From the NCBI GenBank assembly GCA_032622095.1, contig CP136061.1, positions 58,545,301-58,609,300 on the forward strand: a DNA stretch of 64,000 bases, written 5' to 3'. Shown here one piece after another: positions 1 through 64,000 of this stretch. Every line of letters starts with the position of its first letter. The first letter of the stretch is position 1. A program made the position numbers and the translations under genes. The notes below the pieces were generated by a model. The model made no database searches, was not told the DNA's origin, and saw nothing but the letters and a program-made list of their open reading frames with translations. The DNA comes from Siphonodentalium dalli. Its lineage: Eukaryota > Mollusca > Scaphopoda > Gadilida > Siphonodentaliidae.

Positions 1-174
1 CGAAAGGTTCAATCTGACAGAGACATGCTAAAACAAATGTATGGCGATTCATCTTCAAATTCAGCCCAACCATCATCATCAGCAACACAGGACACTATTA
101 TAACAAGATCGATGTCAATTCCTACTTCAACCCAAAGTTTGCTATCAAGTCAGCTGGCGAGTGAACATGACACA
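1..174 (+). CDS. Gene A, internal coding exon (5' part outside window)
   Basis: Open from base 1 in the frame of positions 1, 4, 7 and so on. It encodes about 58 residues that start with RKVQSDRD and continue into a Ser/Gln/Thr-rich stretch. The exon ends at 174, directly before a consensus donor gtaagt (175-180), and the last complete codon is Thr, so the junction is phase 0. The reading frame continues into the intron for only 15 codons. The exon joins in phase to the acceptor at 2813. There is no recognisable domain, and the low-complexity S/Q/T composition matches the next exon, which supports membership of the same protein. The true start of the gene lies upstream of the window. Confidence 0.6.
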
Positions 175-284
175 GTAAGTACATTTATAATCAGTCTCTT
201 TGATTCTATCCTCTATTAATTACTCTTGGGATTCAAAATAAGCATACCTGTAATGTTTATTAATTTTTGGAAATGCTTATTAAG

Positions 285-1315
285 TAGGGATCTGCAAATT
301 GGGGATTTTGCATCGAATCAAATCTCGATATCGAATCTCCTTCCTGATATCGACATTGAATTGAATCTCGAATCGAATCAGCTAGTGATTGACATTGTTT
401 ACCAGTGTGTATTTCGGTGTCTCATGACAAAAATTCTGCAAAATTCACTAGATGCTATATAACAATGTTAATCTCCTTAAACATCCGTTGGAACTTTAAG
501 GAAAAACATTACATAGGCAAGTCACTCTCAGGCTCATGGAAGGTTTGAACTATGTTGCATTGAATTTCAATCTAGCTGTGTCATAGCGAACATGACACAA
601 GAAGTGACAGTAAGACAATTAAAGACAGTTCAATCAACGCATCACAATCGCCATGGAATGGAATTTACTTGTCTACATTATTTAATAAAGATAATAAAGA
701 TTTGACACAAGTTGACATGGGTACACTGTTCAGCTACCGGTATATAATGTTGTAATCCGATACCAATGGTAGTTATCTGTTAAACTGTTCACCCCACAAT
801 AGATCAAACACCTACATCACGTATTCACTGTAAGGTTTCTCACCGTTTCTGTTCATTCCAATCTATGTTTTGGCGGCTGACATTAAATTTTATTCAAGTA
901 GTCTGAATTGGATATCTGAAGTTCTAAACGTAAAGTAATCAATTGAGTTCCGCATCTAGCGATCACGCACTGTGTAGACAATTTTCAATTTATATAATGT
1001 CGATACAGATTACAATTATATGCGGCGATTGATCACCGTCATGGGTTGCAATCAAAGCACATAATTTGCATAATGCACGTCTATTCTGAATGGCATACAT
1101 TCAAAATTACCTAAGTTGGCTAACTTGGCAACCTTGTGCTTCAATATTTGTGAGTTCAGGTCATTTGGCATGTGTTATTCAGACGCAAAAACGAGACTAC
1201 ACCAAAGTAACACCGATTCGAAAGTATCCGAATTAGATGAACGATTGGGTGTCGATCTCGAATCGGGTGCCCGATATCAACATCGAATCGAATCTTGAAT
1301 ATTCGCAGGTCCCTA
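285..1315. mobile_element. hAT-like nonautonomous element, 1031 bp, with TIRs and near-perfect 8-bp TSD
   Basis: The left end TAGGGATCTGCAAAT and the reverse complement of the right end, TAGGGACCTGCGAAT, form terminal inverted repeats. Both are followed by ATCGAATC-rich subterminal repeats (about 330-385 and 1210-1300). The flanks are ttattaag (277-284) and ttatttag (1316-1323), a 7/8 match that reads as an 8-bp target-site duplication. TIRs beginning TAGGG with 8-bp duplications are typical of hAT transposons. No transposase reading frame is present, so the element is nonautonomous. It lies in an intron of gene A. Confidence 0.75.
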
Positions 1316-1656
1316 TTATTTAGGTCTTACATTTATTTTAAAATTGGGATCGTCAGGCTGGCTATACTGCAGTCCTATCAGAATTACTGAAGCCAGGTCA
1401 AGAAAAGATAGTGAAATATTTTGCTGGAAGTCTTTTTGGTAACTCCTATGACAAAAGCAGTGCAGAATTGTGAGATTGATGCCCTGTACTATTATTTCTC
1501 ACCATATGCTTAATTGGACCCTGAGAAAAGCTGTTGGGTGATTTCTATCACTTAAATTAGTGAACCACATCCATGCCACAACATATGTTCTGTATCTTGA
1601 TGGAATATATATTTTTGCCCTATTTTATGACATATATCATCAATAGAACTATTTAA

Positions 1657-2079
1657 AGGTACTCAATCCAATTTAATGCTCCTAAATTACTATTTCTTTG
1701 CGTTCGGGGGTAAAAAATATTTGAATCGAGTTGAGGAACCCACCCATCAACGGTCAGAGTGATCAGATATCAATTTTTGAAGTTTGTTATTTCAATTATT
1801 TGGGACCCAGAAACACGCCATCAACCGGATGGTCTTGTTCAAAATTGCGGATGAGGATGGATAAAACTAAAAACAAGTGGTAAATGGCCAACTTTCGTGA
1901 ATACTTGAGTGATAATACGGCCATATTTTCTTGCACAAAATGTTGATAAATAACACGTTGACAGTGGTTAGCATTATTATTGCAATTAATCGATTCTGAT
2001 AACTAAAGTATATTGTGAAGAAATGTTGTTGTTGTTGTATCTTGATGATATGGGGACCCTCTGATCAGATTGAATACCT
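1657..2079. mobile_element. TTAA-flanked MITE, family F
   Basis: Begins AGGTACTCAATCC and ends with the near reverse complement GATTGAATACCT. TTAA lies on both sides (1653-1656 and 2080-2083). Related copies are at 24538-24939, 26893-27010 (truncated) and 43489-43943, and they share the internal AATTACTATTTCTTTG and TGATCAGAT segments. A TTAA duplication suggests piggyBac-type insertion, but the termini do not start with the usual CCC, so the superfamily is open. No coding capacity. Confidence 0.6.
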
Positions 2080-2199
2080 TTAATGAAGGGAGCATTCCTT
2101 GGAGTTGATTGAGCCAATTTAGTACCCCGAAGGAACAACATCCTCTGGAGGGGCACTAAATTGGTGTTGTTAATGACAAAACATGCTCTAATCATTATA

Positions 2200-2306
2200 C
2201 AGTAATGCCCTAATTAATCGACTCCAAGCCATATTTCCGACTAAATCCTGAAAAATTACCCATAATTCTGCTGTGGTTACGGAGTCGATTAATTAGGGCA
2301 TTACTG
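2200..2306. mobile_element. Family C MITE, short copy, TA-flanked
   Basis: Palindromic element with ends CAGTAATGCCCTAATTAATC and its reverse complement, flanked by TA (2198-2199 and 2307-2308). The CAGT...ACTG ends with TA duplication are those of the Tc1/mariner/pogo superfamily. Other copies in this window are at 17681, 18450, 22360, 22976, 34201 and 45458. Confidence 0.75.
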
Positions 2307-2482
2307 TATTGTATTGTATTGAACAACATCTATTTTAGTACCTCATTTTCAGATTTACCTGACCTGTTTGAGGAGAGAACTGAGAGTTGATTGCAACAAG
2401 ATCAAATTGACAAGTTCCACAATAATTTGTATTTCAAACAAAGATTGAATAGCCACTAATAAATCTTAAACAATGCACAACT

Positions 2483-2735
2483 CTATTAACCCTTTCATGA
2501 TGTGTGCTGTACTGGTGCATCATTAAAGACCCTGTGCCGGTGTATTCTCTTATATATGGGAGTCTCCCTTAGGAAGCCTTGCATATAGAAGAGATTGCAC
2601 TGACTTAGAAGGTCAATGTAAATATCGTTAGTCCAAAGTATTCTCTTATATTTGTGGGAAACTCGCATAAATAAGATAATGCATTGGCACAGGGTTTTCA
2701 CAAAATTTCAGGACGCTTCTGTCATGGAAGAGTTA
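2483..2735. mobile_element. Family B palindromic MITE, TAACCCTTTCATGA ends
   Basis: Starts with ttaaccctttcatga and ends with the reverse-complement type catggaagagttaa. Inside are paired hairpins built from GCATTCTCTTATATATG(C/G)GAG motifs, and CCTGTGCC or GGCACAGGG at the hairpin ends. It is one of about ten copies in this window. No open reading frame is plausible. Confidence 0.65.
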
Positions 2736-2813
2736 ATATGGCTAGATTTTTTCCAGTGAACGCTCACTTTCTAAGTGTATCCCTCATAATTATTCGATAA
2801 CTTTAATTTACAG

Positions 2814-3326
2814 CCGGCTATGGCGTCTGATTCAGTAAGTGACGGCACTGAATCAGTGACTGAAGAAGAAGAGATGATGTATAAGGAAGTTTTCAACCTT
2901 AAAAAACCACCTCCCGATGAGAATCCCCAAACAATTGCGGGTATTCAGAACTTGGATGGAAATACAGTTCTTTTCTCGATGGTATCTCAGAGCAGTGTTA
3001 CGTCACTCACTCCATCAATTGGCACAAGCACAGCAACTTCTCAACCACCAGAAAATTTGTCTGCAAATGAATCCACTCAACCGTCCATCACATCTGGTCA
3101 TCATCTGTCTACCGTTACAACAACATGGACAACATCGACTGTGATGTCGCAGTCCACTACTTCCAGCTCCCATTCGACGACCAGCACCTCACAGTCTCAA
3201 CAGGGTATTCAGCATCAATCAGTCATGTTTTCCATTCAGCCTCAGTCCATCGCCTCAAGCAGCCAGGAAGCTGGAAGGTGTTTGGGTTCTTATACGATCG
3301 GTTTACCACAGGGTTCCAGTTATCAG
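2814..3326 (+). CDS. Gene A, Ser/Thr/Gln-rich coding exon
   Basis: The exon lies between an acceptor (ttaatttacag, ending 2813) and a donor (CAG|gtacag at 3327). It is 513 nt and phase 0 at both ends, so it adds 171 residues. It opens with PAMASDSVSDGTESVTEEEE, an acidic start, then a KEVFNLKKPPPDENPQ segment, then over 100 residues dominated by Ser, Thr and Gln. Such composition is common in transactivation or disordered regions of nuclear proteins. The Met at 2820 could be a start codon in an alternative transcript, but the upstream in-frame Pro-Ala codons and the acceptor favour an internal exon. No family was recognised. Confidence 0.7.
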
Positions 3327-3442
3327 GTACAGTGCTCTTATATCTTTATTATTTAATCATATGTTGTCTATTCACGAAATACTGTAAAATAAAATGTTGG
3401 TTGTCATTATGGTTTATACGTCGATAAACTTAATTGATGTTT

Positions 3443-4251
3443 AGGCCTTAAAAAAAAAGACGTTTGTTTCCGCTAACGAGCTGGGAAAAAATAGGGACGG
3501 TAGGCAGGCAAAACTGTTTAAAAAAAAAAATATTTTTCTATATTTTTAACAATACGTGTATAATACTTGATATGAGCCCACATTATGGGCTTCTTAGGCT
3601 CAAGGTGGTCAACCCATGGAATATAGAAACAAGAAACTCAGATTCAAAGTTACAGATGATATACATTTCTTTCTTCATAAGAATATCAAATGCATTCCGC
3701 TGTGTGGTGATTTCCATAGTATCATGTTCGATCTGTTTTTCCACGATCTCTCTATCACCACAAACAAACTTTATATGGTTTATGTTGAATGCTGACTCAG
3801 CCGATGTTCGCCACCTCACTTTAACCATACTGAAGTCAGTCTTATCCGGGTGGATTAAAAAGAAGAGTTCTTCAATTTTGGCTTCGTTGTCTATTGATCT
3901 GATCTCTTTTTTGCTTCCGCAGTGGACACATTAGTCCAGATAGATAGCCACAACAACGTGCTGGCCTACGGGGGTAGCCATTGTTGCTGTTGTTGTGGGG
4001 TGAATTATGTTTACTTTCCAAAGCACCGGCTGTTTTCAATTGGCGATACGTATCTATTTATTGTATGTGGGTATTTCCACCGGAAGCGACTGCCATACTT
4101 TTATCTCTGTTAAATGCGGGAAACATTCACAGATACCATTATTTTTTTTAAGTCAGTTTTTCGATCGCAATATAAAGTTTAGACTCAGCGCTTTTAAATA
4201 GGGTCGGTCGGGTTAGCGGAAACAAACGCCTTATCACTCTTTTATAAGGCA
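3443..4251. mobile_element. Unclassified TIR element, about 0.8 kb
   Basis: GCGTTTGTTTCCGCTAAC-type ends face each other: left at about 3459-3476, right as GTTAGCGGAAACAAACGCC at 4212-4230. Outside these is a second short pair, ggcctta and ataaggc. The interior is non-coding, with an 80-codon opposite-strand frame that looks accidental. No clear target-site duplication, so the superfamily is undetermined. Confidence 0.5.
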
Positions 4252-4529
4252 CATGTGCATGAACTAATTTCCAGACAGCAGCCCCACTCATGCTTAAAAA
4301 GATGCCATCCTTGTTCATTTCAATTGACTGGCCAATGAATATGTAGTTTCACTGCATCTGGATGCATAATCAACAGGTGTTAATTCTCAAGACATAATTG
4401 TTGCTTGCAAAGAACTTTTCTAGTTTCATGAAAGTATATTGGGGAAACTAGACATTTTTATATGCAAGCTTTAAAAAACGTTTATTATGTTATTGGTCTT
4501 CCATCTGTTCTGTTTGGTTTCCGGATGAT

Positions 4530-5146
4530 AATTTTAGTTAGTCTCAACTAAATGGGATGAAATTTGGTATGTGAGTTTACTAGACCAAAATACAGGTCAC
4601 GTTCGAATTTGGGTTCGGCATGCAAATTTTCCTTTTTGGATTTCAAATTTTAATCCATCAGCTCAGCCCGCATCCTGCATTTATTGGAGAATTGTTTTGA
4701 AAATTTGCAGGCATGTTTAGGATCACCTCTAAATAGGAGCCATCGAATTTGAAAATTTTTCGATGAAAAACATGGCCGCCATCAGCATCTTGGCTTATAC
4801 ACTTTGCATGACTAAATCCTTTGGCACACCCTATAAACCACATCCTCATCCGATCATCACCAAACTTTATATGGATCTTCTTGGAGTCCTCTAGATTGGA
4901 CGATTATTTCTGAAATTTGTTATAATACATGGCTGCCAGCAGCCATATTGAATTTCACATTTGAATCCATCCGCACACCCTGCATCCCACATTTATTGGT
5001 GAAATGTTTCAAATGAAAATAATTTCATCTACACAATACCTTCACTAAACTTTTTGGCTTTCCTTATTCTTTATCATTCTATTTATTTCTCAGCAAAAAA
5101 TAAACTCCCTCCCATGTTGAGCTAAAGTGTCATTGACACTTTCATT
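4530..5146 (+). repeat. Family D repeat, degenerate copy
   Basis: Carries the family D units: AACATGGCCGCCAT..CATCTTGG, TTTGCATGACTAAATCCTTT, and a terminus TTGAGCTAAAGTGTCATTGA followed by CACTTTCATT. Better copies are at 36973-38150, 39295-39727 and 50020-50753. Confidence 0.6.
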
Positions 5147-5440
5147 TAGACTTGGAATTTGTCCGATATTTCATAACATTTCGGTTTCTGACCGATAAAT
5201 CCAGTTTGGATTATATGATCTGAACCAAAGATGTTATGTTCTGTCCAATTATTTTCACATGAGTTACGGCCATTTTTTGACCGCGTTTTGGCATTAGAAA
5301 TTAGTGGTATATCAGATATTCTTCATAAACTCAAATTATTATTTTATTATTTTATTTTGCAGTACAATGTAGTACAATTTGAAATGGCTAAAGGGCATAT
5401 ATTGCCACACCCTCGCGATGCTCCTCTTATTGAGTTATAA
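5147..5440 (+). repeat. Family I repeat, truncated copy
   Basis: Contains TTTCGGTTTCTGACCGATAA, GATTATATGATCTGAACCAA and the 3' terminus CACACCCTCGCGATGCTC. A long tandem-unit version is at 55160-56042. No coding capacity is likely. Confidence 0.55.
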
Positions 5441-6485
5441 CCACACATTTTGAAGAAACATTTACTTTAATGGGCATTATAGAATTTGTCTTCATAGTTT
5501 TCTTTCATAGCTGAATAAACTTAATCGAAACTAGAGTTATTTCTTAGATATATGCAATCAATTTCATTTATCGATGAGCATATAGAAGTGAAGATGCCAA
5601 ACAACATACTTTTCATACAGCATGATCTCGCAAAGCAAAATTATAGCAATTATGTTTTTTGACAAAATACAATTATTTACTACATACATGTACTACTTGC
5701 ATATAGATACATTGAAAACTGATGTTGACTGCTTGTAATTAAGATGTAAATTTTTAGAAATGGGTTCTGTTTGTCTGACTCTCTGTGTCCGTGCATCGCT
5801 CCGTCCAAACTTTGCCGCTCTGTATATCAGTCATTGGTGGATGGAGATGTCTATATTAAAGTTTGTAGGAAAAATGAAAGAAAATTTTTTTTGTCCCTCC
5901 TGGACCGCATTCCTGACCTGAATGGTGCCCCTTCGAAAAATTAGGTTCCTTGTGTCATGGGGATATCTATACATAAGTTTTGGTGTGCAGTACGAAACCA
6001 TCATTCCTAACTCTGGTGGTTTGACTATGACAACTTTGAATCACACCATTAGATTCTCTGCATAAAGGAGACAATTACCCTTTATATAAGTTTGGTTGAA
6101 ATCTGCGATAAAAGATTTTTGTAATTTTTTGCACCCCTCACAACCCCCATCCCTGACCTGGATGGTGTCACTCTGGAAAATTTACACTGCACCTGTAGAC
6201 TCCTCATACCGGTATATCATGGATATACTTATTATATGGCTGTAGTTTTTCTCTCTAAAATACAGTATTTTTTGGTGATTTTTTCGGAACATCGGAATCC
6301 ACAGTGTGTTTTTTCGAATTTTGAATCATGCTATGTACTGTGAAACGAGAACAAGGCTGGTATACTGACAGAAAATATATTCCCAAGATATGATCTTTTA
6401 GTATGGGATATTTTGGGGTAATTGAGTGTATTCTTGGAGAAATGTAAGTCACATATATATACATTTTAATTCATAATAAACTCTT

Positions 6486-6640
6486 TATCGGTACAGGGAA
6501 GTGATATGGGCCTTAGAATCATTGTCTCATTGACGAGTTAAGATCACCCCATCATACTCGCTGCCTGTGGTAGCTTGTTTGATTAGATGATTTGACCTTG
6601 GCATGATACTATGGCCCAAATCACTTCACTGTACCGATAA
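6486..6640. mobile_element. Small palindromic MITE
   Basis: Inverted ends TTATCGGTACAG..AAGTGAT and ATCACTTCA..CTGTACCGATAA enclose about 110 bp. Non-coding, single copy seen in this window. Confidence 0.5.
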
Positions 6641-6902
6641 TGTGTTTATATACATGTATGTTTAAATAGATGAAATTGAAGGATTATGAACATGATTGAC
6701 TGAAATTGTATACTTTTGCATCATAGTTTGAAGAAGTCATGAGATCAGACTGCAGTAGAATATGGACTAGTTTATTATAAATCTGTAAATAAAAATAAAT
6801 ATTATATAAATCTGTTAACCATTATCAAATATTCACTTTTGTTTGATTAAAGTAAAGGAAACACTCTGCTCATTGCTAAAATTGTGTTGATTTCATTTAC
6901 AG

Positions 6903-9900
6903 GGAAAAGTCAACCAATCATATGCTTCCTTTGCCTCCACACTACCTGAAGGGGCTAATTCCACAAGTCTGAATACAACAACACAGAGAACTGTTTTACC
7001 AATTCAGCCACATAGTGAATATGCCACCTCATCAACTAGTCAGTCAGCAGCAGTTCCATCACCACAATTAAAGCAGCCTGTGTGTTGGTTTCAGCTCGTC
7101 AGCATCAGCAAATCCCATGTAATTGAGAATAATCGTGACATCTGCATGCATTGCAAAACACCTATCTCAGCTCATGATGGCCTTAGCAGTATTGATCATC
7201 TGATTTATACATTCTCCGAGACACTTAAAGGCTTTCGTTGTGGAATCTGCTACAAACGGTTTAAACTAGCTTCCAACTTAGTCAAGCATTTATCATCATC
7301 ACATAAAATAACATCAGAGCCGTCCTGTTCCAGCAATGATGTCATCATATCCAGTATGATGTTTTGCACCATATGCCACATGTTTCTGCCACATGCTCCT
7401 CAAGTTGACAACCGGGAGACTTATCGTGGAGTCGCATTGATGGACGTCCATATGAGATCACACATGCCAAGTGTAAGAATCGTCAAACCTTCATTGATTT
7501 TCAACAATGTTCGAGCGACGGCTAAATTATTTTGCAGCTTTTGTTACCAGGTCTTTGACTCTCCATCAGAGATTCGTGATCATCTTCCACAACATTTCCA
7601 GCTTTATAACAGCACCGATAAAATGAAGCTACCAGATTTCTGTAAACTGAATTCAATGAAAGGAATCATGAGGAGTATGTTAATGGAGCCTCTTGCCAAT
7701 AGACACTATCGCGTGTGGACTGGTCAAAAGAGGATCGAAAGATATATGGATGAGGTCGCTTCACAGACGACAGAAGGTTCGGAAATGAACTCTCTGAATA
7801 AATCAGCTAAAGAGTGCACAACCACCGTCACTGAGCCATCAGTTATTCCATTGGATGAAATGAACTACAAAGTAACGTCGATATCGCAGAGTTTTCATAA
7901 AGCTTGTCAGTATAAATACTGTCACCTTCCAGTCAACAAGCACAAAAACCTCGAAAGCATCATTCACATGTTTCGTCATTTGTTCAACGACTCCCCCACG
8001 AATTTTACAGAGAATTATCAGTTTCGGTGCGGAATTTGTTTTCATCCCTTCATCTTCCCACAAAGTCTTGTGAAACATCTTTCTTGTTCTCACTTTCTGT
8101 GCAAAAACCAGATTACATCAACAGACAAGATTTTGTCAGACATGTTCTTTTGTTCCATCTGCCAGGCATACTTCCCACACCTACCACTGAGAAATGGAAA
8201 GAATTCAAAGGAAGGAGTAACAAACTTAGAACATCATTTCAAAGAACATTCCGTTCCGTTTCGCATTAATTCATATTCTCTATTATTCAACAACATCACA
8301 GCATCATGTTGCATTATGTGTAGCTTCTGTTTCACAGTCATCACTAACTCGGTTGAATTTGATGCCCATGTGAAACAGCATAATAACGTTCTTGCGATAT
8401 GCCTAAGTAAGAGAACTGACTGTGAGCCTGGTGCAAGGCTGTCTCCGTTCGTGTCAAAATATATGTATTCAACATACACATTCCGAATTTTGTCAGAAAA
8501 ATCCAGTTGCGACTGTTATCGAGTTTGGATAAATTACACTTTCCAGGAAATATTGGAAGATGTGACACGACTCTTCAAATTCACGAGCCCCTGGAAAGTT
8601 ATGGAGCTCAATGACAGAATTAATTCCGCATGGACACGTCGAATAACAACGTCGTTTCCTGGTAAACGGCTAGTGGCTTTTGATGAAAACTACCACTGGC
8701 TTTTCTTCAAGATGAATGATAGTGTCATCTTACAAATTGCCCAGAAAGAAATGAGTTCACCTGTATCTAAGAGCTTCTCTGGTACACAGACCTCACCGAT
8801 GCAAAAATCTTCTCCAGTCTCACAGTATAGTCGTGCTATCCAGCGAATCAAGATCAGAAAACTGAAGTCAGGACATTATGCTGCAAAGTCCTTGTCACCA
8901 AAAAAGAAGCTCTCTCTTCAGCAGAAATCTCCACGTGCCCCATTTGATGTAAAAAAAATTCTGCGGCAGAAGCTAATTAGTAAACATGTCACTGTTGATT
9001 TGTGTGATGTTAAAATCTTAGCTCCGGAGCTGAAAAATTGTTCTTCTTTGAAATCTGCCTCTTTTCCTCCAAATGGTTGGAAGTGCTTTAAAATGGTCAA
9101 GGTAAAGTTATTACCAAAGATTACTTCTGTACATAGGTCGGAGGTCAGAGTTCAAACAGCAGCAGCATCTGAAATTACCAAGGAAGTACGGTCAGAGGTC
9201 AGAGATCATACTAATCTTCTTATCCCCTCTAAAGAGAGTAACAATCCATCACTAATCGGAAATGTTAATATGGAAAAGTCTGACCCTAGTGTACATGAAG
9301 GGGATGAGTCAGTAAATGCTGAGGGCGTGGCTACAACACATAAAGATTATTCAGATAGAGAAGTTACTGAGCCGTTAGAAAATGAGCATCATTCTACAGA
9401 CGCAAGTAAGGATAGTGATAATAATCGTGAGGTGAGTGAGGGGACATTCCTCAGTGAAAGGCTTGATAGTGACAATGACAATGGTGACAGTGACGTACCT
9501 GTGACACAGGTTGCATCAGTTGATGATCAGCCGGGCAGTGATAAAGTTCTTATGTCTCATGAGGAGACTTCACTCAGTGAACGGCTGGATACTGACAATG
9601 ACAGAGATAGTGATGTTCCTTTCACACAGGTTACATCATTCAACGATCAACCAGACGGCGATATAGTTCTCGTCCCTCATGAGGCGACTTCACTCAGTGA
9701 ACGGCTGGATACTGACAATGACAGAGATAGTGATGTTCCTTTCACACAGGTTACATCATTCAACGATCAACCAGACGGCGATATAGTTCTCGTCCCTCAT
9801 GAGGCGACTTCACTCAGTGAACGGCTGGATACTGACAATGACAGAGATAGTGATGTTCCTTTCACACAGGTTACATCATTCAACGATCAACCAGACGGCG

Positions 9901-11900
9901 ATAAAGTTCTCATCCCTCATGAGATGACTTCACTCAGTAAACAACAGGATACTGACAACTCCACTACTGTGATGAATATGGTTACATCATTCAGTGATTG
10001 CCAGGAGTCTGATAACAATGTCACACATGAAATCACATCACTCAGTGACAAGAATGCTGATGAACAACATGAGGAGACTTCACTTGGTGATCAGCAGAAT
10101 TCCAATTATGATGTTCCTGTGACACATGAAATCACATCACCCAGTGACAACGGTGCTGATAAACAATATGAGGAGACTTCACTTGGTGATCATCAGGACA
10201 CTGATAATGATAATTCTGTGATGAATGAGGTTACATCATTTAGTGATAACCAGGAGTCCGATAACGATGTTCCTGTCACACATGATATCACATCACTCTG
10301 TGACAAAGATGCTGATAATTCCGATGACATTCCAGTGGCTCATGAAATTACTTCACCTAGTTACAATGGTGCTGATAAACAGGGTGATACATGCCTACGT
10401 GACGATTATACAAAGACACATTCCGTCGTCACGACTGAGGATGTCGGAAGTCATAAACACTCTACTGAAAGTGAAAATGATGCTGCTGCTAGTCAACTGC
10501 AATCAGCTGGTGGTTCCCTGGATGTTGAGGATAATGTTTTAATGCAAACTCAGAAAATGTTGAAACGTAAAAAGAGTCGACAAAAAAGACTTGATATGCT
10601 ACTGGAAGGCATGAACAATATAATCGATAAATTGGAAAAACCTGGTGAAAAAGATAGGCTTACTGATAATTCTGATTCAGAACCAGAGAACATGCAGAGT
10701 GGTGTTCAATCCCATATGACTAACAACTGTTTGTGGGATAGTGACTCGGATACCGAGAGTTTGAAAAGTGGTCCCTGTTCCCGCAAAACATACAAACGTC
10801 AAAGAATCAGTGATTCAGAAGAAGAGAGCATCCAAAGTGACGTTTGCTCCCGCGCAACTAAAAGGCGACGAAAGAATAGTCACTCAGATGCAGAGAGCAT
10901 TCAGAGTAGTGTTTGGAGTTGTGTTCGGAGTAGTGTCCGGTCACGATCTTCTAGGCGTCAAAGGGATAGTGGTAGTGCCAATTTAAATTCTAGTCATTCA
11001 TTTTGTGCCAGTGACTTTTCTGATGACATGACTTCTGATGACGATTTTGTTGTTCGGTCCTCACATTCAAAAAAGAAAAGAAAAGCTGACAAAAGGAAGA
11101 GGAAGAAAGGTTACGAATTTGATGGCAACTTCCATTTGAGAGGAGAGCATTTCCCAGACGATAATATCAATGGATCGAGAAGAAATCTAAGGAAATGTGT
11201 TAAAATGGATTATTCTGAGAATATATTGGATATAGTGCTTAATTATGCTGGTGGAGAAGGCAGCCAATCATGTGATAACCAAAGCCCTCTACCGGCTTTT
11301 GAAAAAGATGAAACGAACATAATTCCTTCAACTAGTGAGAAAATCTCATGCAAATCAGTGGAAAATCTTACGTCATGGGACAAATGCCGTGTTGTTTTAT
11401 ACAATATACAGCGTCTGAACCCTGGTCTCTCTTCATCGATAAATGTACAAAAAGTTATATTTCCATCACCCGAAAGAGAGCGAATCTCGTCTTGGATTAA
11501 ATCTCTGCCAGTTTTGCCAAATGAATGTGAAATTGGTGCTTTGCGTTCTGAGCATGATTTGGAAAGCATTGCTGATAATGACGTGTGCTCGGAAAGTGAA
11601 TCGAACAGATCACCGGTTGAGCACCTTAATCATGCAACCATTCCCGCTGATGATTCTACAGATGGACATGAATTTGTGAAGGAAAGTCGACCCGTTTCTG
11701 GGTCATACATTGCAGATGATGGCAGTTGTGATACCAATTCCTTTCGAAAACAAACCCCGCTGCTACAGGACGAGATGTCTAATTTTGAAGACTCTGTTAT
11801 CCGAAATGTGACTCCCATTCCACCAGGCACAGAACAACTCCTGGAAGACCTTCTAAATACTATGCACACTCAATTCTCTTCTGACAGTTGCTCCAATTGA
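6903..11900 (+). CDS. Gene A, 5-kb terminal exon: duplicated zinc-finger protein with acidic repeats
   Basis: The acceptor ttcatttacag ends at 6902. The frame is open from 6903 (GKVNQSYASF) to the stop at 11898-11900, 1665 codons, in phase 0 with exon 2814-3326. Residues numbered from 7080: C2H2-like fingers at 54-75 (FRCGICYKRF..H..H), 96-128 (FCTIC..F.H..H) and 151-171 (CSFC..F..H..H), preceded by a CxxC pair at 22-25. The whole set recurs about 270 residues later (nt 7895-8380), and each block ends in a YRVW motif. Then come Lys/Ser-rich sequence, three near-perfect 40-residue repeats (nt 9569-9928) and degenerate copies to about 10400. SD-E-QS repeats with KRRRK clusters follow (10670-10960), then a KKKRKADKRKRKK basic run (11068-11112) that looks like a nuclear localisation signal, and an acidic tail. 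It is probably a nuclear DNA-binding or chromatin protein. The family was not recognised. Confidence 0.85.
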   Translation, partial: GKVNQSYASFASTLPEGANSTSLNTTTQRTVLPIQPHSEYATSSTSQSAAVPSPQLKQPVCWFQLVSISKSHVIENNRDICMHCKTPISAHDGLSSIDHLIYTFSETLKGFRCGICYKRFKLASNLVKHLSSSHKITSEPSCSSNDVIISSMMFCTICHMFLPHAPQVDNRETYRGVALMDVHMRSHMPSVRIVKPSLIFNNVRATAKLFCSFCYQVFDSPSEIRDHLPQHFQLYNSTDKMKLPDFCKLNSMKGIMRSMLMEPLANRHYRVWTGQKRIERYMDEVASQTTEGSEMNSLNKSAKECTTTVTEPSVIPLDEMNYKVTSISQSFHKACQYKYCHLPVNKHKNLESIIHMFRHLFNDSPTNFTENYQFRCGICFHPFIFPQSLVKHLSCSHFLCKNQITSTDKILSDMFFCSICQAYFPHLPLRNGKNSKEGVTNLEHHFKEHSVPFRINSYSLLFNNITASCCIMCSFCFTVITNSVEFDAHVKQHNNVLAICLSKRTDCEPGARLSPFVSKYMYSTYTFRILSEKSSCDCYRVWINYTFQEILEDVTRLFKFTSPWKVMELNDRINSAWTRRITTSFPGKRLVAFDENYHWLFFKMNDSVILQIAQKEMSSPVSKSFSGTQTSPMQKSSPVSQYSRAIQRIKIRKLKSGHYAAKSLSPKKKLSLQQKSPRAPFDVKKILRQKLISKHVTVDLCDVKILAPELKNCSSLKSASFPPNGWKCFKMVKVKLLPKITSVHRSEVRVQTAAASEITKEVRSEVRDHTNLLIPSKESNNPSLIGNVNMEKSDPSVHEGDESVNAEGVATTHKDYSDREVTEPLENEHHSTDASKDSDNNREVSEGTFLSERLDSDNDNGDSDVPVTQVASVDDQPGSDKVLMSHEETSLSERLDTDNDRDSDVPFTQVTSFNDQPDGDIVLVPHEATSLSERLDTDNDRDSDVPFTQVTSFNDQPDGDIVLVPHEATSLSERLDTDNDRDSDVPFTQVTSFNDQPDGDKVLIPHEMTSLSKQQDTDNSTTVMNMVTSFSDCQESDNNVTHEITSLSDKNADEQHEETSLGDQQNSNYDVPVTHEITSPSDNGADKQYEETSLGDHQDTDNDNSVMNEVTSFSDNQESDNDVPVTHDITSLCDKDADNSDDIPVAHEITSPSYNGADKQGDTCLRDDYTKTHSVVTTEDVGSHKHSTESENDAAASQLQSAGGSLDVEDNVLMQTQKMLKRKKSRQKRLDMLLEGMNNIIDKLEKPGEKDRLTDNSDSEPENMQSGVQSHMTNNCLWDSDSDTESLKSGPCSRKTYKRQRISDSEEESIQSDVCSRATKRRRKNSHSDAESIQSSVWSCVRSSVRSRSSRRQRDSGSANLNSSHSFCASDFSDDMTSDDDFVVRSSHSKKKRKADKRKRKKGYEFDGNFHLRGEHFPDDNINGSRRNLRKCVKMDYSENILDIVLNYAGGEGSQSCDNQSPLPAFEKDETNIIPSTSEKISCKSVENLTSWDKCRVVLYNIQRLNPGLSSSINVQKVIFPSPERERISSWIKSLPVLPNECEIGALRSEHDLESIADNDVCSESESNRSPVEHLNHATIPADDSTDGHEFVKESRPVSGSYIADDGSCDTNSFRKQTPLLQDEMSNFEDSVIRNVTPIPPGTEQLLEDLLNTMHTQFSSDSCSN
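9569..9928 (+). repeat. Three 120-bp coding tandem repeats
   Basis: Three consecutive 120-bp units, almost identical at nucleotide level, each encode 40 residues of the type TSLSERLDTDNDRDSD followed by VPFTQVTSFNDQ. Degenerate flanking units extend the array from about 9440 to 10400. The near identity of the central copies, including third positions, points to recent unequal exchange or replication slippage. Confidence 0.9.
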
Positions 11901-12270
11901 AGTAAAATCACTGTCGTGTATCATGTTTACAGTGTAAATGTCTGGTTATAGCATGGATCAAGTTTGTGTTTCTAGCAAGCCTTGAAATAGGGTGTCTTTC
12001 ATTTGTAGAATGAGGTCCCCAGAGGGTGAATTTAGTGATGCTACCCCGCATTGCAGGCTAGCATAACCAAATTCACCCTCTGGGGACCTCATTCTGCTTA
12101 CACCTCAGCAGAATGAGGTTCCCAGAGGGTGAATTTGGTGATGCTAGCCCGCTATGTGGGGTAGCATCACTAAATTCACCCTCTGGGGACCTCATTCTGC
12201 AAATGACAGACACCCTATTTCAAGGCTTGGTTTCTAGTAAGCTTCAATATTTGCAATAAATTTTTTTTTC
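11901..12270 (+). other. Probable 3' UTR of gene A with AATAAA signal
   Basis: After the stop, an AATAAA hexamer occurs at 12255-12260 followed by a T-rich run. This is the first good polyadenylation signal. A 254-bp family A MITE (11976-12229) lies between stop and signal, so transcripts would carry two strong hairpins. Confidence 0.45.
11976..12229. mobile_element. Family A MITE, 254 bp, perfect 8-bp TSD (hAT-like)
   Basis: Ends CAAGCCTTGAAATAGGGTGT and its reverse complement; gtttctag duplicated on both sides (11968-11975 and 12230-12237). Inside, two back-to-back hairpins repeat GAATGAGGTCCCCAGAGGGT and the complementary ACCCTCTGGGGACCTCATTC. The 8-bp duplication fits hAT-type transposition. 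It is the cleanest copy of a family with copies near 12575, 13502, 18640, 21590 and 59990. Confidence 0.8.
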
Positions 12271-12290
12271 AACAACGATATTACTAGTAA

Positions 12291-13141
12291 CCCTTTCACG
12301 ATGGGCGCATCACTGGTGCAGCATTAAAGATCCTGTGCCAATGCAGTCTCTTATATATGAGAGTCTCCCATAGGGAGCCTCGCATATATATGAGAATGTA
12401 CTGGCTTACAAGGTCAAGGTATATATTGTTAGGCCAATTTATTCTCTTATATATGCGAGGCTCCCTATGGCTATGGGAGACTCGTATAGATAAGAGAATG
12501 CATTGGCACAGGGTTTTGTCCTACTGATATACTCCAGGACTCGAGGTCTTTGTGCACATCTGAACATCTGTAAAACCAAGCCTTGAAATAGTGAGCCTGT
12601 CATTTGCAGAATGAAGTCCCCAGAGGGTGAATTTAGTGATGCTACCCCGCATTGCAATATGAGAACAAATTTCAAGAATTCCAATTGTGTGTCCGTCATT
12701 TGCAGAATGAGGCCTCCAGAGGGTGAATTTAGTGATTCTAACCCGCACAGTGGCCTAGCATCATCAAATTCACCCTCTGTGGACCTCATTCTGCTTTAAT
12801 AGGCCTTATCTGGGAAGTTTCTATAGTCTCAAATTAACGCAGAAGATAAAATTCATAATCGAGGTGACTATTAAATGTGTGAACATCACCAACTTCAACT
12901 GGGGAACTTCAATCTGATCCAAGGTCTCCCATAGCTGTTGAGACCTAAGCAGAATGAGGTCCCCAGAGGGTGACTTTGGTGATGTTAGCCCACTGTTCAG
13001 GTTATCATCACTAAATTCACCCTCTGGGGACCTCATTCTGCAAATGACAGGCACAAAATAGACTCGCATATACATCTATAAGAGAATTCATGGCACAGAA
13101 TCTTTAATGCTGCACCAGTGCAGCTCCCATCATGAAAGGGT
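12291..13141. mobile_element. Family B MITE remnants interrupted by a family A element
   Basis: The left part (12291-12530) starts aaccctttcacgatg and carries the GCATTCTCTTATATATG hairpins. A family A element occupies about 12575-13055 (caagccttgaaatagtg start, two GAGGTCCCCAGAGGGTGA hairpins, central spacer). Family B sequence resumes at 13062 and ends catgaaagggttaa at 13141. This is best read as nested insertion, with A younger than B. Confidence 0.6.
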
Positions 13142-13501
13142 TAACTGGCTTTGATACATGAAGGCTGATTTCTTGATTACCGTCTTAGAGCTCTTTCCAT
13201 CAATGTATCACATTATTATAATCAATAAATTTGAAAAATGATCAAGGAAATATGGGTTGATACAAAAATCGAACTTGGCACTGAAAGGGTTCAATGTTCA
13301 CATAATTTGTTCCTGAAATAAGTTATCTTTTCATCAAACTACACCATGAGTACATTCAGCATTTCTAGCAGGGGACTGTAATCAATGATAACTTGCAAAT
13401 TCCCATCGAAAGTGAAGACAATAACGCAAATCTACATAGTCAAATCTAAAAAATGACTGATATATCACCGAAAGTGTCTGACCTGTACATCTACCAGTAA
13501 T

Positions 13502-14029
13502 CAAGCCTGCAAATATTGTGTCTGTCATTTGCAGAATGAGGTCCCCAGAGGGTGAATTTAGTGATACTATCCCATATCGGCAGCAAGCATCACCAAATTC
13601 ACCCTCTGGGGACCTCATTCTTCTTAGGCCTCATCTGCTGGGAAGTATCTATAGTCTCAAATTAACATTGTTTTTAGTTACATTTTCCCTTCTGGGCGGT
13701 TTCTATATCCTTTAATTTGCAGAAGATCTGTCTGTCTGTATCTGTAGTTGTTACGTCCTAGTGACCAAAGCTGGCTTTTACAGGACGGTGGAAAGATAAA
13801 ATGCATGATCGAGGTGACTAATGGGTGAATATCATTAAATTCAACTGGAGAACTTCAATCTGATCCTACATGTAGGTCTCCTATAGCAGTTGAGGCCTAA
13901 GAACTTAAGCAGAATGAGGTTCCCAGAGGTTGAATTTGGTGATGCTAGCCACCTCTGTGCAGGATAGCTTCACTAAATTCACCATCTGGGGACCTCATTC
14001 TGCAAATGAGAGATGCACTATTTGCAGAC
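13502..14029. mobile_element. Family A element, long form
   Basis: Begins caagcctgcaaata and ends tatttgcagacttg. Each end carries a GAATGAGGTCCCCAGAGGGT hairpin, and a central spacer includes ATCTATAGTCTCAAATTAAC and AACTTCAATCTGATCCTA. The same spacer occurs in the copies at 12575, 18640 and 59990, which defines a roughly 0.5-kb full-length form. The flanking 8 bp match poorly, so it is an older insertion. Confidence 0.65.
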
Positions 14030-14589
14030 TTGCATCTAATATGTGATACATGACAGTGAATTTATCTAAAGCCACAATAAATATATAACTAGATTCTCAT
14101 TCTACTTTTTTTTTATAAATTGCTGCGAGCTGGTGAATTTCATTATTCTTTTCATTTTCGACAAATAGTCTTGGCCAGTTCTGCTAATTGAACCAGTATT
14201 CTTCTCGATATTATACCATGTATTTTGAAACTGCTGATCAATTTGATAAAATTGGATTGAGTAATGAGCTAATACAATTAGTTCTGCAATTGAGACCAAA
14301 ATAGGATGGGAGAGTATGTGAATTTAGCAATTATTTTTATATTGGACATAAATGGGGTATCATCCTACTGTGGTATTAATTATGTCAAATCAGTTGAGGA
14401 CCATTGGGATATATGAGTTAGAAATTTTAATGCATTTGTCTAATGTTGTATCCTTAACACAATCTGTGATACAAAATATCGCTATAAATACATTTTTATT
14501 CAAACTATTTATTTCATCTTGTTTTCATGCTGAATTTATCATTATCTCATGTTTTTTTTGTGTGCAAAATTGCTAAATGTGTGTCCATC

Positions 14590-15268
14590 ACTGTACTATG
14601 GTCGACTCGCATATATAAGAGAATGCATTGGCACAGGCTTTTTAATGACGGGAGCTGTGCTGATGCAGCATTAACTATCCTGTGGTAGTGCATTCTCTTA
14701 TACAGTATGATATGCGAGTCTCCCATAGGGAGCCTCCCATATATAAGAGCATGCACTGGCTTACAAGATCAAGGTAAATATTGTTAGGCCAATGCTTTCT
14801 CTTAATTATGTGAGGCGCCCTATGGGTGACTCGCATATATTAGAGAATGCATTGGCACAGGGCCCTTCTGTACAATAGTCGATCACCGGCGCTAAGGAGT
14901 CTAGATTCAATAAGAGATGTATATTGGGACATATGGTTATGCAATTTTCATTATTTATGGGGAATGGGGGACCCCTCCAAGGAAATATAAAATCGGGAAG
15001 AACCATTCTTGAAAGGATTAACCCTTTCATGACAAGAGCTGCGCTGATACAGCATTAAATATCCTGTGCGTTCTCCTATATATGCGGGTCTCCCTTGGGA
15101 TTCTCACACTCACATATATAAGAGCATGCACTGGCTAACAAGATCAAGGTAAATATTGTTAGGCCAATGCATTCTCTTATATATGCGAGGCGTCTGACTC
15201 ACAATTATAAGAGAATGCATGGCACAGGGTTTTCACAACAAATCAGGAAGCACCAGTCATGAAAGGGT
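14590..15268. mobile_element. Two family B MITEs in tandem
   Basis: Two copies, about 14590-14880 and 15025-15268, show TGCATTCTCTTATAyATG hairpins and ggcacagg termini. The second ends gtcatgaaagggttaa and begins aaccctttcatgacaagagc. Confidence 0.6.
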
Positions 15269-16715
15269 TAATATAAATTTCACGAATATGGTACCCTAGC
15301 GCTCAAAACCATGGGATGTGACAAACTTAACTTTTCATAATCAATCTGTTGGTGAGTACCACACATTCAAAATGTGCAAACGCACAAAAACATAACATAC
15401 ATGGAACTGACACAAAACACAGCAGTTTGACTGTTATGAGCATATATTGGTTTATTTTTGAAACAAGTTGATACCTTATTTGTTCAGAAATGTGGTTTTC
15501 TATAACATTCTGACCAAAGTTGCCAGTCGAAGGTGCGTGGAATACACCAGTCCATACATCTTGGAGAATCCTTCGACTGACAACTTTGGTCAGTATGTTA
15601 GAGCAAACAAATATGAATTTGGACATAAATGGGGTATCAGCTTGTTTGAAAAATAGTATAGCAGATGCTCATAGCTGTCAGAATAATATGTAATTTGTGA
15701 TATCTTAGTTTATTACCTTTTTTCCTCGTGTCTGGTCACGTTTAGATCTCCTCGGCCAATTGGAATTCGTGATTCTCATCAAGTTGAAACCACGTGATTT
15801 CCCCACCATGATAATTAACGGCACACAATGCCATTGCTGTGATTACATGTGAGATCATAGGAGTCTGTTTATACCATTATTAGCAAGAATAATATAGACA
15901 AATGGGTTGATTGTTCTCATTCTTATTATTAATAGTTCTCTAATAATGAAATTTCGCATGTTGAAGCCATTATTATATGAACATTACTGTTACAGCGATA
16001 ATCATTTTATCAAACAAATATCCAATCAGAACATGCGGTTGTACATTGGAAAAGGTCAGAGCATTAGCATATTCACAAAATACAGATTTTAAACTGAAAG
16101 ATTTAAATTTGTTGATAAAAAATGACTGCCACTGTACAGTAATGTTTACTTAACAATTGTTTATGAAAAGAAGAAAAAAGTTTATCTATTTTTGTACATT
16201 ATTCTTGAAGATGACAGCATAACAGACTTTTATGATTGTTGACATGAACCCATTTCCAAGGAGTTGAGTCTCTTTAGGCCCAACATTTTTATTTTACCGC
16301 TTTACTGATCCGCCGACTGAGTTCTATGTGGCCCGACAAGGAAATAAAAATGCGGTATCAGTTTTGTTATTATTTTCACCGCTGACCTTAGCTGTTTCTG
16401 CATATCAGTAGCAAATTATCCAATCACATTTCACTGTTGATTAAAGATACATAGGCCCCACTCACTGTAGATTTCTCCTGGCTTTAATTACCGTACCACC
16501 AAAGCATTATTTTTAACTACATCCAGGATGAATGTCAGCTTGAGTGTATATATATATGTAATAATTCTTACCACCAAGTATTCATAGTAATAACTTTGAT
16601 GCCCATGAAAACTAAGATTCCCTGGTACTAAACCTACAAAATAAGTCTGTTAAAGAATATAAGAAAAAATTATTAAAATTGTAAAACAAAAATAAAAATA
16701 ATAACAAATGATGAA
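15269..16715. other. Intergenic, repeat-derived sequence
   Basis: No gene seen. It holds a short inverted repeat (15508-15592, GACCAAAGTTGCCAGTCGAA and its complement), a family J repeat (about 15905-16200, related to 21270-21550) and a family H repeat (about 16270-16500, inverted relative to 31800-32020). Confidence 0.4.
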
Positions 16716-16719
16716 AAAT

Positions 16720-16845
16720 TGTTAGGCCAATGCATTCTCTTATATATGCGAGGCGACCTATGGTCGACTCGCATATATAAGAGAATGCATTGGCACAGGG
16801 TATATGGGTTGATACAAAAATCGGAACTGGCACTGAAAGGGTTAA
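16720..16845. mobile_element. Family B MITE, truncated
   Basis: A single hairpin AATGCATTCTCTTATATATG / CATATATAAGAGAATGCATT with ggcacaggg, ending tgaaagggttaa. The left end is missing. Confidence 0.5.
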
Positions 16846-17194
16846 TTACTAAATTTATGTAATTATGTTACTTTTAGATGCTCTATCCACATCTATGTAA
16901 TCAATAACCCATTCTACTTAAATTCAGGCAGATAAACTAATAAGTGGATTTTAAGAATAGCCCCTTTGTCATGTCATCCAACATCCATTTCTGTGGTCCA
17001 AATCAGTTGTAAATGACTGTCAAAATTATAGTGAGCTCCATGTAGATTTTAATTTGAGAAACCTGAGAAAGTTTTGATCTCTGCATGTTAAAATATATAA
17101 CAGAGAGCTAATCGCTTCTTCTGCCTGAGACGTTGAATATTAATAGGTGACTACTTTTTCTTTTGAAAGATATCACTTTGTATGACTTACTTGT

Positions 17195-17563
17195 GTTAGT
17201 GAACGTTCAGACGACCACGATACAATCGTAAGTGGAGGAATCAGGCCAACGAGATCGTGGATAGTTTGTTCACACGATTGCGATTTCGTTGTACATGATG
17301 ATATCATAGGTTGTTCGTTAAGCATGTGATTGACTACCCTGCGATCTTTCCAGCCATGATTTTTACGTACGACGACTTCGATTACGTCGCAATTGGAGGT
17401 ATCCGAGGATACGCCATGATTGCGAATCGAAAATTAAACAGTGCTTGACATTATTTTTTTACTTGCGATTTTGACATGAGCATGCGCAGTCTAACTACCG
17501 GTTACTTCCTACGATGGAAATCCTTCCACTTACGAATCATGGTCGTCTGAACTTTCACTTACT
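17195..17563. mobile_element. Unclassified TIR element
   Basis: The left end GTGAACGTTCAGACGACCA matches the reverse complement of the right end GGTCGTCTGAACTTTCAC, followed on both sides by CTTACGA/TCGTAAG. The interior is rich in CG dinucleotides and ACGATCG-like words. No coding frame and no clear TSD. Confidence 0.5.
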
Positions 17564-17629
17564 CATCAAATGATTATCAGTATTAGTAGATTTCCCATGT
17601 TTCTTTCTTCCATCTAGCATAACTTTAAC

Positions 17630-18013
17630 CCTTTCATGACGGGAGCTGCACTGATGCAATATAGGGAGCCCTTGCTTATACAGTAACGCTCTAAATAATC
17701 GACTCCTTAACCACAGCGGAATTGTGGGTAATTTTTCAGGATTTAGTTGGAAATATGGCTTGTTGCAACAAACCATATTTCTGACTAAATCCTGAAAAGT
17801 TACCCATAATTCTGCTGTGGTTAAGGAGTCAATTATTTAGGGAATTACTGTATAAGATAATGCACTGGCTTACAAGCTCAATGTAAATATTTTTAGGACA
17901 ACATATTCTCTTATATATGCGAAGCTCCATATGGAAGAAATGCATATATATGAGAATGCATTGGCATGGGGTTTTCGCAAAATTTCAGGAAACTCCAGTC
18001 GTGGAAGGGTTAA
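17630..18013. mobile_element. Family B MITE carrying a nested family C MITE
   Basis: Outer element: aaccctttcatgacggg start to gtggaagggttaa end. Inner element: 17681-17850, CAGTAACGCTCTAAATAATC to the complementary GGGAATTACTG, flanked by TA on both sides (17679-17680, 17851-17852). C was therefore active after this B copy had inserted. Confidence 0.7.
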
Positions 18014-18449
18014 CTAATCCACTTGTGGTTTGCATTATGATGGTTCTAAAAGGTTCAGGCACTGACAGAATTGTAAAAGATTTTACCGCGATTTGTTTCT
18101 GGTACAGTACTGAACAAGGAAATACCATTTTTTATTTGGAAAATTTAATATATATAGTGACATTTCACATGCACAAATGTTGCATGTTGTTGACGCAAAG
18201 CTGCAACAATAAACATTCTCTTGATATAATAATTTCTATACAATTTCAAAATGGTTGCATTTCTTGAGGTTTTTTTCAAAAAGGTGTGAACCATGCACGA
18301 TTACCAATAGCATCTGAGGTACCCTCGGCATCTAGAATGTCAGTGGCAGCTTTCTATGAAATTCAGCCATATAAATGTTAAACTAATGATGTAACTGTTA
18401 GATCGGAAATGACAGGCATCTCCAGACTGCTTCAAATGTGAATGAGATA

Positions 18450-18591
18450 CAGTAATGCTCTAATTAATCGACTCCTTAACCACAGCAGAATTATGGGTAA
18501 CTTTTCATGATTTAGTCGGAAATATGGCTTGTTGCCATTCATCGGAAAGCTCTCGCTGTGGTTAAGGAGTCGATTAATTAGAGCATTACTG
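18450..18591. mobile_element. Family C MITE with TA duplication
   Basis: CAGTAATGCTCTAATTAATC ends in inverted orientation, TA at 18448-18449 and 18592-18593, with an interior copy of TTGCCATTCATCGGAAAGCT. The right arm is shortened relative to other copies. Confidence 0.75.
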
Positions 18592-18639
18592 TACATGTGC
18601 AATCATTTTGTTAACCAATGATCACAGGCATGAAGGTAG

Positions 18640-19020
18640 ATTGCAAGACTGCAATTAGTTTGTCTGTCATTTGCAGAATGAGGTCCCCAGGGTGAATTTA
18701 GTGATGCTATCCCGCACGGTGGGCTAGCCTCACCAAGTTCACCCTCTGGGGCCCTCATTCTGCTTAGGCCTCATCTTCTTGTTAATATCTGTTGTCTCAA
18801 ATTAACATTGTTTTAGTTACTTTTTACTTTCTTGGAAGTTTCTATATCCCCATATTTGCAGAAGATAAAATACATAATCGAGTTGACTAATGGGTGTATA
18901 TCAACAACTTCAACTGGGGAACTTCAATCTGATCCTAGGTCTCCCATAGCAGTTTAGGCCTAAGCAGAATGAGGTTACCAGAGGGTGAATTTGGTGACAC
19001 AAGCCATCCATGCAGTATAG
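18640..19020. mobile_element. Family A element, 3'-truncated
   Basis: Contains the left hairpin (GCAGAATGAGGTCC..GGGCCCTCATTCTGC), the shared spacer and the start of the right hairpin, then breaks off into unrelated sequence just before the minisatellite. Confidence 0.55.
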
Positions 19021-19149
19021 TGAATATAAAAGCAGTTTATAGGTGACATTTGGTTTTCAAAAGTGCAAAAACAGAAAACGATAATAAATGAGATTGTTTG
19101 TTGCTGGCGTAATTGGAGGTCTGGAACCCTCAATACATCTTTAATGAAT

Positions 19150-19935
19150 ACAATGGGTTTCTTGTTAATCTGATTGTATGATCAGAACATCCCCAGAAAT
19201 GAATACATTATGGTTTCTTGGTCATTTATTATATAATCTGAACATCCCTACAAATGAATACAGTAAGGTTTCTTGGTCATTTATTATATGATCTGAACAT
19301 CTTACAAATGAATACAATATGGTTTCTTGGTCATTTGATTGTATGATCTAACATCCCTACAAATGAATACAATGTGGTTTCTTAGTCATTTGATTATATG
19401 ATATGAACATGCCTACAAATGAATACAATATGGTTTCTTTGTCATCTGATTATATGATCTGAACATCCCTACAAATGAAAACAATATGGTTTCTTAGTCA
19501 TCTTATATGATCAGAACATCCCTACAAATGAATACAATATGGTTTCTTGGTCGCCTTAATATATTATATGAACATGCCTACAAATGAAAACAATATGGTT
19601 TCTTTGTCACCTTAATATATGATAAGAACATCCCTACAAATGAATACAATATGGTTTCTTGTTCATCTGATTATATGATCTGAACATCCCAACAAAAGAA
19701 AACAATATGGTTTCTTTGTCACCTTAATATATGATAAGAACATGCCTACAAATGAATACAATATGGTTTCTTGGTCATCTTATTATATGATCAGAACATC
19801 CCTACACCAAATGAATACAATATGGTTTCTTTCTCACCTTAATATATGATAAGAACATGCCTACAAATGAATACAATATGGTTTCTTGGTCATCTTATTA
19901 TATGATCAGAACATCCCTACAAATGAACACATTTT
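19150..19935. repeat. Minisatellite, about 55-bp unit, about 14 copies
   Basis: Head-to-tail units contain GGTTTCTTGGTCATCT, TTATATGATC(T/A)GAACATC and CCTACAAATGAATACAATAT. Units differ by point changes and small indels. The array ends a few bases before a hAT-like insertion. Confidence 0.85.
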
Positions 19936-19949
19936 AATTCCATTCATAA

Positions 19950-21074
19950 TAGGGTTGCCACGACTATGAGTTTTCATAATCGACTAATCGACCGTTATAA
20001 TCGACGGTTAGTCGATTAATCGTTCATATATGCGGCCTATGTTACACCCAGGTAAACAAGTTATAAATGCGAAATTACAATGACTACTTTACATCTAGTC
20101 TGAACACGGTTATAAACTGTCAGTCAGCAGGTTTGTCCTTCTGAGGCCCCCGCCCGTCATCGGCCAACTAAACTCAAATTTGCGCAGCCGGTAAATGCCC
20201 TCTTCATCGTTATTCCCGCGGACGAGAATTTTTTATAATATCTGTCCAGTCAATCAATGTTCCCTGTGAACATGCATCGCGGTGCTAATGGAAAGCGTGT
20301 GGAATTGTCGCATACGTATTGAAAACAGACTACAGATAGTTTTGCAGAGAATTCTGTTGTGTATCGATTAGTGATGATTACGTCACCTGACATACAAATT
20401 TTGAGCACTTAGTTTATTTCACAGGCTTCGGTGTGTGTGCGCGCCTCTTGTTAATTACAAATTAATAGTTTATATACGTTACCATGTTTGAGAATGTAAT
20501 GTATGTAGCACTATATAAGTGATGACACAAACTTGTTACTGATTAACTGTCTAGTAACTTTGAACATTCCATGTCCCGCGAACTTTCTGACTTTGTGAAT
20601 AATGGTGACCGTTTATAGTATGAAATTTGAGAAATGAAACATACATGTAGATGTAGTCCGATGCACGTCGTCCATTTGGCAATAATGATAGCTAATTACC
20701 GATCCATAGGAACATCAATTCACAGTTTAACATAATTTATAAACAATGGCAAGGCCGTAACACGACATCAAAGGAAGCCGCTGGCTCACCACGACTGTGA
20801 GAACATGTCGTACACCGAATTCTTTGAAGATGCCAATCGTCGGCTGCGACATCAAAGCCACACCAGAAGTGGCGAGAGAACAGGCTGTTGGGTGGTAAAT
20901 TGTGCTACATACACTGTTAACGTTTACTTCCAGGCATGGCATTTGTGCATAGTACTGCTTACATACACAACCATACCCACCCCCCTTGGGCGATTAGTCA
21001 ACGAAAGTAAATAACTGTCGACTACCGCACCTGTCGAAGGTTAGTCGATTAATCGAATATTCGTGGCAAGCCTA
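19950..21074. mobile_element. hAT-like nonautonomous element, 1125 bp, perfect 8-bp TSD
   Basis: The ends TAGGGTTGCCACGA and (reverse complement of right end) TAGGCTTGCCACGA are flanked by attcataa on both sides (19942-19949 and 21075-21082). Subterminal ATCGACTAATCGAC and TTAGTCGATTAATCG motifs are inverted copies of each other. The interior has only short accidental frames and no transposase. TIR, duplication length and terminal repeats all fit the hAT superfamily. Confidence 0.85.
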
Positions 21075-21589
21075 ATTCATAACAATGGCAGAACCCATTC
21101 AGAAATCAAATTGGTGTAGGTTTTTGAAACTCTCACAACATCCAGCATCATACAGTATGAATAATAACACTATTTGTAAAATTAAAGGGAACCAAGGCCT
21201 TCGAGAGGGTTCGTGCGACATAACATAAATTTGATAAAAGTCTGTAAAACAACTATCATCAAGTACATGTAAATATAGATGTTCTTATTTTCATTATCAA
21301 TAACTCTGCAGTAATGAGATTTTGCATGTCAAAACCATTGTTATGTAAAAATCACTGTTACAGTGGAATTATCAATAAAATTCCAATTAGTCCAATAAGA
21401 TACCAAAGTTTAATAAAAACTTGATGGTTAACATTGAAAAAGGTCAAAGTATTGAAAAATATTCTGAATGTTATATTCAGACTAAAATATTTTAACTTAC
21501 TACATGATTAGCAATGTTTGTTGACAAATCACTTTACATAACAAAGGATTCATCATGCGAAATTTCATTATTGAAGACAAGTCTGAGTT

Positions 21590-22010
21590 TAGGGTGCCTG
21601 TCATTTGCAGAATGAGGCCCCCAGAGGGTGAATTTAGTGACGCTATCCCACATAGCGGCTAGCATAACCAAATTCACCCTCTGGGGACCTCATTCTGCAT
21701 GGCCTCATCTGCTATGGGAGACATAGAACTCAGACTGAAGTTCCCAAATGGCGCATATTGTGATGTACACCCATTGGGAACCTCCATTATGCTATGTGTC
21801 TTCTGCCAATTTGGGGATAAACTAAATAAAAAAGAAATAGAATCTATGTGAAGAAATTTCTATAGAAATTTGATAATAAACTTTCCCAAGAAGATGAGGC
21901 CCAAGGAGAATGAGACCCTAGAGGTGAATTTAGTGTTGCTAGTTCTCCCTCTGGGGACTCATTCTGCAAATGACAGGAACACTAAACTCAGGCTTGATTG
22001 AAGATCTATC
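21590..22010. mobile_element. Family A element
   Basis: TTTAGGGTGCCTGTCATTTG start and the complementary CAAATGACAGGAACACTAAA end, with hairpins GAATGAGGCCCCCAGAGGGT on the left and a deleted hairpin on the right. Confidence 0.65.
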
Positions 22011-22359
22011 GCACAGTGTATGAACAAAGTTTATCCATGTTCTTGCTTGTGGTGTTGTTTTACAGACTTTCATATTTTTTGCACATTTACTGACTGCAAG
22101 TGCCTTTAAGTTGGCTCTATGAATAAATACAATCTTCCGAAGTTGACTACTTTGAAGGAGTACAACTTTGGTTTAGTGGGGAAATACTCATCTAATATAC
22201 ACAACATTGCCTTAATCACTAGTCCCTCTCATTATTCATATTCTCAAATTATTATAATTTGGCTTGGTTGTGAGAGCCGTCATGGTGATTTGTGAATGAA
22301 TGAATGTCTATTGCAAAGTCACTAAATATAGGGAAACAAGCACAAACATATTTGCACTA

Positions 22360-22504
22360 CAGTAATGCCCTTGTTGCCATTCATTGGAAAGCTCTCAGTG
22401 AGAGCTTTCCGATGAATAGCAACAAGCCACATTTCCGACTAAATCCTGAAAAATTACCCATGATTCTGCTGTGGTTAAGGAGTCGATTATTTAGGGCATT
22501 ACTG
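22360..22504. mobile_element. Family C MITE with TA duplication
   Basis: Starts CAGTAATGCCC after TA (22358-22359) and ends GGGCATTACTG before TA (22505-22506). The left arm is internally deleted, so GAAAGCTCTCAGTGAGAGCT forms the central palindrome. Confidence 0.7.
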
Positions 22505-22975
22505 TATATACACATTCAATCTACACACAAATTTGTGTATATATAGATGTTATACAGATTCATATATCTTGCTGTTGTCATGGTGATTTGTATGCGTGTC
22601 TGTGTTATATGTTGAGAGGTCTTAGTTAAGTTTTGTGGTTAGATGTGTATGTACATGTACATAAAATTTGTTTCAGAAAAAATTCACTGATACTACATAA
22701 ATTGGAAACTGTTTTCTACGTTGATGGAAACGTTTTTTTTGTATTTTTATGTTTCAATTTGAATAAATCGTATTTATTGCACTCCGTTCTCTTTGAATAA
22801 CTACATCTGTAAGTGGTGAATTTATGTGAATTCTAACAATGTTAGTGCCATGGGCATTGTGATTAGCCTAAATTGGACTGAACCACACAGAGTTAATGTT
22901 TGCAGCATGTTAACAAACAAGACTTATTTATTGTGGCAGGAAAATATCCAGTAGTCAGACAGCTACAATAATGCC

Positions 22976-23178
22976 CTAAATAATCGACTCCTTAACCACA
23001 GCAGATTTATGGGTAATTTTTCAGCATTTTGTCGGAAATATGGCTTGTTGCCATTCATCGGAAAACTCTCAGTGAGAGCTTTCCGATGAATGGCAACAAG
23101 CCATATTTCTGACTAAATCCTGAAAAATTGCCCATAATTCTGCTGTGGTTAAGGAGTCGATTACTTCGGTCATTACTG
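22976..23178. mobile_element. Family C MITE, near full-length
   Basis: About 203 bp and almost a perfect palindrome, with arms including CCTTAACCACAGCAGA and ATGGCTTGTTGCCATTCATC, and TA on both sides (22974-22975, 23179-23180). The outermost bases have drifted (CAATAATGCCC). Confidence 0.75.
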
Positions 23179-23394
23179 TATGATATATGTCCAAATGAAT
23201 TCTGTGCAACATTAAACATTAATATCACTAGTTGTCAATCTCGCAGGTTTCAGGAAAGAGAACTCTGCAAAACCTACTTAGACTACACCTTTCAGCTGGC
23301 ACAATTATATTACTCTCAAGTACAATTATAAGAATGGTCTATATCTTCATATAACAAGTTTTATATAGTTTCCTGGGTATAACATAAATATTCA

Positions 23395-23555
23395 GAACAC
23401 AATTCACATCTTAATCGAGAATCTTTTATCAAATGAGTTGCGGATGGTACAAGATTATATTTCGTGAGAGCGTAGCTCGAGTGAAATGTAACTATGCGCT
23501 ATCCGCAACAAGTTTGATGAAAGATTCAAAATTATGATGCAAGTTGTGTTCTGTA
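23395..23555. repeat. Imperfect palindrome
   Basis: GAACACAATTCACATC at the left and GATGCAAGTTGTGTTC at the right, then AGAATCTTTTATCAAA facing TTTGATGAAAGATTC, and GTTGCGGAT facing ATCCGCAAC. MITE-like, one copy seen. The flanks show no clear duplication. Confidence 0.5.
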
Positions 23556-24537
23556 TTTATTCTACACATCGATGTCAGATAAGTTCAATCCATGACCACC
23601 ACCTTCATTGCTACTATAGCTACCTATATTGTGATTTAAGTCTGATGAATAACCAATAATTATCAGGGCATCACCCAAAGCAGATCGTTGACGTATTGTA
23701 CATCATCTTTCTTGGTGATAACGTCAAAAATAATAGTTCTGGCGTGTATTCCACTCGAGGTATACAATACTACATATTCTGTTGAACACATGTGCCTCAC
23801 ATTTATAGGTGTGGAATAATAACTATGAATCAACCCGTGCTGGAAACACTTCTACCAATTAATTTTGATTTTATTTTGAATATTCTGGTATAATACATAC
23901 AATCAGTTGGGACATTTTTACAAGCTATCTTTAGAAAAGATTGGCGATCTCAAGATATATATAGAGTTTTCACCCATCCCCTACACGTTTTAGCACAGGC
24001 AGCCTGTGTGAGATTGCTAGGTGAGATTTTCCTAGCTCACACCACACGTGACTCCTGTCTCACTCCACCCTTGTGACTGACTTACATACTTAATTAACAA
24101 GCCATCAACATGGAGATATGCATCCAACCTGTAAAACACATGAACCTTCAATATAAACTCACTTGAAAATGCAGAGTTGCATAAAGTGCAATATAAACGA
24201 CTCTGTGTGGGCACATTCCATTCTCCAAAGCGAAACGGCAGATCTTGTACATATGTCATAAAATGTAAATAATTGACACTTCACACATGATGAACAGACC
24301 AGTTCCACTTTCGAAGAATTGTCATCGTTGCAATAAATCATCGAACTCGTTAAACTAATATTGATTCTGTCATATAACCATGTTCACTTTTCTAATGGTA
24401 CTGTATATGTGCATTTCTCGAATTCATGCCAGGTACTGTGATGTGACGTAGCCATGTTGTTTTTATGAGCCAAGTGGATTTCACTCAAACATATTAACCC
24501 TGCTTGCGTGGGTAACATGCTTTGATATATATTTTAA

Positions 24538-24939
24538 CGATGCATAATCCAAATTAAAGCTCCCAAATTACTATTCCTTTGGCTTCGAGGGAAAAAATAT
24601 TTGATTCAAGTCGAGGAACCTACCCATCAAAGCTCAAGAGTGATCAGATGAATTTTGTTTTTTCCCCAAGATATGTATGCAAATATTCCTCAAACCGACG
24701 GTTTCCTACCAAATTGCAGATGAAGATGGATAACTCTAAAATCAAGTGGCATTTGGTGTTAGATATTTGACAATCCTGTCAAATTTTGTTGATAAATAAC
24801 ACGTTTTGGGCAATTTTAAACTATAGTTGACTGTGGTTAGCTTTATTTATGGACAATTAATCAATTCTGATAACTGAAGCGGCGTTTAAAAAAAGGTTGT
24901 TGGAATCTGATGATATCTGACGAATCGGATTGAGTACCT
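24538..24939. mobile_element. Family F MITE
   Basis: Homologous to 1657-2079 and 43489-43943; TTAA precedes the left end (24534-24537) but is not kept at the right end. Contains AATTACTATTCCTTTGGC and ATTGAGTACCT. Confidence 0.5.
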
Positions 24940-25548
24940 TCCAACTCATCCACGATAATATCGCATCAGATTTCTCCCCAGATATACTGTTATGAACCTA
25001 CTTAAATGCGCCAAAGATTGGTATGAAAGAATAAATCAGTATGAGGCGCTTGGTTTAGAAGAACAATGATCCACCATGACCTAGCTATGATGTGGGCATG
25101 GAAAAGCTGGGATGTGGGCATGGAAAAATATCACTTTCAGGGGACAGATATTAGGTCCGAACACTCTGCAAGCTTCGTGTCTGGTGCAAATATCTGCCCC
25201 CTTGGATGTAGTTTTACCACCGCACATCCCAGGTCATGATAAATAATATTAATCCTGCTTGCTACACTCTGAAACGTTCGGACCATAGCAAGCGCGATAA
25301 CTCTTCTTCATAATTATGACAGCTCGCTATCATTTACTGACAATTATTAGTAAGTTAGTTCCATGACAATATGGGACTCAAAGGTGAGTCTAAAGATGAA
25401 ATGCTGGTCACATTGATTTTTGAGCCCCTAAATATAGATTTGTGTGTTTTTTGTTTGGTTTTTTATTATTTTTTTTGGCATTTCATGGTATTAAAAAAAG
25501 ACAATTGTTTACAGCTGTCAGATACTATTTATACACCCCGCAAGAAAG

Positions 25549-26560
25549 TTGCATAATTTTGACCGAGCTTTTATTCCAACATTTGTAGGTCAATGTTTTT
25601 TTAATTTGGCACATATATTTAGTACCATGGGAACCTATGCACCAGCGATTATGACGTCTCTCCGACTTTTTTTTTGGTGGAGTTATTCACTTTTTTGGAC
25701 AACATTTTCGCAACATGTATTAGCTTTTATTCCTACATTTTTCGGTCAATAGGTTTAGGATTAGGGGTTAGGGTTTTGTCCACCTGCAATGGGAATCTGT
25801 TATTTTATTATTTTAACTACATGTTTACTGACATGTGAAACATCTTAGTGTTTTAAAAATACGGGGGGGGGGGGGGGATCCTTAGTCCCATTGGGACAGT
25901 CACATCTCTAGTTTAAACTTGGTATAGTGCCATGGGAACCTTTGCACCTGCGATTATGACGTCTGTCCAACCTTTTTTTTGTGGAGTTATTCCCCTTTTT
26001 CGACAGAACATTTTCGCAACATGCATAATTTTGTCCGAGCTTTTATTCCAACATTTTTTGGTCAATAGGTTTGGGATTAAGGTTATGGGTTAGGGTTGTC
26101 CACCTGCAATGGGAATCTGTTATTTTATTATTATACCCCCTTTAAAAAAAAAAGGGGGGTATACTGTTTTGCACCTGTCTGTCCGTCCGATGTCTGTTCA
26201 TGTCATAACTTGAATAGTAGTGCTGGGATCTCAATGAAATTATGTATGGAATCTATGGATGTTCACAACTATGAGGACATTAAATAGAAGGTTCCATCGT
26301 TTTGTTCGGATTTTCCATTCTATAGTTATTCATCTTTGTTTATCTGGAAATGTTGGCTTTTTGGTCCGTCTGGGGGTCTGTTCATAGCAGTCATAAGTTA
26401 TAGATATGCCCACACTAGGCGGTATGCCACAAGGGGGTATGCACCGGACAACAGTCCATCTCTTGTTTTAACTTAATGTTTACTGACAAGTGAAACATCT
26501 TTGTGTTTTAAAAACATGGGGGGAGGGGGTATCCTTTGTCTCATTGGGACAGTCACACCT
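25549..26560 (+). repeat. Family E repeat fragments with internal tandem units
   Basis: Units of roughly 165 bp contain CATGGGAACCTATGCACC, GCGATTATGACGTCT, GAGTTATTCCCC and TTTTATTCCAACATTT. The elements end CCCATTGGGACAGTCACA. A second related element starts at about 26135 with a CCCCC...GGGGG pair. A G15 run is at 25863-25877 and TTAGGG-like words are at 25752-25772. Better copies are at 51955-52720 and 53535-55160. Confidence 0.6.
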
Positions 26561-27630
26561 CTAGTTCTCAGTAGTTTTGCGGCTTTTTCTTTTGGCTATT
26601 TTATCAATGGGTTCATCCAATTTAACAGATTTAGTGCAGGCATTGTTTGGTATAGTGGATGGTGAGTATAAGGAAATTGCAACAGAATTTATTCGGATAT
26701 CGGACACTTTACTTTGATGCAGGATATTTCGCGAAATTCAATGTTTTTCTGGAGATTTGGAACCAAGTGAGGCCCAAACATTTCCAGAGGTTTCTTCGGG
26801 AAATAAATCCAGTGCGTGAAAAGATGATGCAAACAACCGATGGCCAAAGAATGGTAACTGCAGGGATAAACCTGGGTTTGTTTATCTGTTAGAGATGCAT
26901 AATTCCATTAAACGCCCCTGAATTACTATTTCTTTGGCTTGGGGGTAAAAAATATTTGATTAGAGTCGAGAAACCCACTCATCAAAGAGTTATTAGATAT
27001 CAATTTTTGAAATCTGTTGTTTTGCACCACCGGGAATATTTGGTGACCGGGCAAAAATCAGCTGACTTCTTACAGAAATAGTACAGACATGCATGTGCAC
27101 GCCATTACGAGAGTTCACTAAGGTCACAGCTCCTTGTGTGATCAGTGGAGACCAATTAATTTCTGAAATTAATCGGAATAAAAGTCACTGAAAAGCATTG
27201 CCATCAACAAGAATACAGTATGTTCTGATAGCTGACATTGGGACCCTTACATAGAGGAAAGACTTAATAAGTATTTGCTTAACATTCACTTAGTATTCGA
27301 AGACTAAGAGATGCCATTCTTAGCATTCACTTACCTTACTAAAGGCCATGTTTCTTAACATTCGCTTACCATTCGAATGCAAGCGCAAGCCCTTAGTTTT
27401 TTTTCTTGCTCAGCCTTCGAATGTTATGAGATATTCTTCCTTCACATTCGAATAGTAAGGATGTTATTGTCATGTGATCTCATTAAATAGAAGCCATTGG
27501 CTAATTTAGGAGGGAAAATCTACATGCAATCAGACATTTTAATATCTGCTCTGTTGTTTTCTGGAAGGAGTAGAGGAAGGAGTCTGATTTTATGCAAGTA
27601 ATTATTAACCCTATCCCATTAGCTCTTGAG

Positions 27631-27815
27631 CACAGGGGCCTCTAACGCTCTCCGCCCCCTTTTGCACTGCCCATATACGCCGCCTCTATATACGCACCTT
27701 CTTCGCGTTAATGGAACATTATATAATGTTCCATTAACGCGAAGAAGGCGCATATATAGAGGCGGCGTATATGGGCAGTGCAAAAAGGGGGCGGAGCGCG
27801 TTACAGGCCCCTGTG
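27631..27815. repeat. Near-perfect GC-rich palindrome, 185 bp
   Basis: Two arms of about 90 bp pair almost completely around the centre GGAACATTATATAATGTTCC (27713-27732). The arms include CCGCCCCCTTTTTGCACTGC, ATATACGCCGCC and CTTCTTCGCGTTAATGGAAC. The GC content contrasts with the AT-rich surroundings. It may be a MITE or a recent inverted duplication. Confidence 0.85.
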
Positions 27816-27859
27816 CCCTTGAGTATGGGAGGCCGTTTTCACATTTATTAAATAATTGG

Positions 27860-28640
27860 ATTTAAACGCAATTGAATTGCGCTTATGAAGTACAATTAAT
27901 TGCGCTTAAGCGCAATTAGTTGTACACAAATGAAATTCAATTGCGGTTTAAACACAATTCAATTGCGGTTAAGCGCAATTCAATTGCAGTTAAGCGCAAT
28001 TCATTTAACATTATGTGGGCAGCAATTGCGCTTAAGCCCAATTAAAAACTCTCTACTTGAAAGTAGATAAATATAAGATAGATAGATAATTAAAAAAATT
28101 ATCTATCTATCTATATCTATCTACTTTCAATTGCACTTAAGCGCAATTGAATTGCGCTTAAGCACAATTATTGATCATCATAAACAAAACCACCTTAATT
28201 CTTATAGAATATCCTATAGACTTAATCCAACCTGACTGAACCTCATTTTATCTTCGAGTGGTGACAACTTGTTGTGGCTATTGCGCTTAATTGCAATTCA
28301 ATTGCGCTTAAGCGCAATTGGGGAAAATATGTAAGTAATTGCGCTTAAGTGCAATTCAATTAAGTGCAATTGAATTGCACTTTATAAGCATAATTGATTT
28401 GTGCTTAAGGGTAATTGTATCTATATCTGTAGATATTTCAGTGCAGGAACGAATGCTGGTCATAGACGTACTGGTCCAAGTGCTACCAGGGCCAAGTAAC
28501 TTTATAATCATGCGTGTACATGGGTCAGCTAGCCATTAAGTCAGCGCCCTATGCGGACAGCGTACTGCTGCCACTACTACAGCGCCCACGACAACACACC
28601 TTAAGCGCAATTGAATTGTGCTTAAATCCAATTATTTAAT
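27860..28640. repeat. GCGCAATT/AAGCGCAATT palindromic tandem repeat tract
   Basis: Repeated words CAATTGAATTGCGCTTAAGC and variants occur more than 20 times with variable spacing, each self-complementary. A (GATA)n/(TATC)n hairpin lies inside at 28064-28128. No gene. Confidence 0.75.
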
Positions 28641-29274
28641 AAACAGCCTCCCATACTTGAGACAGTTATAGAAACTAGAAGAGTACATCATCTGCATGTA
28701 CAAATATATGTTATATAATCAGGTTTTATACAAATGATGTAATTGTGGCCAGGAAGATCTAAACCATCATTTTTAAAATGTGAAAACGTACTCCCATCAA
28801 AATATATGCATTATTTTAATTATGTTATGGACTATATTCTGATTTGCTAAAGTTATAGTTGTGTCAACATCACTTATTGCAGGTTCACAAAGATATTATG
28901 ATTTGTCGTAAAACAATATACACCGCTCTTTAAAGGGTGTCGTTCAGTAAGACCAAAATCCTGCCGGAACTTAACTACTTTCGTTTTCCGATTTTGGCAG
29001 AATGCGCGATTATTAGTCAATTGTTAGTTTCAATAGTCAGTTTTCAAGAATGAAAATAACATAAAGATTGGCGCCCAGTCATAGTGGAGATTCGTGGCAT
29101 GACAGAGTATCCACTGACACTTTTACCTTCAAAGTTCTAACTTAAGTTTACCATCAAAGTTCAAAGTTTCAAACACTGAAACAGCACACTGAGCCGGATC
29201 GGAAACTACAACGTAATTCAGGCTTTTTTTTTTAGTTCCTGTGAAGATTCGGCCCCTATTCAAATAAGGTATTA

Positions 29275-32200
29275 AAATTAGGTAGATCATGCCGTGAATC
29301 TCGAGTCTCTTGCTAATGCCCATAGAGATCATATTCTAACAGTACAAAACCTGGGAACTTTTTGAAGTTTTGACAGGGAACCTTATAAAGTCGAAAAATA
29401 TAGTAGGGGGGGGGGATATATATATTTCTTAGTTATTACGAATACAGGAGAAGTCCAGATAGCCACCCGACGTCGGCCAGACGGTTGGCGTGGCCGTCGG
29501 CCCGACGTCGGCATATGGTTGGCAGTCAACGTCATGCCGACCACTGTCGGTTCGATGTCATTTGCCAACGGTGGGCGTGGCCGTTGGCTATTATGTCGGC
29601 AGCCGACGTTGGTAAATGGTTGGTAGTCGACCACAGTCGATACGAAGGCATACCAAAAATTGCAAATCGACTTCATGTCATTCGCCGACGAAGTTGAAAA
29701 AAACATAGAACAAAAATTCCCATAACCACCCTTTCGACTGGGCCTCAGCAAAATAGAGATATCCCAGTTAGCCACCCGACATCGGTGCATGCTTGCCGTC
29801 GGCTGACGATCAACTTCAGCATATAGTCGATAGCTGAAACTTTTACGACAAAGGTCTTTGGTGGTCTTGATCATGCCATACCGGTACATGAATATTTACT
29901 CAATAGCTACGGCACGGGCATATATATGGAGAAAATAATTGTGGTGTGATCCAGTTCGTGGTCATGTGAACTACTGAGCTCTATATAGACTATAATTGGA
30001 AACGAAACTAACAGGACTAAAACGACTGCAATTCTCTGTGAATTTCCGGTTAACCAAGAAGTCACAAAACAAATTTTGAAACGGTTATAAATGCCAGAAG
30101 ATAAATGGCTAATTATCAATGTTTAATCGTGTTGATATAATTATACATTACATATCAAACAAAGCTACTGATATTGATTGAGATAATTCAAGTGGAATAT
30201 TATAGGATTGCGTATATACCGGTACATACGATCCAGACAGCAAATAGCTGCCAACATTTTTTAATGTTAAAAATTGACGCAAAACACGTATAACGGTAGT
30301 TATTATGCAAATACTTACATGTATAGTGGATCGATCAGTAGTTTTAAATACTTATACAATTGTGTCCGAAATGGTGCTTAACTTGTCTCTAATAAATCAG
30401 CCCGCACATATATAGTTCTCTGTGAAATTCGTCAGACTTGCTTTAGACATAATGTCTGGAATTTTGAATTTGAAATTTTATATCCCAGAGTTTCCTGTAC
30501 TAAGATTTTTCTGGCCTAATCTTCTTGGGTTCGATTGCATGAAGGTCCAAAACTCCGAAATTCCGATTAACTTTCCAGTTCATATCATATATATATATAT
30601 ATACACGATTATAGTTCGCCCGAGAGTTCAGTCTGCATGGTTGGCTTTTTCACATGCAAGTAGGGACTCTGGATTCACACCTCGTGTCACATACGTAATG
30701 TGATATACTCCTCTTCTGGGAGCAACGTACAGAATGACAAACACCATGCAGCACACAGAAATCTCCCTCATGTAACGTGAACGTTTCCTATATATCACCG
30801 CAATCTGGGCTAGATTAGGTTGTCACGATTTGAACCCCGACATATGCGAAAATCGGGACCGATTTTCAAGGTTGATCCGAGTTGAGGGACATCTCAATGT
30901 GCCATTCCGATCGATACATAGCCATTTCGATAAGAAATGAGAATTTGTTCACGCTCACTGAAGCAAGCGCATTTGAATCAATCATTAGGCCAAACTTTTT
31001 TATTTTTCTGCTTTACGGATTTTTTTAACCTTGTTTTGGTAGGGTCGGTCAAAAATAAAAATAAAAATGCTTGAATCATTCATTTTTTTTGGACATTCGC
31101 TAAGGTGGTAACTGTGTCTTTATAATTCTCTGTCAGTCATTTATAGAGAACACTTTTCGGATGTATATCACAAAATTCAAATCCAGTACTATTATTTGAA
31201 ACATAGCTCAGATTATTGAATAATATTGAAAAAATCCAGAAATAAAGGGTTTGTTTTTGTTCAACATTTTAATTATTGAATAAATGGACTCCCCCATTCA
31301 GTTATAATGTATACATTGAAAAAGTCCATTATTCATCTGGATGGATGTCATGGAAAAAAAAGTAGCCGACAGATAATATATTTGCAGAAGGATTCCTATT
31401 AGTTGGTGGGAAATGTTCAGATAATAAGTTTAGAACTTGTTGAACTTATTATCTGAACATTTCCTAAGGAATCTACTTGTCTGGTCAATGAGTATTTAGT
31501 ATAGAGAGGTTAATAAACACATGGGAATGGTGAGATTAGTGGTACAGGTAGTGATAAATAGTGAATGTGTAACTTGAGCAAACCCACATACTCATTAGTT
31601 TGTCATTCCTATCTAAGAAACCTTGTGGACTGTTATTGGTCTGCAGTCATAAAGATCACCGTAAATTCCCAGGAATACAAAATGTATTCTAAAGGCCATT
31701 TAAAGTTTTAAAGAGATGTCAAGATTTATAGAAAGCAAACAGGTATCTTGGTGGCCAACACATATAAACTCAAGCTGACTTTCTCAGTTTTCATGGATGT
31801 AGTTAAAAGTAATTAAAGCCAGAGATATCTATAGTCGGTGTGTCCTATGCATCTTTAATCAGTGAAATGTGGTTAGATAATTTGCTACTGATAAGCAGAA
31901 ACAGCTGTCGGCTGTGAAAATAAAAATAAAAATTATATTTGATTTTTATTTCCTTGTCGGGCCACATAAAACAGGGTCGCGGATCCGTAAAGCAGTAAAA
32001 TAAAAAAGTTTGGCCTTAACACTCATATACACTGAGTCCGTGTCTCCATTTAATTCTCTGATACATGTATCCTGCTTCTATAATAAAATAAATTTGTCAC
32101 CATCGTGCAGCAAGTTTTAAGATGACCGACATTGCTCCAAGGTTGAATCAACCATTTACATCTATGTCCTATGCACACACCAACATCTGCATTCACGGGC

Positions 32201-34110
32201 GTTATATGCTGTTATTACCATATCCAACAGCGGTCCTGTAAATATATAGAGGGAAATACTAAACACATTTGCACACTTGAAAGCACCCGATCGACCCCAA
32301 TGCTGGCCAACATACCTTTCATGTCAATAGAAACAATTGTTTTTTGCCAATAGTTTATTCGTGCAATTCAAAATAGCGCTTGCTAAACACTCTTCACGTT
32401 TCATCATGCATATCTTAAATTTTAACATGCATTTTTTTTAACAAAAGAGACTGTTGCCCTAATATCCAATCCAGGAATATACATGTAACGGTTATATATA
32501 TAGAATATATTACAAAAATTTAAACGGACATGGCTCATTAGAACTTCTAACGTTAGTTGACGTGATTTGGAAGGTGACATTATGTTGATCCATATATACA
32601 CCATATCAACAGTTACTGCATATGTCATGGACAATCCTGCTATACGTCAGAACTAGGTTCAATCTATATTGAATTTTCGCACATGTGTGACATGCACTCC
32701 CTTTATTTATACACGTACCATATGTGAGGACTAGATCGTAACAAGGAAGTTGAAAAAACTCTGTATTGATCAATGCCGAAGAAAGTTCTGGACCCAAACG
32801 TTCTCAATTATATCACTAAAATTAATCTTGCTGTGGCATAAAGAGGCCGAATATAACGTTAATGTTAAGCATACTTGTAGACCTAATTTGTTGATCCCTC
32901 TGGAACTGGACCGCGATGTAACAAAATAGAACATAATTTGAACCTTCAATTGACATTCAAGTACCTTTTAAACATTACATAAGTATGTAGCAGTTTTGTA
33001 GCTGACAATAGATAATAATTGATAAATACACCGTCGATTGCCGACGTCGGGTTGCCGACTGCGCTGACAATAGACCAAAATTAAATAAATGTTGGCGTGT
33101 TAACATTATACTAAAAGTCTAAAACGTAACAATTTGTTTGATACAACGAGAAACTCTATATAATAGAGACAAATGTAGCTATTATTAAGCTGTTTTATTT
33201 AGGGGTACCAATCGAGCCCGGAACTTCGGATGATTGCCATATGAGTGCAATATATTTTGGAAAAATATTAAACTTACCTATATTATTCCGCCCTGGAAAT
33301 GCATACATGCACGCATGGTCCTATGCGTAATCATTAACACCGATTGTGATTAATTTTCCACATCAGAGAAGAAATAATAATGTTAGGCTCCAATCAGCAA
33401 CGAATTTAAAGTCGAATATAATGTGACCGAAGCTTTCAAATTGACGCAGCAGACGAGACGTACAATGACGTCATATTAGCGACAATGATGTTTTCAGTCG
33501 GCAATCCGTCAGCAACCGATGTTTTACCAACCAATGTATGAAAACAACGACAATCACTTCAAAAACTACTATAAAAGCATGGAACGTGCAATAAACCTTC
33601 AAGGGTGGAATTTATTTAGCAAAGATTAATAAACGACTTCTGGCATCAATATGGTACGTGATATATAAATATTCTGCAATTTATTTATCACTGGTCAGTT
33701 TCCCGTCGGCAGCCGACCATATGTCAACCTCCAGTTCTGGCGAAATCTAGTTAACGTCGGGTGCCGACCTGTTACCGACCATCTCTATCACACAACGACG
33801 TCGGGCCGATGTCGCCCCGATGGACTGACCGACGGTTGTCTTGGGTAAATTAATTCAATGTTTATTGCGATATCGGCTCACAGAAAAGCATGCAATCTCG
33901 AGCTGGGATCACCCTTAATGTTAAGTAAATTATTGAGAAACATATATTAACAAAGAAATATATTCCCTGCTTTGTTTGTTCAATGTTATAAAGTTCCCCA
34001 TCATAACATGTCAGAACAACAAAAAATTTCCAGGTTTTGTACTGTGGAATATGATCTCTACGGGCGTTGGCCAGAGTACCGTAGAGATTTATGGCATGAT
34101 GTATAAATTA
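29275..34110. mobile_element. Candidate foldback-type element, about 4.8 kb, with long inverted ends
   Basis: About 115 bp at the left (29285-29400) matches the reverse complement of 33990-34110, including GAGATCATATTC, ACAGTACAAAACCTGG and GGGAACCTTATAA. Inside both ends are GTCGGC/GCCGAC-rich tandem motifs (29455-29830 on the left; 33030-33070 and 33690-33840 on the right). The interior (30-33.6 kb) is AT-rich with no protein-coding frame of note, and includes inverted family H copies (about 30985-31080 and 31800-32020). The outer boundary and target-site duplication were not found. Confidence 0.5.
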
Positions 34111-34151
34111 GGTAGCGTGCATGGGTGTTAATTAGGCCGTCTTTTATGTTG

Positions 34152-34880
34152 GTTAAAGACATGTTATGGACTATGTTCAGTGCGTGAAACTGATAAGTTA
34201 CAGTAATGCCCAAAGTAATTGACCACTTAACCACAGCAGAATTATGGGTAATTTTTCAGGATTTAGTCGGAAATATGGCTTGTTGCCATTCATCGGAAAG
34301 CTCTCGTCAGGAGCTATCCGATGAATGGCAACAAGCCATATTTCCGACTAAATCCTGAAAATTACACATAATTCTGCTGTGGTTAAGTGGTCAATTACTT
34401 TGGGCATTACTGTAGTACTCAGGCTCATGCCAACCTGGGGAGCTTTCCGATGAATGGCAACAAGCCATATTTCCGACTAAATCCTGAAAAATTACCCATA
34501 ATTCTGCTGTGGTTAAGTGGTCAATTACTTTGGGCATTACTGTAGTACTCAGGCTCATGCCAACCTGGGGAATGTAGCATTCTACTAACATCGCCGAAAA
34601 TTTCAAAGAAATCGACCATACCGCTCCATAGAAAACATCATCTGAACCACACTCACTTATAAATATTTACATCTTGATTCTGGACGCAACTATCGGCGAT
34701 AAACAAACACAAATAATTTCTCCATCGATAGTCATATTGCATTTAATTAATATATCAGAATGACTGTGTGTGTTGTCTAATTTGGATTAATATTCATAAA
34801 AATAACTACTTAGAGCAAGATTATTCTCCATTTCAATTTGATCAACTTACCGGAGTGTTTCACATATCACTTTAAATCTT
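34152..34880. repeat. Family K repeat with a family C insertion
   Basis: This copy aligns along most of its length with 38430-38818, for example AAAGACATGTTATGGACT, GATTCTGGACGCAAC and TATATCAGAATGAC. It differs by the family C element inserted at a TA (34201-34412) and by a tandem duplication of about 130 bp of the element's right half plus flank (about 34310-34440 and 34440-34570). Confidence 0.75.
34201..34412. mobile_element. Family C MITE, full-length, with empty-site evidence
   Basis: 212-bp palindrome CAGTAATGCCC..GGGCATTACTG flanked by TA (34199-34200, 34413-34414). The paralogous site at about 38482 reads gataagttagtactcagg without the element. This shows both the precise ends and the TA duplication. 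Confidence 0.85.
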
Positions 34881-36015
34881 ATGGGTTTTTATTGCCTTAC
34901 ATTTGAGCCCGGTATTAATTTTGAAGCCAATGGATATTATGCTTGTACATGTACTTCACGTTTTATTTGCAACAAATTATAAAGTAATAAAAACATAACT
35001 AATTCAAATAATGATACAAATATTAACATGATAAAAATAAAAATAAGAAAACATCAGCCAATTTATTTATTAAAAGAGTTTAAAAATATATGGAAGAAAT
35101 AAATCTTTACACAATATTTTATGTAATAAAAACAGTCTAATAGTAGAGTGTTACTAGCGACATATATAGATCATATCACGACAGGTCAGACAAAGGTGAC
35201 ATCTTTTGATATTTTTTACATATGTCTGGGTGCTTCAATTCGTTATCGTTCATAGCAACATATGGTGTGAAAATGAAAACAGAACAAAGAGTCTCGGAAC
35301 TCCACCAAATTGTTAATTCAAGCTGAAGGATGTGTTATTGTTTTAAATAAATAAATACGCAATGATTTGTATGAAGACCCATTGAAATAAAATGGATTAA
35401 GCGCAAAAGTTGACATCAAAACTGTGAAAATGGCCTCCCATGTGTCAATTGCTTTAATATAATTCCGATTACCAGTTCAATGAGAAGAATTTCATATTTC
35501 ATTTGCACAACAATTGTCCATGTACACACATCACACAAGTTTCTGGTCTGTCAATTGGTATATCTTAAATTGCTAAGCAAATGACAGCAATTTGTTATAT
35601 GATTTATAAAATGACCACATTGCCTTGGTTGGCATTCCAAAATGTCTTAACCTCATATTCTCAAACTCGGTCTCATATAATGCAGATTTAATACTCAGAA
35701 TAAGCTCTTTGGTGTGCGGTACTAACTTTGACCCATCTAAGATTTTTAAATGGGGCGTGCCCTTTTAAGAAAACAATTTATGTTAACAGTTAAAGATGCC
35801 GTGTCGGATTTGACGCAAAAAACTACCATCTATACACTTTCTATACCAGAAAATAATTAGATCATACCCATGAGGCCATTAACACGATCACTGCCGAAAA
35901 CCAATGGGTAATGACAACACGGGATAGCTTGTTTTGCCGATAGTAGTTGATATTTGATGTTCGTGATGGTTCAACCAATATCGGGTTATATGACGCTAAA
36001 ACATGTCACAAGGCT
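34881..36015. other. Intergenic AT-rich sequence
   Basis: No gene, RNA or clear repeat seen in this stretch. Confidence 0.35.
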
Positions 36016-36325
36016 ACTACAAGATAACTCAGCAACCGTGATGGAATTTACCAGTGTTTCATCACTGGTGCCAGCTACGAGTTATCTCGTAGGTAAATAA
36101 AATTATGTTTTTCTACGATATAGATGATAAAGAGTCATGGTGACATACATGTACATGTGCAAGCATATCGTGTATAAGACACAGTAAATGAATTTATATA
36201 TAAATGTTGGTACATTCTACGTCATCTGAGACTTTGCAAATGCAAAGATAACTTGTTGCTGGCACCAGTAATGGACACTGGTAAATTCCGTGCCAGTTGC
36301 CGAATATTAGTTGTCTCGTACAGTC
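36016..36325. repeat. Inverted repeat upstream of gene B
   Basis: Segment 36020-36090 (GATAACTCAGCAACCGTGAT, GGAATTTACCAGTGT, CACTGGTGCCAGC) is the near reverse complement of 36245-36320 (GCTGGCACCAGTAATGG, ACACTGGTAAATTCC). The two arms, about 72 bp each, are separated by about 155 bp. They lie 120-430 bp before the putative start codon of gene B, so they may be part of its 5' flank or a MITE inserted there. Confidence 0.7.
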
Positions 36326-36444
36326 TCGTGATAGTAAAATCTCGATTTGCATTGCATCCTGAAGGACTGAATCGTTGGAACTGGAACTATCTTTAATAGA
36401 TAACAGATTAAACAATTTGATTTTACAAAGAAATCAACTTCATC

Positions 36445-36863
36445 ATGACCATGAAGAGAAAGCGAAATGATCTGTCCTTGAATGACAAGTATGAAGTTGT
36501 GAAACTCTTGGACCAGAATCTTACACAGGTCCAAATTGCAAAGAAGGCAGGTTGTTCCCAATCGCAAGTTTCACACATTCGAACAAAGAAAGATGGTATC
36601 AAACAAAAGTTTGAAGATAGCAACATCAATCTACAACGCAAGCGACAACGAACCGGCAAAGCATCAGATGTAGAGCAAGCCCTCACTACGTGGGTCGAAA
36701 GTGCCAAAAATGAAGATACACCTCTCAATGTAGACACATTGAAGCAAAAGTCTGAGGACTTAGCCAAGCAGCTTGACAAACCTGACTTTAAGGCAACCAA
36801 TGGCTGGCTGAGTAGATGGAAGAGTAGAAACAACATCAAACTCAAGAGGGACATCAGGTGCAG
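36445..36863 (+). CDS. Gene B, first CENP-B/Tc5-type DNA-binding exon
   Basis: The proposed start is ATG at 36445, the first Met after an in-frame upstream stop, and the sequence opens MTMKRKRNDLSLNDKYEVVK. The exon ends at 36863 before donor AG|gtatgt, phase 2. Residues about 8-60 match the CENP-B N-terminal helix-turn-helix, with IAKKAGCSQSQVSHI as the helix-turn-helix core. About 70-138 match the Tc5/CENP-B-type second DNA-binding helix bundle, with the hallmark GWLSRWKSRNNI. These two domains form the DNA-binding half of pogo/Tigger transposases and of CENP-B and Jerky. The catalytic DDE domain that follows in transposases is absent here. It has two paralogous exons downstream. It may be the 5' exon of a gene spliced to the THAP exon at 50794, or the first of several alternative HTH exons. 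Confidence 0.75.
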
Positions 36864-36972
36864 GTATGTACTATTATGTTAGGGAAATAGCACATAAGTG
36901 GTCTGTATAGACTCTTGTGTTTAACACCGAGGATTGATACATAATAATACAAAAATGTAATTATTTTATTGG

Positions 36973-38150
36973 ATTTTTAGCTCAACTTACTTTGTAAGTT
37001 TGAGCTATTGCCATGGTTTGGCATCCGTCGTCCGTGTGTGCGTGTATCTGTGTGTCCGTCAACAATTTCCTTTGGCGCGGGCTACAGGTCGTACCTTTGG
37101 TCTGATCTTTATGAGATTTGTCATGAATGTTGACATTGACATGTAGATGGGAACGAGTCATTTTGGTGTCATTCGGCCAAAAAACATGGCCGCTGGCGGC
37201 CATCTTGGATTTCAAAATTCAATCCATTGGCGTGGACTACAGGTCGTACTGTTCGTCTGATCATCATGAAATTTGTCATGGATGTTAATATTGACATGTA
37301 GATGGGAACGAATAATTTTGGGGTCGTTCGGCCAAAAAACATGGCTGCCAGCAGCCATCTTGTATTTTACTATTTGCATGACTAAATCCTTTGGCGCGGG
37401 CTACAGGTTGTAGCTTTGGTCGGAACTTCATGAAATTTGTCATGGATGTTAACAATGACATGTAGATGGGAACGAGTCATTTTTGTGTCGTTGGGCCGAA
37501 AAACATGGCTGCCAGCAGCCATCTTGGATTTTACTCTTTGCATGACTAAATCCTTTGGCGCGGGCTACAGGTTGTACCTTTGGTCCGATGTTTATGAAAT
37601 TTGTCATGAATGTTGCCATTGACATGTAGATGGGAACGAGTCATTTTGGGGTCATTCGACAAAAAAACATGGCTGCTGGCGGCCATCTTGGATTTCAAAA
37701 TTCAATCTATTGGCGCGGGCTACAGGTCGTACTGTTCGTCTGATCATCATGAACTATGTCATAGATGTTAATATTGACATGTAGATGGGAACGAGTCATT
37801 TTTGGGTCATTTGGCTGAAAAACATGGCTGCCAGCAGCCATCTTGGATTTTACTCTTTGCATGACTATATCCTTTGGTGCGGGCTACAGGTCGTAGCTTT
37901 GGTCAGATCTTCATGAAATTTGTCATGGATGTTAACAATGACACGTAGATGGGAACGAGTCCTTTTGGGGTCAATTGGCCAAAAAAACATGGCCGCCAGC
38001 AGCCATCTTGGATTTTACTCTTTGCATGACTAAATCCTTTGGCACAGGTTAGACATTTCAATTAGCACCTTTCCTATTCCTCCATTTACTGTCAACCATT
38101 AAATTATTCCCCTACCTAAGTTGAGATACAGTGTCATTGGCACTTTCATT
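36973..38150 (+). repeat. Family D repeat with about 200-bp tandem units
   Basis: The left end TTTTTAGCTCAACTTAC and right end AAGTTGAGATACAGTGTCA are inverted. In between, about five to six tandem units carry GGCGCGGGCTACAGGTCGTA, TTTGTCATGGATGTTAAC, GACATGTAGATGGGAACGAG, AACATGGCCGCCAGC and GCCATCTTGGATTTTAC. Several long reading frames run through it but change register between units, so coding is unlikely. Intronic to gene B. Confidence 0.75.
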
Positions 38151-38429
38151 GTGAATTGCGATTCAAAACATTATTCCTATATAAAATTAAACATATCTGG
38201 CAATTGTACTGGACAATGGGGATCTGCAGTGACTTTGACAGTGAATTGCATAGCACATTGGCCAATCATAAGACTTTTAGTGTTGGTGAAGCTGGTTCAG
38301 CTCCCAATAAATGCAGATTTGTGATCAATGATAGGCATTAAGGCTACCTCAGAGAAGTTTTTTAGTTGCTTTCCGGGTGTTCAGACCTGGTGAGCTCAAC
38401 TTGATGAAGTTGACTGTTTGCATTATTAT

Positions 38430-38818
38430 TTCCTTAAAGACATGTTATGGACTTGTTCGGGGGTGTGAAACTGATAAGTTAGTACTCAGGCGCTATGCCA
38501 ATTGTGGGCATGTAGCTCTCTACAAACATCGCCGAAAATCACAAAGAAATCAACCATTCCTCTCCGTAGAAAACATTGTCTGAACTACGCTTAAATGTAA
38601 ATATTTTTATCTCGATTCTGGACGCAACAATCGGCTATAAATTAATGCAAATGATTTTGCCATCGAGAGTCATTGCATTTGATTAATATATCAGAATGAC
38701 GGTATGTGTGCTGTAAATTTGGTTTAATATTTATAAAAGTAATTACTGTGAGCAAGATTATACTCCATTTCTATTTGATCACACAACCAGAGTGTTTCAC
38801 ATCACTTTAGTTTGGATC
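38430..38818. repeat. Family K repeat, copy without the MITE
   Basis: Aligns with 34152-34880. It reads straight through the TA where the other copy has the family C insertion. Confidence 0.7.
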
Positions 38819-39294
38819 TTCGGGGGTGACCTCAAGATAGGAGCTATACATTTTTTTCAAGTTTTATTGAAAAACATAGCCACCAGCAGCCATTTGGGAT
38901 TTTACTCTTTGCATGACTAAATCCTTCGGCATACCCTACATGCCACATCATCATCCAATCGTCTGACACCAAACTTCACAGGGTTCTTTGGTGTGGCCTC
39001 TAGATGGGAGCTATCAAATTTTCTTTTTCTGCCTTTTACTAGTTTAGATCATGTTCTTTTTATGGCAGTTATTCATTTACACTCAAGTTGTGTACATGTT
39101 GAGAATGCTCTTGCCAAAATTTCCGTTCTAAAACTATGATTAAAGTTTTTTGTTGTTGACATTTTTATTGTTATATAATATGCTTGATGTGGCCTTCAGA
39201 TAGCATAGATTCCTTCATGTGGTGTACTAGCTTAACAATTAAGTAGTTTTCTGTGTATGTCAATCTAAACTTTGCACCTCCTGACATAGCTGAG

Positions 39295-39727
39295 GCATGG
39301 AGACCCCTTTAATATGGAGTGTAAATTCATTTGTATGGGGCCATATAGGCCATACCAGTCTGATAATTATGAAATTTGTCAGGGATGTTGACATTCGAGA
39401 GAAAAAACATGGCTGCCAGTGGCCATCTTTGATTTCAATATTCAATCTATTAGCAAAGGCTACAGACCGTACCTTCTGTCTGAACATCATGATTGATTTA
39501 TTGGGGTTTAATCTCCATTTCAGCAACTAAGGCCATCATGAAATTATTCATGGAGGTTATAATTGACATGGAGATTGTAACGATATGTTTTGGGTTTAGT
39601 CAGCCAAAAAACATGGCTGCTGTCAGCTATCTTGTTTTTCAACTTTTCCTAAGCACTCCATTGTCTGTAACACATGAAATTATCCCCTCTCCAAGTTGAG
39701 CTATAGTGTCATTGACACTTTCATTGA
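39295..39727 (+). repeat. Family D repeat ending next to an HTH exon
   Basis: Shares ACATGGCTGCCAGTGGCCAT and the terminus CTCCAAGTTGAGCTATAGTG, then CACTTTCATT, with the other family D copies. It ends only 26 bp before the exon at 39754. A further fragment lies at 38855-39060. Confidence 0.6.
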
Positions 39728-39753
39728 TAATATAATAATCATATTCATTCCAG

Positions 39754-40158
39754 CTCAACAAAGAGAACACGCAATGACCTGTCCTTAAATGACAAACATG
39801 AGGTAGTGAAACTGTTGTCACAGACGTTGACACAGGTCGAAGTTGCGAAGAAATTAGGTTGTTCCCAATCCCAGGTTTCGCGTATTCAAAAAAAGAAAGA
39901 TGAAATAAAACAAAAGTTTGAAACCAGCAGCACAAACCCAAAATGCAAACGACAACGAACTGGTAAAGCTTCTGATGTGGAGAAAGCCCTTTCTATATGG
40001 TTTGACGACAATGCCAGACATGGAGACACCCCCATCGATGGAGACACCTTGATGCGGAAGTCCGAGGACATTGCTAAACAGCTTAACAAACCTGACTTCA
40101 AGGCAACATCTGGCTGGCTCTCCAGATGGAAGAAGAGAAATAACATCAAACTGAAGGG
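39754..40158 (+). CDS. Gene B, second CENP-B/Tc5-type DNA-binding exon (405-nt cassette)
   Basis: Acceptor attcattccag ends at 39753 and donor AAGGG|gtatgt starts at 40159. The length of 405 nt starts with one and ends with two bases of split codons, so the exon is symmetric and can be skipped or included without shifting the frame. It encodes the N-terminal HTH (VEVAKKLGCSQSQVSRI) and the second DNA-binding helices (KATSGWLSRWKKRNNI). By eye it is roughly 90% identical in nucleotides to the exon at 45689, and less like 36445. Beyond the donor the frame continues into sequence with no similarity to the family, which supports the splice site. It lacks its own start codon at the homologous position, so it is an internal exon. 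Confidence 0.75.
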
Positions 40159-40771
40159 GTATGTAGTATTTTTTAAGTTAAATGGTACTTTAAAGAAGTT
40201 TTTAGAGGAACATGTTCCATTGTGCACTGGCGGGTTGCGTTCAAATTGGAACACAGACAATAACACTAAGGTGTTAGGTGCTCACATTGGAGAGATTCCA
40301 TTTTCAACACAGCGTAAGACACAACACATACCTAATATGGTATTAAGTGAGTGTTATGATGTTTCTTGTTATCAATTGATAAAAGTGCTCTGCAAAGCAA
40401 AGGAAATTTTACTTACATTTATGCAGTGTTCACGCTGGGTCGAAAAATCTTTTGGTCAATTTTTTGGCTAATTCTGATTTTTTTTTTGCCAAATTAAAAA
40501 ATAATTGGCAGAATTAAAGCCTCATTTTCTGGTCTCACAATTAATGAATATTTTTTTTTTTTTTTTAACAACTAACACCATTGTTATTTGACAAATATAC
40601 CACTACCACCATCTACCATTTAGCCTTATGACAGAAAAAGGATTCATGTTAATCCTCATTACTGTTTTACGAGTGCCTTTTGTTACCCATTAAGCTGTAT
40701 GACCTAATCAATTAGATGACCATATTTAAATTTGATTCTATGTCACTCCCATTACAAAATCGGTTTGGTTT

Positions 40772-42600
40772 TTTAGCTCACCTGAGACGAAGTCTCTGGT
40801 GGAGCTTAGTCATCACTCCTCGTCCGTCATCCATCCATCGTCCGTCAACAATTCTTTGAAAATCTTCTCCTCTGGAACCATAAGACCGAATGGGTTAATA
40901 TTTGGTGTGGATATTCCCTAGGTGACTAGGATATTCCCTAGGTTAACTCCATGATCAATTATATATATATTGTTTAACATTTTTTGAAAATTGAAAAACT
41001 AATGCCATTACATTTCTGAAGGTTGTGCCCCCCTGGCCCTTCACTCAAGTTCACTACTTGTCCTGGTCCCAAAAATAATATTTACTCAAATTCTTGACAG
41101 AGAATCATTAATAAGAAGCATTTACTTTGGCTCTAAATGTATGCGGGGTATGCCTACACATGTCAAGTGAAATCTGACATTTTTATAAACATTCCCTGGA
41201 GATCTGCTAGAGGTAATTAATTCCCAATTACAACAACAGTCTATCATATGTATTGTTCAAATCTTTCGTCAGGAAATTTAACACTCCCACATCCACCACC
41301 TCACTAGAACATATTTGGCAAACTTGAAAAGTGTCCTTTGAAAGAACCACCAGCTCTATTTAGCTCATATTTAATATTGAGGCTCCTTTTGGTGATTGGG
41401 ATTCAGATTTGTTCAATCAGGGTCACAGGGTCAAGTAGGTGCAAGGCCAGCTACCTTACCCTTTATCTCCATAGTAATTCATGATATGTCTTCTATGCAA
41501 GAACCAAATGGCCTATTTTGCTTATATTTGGTATGAAATTACCTTGGGTGACAGATTTGTGAAAATGGGATCACAAAGTAAAATAAGGGCAGAGCCAGAG
41601 ACATAACTGTTTCACTCCATAGTAATTCTTAAAATATGTTTGCAAGAATTAGTTGGCTTATTTATCATGGAATGTACTTGTTTGACTGCAATTCAGATCT
41701 TTAAACATGGGGTCACCTGGTCAAATAGGGGCCAAGTGAAGGACAGTTTCTCTCTTAACCCTTTACCCAACAGAAAGGCCCTGTGCCAATGCATTCTCTT
41801 ATATATGCGAGTCGACCATAGGTCGCCTCGCATATATAAGAGAATGTATTGGCTTAACACATTAAAAATTATAAAATTGTTGAAGAATGTAAGAAAAAAT
41901 GGTAAAAAGTGTTAAAAAAAAGTTTTTTTTTAGGCCAATGCATTCTCTTATATATGCGAGGCGACCTATGGTCGACTCGCATATATAAGAGAATGCATTG
42001 GCACAGGGCATAACTGTAACTATCACAATGTGGTCAAGGAGCCGGTTCCAATGATATCCATATTTGTATGGTTCTATTGAGACATACCGAAGATATTTTA
42101 GGCTGTTGAAGCTTTATTTGGCCGGTTTTGGCCGGTTTGTTGGGTAAAGGGTTAATATGCTTCCTTCACAAGGACCATCAGGTCTATTTTACTGATATTT
42201 AGTATGAAGGGTTCTTTGGTGTCTGGGATTCAAATTTATTCAGATGGGGTCACCAGGTTAAATAGGGTGGGACCAGGGACATAACTATATGTCTCTATAG
42301 TAATTCTTAAAATGTCTTCTCAAGAGAGGTTGGACTATTTAGCTTACATATAGTATGGAGGATCCTTTAGTGACTGAGATTCAGATTTGTTAAAATGAGG
42401 TCAACCTGTCAATAAATGGCGGGGCTATGGGGAATTAACACTTTTGTGTCTAATAAAATCATTGAAATACCAAATTCATTAAAACATCTACCTTGGAACC
42501 ACCTGACTGATTAATCTGACATACCATGTATGGTTTTTGGGTCCATGGATAATTGGGCTTCAAACATGTCTAAATGGTTTTATAAAAAGGCGCTTGTGAG
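40772..42600 (+). repeat. Long repeat with AGCTCACCTGAG terminus, interrupted by a family B variant
   Basis: Starts TTTTTTAGCTCACCTGAGAC with a short hairpin (GACGAAGTC), followed by degenerate units of the type CCATAGTAATTCTTAAAATA, AGGGGACATAACT and GGGTCACCTGGTCAAATAGG. A family B variant is inserted at 41756-42153. Repeats with this head are common in marine invertebrate genomes; no coding function is visible. Confidence 0.6.
41756..42153. mobile_element. Family B variant MITE with TTAACCCTTTACCCAACA ends
   Basis: Begins TTAACCCTTTACCCAACAGA and ends TTGTTGGGTAAAGGGTTAA. Two ATGCATTCTCTTATATATGC hairpins flank an A/T-rich spacer. A close copy is at 59187-59649. The flanking sequence does not show an obvious TSD beyond the TTAA-containing ends. 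Confidence 0.75.
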
Positions 42601-43488
42601 ATTGGAAATTTCCAACAATTGAGAAAGTTTGAGGTGTCGGTTGTGAAATTCCAACCTACGACGTGGGAGTCTGGAGCCCGATCGGGAGGGGACTTGTTGA
42701 GCTGGAGGAGGGGGGTGATCAGTAGTGTACAGTTGGTAATTTAAAGGTGGATTTTCACCAATCTACATACGTGATGTCTCTCTAGCCACATATCCTGTTT
42801 AGATCTACTTCTTTTAAAGTGATTATGAAAAGTTCTGACTATTGTGGTCTCCAGAGTCCCAGTCTTATCAGTCTTTGTAGTCTGGTGAGCGACCCCACAG
42901 TCATTGACTGTCTTTTTTAATTAGATTTCCGATTTTGATTTTTTTTTTTAATTTGGCCAAATTAAATTTATTTTGACCATTTTCGACAAAAAAATGCCCA
43001 TTGGCCAATTTGGTTTGATATAACAGATAGATTGATCTGCAATATTACATTTATTCCAATATCAAACTTATCAGCTGCAATTGGAAGCTCTGTGTTATAG
43101 CGCAACATGTCCAATGCAGATTGTGTCATCGCAATAGACCATCATAAAAAAACATCGAAATGGACCAAACCTCAACATAGTCTTCTGAAGTCTATTTTAA
43201 TAGTGGTCTTTTCACACTGGTGTGTTTTCCACTGAGAAATCCTAAACCATTTATCTGGAATCCGATGTAATGAGTTTTTAATTTCCCCCAATAAAATAGT
43301 AGTGCCTGCCTGTTGTAATTAATTAATAAATTAACCAGAATTAAAAAAAATTTAAGAAACTCGACATGTAAAATGCCCTAGATGGAAGAGGAGAAAATAT
43401 AAATAATAAAGTCAGTTGTTGGCATACTATTGGACGATTTCCTATATGGCTAAAGCTAATGAATTCAAAGCATGTACATTAATTTTAA

Positions 43489-43943
43489 AGGTACTCAATC
43501 CGATCAGACGGTCCCCATATCATCAAGATACAACAACAGCAACATTTCTTCAAAATACGCTTTAGTTATCAGAATTGATTAATTGCAACAAAATAATGCT
43601 AACCACTGTCAAATATGGTATAAAATTTCACAATTCGTGTTATTTATCAACATTTTGTTCAACGAAATGTGGCCATATTGTCCAAAAAATAATTTGGCCA
43701 TATTAGCACTTGATTTTAGAGTTTTCCATCTTCATCCGCAATATTTTTGTCCGAGACAGTCCGTTTGACGACGTTTTTCTGGGCCACATATAATTTCACA
43801 TCTTGAGAAATAGCGAACTTCAAAAATTTATATCTGAACACTCTGTGCTTTGATGGATGGGTTCCTCGACTCGAATAAAATATTTTTTACCCCCGAAGCC
43901 AAAGAAATAGTAATTTATGAGCATTAATTCGGACAATGCATCT
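43489..43943. mobile_element. Family F MITE with TTAA on both sides
   Basis: AGGTACTCAATCC at the left and ATGCATCT at the right, with TTAA at 43485-43488 and 43944-43947. Inverted relative to 24538. Confidence 0.65.
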
Positions 43944-44542
43944 TTAAATCATTCTTGCAAAATTGCGAATTAATATATGTAGACATAATAATATTAACAA
44001 CTCAATTTTTCTCAATTTCCTAATTTTCCCCATGATATTGTCTGGCACCCTCATTTACTAGACACAGCAATGCAATTAAAACATTGGACAGGCCTGGCTC
44101 ATAAGCTTGTGATGATGGGTCCAATAAACACATACCAGTAGTAAAATAATACATGGATTAAATATATTAATTTTATATATTCTGAGCTCATTAAAGAGTG
44201 TTTTTATCTTCAAATTCTTATTGTCCCAAACACAATTACATTGATGTCAACGGTAAATGATCTGAAACATTTTTTTCTGACATTTTTCATAAACAAGTTT
44301 TTGGGCAGGTTTGTAACCAACTAATTAAATCAATATCGCGATAATATCATTTTAGCCGCTGTTACATATCACAATGAATCATTCAGTGGTATGTTCTTTC
44401 CTCTTTCAACCTTGAGCTTCGGAGATTCGTTCTATCTCCTTTTGTTCCTGTTCTTTGTTATACATGTACTACTTTCTCAATTCATCTGAATTCTGAATAA
44501 AATGAATGAATGTTTTGGGAAGTGTTTCACTAACACTGACAT

Positions 44543-44764
44543 TAACCCTTTCATGACAGGAACTGTGAGTGCATTCTCTTATATATGCTAGTCTACCATA
44601 GGGAGCCTCACATATATAAGAAAATGCACTGGCTTACAAGGTCAAGGTAATTATTGTTAGGCCAATTTATTCTCTTATATATGAGAGACTCGCATATATA
44701 AGAGAATGCATTGGCACATGGTTTTTCGCAAAATTTCAGGAAGCTCCAATCATGGAAGGGTTAA
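44543..44764. mobile_element. Family B MITE
   Basis: ttaaccctttcatgacagg to catggaagggttaa, with two ATTCTCTTATATATG hairpins. Intronic to gene B. Confidence 0.7.
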
Positions 44765-45121
44765 GAATTTAGAAATGCATGTAAAGCAACATTTCCGAGG
44801 CTTGTTTATAGTCTATAATAACCTATCAACCTGACCTGCTCTTAACCTCTTGGCTGCTATACGTCAGTACTGAGTTCGTACCTAAAATGTCCACAGGTGG
44901 CTGTCATTCATAAGGGGGACTAAGAAATTAGTGCAACTGAAAAAGTGTGTTTCAACATTTCAATCACTGTATGGTGTTCCAGGATTGATAATGATATTAG
45001 CCTTTGCATGAAGTCATTTGTATGGTTTTCGCGACATTCCCATTAACTTTTTTTGCTGCAAAATGAGCAGAACGTCAACATCCCCACACACGACGTCATA
45101 TCATTCAGCAGTGAAGAGGTT

Positions 45122-45374
45122 AATTAACCCTTTCGTGATGGTGCAACATTAAAGATCCTGTGCCAGTGCATTCTCTTATATATGTGAGTCTCCTGTAGGG
45201 AGCCTCGATTATATAAGAGAATGCACTGGCTTACAAGGTCAAGGTAAATACTGTTGGGCCAATGTATTCTTTTATATATGCGAGGCTCCCTGTGGGAGAC
45301 TTGCATATATAAGAGAATGCATTGGCACAGGGTTGTCGCAAAATGTCAGGAATCTCCAGTCATGGAAGGGTTAA
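45122..45374. mobile_element. Family B MITE
   Basis: ttaaccctttcgtgatgg to gtcatggaagggttaa, with the same two-hairpin layout as 44543, 84 bp upstream of a family C insertion. Confidence 0.7.
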
Positions 45375-45457
45375 GTTAACTATAGTAAAATTTGTTCAGA
45401 CATTACTTTGGCAAACACTGTATAAAATTCCAGACTACACGTTTTGATAATATTAAA

Positions 45458-45670
45458 CAGTAATTCCCAAAGTAATTGACCACTTAACCACAGCAGAATT
45501 ATGGGTAATTTTTCAGGATTTAGTCAGAAATATGGCTTGTTGCCATTCATCGGAAAGCTCTCGGCGAGAGCTTTCCGATGAATGGCAACAAGCCATATTT
45601 CCGACTAAATCCTGAAAAATTACCCATAATTCTGCTGTGGTTAAGTGGTCAATTACTTTGGGCATTACTG
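45458..45670. mobile_element. Family C MITE abutting the splice acceptor of an HTH exon
   Basis: 213-bp palindrome CAGTAATTCCCAAAG..CTTTGGGCATTACTG; TA is kept on the right (45671-45672). Only 18 bp separate it from the exon that begins at 45689, so its right arm occupies the region where the branch point and polypyrimidine tract of that acceptor should lie. Confidence 0.8.
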
Positions 45671-45688
45671 TAATTAAATTCATTCCAG

Positions 45689-46093
45689 CTCAATAAAGAA
45701 AACACGAAATGACCTGTCCTTAAATGACAAGCACAAGGTAGTGAAACTCTTGGCACAGAAGTTTACACAGGTCGAAATTGCAAAGAAATTAGGTTGCTCC
45801 CAATCCCAGGTTTCGCATATTCAAACAAAGAAAGATGAAATATTAAAAAAGTTTGAAACCAGCAGCACAAACCGAAAATGCAAGCGACAACGAACTCGTA
45901 AAGCTTCTGATGTGGAGAAAGCCCTTACTACATGGTTTAACGACAATGCCAGACATGGAGACACCCCCATCGATGGAGACACCTTGATGCGGAAGTCCGA
46001 GGACATCGCTAAACAGCTTAACAAACCTGACTTCAAGGCAACATTTGGCTGGCTCTCCAGATGGAAGAAGAGAAACAACATCAAACTGAAGGG
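45689..46093 (+). CDS. Gene B, third CENP-B/Tc5-type DNA-binding exon (405-nt cassette)
   Basis: Same architecture as 39754-40158: acceptor attcattccag, 405 nt, donor AAGGG|gtatgt, phase 2 at the end. It encodes VEIAKKLGCSQSQVSHI in the first HTH and ends GWLSRWKKRNNIKLK. Differences from the second copy fall partly in likely DNA-contact regions (SHIQTKKDE against SRIQKKKDE) and include Arg for Gly before KASDVEKAL and Phe for Ser before GWLSRW. The frame is intact, with no stop or indel relative to the paralogue, which suggests it is retained by selection or is very recent. The duplicated block also includes about 11 bp before and 15 bp after the exon. The exon splices in phase to the THAP exon at 50794. 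Confidence 0.75.
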
Positions 46094-46148
46094 GTATGTA
46101 GTATTTTGTATGATAAGTTTTAGGAGGAATCTGTTGGGGGTTAATTGA

Positions 46149-47234
46149 ATTTTTTATAAAAAATTCAATCGTTGGGCTGTCATGATTAATCTCAGTCGAT
46201 TAAAGCCACATGGTCAATTATTTAGAGCATCACTGTAATAACATTCGCTTTTTAAATTTTCCCAATATCTTGCGAATATAAGCATAACTTCTGTTTTCTA
46301 ATAACTTTACATCTTTGGGTATGACATTACTGTGATTGCTGATGGTCGTCAACTAAATTAGATCCTCTCACAGTGACAATTACAAAAGAATTTCAGCTGT
46401 CCTTGTTTCAGTTTCACCACAAAGGTCAATAAAATACAGTGACATAGTTTTTAGCAGAGTGCTTATTAAGAAATGAATGCAGTTTGAGCATGTTTTATTG
46501 AGCAGAATGGCACTGTATTCTCGGTTCACACCAGAGCTGTATCACGGATTGTCCATGAGACTCCCGGATAGCCACGGCAATTCCGCAAATACATATAACC
46601 CCCAATTTCTCCCGGATTCAGCAAAACCCAGCATTCAAAATCCCCAAAAATGATGTAATTATATTTTTTTAATATTCGTTTCCCCATTCATACAGGGATT
46701 TTCATATTTCCGGTACCATAAATACCCACACATCATCGATGTATATTATATAGATCGATGCACACATTAACATTCACAGAATGTACCGTCGGTAACTTTT
46801 GATGTTCCTTCAGATTGAAGACTGATAGTGGCCAGTGAACCGTGACTGATATTAATTGATTTTCACACTCTGGTGAAGCCACACGTATAAAGGGTGTTAT
46901 AGTACTTATACAATACGTTTAATCACAAGTGTGCAGCTGTATTGTAATTGCCCCATTGATGAACCAGTTTAAGTAACGGAATCTTTAAGATTTAAGTTCA
47001 CTGATTAGCGATGATCTTGTTTTCACAAGGATGCATAGGGGCCTATATTAATCCAATTAATGGAGTCTGTCATACATCTCAAAATGTCTGACGCACCTGC
47101 CCAAAAAAAAACGTGCCTGTTATGAGTCTAAGTTTAAATCTTAGACTTTTGCTGGAAGTATGGAACCATCCACTGCAGTGAAAACAGAATACAATAGAAT
47201 GATGAAAACTCTATATTTTTAACAGGAAGTTAGC
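46149..47234. other. Intron sequence without recognised features
   Basis: AT-rich; no exon, RNA or named repeat identified. Confidence 0.35.
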
Positions 47235-47239
47235 AGTTG

Positions 47240-49863
47240 TCCTTGACCACGCCCGATAACCCTATAGGCTGGTGGCTGTGGGTAGGCATATTGCTGTAGT
47301 GATATTGTGTGGCGGTTTCACACGTGTGCTCAGAATTTGAGGAAAATCATAAATTCTGGAATCCACCCGGCGAGAACGCTTATGGCATTAGATAGGACCA
47401 TGACTGGTGTATTCATACACCATTTGTGATAAAGCCGTGTGCCTTTAGATATATTTTTTATTACTTAAATTGTCGAATTTTACAACCGGTTTTTGTCGTT
47501 TATCAAAGAAACTACCTAATATAAATGGTAGAAATCTCGATATGTAGGCTTCATGTACACATGTCACTAGATGCACATTCCATTGATACAATGAAACCAA
47601 AATCCACAATAAAAGACATATTTTTCTTGGAAAAATATCGATTTTCCTGAGTGTCATATCACAAATTTATGACAGGCATATTGCCTCCGCAGATAGGCTC
47701 ATGGCAAAGCACAAACTTGTTATGATAGGCAAGTGGCATTGTTGATAGGCACGTGGTAAATATTGACCAAGCTCCTATTTAGCACTTTAAAGCCAACAAT
47801 ATGCAACTTCTGGCATATATTATTTTATAAATACACTCTGGAATGATTATTCATTCATATAAAATAGACAGAACCACACATATGTGTGCATGACGTGAAA
47901 AATAACGCACGAGTTTGTTACGCGGAATGTTACAACGTTACAACGATGGGGCGCGAGTTGTAACTTGCAGCATAATTTAATTTTCTCACCACGCACACAT
48001 AATGTGTGGTTGTGTTTTATTACACACCCACTAGAACTATTCAACATCGAGATTTTGCGTTTATTGATTCGTTTCTGTTGTAATTTATAGCCATTTTTAT
48101 CAAACTGATAGGCGACTTTATTAATAAAGTTTGTAGTTCTTGTTCAAAAGATAAAGTTGACGTAATTTGTGACTCGTGACGTCGACGTTTTCCGTATTGT
48201 ATACGTGTTGAATACGTTGGTAAAGATATTGTATGGGCTACACTGCTCAATATAAGAAAATTAACACAATACCGTAGTCCCATTGGGACAGTCACACCTC
48301 TAGTTACATTAGGTTCAGCCACCGTGGGTTGGCTTGGTCGGGAGACTGTTCCAATGAGATCTTGGTACATGGGACAAGTTTTAATACATTTTATCAGATT
48401 TATTGACTAATTTCTGCATTTAGAAGCAGAATCTTAGATTTAAATGTCAGAAAATCTGAAATCATCCCGCGATGACAACTCGATGTTTTTTTTCTGAGGT
48501 GATCATTTCTCCGATATGATATCGTACTCGGTGAATTTTAGACGCACCCAAAAACCTGCCCCACGGTCTTGACAAAAACATTTACCACTATAAATGCACA
48601 CGAAATCTCACGGCGATTCCTCCTATATATAGCCCATGAGACAACAGCGCCCACTCAATTAAGTTAACGCCCCACACACATTTGTATTATTGCTCGGTGC
48701 TCCTGTTTATGTATATGCGGCATAACTGGGTCATGGTCCAGGTCCACTATATGTATGCTCTAGCTATACAGGTTCTAGCGTACCCTAATTTTCGCACCTG
48801 ATATTTCTCTGAGCCCAATGTCTTTACCTATATTGATACCACATAAAATTATGTATAGCTATTAGCTACATTTAGCATTGGCGGGACATTGAATTATTGT
48901 TAATAGCATCATATACTGTTATTTATTTGTGTGCGGTTTATATTCCATAAACCGGCGTAGACATGAATCGTTCTGGTCGAAGAGAAAAAAACAAATATAT
49001 GAACGCCATTCTTTCGCAGAACGCCAAAAATAAAACCGGCTATAAATGGTAGCTATATTATCTATATGTAGTGGACCATGACCATTCAGCCTGAAAACTT
49101 CACAAAGCTGCATGGCATGGCTCATTTTTTTACATTAAAATATGCTGAATAGTTTGGGCTATACTTTCCCCATTTTCAATTAAAACCCCATTTTGCAAGT
49201 TTGTCACAGTTAAAACGTTTTACATTACAACTGCCAGTATTTAGTTCTTGGAAATAAGTAGTGTATGTCTCCTGACTCATGGACGATGTGAATTTACAAC
49301 ACTGTGAATAATATAGCATCACAAAAGCGTTTTTCTCAGACTAAAACCACTATTGATCATTGTGCTACATGCGTATCTGTGTTTGCCATATGTCTATCCT
49401 CTTGGTGTTTGGCTATTCAATATGCCTACCACAAAATATTGACGGGACAGTATGTCAAATAACTTTTTTTAACTGAAAAATGCATTATTTGAGTTCGCAG
49501 TCATGTTTGTCTTGTCACTGAGATACTATACCACATGTATCCACGAAAATAACTTACAAATCGACATGCTGAGCAAATTTGGGAGTTTGTTTACTTTGAA
49601 AGTTTGAAAAAGTCGACAAAATCCGAGATATTTTGTCTTCAAACAACATATTCTACAATGCCAAATTGTTACCAAGAGGTTCAACTTAGAAATCAGACAT
49701 TACTGCATCTGACGTGATAAATAAATCTGACCTTTTACAGCGTATTTGATCAATTATAATCCAAAACATACCTTGGTTGAGAAACCCGCCACGCAATATC
49801 TCTACAGCAATATGCCTACCCACAGCCACCAGCCTATAGGGTTATCGGGCGTGTTGACCTTTG
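47240..49863. mobile_element. Candidate 2.6-kb element with about 80-bp inverted ends
   Basis: 47240-47319 (ACGCCCGATAACCCTATAGG, CTGGTGGCTGTGGGTAGGCA) is the reverse complement of 49781-49863 with only a few mismatches. The interior has no coding frame and contains a family E tail (48270-48374). The boundaries outside the inverted block show no clear duplication. Confidence 0.5.
48272..48374. repeat. About 100-bp duplicate of 52680-52783
   Basis: Begins CGTAGTCCCATTGGGACAGT and runs through CAGCCACCGTGGGTTGGC to ATCTTGGTACATGGGACAA. It is practically identical to the segment directly after the family E repeat at 52.7 kb, so unique-looking flank was carried along. Confidence 0.7.
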
Positions 49864-50019
49864 CATGCCAGCGATTTCGCATTGTATTATTTTATATAAA
49901 TATGCATGTATCTCACAGCAGCTGTGTAAAACTCAGTTTTCATTACTGTTTTATTTAGGTGTATATTTTTATAAAATAAAACAAATAGAAACTCCTAAAA
50001 CTATGTAATCTTCATCCTA

Positions 50020-50753
50020 AAAATGATAAATAAAAAGATGGAAATCCTTAAAAAATATTTTTGGGAACATGACAATATTTGTCCATTGGATTTGGGGTCA
50101 ATCGGCCATAAAACATGGCATTGGCAGCCATCTTGGATTTTTACTCTCTGCATGACTAAATCCTGTGGCACGGACTACAGGTCATACATGTACCTTTGCT
50201 CGGATCATCATGAAATTTGTCATGGATGTTAACATTGACATATAAATTGGAAGATGTACTTTTGGGGTCATTCGGCCATGAAACATGATTGCCGGCAGCC
50301 ATCTGGACTTTACTCTTTGCTTGACTAAATCCTTTGGTACACCCTACAGACGAAACACTACTTGTCCGATCGGCCACAAGATGGGAGTAATCTAATTTTT
50401 TCGAGTTTTGTTAAAAAACGTGCCACCGCAACCATTTTGGATTTTACTCTTTGCATGACTTAATTCTTTAGCACACACTATAGTCCGCTTCCCTCATCCG
50501 ATCATCACCAAACTTCATATTGATCTTGATATTGATCTACTAGATGGGAGCTATAAAATATTTTTGAATTTCATAGGAAAAAATGGCCACCAATGGCCAT
50601 CTTGGATTTTACTTTATATATATCTCTTCATGTTGATATCTAGTATTACTTAGACATTTCAACTTTCCGCATTCCTAATCACTCCATTGAATGTAACATA
50701 TGAAATTATCCTCTCTCCAAGTTGAGCTACAGTGTCATTGACACTTTCATTTG
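50020..50753 (+). repeat. Family D repeat ending next to the THAP exon
   Basis: Units AAACATGGCATTGGCAGCCA, TGCATGACTAAATCC and terminus CTCCAAGTTGAGCTACAGTG, then CACTTTCATT; it ends about 40 bp before the exon at 50794. Confidence 0.6.
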
Positions 50754-50793
50754 GTAAAAACTTGATTACTATAACAGTAATATGTACTTCCAG

Positions 50794-51247
50794 AGATGAT
50801 GAAACCAGTGAGAAGCAATCCAATGTAACCAGTACGCGTGATGATCAATCAACAAAGAAGATCACGGGTCGCAACCTATGTTGTGTAAATGGCTGCATGA
50901 ATTACCAATTTCTTCCAAGTGGTGAGAAGTCAGGAACCCATTTCTTTTCGATACCAAAGGACATTCTCAAGAGCACAAACAAGTGTAAGAGATGGTGTCA
51001 ACTGATTAAATTACAAGATGGATTAAATTTGGGAGAACAGACTGTTATATGCGAGGAACATTTCAGAGATTCTGACATCATAATTTCATCTTCATCAAGG
51101 AATCGAACTCTGCATCCTTTGGCTGAGCCTGCTAATTGTGACCCAGAGAATAATTCATTTCAGAAAAAGTCGCAAGAGATGAAACTTTCCATGCCAGCTT
51201 CAAGCAACAGTGACAATATTGCAGCAAAACCGTCAACTACTGCAGAG
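50794..51247 (+). CDS. Gene B, THAP zinc-finger exon
   Basis: Acceptor acttccag ends at 50793. The first base completes the split codon left by any of the HTH exons (GG|A or AG|A). The donor GAG|gtttgt follows 51247, phase 0. After a charged leader of about 25 residues comes a THAP domain: C29/C30, C34, the FSIP turn (51-54), W67, then C86-x2-H89-F90 and a C-terminal LHPLAEP box corresponding to the AVPxxF motif. All C2CH zinc ligands are present. THAP domains bind specific DNA and occur in P-element transposase and in host THAP proteins. Coupling to CENP-B-type HTH exons would give a protein with two unrelated DNA-binding modules. There is no in-frame Met before the domain within the exon, so an upstream exon is needed. 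Confidence 0.85.
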
Positions 51248-51954
51248 GTTTGTTGAATATCAACCCTAGGTGTCTCGGATTCCCTTCTATGATCAATTAC
51301 ATTCAGTATTTGACTAAAAGCCTATGCAGACGGTGATGTGAGTGTCCTGATCTTGGCGAAAATTTCGCCGTTACCCTAATAAGGACCAAAGTTATATCCT
51401 TGCATATATTGAAGAATGGGATTTGCTCTAATTGAGCAACTGAGATAGACAAAGTCACCATTTGGAATCCATTGCCAAAGTCATTTGGGGTTAACAGAAT
51501 GTTTACTTCAAATCCAATATCTCCAGCAGAAATTATAATCGAAATACAAAAGCATATATAATTAACAATATTCTGCATCATACAAAACACTCATCTAAAA
51601 GTGAAAGGATTAATTATTTGTCATTTTATGTTTTATTAGAAGGCTTTAAAAAGACTATTTCAGTGTTTGTGGCTCAGATGTTGGACCAATGAGTAAACAG
51701 GCCCCTGGGGAAATCTACCAAATATACCATATCTGTATGACTTTCTACCAATTATGTCACCATTTGAGAGAAACCCCAAAAGTAGGATGACAAATTCCAC
51801 AAGAATATTTTGATGCAGAAAATACAATGCTCGTAAGGCACACATCGCTTGTGAAACTTGCACCACCATCTGTATGGGCCTTCAGTTGCCCAATATTGTT
51901 TCTGAATTTTCAGTTGGTGTCAACATCATCTAAATGTACATATTTATGTCCTAA

Positions 51955-52720
51955 TTATACCCCCCGCAACCGAGTTAGGGGGGGTATACTGGAGTCAGCT
52001 CGTCCGTCCATCCGTGGACACAAATTTGTCCGGAGTTTTTCTCAGTCGTTTTTTGATCAATTTCTGTGAAACTTGGCACAGACATCAACCATCATGGGAA
52101 CCTGTGCACCTGCGATTATGACATCTGTCGGACTTATTTTGGTGGAGTTATTCCCCCTTTTTCGACTTAGAAAATGTTCGCAACATGTATACTTTTGTCC
52201 GAGCTTTTATTCCAACATTTTTCGGTCAATTTTTTTAAAACGTGGCACAGATATTTAGTACCATGGGAACTTGTGCACCTGCGATTATGACGTCTGTCCG
52301 ACATTTTTTGGTGGAGTTATCCCCCTTTTTCGACTTTTTTTGCAACATGCATGATTTTGTCCAAGCTTTTATTCCTACATTTTTCGGTCAATGTTTTTTA
52401 ATCTTGGCACTGATATTTAGTACCATGGGAACCTGTGCTCCTACGATTATGACGTTTGTCCGACATTTTTTGTGTGGAGTTATTCCCCTTTTTCGACTTA
52501 GAATTTATTTCGCAACATACATAATTTTGTCCAAGCTTTTATTCCTACATTTTTTGGTCAATAGGTTTAAGATTAGGGTTATGGTTGTACACCTGCAATG
52601 GGAACTGTTATTTTATTATTTTAACTAAATGTTTACTGACATGTGAAACATCTTAGTATTTTAAAAACAGGGGGGTATCCGTAGTCCCATTGGGACAGTC
52701 ACACCTCTAGTTACATTAGG
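51955..52720 (+). repeat. Family E repeat with three to four tandem units
   Basis: Starts ATACCCCCCGCAACCG with the complementary GGGGGGTATACTGG and continues CGTCCGTCCATCCGTGGACA. It then repeats CATGGGAACCTGTGCACC, GCGATTATGACGTCT and GAGTTATTCCCC units. It ends CCCATTGGGACAGTCACACC. Confidence 0.7.
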
Positions 52721-52789
52721 TTCAGCCACCGTGGGTTGGCTTGGTCGGGAGACTGTTCCAATGAGATCTTGGTACATGGGACAATTGAA

Positions 52790-53520
52790 GGATGCATACC
52801 CTGGACTGTCCTGCTACATAACCAATAATATACCCGGTACAAATGTATAAGATTTGCATCAGATTTTGATAGAGATATCTGTACAAAAGATTATCTTTGG
52901 CCTTTTAAAGAGATTGGCTGGTTTAGACCAAGAGAACTAGGATGAACTACCAGATTGTCAACCTGTCGCAGACCAATCTGTCACCTGTCAATAATTCATG
53001 TAAAATTTAAAAACCTGGAATAGCCTTGATTTTGTCAAAGGATCATTCAAAGCTTTGAAATATGCACCAGACACTTGTATGATGTCTAACATGACTGTGA
53101 TAGTATTTATAGTATTATAGTATTTATTTTAAAATTGGACCATGTATCCAATTGTGTACTGATGGCTCTAATAGTATATTTTACTAGAGACTGATTTGCG
53201 TCAATAGTTGATATCTCCCAATCAATATAGAGCCACAGCACACCTGGCTAACACCAGACTTGACATATAAGTTGTTTTCTTGCATAATTATACGAGATAT
53301 CTTACTGTGCAGATTGAAAATGGAAAATATTTTAAATATATAGCATGGATAGTGCTTGAATTGGCATACAGGCCTTCAATTTCAGCACTATTTGCATCAC
53401 TTGCTGAACTCACAATTTTTCTGGATTTCATTAGAATATATTTAAATTTAATTGAGGCATAAAAAGATTAGAACTGTGGGCTTTGAAAATTATAACAAAT
53501 GGCATTTTTGAATGCCTTAG
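52790..53520. other. Intron sequence without recognised features
   Basis: No exon or repeat seen between two family E repeats. Confidence 0.35.
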
Positions 53521-53534
53521 AATATTATTATTAT

Positions 53535-55160
53535 ACCTCCTGCAACAATGTTAGTGGGGGTATACTGGAATCAGCTTGTCCATCAGTCCGCCGTCCGTTC
53601 GTGGACACAAATTTGTCCGGAGTTTTTCTCAGTCGTTTTTTAATAAATTTTCGTGAAACTTTGCACAGACATCAACCACCATGGGAACCTGTACACCGGC
53701 GATTATGACGTCTGTCGGACTTTTTTTGGTGGAGTTATCCCCCCTTTTTCGACTTAGAAATTTTTTTGCAACATGCATAATTTTGTCCAAGCTTTTATTC
53801 CTACATTTATAGGTCAATGTTTTTGAATCTTGGCACTGATATTTAGTACCATGGGAACCTGTGCACCTGTGATTATGATGTCTGTCTGACTTTTTTGTGT
53901 GGAGTTATTCCCCTTTTTCGACTTAAGAACATTTTCGCAACATGCATAATTTTGTCCAAGCTTTTATTCCTACATTTATAGGTCAATGTTTTTGAATCTT
54001 GGCACTGATATTTAGTACCATGGGAATAGAGCCCGAAGCCGCCACCGCACGCCGCCGCCGCCAGCCATATTGGCCACAAGCCGCCGCCAGCCATATTATT
54101 TCTAACGCCAGCCACATTTAAAAATCTCCGCCGCCGGAATTGTAAAATGGCTGAGCCGTGTGCATAGGCTTATATGTCAAACACAACTGCACTGTGAATC
54201 GCAAAGAACTAAACCGCATTGTCTAATATTGGCATACTCGCATGGACACGGCATGGTTGTTATATTATCAGAACACCTGGCCCCTTAATGTGGAATAGAC
54301 TCCCAATGCATGCTTTCATATAACTGAATGGGCGCATCCATTCGGTATTGAAAGGGTTATAATATAAATTGTTTATAACACCCAGTCTCAGACATCACTG
54401 GCATTTGTCAATATATACAAATAAGAATAGAACATAGTTTGAAATATTATATATCATTACTATCGGGTTCATCATTCAATGATGCATGCATATATCGCAA
54501 GATGGCAGTGATGATAGCAGTCTGAAGTAGACAGAAGTCCCAATGTAACTACTTATACCGATTAGATGGGAAACTATATAGTATATCCATGCCAGTCCTT
54601 CTTGAATTTTCGCCATAATGGAAAAGCCCAACATCAAAAGATTACGTGTGGTCTGGAATTCTACAAACGCAAAAAAAAAACGGCGTCTATAACCGGTAAC
54701 AGGGGATTAGGAACATTTCGGAAACGAAAATACGCTGAATGATAACATCTCAGCCGGCTGAGCCGCCATATTTCGTCAGCCACGAACGTCGTGACTGAGC
54801 CGGCTTAGCTAGCTAACCAGCCACGAAAATCGGTTGAGCCAGCCATGAAATATATTTGTCGTGGCTTCGGGGTCTACATGGGAACCTGTGCACCTGCAAT
54901 TATGATGTCTGTCCGACTTTTTTGTGTGGAGTTATTCCCCTTTTTCGACTTAAGAACATTTTCGCAACATGCATAATTTTGTCTGAGCTTTTATTCCTAC
55001 ATTTTTCGGTCAATAGGTTTAAGATTAGGGTTAGGGTTGTGCACCTGCAATGGGAACTGTTATTTTATTATTTTAACTAAATGTTTACTGACATGTGAAA
55101 CATCTTAGTATTTTAAAAACACGGGTGTATCCTTAGTCCCATTGGGACAGTCACACCTCT
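53535..55160 (+). repeat. Family E repeat interrupted by a hAT-like insertion
   Basis: Family E units run from 53535 to 54018, break at CATGGGAA and resume at 54877 with the same word, ending CCATTGGGACAGTCACACCT at about 55157. The interruption is the element at 54027-54876. Confidence 0.7.
54027..54876. mobile_element. hAT-like nonautonomous element, 850 bp, perfect 8-bp TSD
   Basis: The ends TAGAGCCCGAAGCCGCCAC and (reverse complement of right end) TAGACCCCGAAGCCACGAC are flanked by CATGGGAA (54019-54026 and 54877-54884). Subterminal regions are packed with AGCCGCC/CAGCCATATT motifs and are GC-rich compared with the surroundings. No transposase frame. Uninterrupted family E units elsewhere in the window read CCATGGGAACCTGTG and serve as the empty site. 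Confidence 0.85.
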
Positions 55161-56042
55161 AGTTTTTATACGCCCTTTTTGAAAAAGGTCGTATTATGTA
55201 ATCAGTCTGTCGAGCCGTCTGTCTGTCTGTCCGTCCATCCGTTAACATTTTTGGTTTCCGATCGATAACTCCAGTTTGGATTATTTGATCTGAACCAAAG
55301 TTGGTATGTGTATTTCCCAGCTAAAGATACAGGCCATGTTCGAATATGCGTTCCGTCCAATTATTTTTGCATGAGTTATGGCACCTTTTTCGACTCCATC
55401 TGTTAACATTTTTGGTTTCCGACCGATAACTCCAGTTTCGATTATTTGATCTGAACCAAAGTTGGTATGTGTATTTCCCAGCTAAAACTACAGGCCATGT
55501 TCGAATATGCGTTCCGTCCAATTATTTTTGCATGAGTTATGGCCCTTTTTCGACTCCATCTGTTAACATTTTTGGTTTCCGACCGATAACTCCAGTTTGG
55601 ATTATTTGATCTGAACCAAAGTTGGTATGTGTATTTCCCAACTAACGATACAGGCCAAGTTCGAATATGGGTTCTGTCCAGTTATTTTAATGTGAGTTAC
55701 AGCCCTTTTTCGACTTAGAATTTGACCAATTTCATAACATTTCGGTTTCTGACCGATAACTCCAGTTTTGATTATTTGATCTGAACCAAAGCTGGTATGT
55801 GTGTATTTCCCGGCTAAAACTACAGGCCAAGTTCGAATATAGGTTCTGTCTAATAATTTTCACATGAGTTACAACCATTTTTCGACTTAGAATTTGACCG
55901 CATTTTGCCATTGAAATTAGGGGTACCGGTATATCAGATATTCTTCAAATGTAAGCCCAAAGTATTATTTTATTTTGCGGTAGTACAATTCGAAATAGCT
56001 AAAGGGCGTATTTTGCCACGCCCTAGCGATGCTCTTGTTGAC
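55160..56042 (+). repeat. Family I repeat, about 180-bp tandem units
   Basis: Starts ATACGCCCTTTTTGAAAAAG, then GTCTGTCTGTCCGTCCATCC, then four units with TTTTTGGTTTCCGACCGATA, TTTGATCTGAACCAAAG and AATTATTTTTGCATGAGTTA. Ends AAAGGGCGTATTTTGCCACG and CCTAGCGATGCTC. A truncated copy is at 5147-5440. Confidence 0.65.
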
Positions 56043-56115
56043 CTGTAGAAACCATGCAGACTCTTAACATAAATGTTATTGTAACTTTTATAATCACTAA
56101 TACATTCATTCACAG

Positions 56116-56390
56116 AAGATTGTTGATGAGCAATCAGCTTCAGAAGATGGTGACCACATACAAGACCCCATACAAGACTCCATACAAGACCCCATACAAG
56201 ACCCCATACAAGACCCCATACAAGACCCCATGCAAGACCCCATACAAGACCCCATGCAAGACCCCATACAAGACCCCACGCAAGACCCCATACAAGACCC
56301 CATACAAGACATTCAAACAAGAAAGCGAAAACAGGCACTGGAAGAATATAGCATGATGGATAAACAACTGAATAGTGGCCAGCATGAAAG
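56116..56390 (+). CDS. Gene B, (I/M/T)QD(P/S) repeat exon
   Basis: Acceptor cattcattcacag ends at 56115; phase 0 start fits the phase 0 end of the THAP exon. It encodes KIVDEQSASEDGD, then 13 consecutive tetrapeptides of the type IQDP (IQDS once, MQDP twice, TQDP once, IQDI last), then QTRKRKQALEEYSMMDK, and ends AG|gtaaga, phase 2. The 12-bp unit ccccatacaaga is repeated nearly perfectly. All three forward frames are open across the array. I chose this one because both splice phases fit and because the flanking residues are charged like the rest of the protein. The basic TRKRKQ after the array could be a nuclear localisation signal. Confidence 0.65.
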
Positions 56391-56696
56391 GTAAGATTCA
56401 GTGCAAATTAATACTTTAATTAAATTATCAATTACATGTATGCTTAAGCATAATTGGGATTTCTACTTTTCTTATCTTGGCATGAGATGGTATCATCTGA
56501 AATGATGTCCGTGTTATTTACTGAGATATGTCAAAGATTTCACCCATTTCATCATGATGGGAATTTTGAGAACGGGTGTCTGAATTACATCTAAACATAA
56601 TTGATCATAGCATTAGAATGTATTCCGCTTGAGAACAATTAAATTATGCTTAAGTATAAATCAGTTAAACTTGAGGGTTATTCAGTTACACTTAAC

Positions 56697-56925
56697 CCTT
56701 CCATGACTGGAGCTGCCTGAAATTTTATGAAAACCCTGTGCCAGTGCATTCTCATATATGCGAGTCTCCCTTGCATATAAGAGAATGCATTGGCCTAACA
56801 ATATTTACCTTGACATTGTAAACCAGTGCATCTCTTATGTTTGCAAGGCTTCCTATATATAAAGAGATTGCACTGGCATAGGATCTTAATGCTGCAACAG
56901 CACAGCTCCGTCTTAAAGGGTTAAG
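56697..56925. mobile_element. Family B MITE
   Basis: taacccttccatgactgg start and gtcttaaagggttaa end, in reverse orientation relative to 2483; hairpins with GCATTCTC and GAGAATGCATTGG. Confidence 0.6.
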
Positions 56926-57817
56926 CTTAATAAATTATGCTTAAGCATCTATCACTATTTAAGCTTAATTCACCACCAGTGTTACAGATTATCTCGCCTT
57001 GCCCCCCCTCCGCCCTGATCATCCCCACCTGAATTTTTCTGACCTTAACATGTAGTGGCAGTTAGTCTCATTTTATAATTCAACTAGCAGATTAGCCACT
57101 GGCAGGATTGGTCCCATGGCTTTGGTCGATCCATTAAATTTTGTTTTTTAAGGTAACCCCGTACAGGCATGCCGACAGCATGCTATCATTTGCAGGTACC
57201 TGTTTCAAGGTCATGTTGGGTGGACAAAATAACCCGACAAAAATATTCCCTGTCCCGAGTTGACCATACATAACAAATTTCATTTCACGTCGATGTCACC
57301 GCTGACGACAGAGATATCGCCCAAGGTCATTTGTGGGTACCCGTTTCCCTTGGAAGCCCTAAGTACGAAATTTCGTCTCGATATCCCCAGTTTCCGAGAC
57401 AGTCGATTGAGCCGTATTTATACTTGTGTATATAAACACTCTTTAACAACGACTCCACAGATACAAACGCTCCTTAATCATTAACCCATCAATTCCAACG
57501 ACGGTGGAAGGGGGAAGGGTGAAGGATTGCTCGGACATTCTCAGAAGCGGTGCGATTGCACTTCTCGTGGCTTTTTACCCTTAGATAGCAAGTTTGGGCT
57601 CAATCGGTCGAGCCGTTTTCAAGTCTATAAAGAATATACACATATACGGAAGTCTCAAAATATATGGTAGACTAGCTGGGTACCCGTCCTGACGGGGGTA
57701 GAGTCGTTGTGTTGTTTTTTTTACACCAGCACCCCGAAAATGGTGGAAATCGGCCCAGCGGATACCGAGATACAGGTTCAAGGACATTTTAAAGGTCAAG
57801 GTCACCCCACACGGGCA

Positions 57818-58170
57818 TCCGGGTGTGACGAAATTGAACAGTGCATCAAACTACCCGTCCTGAGATAGAGGTATCAAGCTTCAAAAGAATCGAGTTAAGG
57901 AATTTCAATGTAAATAAACCAAACGTCTGTTACACGGCTTTAACCAAAATTTCGGCCATTCTGGAAGCCATCTCAGCTAAACGGAGACAATCATGGATGT
58001 TTTTTTTTTATAAAATAAATAAGTGTGACGAAATTGATCAGTGCATCAAACTACCCATCCCGAGATAGTGGTTGAAGGCCTCATATACACACGCTCAAAA
58101 TAATCGAGTTAAGCAATTTCAATGTAAATAAACCAAACTTCTGTTACACGGCTTTAACCTAAATTTCGGC
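57818..58170. repeat. Direct repeat pair next to the U2-like fragment
   Basis: About 57824-57957 and 58021-58170 share GTGTGACGAAATTGA, CAGTGCATCAAACTACCC, ATCGAGTTAAG and TTCAATGTAAATAAACCAAA. The U2-like sequence begins directly where the second copy loses similarity to the first. The wider region 57140-58740 has other decayed repeat-like segments (for example AAATCGGTCCAGCCGTGTTT). Confidence 0.6.
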
Positions 58171-58171
58171 C

Positions 58172-58300
58172 TGTGGACAATGATGTTTAGAAGGTGATTC
58201 TTCCGTCCACTATTCTCCTCAAACCAACCTCGAAGTCAGGCGCTGATCTGAGGAGAACAGATACTACACTTTGATCTTAGCCAAAAGGCCGAGAAGCGTA
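58172..58300 (-). ncRNA. U2 snRNA-like fragment or U2-headed repeat
   Basis: Read on the minus strand from about 58299, the first 45 bases match the 5' end of U2 snRNA: CGCTTCTCGGCCTTTTGGCT, AAGATCAAAGTGTAGTATCT, GTTCT. This covers stem I and the branch-point-recognition GTAGTA. After that the similarity stops: stem IIa, the Sm site (AUUUUUGG-like) and the 3' stem-loops are not recognisable. Instead a different hairpin follows (TTCTCCTCA facing TGAGGAGAA). It is most likely a truncated retropseudogene or the head of a U2-derived SINE, and not a functional U2 gene. Confidence 0.6.
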
Positions 58301-59037
58301 ACTCTACAGGACTTCGCACTAAGCGAGGTGTGGGAAATAAATGCTCATTGTAAACTATAAAACAGTCAACAGTCTGAATTCACAAACTATAAAACAGTCA
58401 ACAGTCTGAATTAACAAAAAGAATGTCTGAAGTCGAAGCGTTGCGTCGAACAACAAAACCTTGGTTCATACAGATAAAGAGCGTTATTAGGTTAACCAAC
58501 CCGAATATGGGAAATATAAAGAGCGTTGTTTGTAAGGCAATTTAGCACTGCGGCTCAGTGGATCCGGAGATATGAGTTTTGAAGGTGAAGGTCACGCCGC
58601 ACGAACAAATGGATGGGCCTATGTTGGTCCTCGGGTGATACTACCGGTACGTGCCCGTACTAAGTTTCGTCGAAATCGGTCCAGCCGTGTTTGAGTCCAT
58701 CGCGCTCACACAGACACACAGACTTTCCTCAAATATATATTAGATAATAGAATATGAGTTTTTTTCTATCATCGGTGACAAGGAAACATGTTTTTTCTTT
58801 GGCAGAGACATTTACAGTTCGGAATTTTATTTTTACATTACACAGTTTATTTCCCCCCACCTTAAGAGTGTTCTAAAAGACATATATTCAATAAGAAATG
58901 TTGTAATGTACCAAAATTAGTAATAATAGCTGTCATAGTTCATGAACAAAATTCAGATTAACAATTATTTCCTGATGATTTCTTGGTGATTTATTTAATT
59001 TATTTTGCTGGTTATATTCAAACAATTTTTGTTTCAG

Positions 59038-59132
59038 AGAGGACAACTTTAATGAGTTGTGCAGTCAGCAACATTCTGAAGTTCCTACAGAAGAAATATA
59101 CCCAACATCAGATCCAATTAGAAAACCGAGCG
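59038..59132 (+). CDS. Gene B, small coding exon (tentative)
   Basis: Acceptor ttttgtttcag ends at 59037. One base completes the codon left by the repeat exon (AG|A, Arg), then EDNFNELCSQQHSEVPTEEI and a few more residues. The donor is gtacgt at 59133. The exon ends with one base of a codon, which does not match the phase 0 start of the last exon at 61695. Read one base later, the exon is also open and ends in phase 0, but then it does not fit the exon before it. An unseen exon between 59.1 and 61.7 kb, or a different acceptor, would solve this. Confidence 0.5.
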
Positions 59133-59186
59133 GTACGTACACAAACCTAACATCAGGACAAATTAGAAATATATTTTGACATTCAG

Positions 59187-59649
59187 TTAACCCTTTACCC
59201 AACAGAACGGCCCTGTGCCAATGCATTCTCTTATATATGCGAGTCGACCATAGGTCGCCTCGCATATATAAGAGAATGCATTGGCTTAACACATATTAAA
59301 AATGATAAAATTGTCAAAGAATGTAGAAAAATATTATAAAAATTGTTAAAAATGTAAGAAAAAATTATAAAATTGTTAAAGAATGTAAGAAAAAATGGTC
59401 AAAAGTGTTAAAAAATAATTGTTTTTAGGCCAATGCATTCTCTTATATATGCGAGGCGACCTATTGTCGACTCGCATATATAAGAAAATGCATTGGCACA
59501 GGGCATAACTGTAACCATCACAATGTGGTCAATGAACCGGTTCCAATGATATCCTTATTTGTATGGTGTTATTGAGACAGACCGAAGATATTTTAGGCTG
59601 TTGAAGCTTTATTTGGGCGTTTTTGGCCGTTTTGTTGGGTAAAGGGTTA
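59187..59649. mobile_element. Family B variant MITE
   Basis: TTAACCCTTTACCCAACAGA to TGTTGGGTAAAGGGTTAA, very close to 41756-42153, including GTGGTCAA(T/G)GA(A/G)CCGGTTCC and the A-rich spacer with AAAAATTATAAAATTG repeats. It lies 55 bp after the donor of the small exon. Confidence 0.75.
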
Positions 59650-59989
59650 AATAGTATTTGAACCAATCGGAAACAGCGCGCTGTGAAAATTTACCATGGC
59701 TGCACACCCATGAGTATGATTACAATATACAATATACACGTTTCCCATTGTATTACAATAGCTACACCCGCTGAATCAATGTGGTCATGAATGTATATTT
59801 ACTATATAGTGCAGTCCTAATTCTTAGTCATCATATTCCTATTACGTCAGTTTCCAGAAATCACAGGAGATATTTGGACATTAAATAATGACTTGTAGTC
59901 GTAGACTGATTATTCGTCATGTGTAGTTTTGGAAGTGTGCCAGGGTGAATCACTGAATCTGTTATTGGATTAACTTGTCTTTCGAGTGG

Positions 59990-60410
59990 ACAAGCCTACA
60001 AATAGTGTGTCTGACATTTGCAGAATGAGGTCCCCAGAGGGTGAATTTAGTGACGCTATCCTGCACAGCGGGCCAGCATCACCAAATTCACCCTCTGGGG
60101 ACCTCATTCTGCTTAGGCTTCATCTTCTGGAAAGTATCTATGGTCTCAAATTAACATTGTTTTTATTTACTTTTCCCCTTCTGTTCAGTTTCTCTATCCC
60201 CAAATTTGCAGAAGATATAATGCATAATCAAGGTGACTAATGGGGGAACATCACCTGGGGAATTTCAATCTGTCCCTAGGTCTCACATAGATTTGGGGCC
60301 TAAGCAGAATGAGGTCCCAAGAGGGATTTGGTGATGCTAGCCCACTGTCACTAAATATACCCTATGGGGACCTCATTCTGCAAATTACAGACACACTTTT
60401 TTGCAGCCAT
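59990..60410. mobile_element. Family A element, long form
   Basis: ACAAGCCTACAAATAGTGTG start and the complementary CAGACACACTTTTTTGCAG end; two GAGGTCCC hairpins and the spacer ATCTATGGTCTCAAATTAAC. Confidence 0.65.
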
Positions 60411-60639
60411 GCAAGTGGATGCATTGAGAGATTTACCACTCCACAAATTACAGTTGGATGAAATAGTAAATAGTTTGAAAAATATATTCTGGACGATAGT
60501 GTGCTTGCCACACTTCTTGCCTCACCCAACAGTGTTGTCAGCAGGCGGGTAATAGTTTGAAGACTATATCCCTGGCAATAGTTCTCTTGCCGGGCATTGG
60601 TCAAAACTACTCACTCTCTGATGACAGGTGATCGCACTT

Positions 60640-60755
60640 CGTCCAATCAAAAGACAGTATGACCCTCTTTGAACCCTATGTATATACTGTAATAATTTGT
60701 AATGTTTATGCATAGAGTTCACCAAGGGTCATACTGTCTTTTGATGGGACGAAAC
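60640..60755. repeat. Short inverted repeat
   Basis: CCAATCAAAAGACAGTATGA / TCATACTGTCTTTTGATGGG arms around an 80-bp spacer. Confidence 0.5.
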
Positions 60756-60759
60756 CCTG

Positions 60760-61694
60760 TTAGAAAGAATTGTAACAGAGTCCGACTTTCGACCTTTCAA
60801 CTTTTATATTTAACAGAGTTCGACTTTCGACTTTTCAACATTTTTATTTATCACTCACTTTGGTGGGAATTCCAAATTATTTTTGTTGTTCTTCCGAATT
60901 ATCTTATATTTTCTTCATAATATTTATAACTATTATTACCGTTACGTGAAATCCATTACACTACACCCAAATATTCCTATAACATAGTTTATATTTATGC
61001 ATATTCTTCATAGTTGCAAATTAAACATGCTCTGCCTTGTTGCTGTGGAAGCCACGTGCCTTTGTTTACAATTGTCAGTCAGTTGATTCCATCTAAAGGC
61101 TCACTCACAACCCTCTGGGTCACACGCATCCCTATGGAAAGGGTACTACAGACTGATGACCCCTAGGGGGGGTCACAGAGTATAAATTGACCCTCTCGGC
61201 CGTTTCGGGTCACTTTTTGAAATGTAAACTTCCGGAGTGGTCACAACTGTCATTGAGATCTACGACTAATTATTGATAATTCCATATTAGTAATCAAGGT
61301 GAATTCTATCATTGGACCGAATTGTTAATCATTCATTTATATGCATTTGGAGCATTTTATCATACATTTATGTAATGAAGTCCCAATTTGGCCACATCAA
61401 ATTTTTCAACAAACAGAAACCCCCACTAGCTGGCAAATTATAAATCAGAAAGTATGTTTTAAGCAAAATATTGAAAGATGATGTCCTCTTGAAAATGAAG
61501 TGTAATCCATGTCCATAAAGCTGATGAAGTCTGTGTGGCTGAAAATTTCTTACAAAGAGAGTGTTCCAATTGCTCTATTATTGAAATATTGCTTGAAATT
61601 TGTAACTTTAGGAATATTTTTATGTCCATATAAGCCAAATGAGCCAAGTCCATCTAAATCATCTAAGTAATTCCTCAGTTCTCATATTTTTCAG
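60760..61694. other. Intron sequence without recognised features
   Basis: AT-rich, ending in the acceptor tatttttcag at 61694. An undetected short exon that would repair the phase of gene B could lie here or between 59.7 and 60.0 kb. Confidence 0.3.
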
Positions 61695-63851
61695 AAGCCA
61701 TTATCTGAAGCAACTGTTGAGATAGAGATAAAGAAAGAGCTGTCGGAATTCTTCACCAATGACAGTCTGTTCACTGGTAAATCTGCTAAATCAATGTGTG
61801 AACCAGCAATGTCTTCGGCAGCATCCTCGGCCACAACTCAAAACCAATTGCCTCATGATGAAATGTGTTCTCACAAAATAAAATCTTCAGAGCTGAATGT
61901 CTCTGTGAAAAAAGAAACGTTGAGTAGTGATACAAGCAGTTCATTGTTACGTAGCTCTGACACTTCATCAAGGATCATTCACACAGTATATCCATATCCA
62001 GTATATCAAAGAATCGCATGTGAAAAAATCATAACGCCACCACAGAACATTGATAGTCCATCACTGAACATTCCCACCATATATGATAGTAACATACATG
62101 TTTGTGAAAAAATCGCCACTCCATCTTCGAACTCTGACACTCCACCAAGGAATACACCCGCAGTATATCAAAGTAACACACATGGAATAATCACGACTGC
62201 CAAAGATTTTAGCATTTCCACAGTGTCTAGTGCTTCTGAGAAATCACATGATAATGCTAGAATTTCAACATCGATTGAATTTAAAAATAGTGAATGTGGA
62301 CCATTAAATGTTTCTCAGAGTGAAATGAACAACATTCGTGATCATGGAGATTCTGTCAAGTTTATGTGTGATCACAAGAATCAGATAACACCTACAAACA
62401 AACAGTGTAAACCTACTAGCATTTTGAGGACTACATTGAATGAATCCTTACTAATGAAGAAATCGCGTAACATGTTGAACACAGCATTGATGAAATCCGT
62501 ATTGAAGAGGAACAAAAATGAAAGTAGAATTGAATCTTCGGTAGCAGGACCAGATCCCCCAGTGAATGTTAAATTCTGTGGTATCAGACCATGTCCTCCA
62601 TTAAAATGTCATGTTTCCAGTACGGGACTCACCCCTGTTCCACTCAGTAGCATTCCCAGTGTTCATCAGTTACCAGTTTTCTTGACCACAATGTCAGAAG
62701 AAAGGATACTATCAGCTGTACCACAAACGTTCACCTCGTATGTAAATTATAGGAAGAAATTTCCTACTATTAGCAAGGATGGCACAAAGAGTCTCCCTAC
62801 TACAGGCAGAGCTGTTGCTACTAGGACCATGACAGAATCAAAGCTTGGTAACCAAAATTCCAGAGTTAATAATCAATTAACAACTGGTAACCATGACAAA
62901 ATAGTTGTATGTAGCAACCATTCAATGTCTGGTAACCATGATATCATAGTTAGTAACCATTTAACTTCTTGTGACCAAGATGCCAGAGTTTCTAACCATT
63001 CAATGGCTGGCAACCAAGATACCAGAGTTAATAATTATTCAACGACTGGTGACCAAGATTCCAGAGTTACACATAGTAATCATACGTCAGGTAACCAAGA
63101 TACCAGAGTTAGTAATCACTCAACATCTGGTAACCGAGATACCAGAATTATATGTAGTAACCATTCAACGTCTGGTGACCAAGATACCAAAGTTAGTAAC
63201 CCAGGGCAGATTATTCCTCACTATGCGTTGAAAACACCAGAAGCAACCAATCAAGTGCCAAATATTTCTTGTCGCAGTGACACTGAACATAACATTTCTA
63301 AACCTAAGAGTTATAAAGAAAGGAACCTGGAAACTTCAAAAACAGACAGTTTTCTGGATTCTGAAAAATCACCAGCTGACGATAAAGTACAGCAAATATA
63401 CACTCGTAATCCCCTGTCATCTATATGTGATGGCAGAGACTCTAATTTTGAGCCAGATGAGGTCACTGTTGGTGACTGTCTTAATTACCTGGACTTGTTA
63501 GCAGGTGATCTCGACTTGGAAGATGAATGTGGCATGAATAATGAGTATGGCATGGAAAGTGAGCGTGTGGATTCATCTGGAAATGGTTCTACTACGAGAA
63601 CTAGATCAAACGAGAGAGTGGAATTGGGGCCGAATGCTCAGCACAAAAGAAAAGAAATATCTGTAGGGAAGATTTGTCGAAATGTCAGAGAAATCGTGAA
63701 TAAGATAAAATCTATCAAGACAGGAGATCACACTTCACATATTATTCACAAGGAATCGTTTCCTGTTCGCTCTAAGAATGGAGAGCGGAAATTTGTGGAC
63801 ATTAAGCTGAGTCTAAATCTTGACATAGAAATAACTGACAGTGTTTTGTAA
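61695..63851 (+). CDS. Gene B, 2.2-kb terminal exon
   Basis: Acceptor catatttttcag ends at 61694. The frame is open from AAG at 61695 (KPLSEATVEIEIKKELSEFF) to the TAA at 63849-63851, 718 codons. It is Ser/Thr/Asn-rich and probably disordered. IKKE and VKKE near the start match the SUMO-acceptor consensus. Two tandem copies of a roughly 28-residue unit beginning CEKI lie at nt 62018-62185. At about 62840-63200, eight to nine degenerate copies of a unit like SNHSTSGNQDTRV repeat. The last 60 residues (VGKICRNVREIVNKIKSI..) are more hydrophobic-periodic and may form a small folded or coiled segment. No catalytic or known domain is seen. The first Met is at 61794, so a separate short gene starting there cannot be excluded. 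Confidence 0.8.
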   Translation, partial: KPLSEATVEIEIKKELSEFFTNDSLFTGKSAKSMCEPAMSSAASSATTQNQLPHDEMCSHKIKSSELNVSVKKETLSSDTSSSLLRSSDTSSRIIHTVYPYPVYQRIACEKIITPPQNIDSPSLNIPTIYDSNIHVCEKIATPSSNSDTPPRNTPAVYQSNTHGIITTAKDFSISTVSSASEKSHDNARISTSIEFKNSECGPLNVSQSEMNNIRDHGDSVKFMCDHKNQITPTNKQCKPTSILRTTLNESLLMKKSRNMLNTALMKSVLKRNKNESRIESSVAGPDPPVNVKFCGIRPCPPLKCHVSSTGLTPVPLSSIPSVHQLPVFLTTMSEERILSAVPQTFTSYVNYRKKFPTISKDGTKSLPTTGRAVATRTMTESKLGNQNSRVNNQLTTGNHDKIVVCSNHSMSGNHDIIVSNHLTSCDQDARVSNHSMAGNQDTRVNNYSTTGDQDSRVTHSNHTSGNQDTRVSNHSTSGNRDTRIICSNHSTSGDQDTKVSNPGQIIPHYALKTPEATNQVPNISCRSDTEHNISKPKSYKERNLETSKTDSFLDSEKSPADDKVQQIYTRNPLSSICDGRDSNFEPDEVTVGDCLNYLDLLAGDLDLEDECGMNNEYGMESERVDSSGNGSTTRTRSNERVELGPNAQHKRKEISVGKICRNVREIVNKIKSIKTGDHTSHIIHKESFPVRSKNGERKFVDIKLSLNLDIEITDSVL
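62840..63205 (+). repeat. Degenerate coding repeats of the GNQDTRV type
   Basis: Units with GGTAACCAAGATACCAGAGT and TAACCATTCAACGTCTGGT recur in the frame of the last exon of gene B, with unit length alternating between about 39 and 51 bp. They are more diverged than the repeats in gene A. Confidence 0.75.
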
Positions 63852-64000
63852 TAGATATTATGGACAGCATCATAATACCATATTTGAATTTCATGTTTGA
63901 CTAATGAAAAACTTGCTATATTGATATCCCCTTCAGACCATATCTCTCCCCTCATTTATAACCATTTATTTACCTAATGGATTCTCCCATTCAATTACAA
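63852..64000 (+). other. Start of gene B 3' UTR
   Basis: Follows the TAA stop; no AATAAA or ATTAAA hexamer occurs before the window ends, so the polyadenylation site is outside. Confidence 0.4.

Follow-up and report, generated by a model that had tools for sequence, protein, structure and literature searches.

A candidate host-transposase fusion gene with an apparently tripled Tigger HTH cassette ahead of a THAP exon

The window, that is, the whole 64-kb stretch of DNA analysed here, contains three exons encoding CENP-B_N and HTH_Tnp_Tc5 domains (E1, E2 and E3), followed 4.7 kb after E3 by an exon encoding a THAP domain (T) (Table 1). Coordinates, lengths and phases were recomputed, and the arrangement described in the original prediction was reproduced: the frames of the three HTH exons are intact, E2 and E3 are exactly 405 nt long, and each HTH exon ends in phase 2 with gtatgt directly 3' of it. 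The THAP exon begins, as had been noted, with the base that completes the phase-2 codon, and when the conceptual joins E1-T, E1-E2-T, E1-E3-T and E1-E2-E3-T were translated, all four were without stops. E2 and E3 are 93% identical in nucleotide sequence and, with phase 2 at both ends, are indeed symmetric cassettes.

Table 1. Exons, candidate exons and neighbouring repeats in the window
Feature	Position	Strand	Description
E1	36445-36863	+	First coding HTH exon, CENP-B_N + HTH_Tnp_Tc5; 419 nt; ATG start, transposase-type ATG kept; phase 2 out (2 bases of codon at end)
Dispersed repeat end	39637-39725		28 nt upstream of E2
E2	39754-40158	+	Internal HTH cassette; 405 nt; phase 2-2
Foldback repeat element	45457-45673		Ends 15 nt before E3
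E3	45689-46093	+	Internal HTH cassette; 405 nt; phase 2-2
THAP exon (T)	50794-51247	+	454 nt; phase 2 in, phase 0 out
X4	56116-56390	+	Candidate next exon (prediction); phase 0 in, 2 out; donor 7.3 (strong)
X5	59038-59132	+	Candidate exon (prediction); phase 2 in, 1 out
Candidate last exon	61695-63851	+	718 aa with stop

The domain assignments of the conceptual protein held up in an HMM search, in which CENP-B_N, HTH_Tnp_Tc5 and THAP (PF05485) all scored above the Pfam gathering scores. HTH_Tnp_Tc5 and CENP-B_N matched with E-values of 1.6e-15 and 3.3e-8 in E1, 6.5e-13 and 3.8e-9 in E2, and 2.7e-12 and 1e-7 in E3, and the THAP exon matched PF05485 at 4.3e-11 (43.9 bits against a cut-off of 23.9); these matches are far beyond chance. 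The zinc ligands of the THAP domain, read by eye, appear in C2CH order as C-VNG-C, 51 residues and C-EE-H. THAP ligands are spaced C-x2-4-C-x35-50-C-x2-H, and the middle gap of 51 is one above this range. E2 matched the sequence of the DNA-bound CENP-B domain (1hlv) at 8.1e-9 over residues 6-129 of 134. The structural model of E2, built from three sequences, was moderate (pLDDT 77.5, pTM 0.44); in Foldseek, 1hlv was its first match at 1.7e-4 and 28% identity, and the sole one below 0.001. The TM-score of this pair was only 0.39 and the rmsd 12.4, and therefore probably just the halves fit. A single-sequence fold prediction for THAP was uninformative (pLDDT 36.7), and a search with the THAP exon alone gave no PDB match at 0.001.

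To place the HTH exons among the transposons of the same genome, we searched its 2.23 Gb (9 contigs), in which the window lies at C1:58545301-58609300, with E2. In the 150 of 711 candidates that were scored, the top matches were E2 itself, E3 (87%) and E1 (73%), while copies elsewhere reached up to 70% over the full domain and a few short fragments 71-76%. The protein divergence of E1-E3 from the genome Tigger copies found is about 30%. At one of the loci, L007, an open frame of 535 aa encodes CENP-B_N, HTH_Tnp_Tc5 and DDE_1; judged by this domain content, it is a Tigger/pogo transposase. Five relatives (L004-L006, L009 and L012) are 95-98% identical to it over the longest match, so the family was probably recently active. 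The L007 transposase is 63-69% identical to the HTH exons of the window over the matched stretch, and in tblastn at E 1 the 535-aa protein matched the HTH stretches of E1, E2 and E3 only, with no DDE catalytic part found in the 64-kb window.

As a control for this absence, we hand-picked 40 other HTH loci from the 150, each with about 1.5 kb of flank. This set includes L007 and L011, the sources of both transposase queries, and covers at most a minority of the short, TAA-sharing matches to residues 5-69. In 32 of the 40 loci the transposase sequence continued after residue 220. The other eight were without it (L016, L031, L032, L033, L035, L038, L039 and L042). Six of these match one or other of the two transposases at 85-97% identity and are, for that reason, probably young deletion products; the remaining two are diverged (L042 58%, L035 28%). 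Third-position GC was 0.48-0.50 in E1-E3, 0.37 in THAP, 0.45 in X4, 0.32 in X5, 0.32 in the last frame and 0.37 in the upstream gene, values which suit a transposon source of E1-E3 but would also be in keeping with unrelated genes. By their sequence kinship, E1-E3 are derived from a pogo/Tigger transposase; this origin, which had been proposed from the domain types, is now borne out by comparison with same-genome transposons, through the search, the 535-aa transposase and a tree of HTH copies. On balance, we consider it more probable than not that the locus is a host-transposase fusion gene in which a tripled Tigger HTH cassette lies ahead of THAP.

Selection on the HTH exons was assessed from their substitutions. 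Pairwise codon likelihood gave an omega of 0.19 for E1-E2 (p=1.8e-9 against 1) and 0.25 for E1-E3 (p=6e-7 against 1). Counting gave 0.18 and 0.21 with NG86, and 0.34 and 0.46 with YN00, the YN00 values of these E1 pairs lying above the likelihood fit. Between E1 and E2/E3, the domain was under purifying selection over most of its history, and the low omega could partly date from transposon life. For E2-E3, omega was 0.68 (p=0.4 against 1; NG86 0.51, YN00 0.90), and no constraint was detectable since their split. There is an appreciable minority chance that only E1, or one of the HTH exons, is joined to THAP and that E2, E3 or both are duplicates out of use or in decay: the omega of E2-E3 is not different from 1, their dN of 0.059 stands against a dS of 0.115, and the acceptor score of E3 is low. 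Against this, neither E2 nor E3 has lost its open frame, either of its splice sites or its length of exactly 405 nt. In a simulation, the neutral chance that both stay open was 0.25 without indels, and 0.084, 0.026 and 0.007 with 0.05, 0.1 and 0.15 indels per substitution, respectively, so that the open frames lend weak support to their use. A gene with one HTH exon joined to THAP is itself a form of the fusion reading, so the probabilities of the two overlap. The differences between E2 and E3 are unevenly spread (24 in 255 nt versus 3 in 147, p=0.003, at a split point picked post hoc), and the longest identical run, used as a test for partial gene conversion, gave p=0.17.

The splice sites were scored with a simple purpose-built matrix against all GT and all AG in the window. 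The E1 donor is strong at 5.9 (99th percentile of window GT, 3.7) and the E2/E3 donors are fair at 2.8 (95th percentile, 1.5). The acceptors are ordinary to weak, with 0.4 for E2, -1.5 for E3 and -2.5 for THAP (window AG median -5.5, 90th percentile 0.4), and the THAP donor, gtttgt, scored 0.75; the weak acceptors and this donor speak against the fusion. The open frame of the THAP exon has no in-frame ATG upstream of the domain and therefore requires an upstream coding exon; E1 offers a start codon and a strong phase-2 donor. E1 is not the sole possible start, because a scan for ATG exons shorter than 300 nt, set to a phase-2 donor score of 4 or more, found four others between E1 and E3. One lies in the E1-E2 interval (38328-38389, donor 4.5) and three lie in the E2-E3 interval (donor 5.2), all three overlapping foldback repeats, and the donors of all four outscore those of E2/E3. 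The same scan found none between E3 and THAP and none over 3.4 kb ahead of E1. A search of the E3-THAP interval for another phase 2-2 exon came up empty, but it says little, because E2 and E3 themselves fall short of its thresholds.

These four exons, with their phase-2 donors, favour a reading in which the HTH exons start a different gene, or are transposon relics, and THAP is part of a separate gene that begins with another exon. The low THAP acceptor score favours it as well, as does the phase match between HTH donor and THAP acceptor, which alone has a chance of about 1 in 3; the common phase of E1, E2 and E3 is one inherited fact, not three, because the exons are paralogues. We consider this reading somewhat unlikely. 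Relics are difficult to reconcile with the selective constraint seen between E1 and E2/E3, the conserved donors, the shared intron start described below and the lack of a DDE part in the window, evidence which does not touch the version with two separate genes. That one gene combines both DNA binders, as the original prediction held, is permitted by exon order, strand and phases, and the splicing between them is itself a prediction.

In a tree of 23 HTH copies, E1, E2 and E3 clustered together with a support of 87/94, which is below the starred level of 95/80 (treekit), and in 84% of 200 bootstrap trees; the branch of E2 and E3 had 99/96. The introns that follow them share their first letters. 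At intron positions 7-36, 18 of 30 were identical in E1-E2 (p=0.0001) and 19 of 30 in E2-E3 (p=0.0001), with a weaker 13 of 30 in E1-E3 (p=0.035). At positions 25-60, E1-E2 was the sole pair above chance (17/36, p=0.0065; E1-E3 11/36, p=0.36; E2-E3 12/36, p=0.23). Considering that intron sequence past the donor is shared, the duplicated unit probably already carried this splice donor. One capture followed by exon duplication fits the tree grouping and the shared intron better than three insertions do, and it is very improbable that three Tigger insertions were exonised independently, many as the Tigger copies of this genome are, when the exons group in the tree and have the same donor and neighbouring intron letters. 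In the codon alignment, where E1 and two transposon families have ATG, E2/E3 have AGC, in which AG is the acceptor dinucleotide and C the first exon base (AG|C). In the simplest order of events, which we infer from this correspondence, a first exon with ATG would have been copied and the copy converted to an internal 2-2 cassette.

A segmental duplication with long shared introns was also considered and rejected, as the homology of E2 and E3 extends only 18 nt beyond the exons on the upstream side and 23 nt on the downstream side. The upstream loss, but not the downstream one, is probably explained by the repeats ahead of both, the foldback element accounting for the loss of the shared intron upstream of E3. 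The dispersed repeat next to E2 has a relative whose end, at 50751, lies 42 nt before the THAP exon.

Downstream of THAP, the phases are compatible from the THAP exon to X4, which is a QDPI coding minisatellite, and from X4 to X5, whose acceptor scored -0.9. The phases of X5 and the candidate last exon do not fit directly, and therefore either an exon is missing or the last frame is another gene. No mini-exon bridging the two was found with an acceptor of at least 0.5 and a donor of at least 2, thresholds of which X5's own acceptor would fail the first. The 718-aa frame had no Pfam match at E 1. A full gene model through 63851 is put forward as a proposal. These candidate downstream exons, like the single capture, the change from start codon to acceptor and the absence of DDE, go beyond the original prediction.

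For the fusion gene that we favour, the following history may be proposed. A 5' piece of a Tigger/pogo transposase, still holding the transposase ATG and the bipartite CENP-B-type DNA-binding domain, would have landed upstream of the THAP exon. Splicing from a 5' site past the second HTH would have linked the captured exon in phase 2 with the THAP exon, and the catalytic DDE part would have been lost. The captured exon may then have been duplicated within the gene together with its donor and some intron, and in the copy the ATG would have turned into the 3' splice site AG|C, giving a symmetric internal cassette, which would have been duplicated again into E2 and E3. The predicted product would most likely act in the nucleus as a DNA-binding protein in which one to three HTH modules of CENP-B type precede a THAP zinc finger, and perhaps also the long tail. 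Several modules in series would make the DNA site longer or paired, and some sites may lie in related Tigger copies; given the descent of the domain from a Tigger transposase, Tigger ends are first-guess targets, a guess tempered by the divergence of about 30% noted above. A fuller reading adds to the start codon turned acceptor that this one gene gives proteins with one, two or three HTH modules through inclusion of the symmetric cassettes E2 and E3, the number or kind of modules setting which spaced DNA sites are bound; taken as a whole, it is rather unlikely.

Host-transposase fusion genes reportedly arise by transposase capture, as Cosby and colleagues are said to have described in 2021. 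The present locus resembles them in that a transposase domain is joined to a host domain, here by predicted splicing, and differs in the apparent tripling of the captured exon to give phase 2 cassettes and in having a THAP finger as the host partner. Pipsqueak has tandem psq motifs and is thus alike in carrying serial pogo-type HTH modules in one protein; we know of no THAP finger in it. One study gives Pipsqueak a pogo origin and reports that THAP and CENP-B-type genes have each been repeatedly domesticated in animals, including molluscs (PMC10027918). The Caenorhabditis HTH::F-box A2 genes have the N-terminal HTH of a Tc1/mariner transposase fused ahead of a host gene, a closely parallel capture mechanism with another transposon group and another partner, and the word tandem is absent from the main text on them (PMC12062965). 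CENPB, POGK and POGZ are described as pogo-derived chimeras of entire transposase genes with added domains (PMC7386202); they share the class of DNA-binding domain, whereas no DDE part was found in our window. THAP and HTH also occur in one protein in sea cucumber THAP/HTH_Tnp_4/DDE_Tnp_4 genes, where, according to a preprint, THAP is N-terminal in all but one of the peptides and HTH_Tnp_4 is followed by a DDE domain, in contrast with the CENP-B_N/Tc5 type seen here (PMC13228809). A limited literature search, mostly of papers outside subscription and of their texts without supplements, brought up, among the papers listed, no CENP-B/Tc5-type HTH joined to THAP and no captured exon in three copies. 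New transcription factors are known to arise through transposase capture, and the capture cases compared above add one transposase or domain to a host gene. Here, capture was apparently followed by multiplication of the domain as exon cassettes, in the course of which a start codon came to serve as a splice acceptor. If this holds, the locus would show legibly how the first exon of a transposon became a DNA-binding module that is internal and possibly alternative, next to a second transposon-type binder.

E2 (39754-40158) and E3 (45689-46093) are paralogous exons encoding CENP-B_N and HTH_Tnp_Tc5 domains. When the two are compared, mismatches occur at 24 of 255 positions across the first part and at 3 of 147 across the HTH_Tnp_Tc5 part. 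Local gene conversion between the two exons is possible, judging from this distribution. The end of the dispersed repeat at 37068-38043 is found again near 39725, shortly upstream of E2, and near 50751, shortly upstream of the THAP exon. A three-copy foldback element, whose arms are almost perfect in two of the copies (98% at 45457-45673 and 100% at 34198-34544), ends 15 nt upstream of E3 in the former copy. A further foldback family, with the core gcattctcttatatatgcgag, is arranged as nested inverted pairs, and additional copies lie elsewhere within the window, beyond the four named in the table.

Repeats and other features of the window
Feature	Position	Strand	Details
1669-aa open frame	6891-11900	+	
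Dispersed repeat	37068-38043		internal 155-164 nt units
Foldback family, gcattctcttatatatgcgag core	41781-42008, 44561-44721, 45158-45332, 59212-59503		
Foldback element	22965-23186, 34198-34544, 45457-45673		three copies
Coding minisatellite, QDPI repeats	56160-56310		inside candidate exon X4
U2 spliceosomal RNA match	58189-58300	-	55.2 bits (gathering 46)
Coding minisatellite, NHSTSGNQDTRVSN-like repeats	~62860-63200		inside candidate last exon

The long open frame contains SLSERLDTDNDRDSDVPFTQV repeats and a weak C2H2 finger match under the Pfam cut-off, and is probably a separate, upstream gene because a stop codon terminates it. The QDPI minisatellite gave a sub-threshold match to PF13388. 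Since positions 1-192 of the U2 model are covered within 112 nt, the match is probably a shortened U2 copy.

Elsewhere in the same genome, numerous contigs carry many matches to HTH residues 5-69, which are ~58% identical and have one TAA stop in common. These matches probably represent a large non-autonomous family related to the pogo/Tigger transposons. At another locus, a diverged (28-31%) CENP-B-type HTH lies around position 1500 inside a 160-aa open frame, and no transposase match was found in the 3.4 kb examined there. This frame is possibly another domesticated gene.
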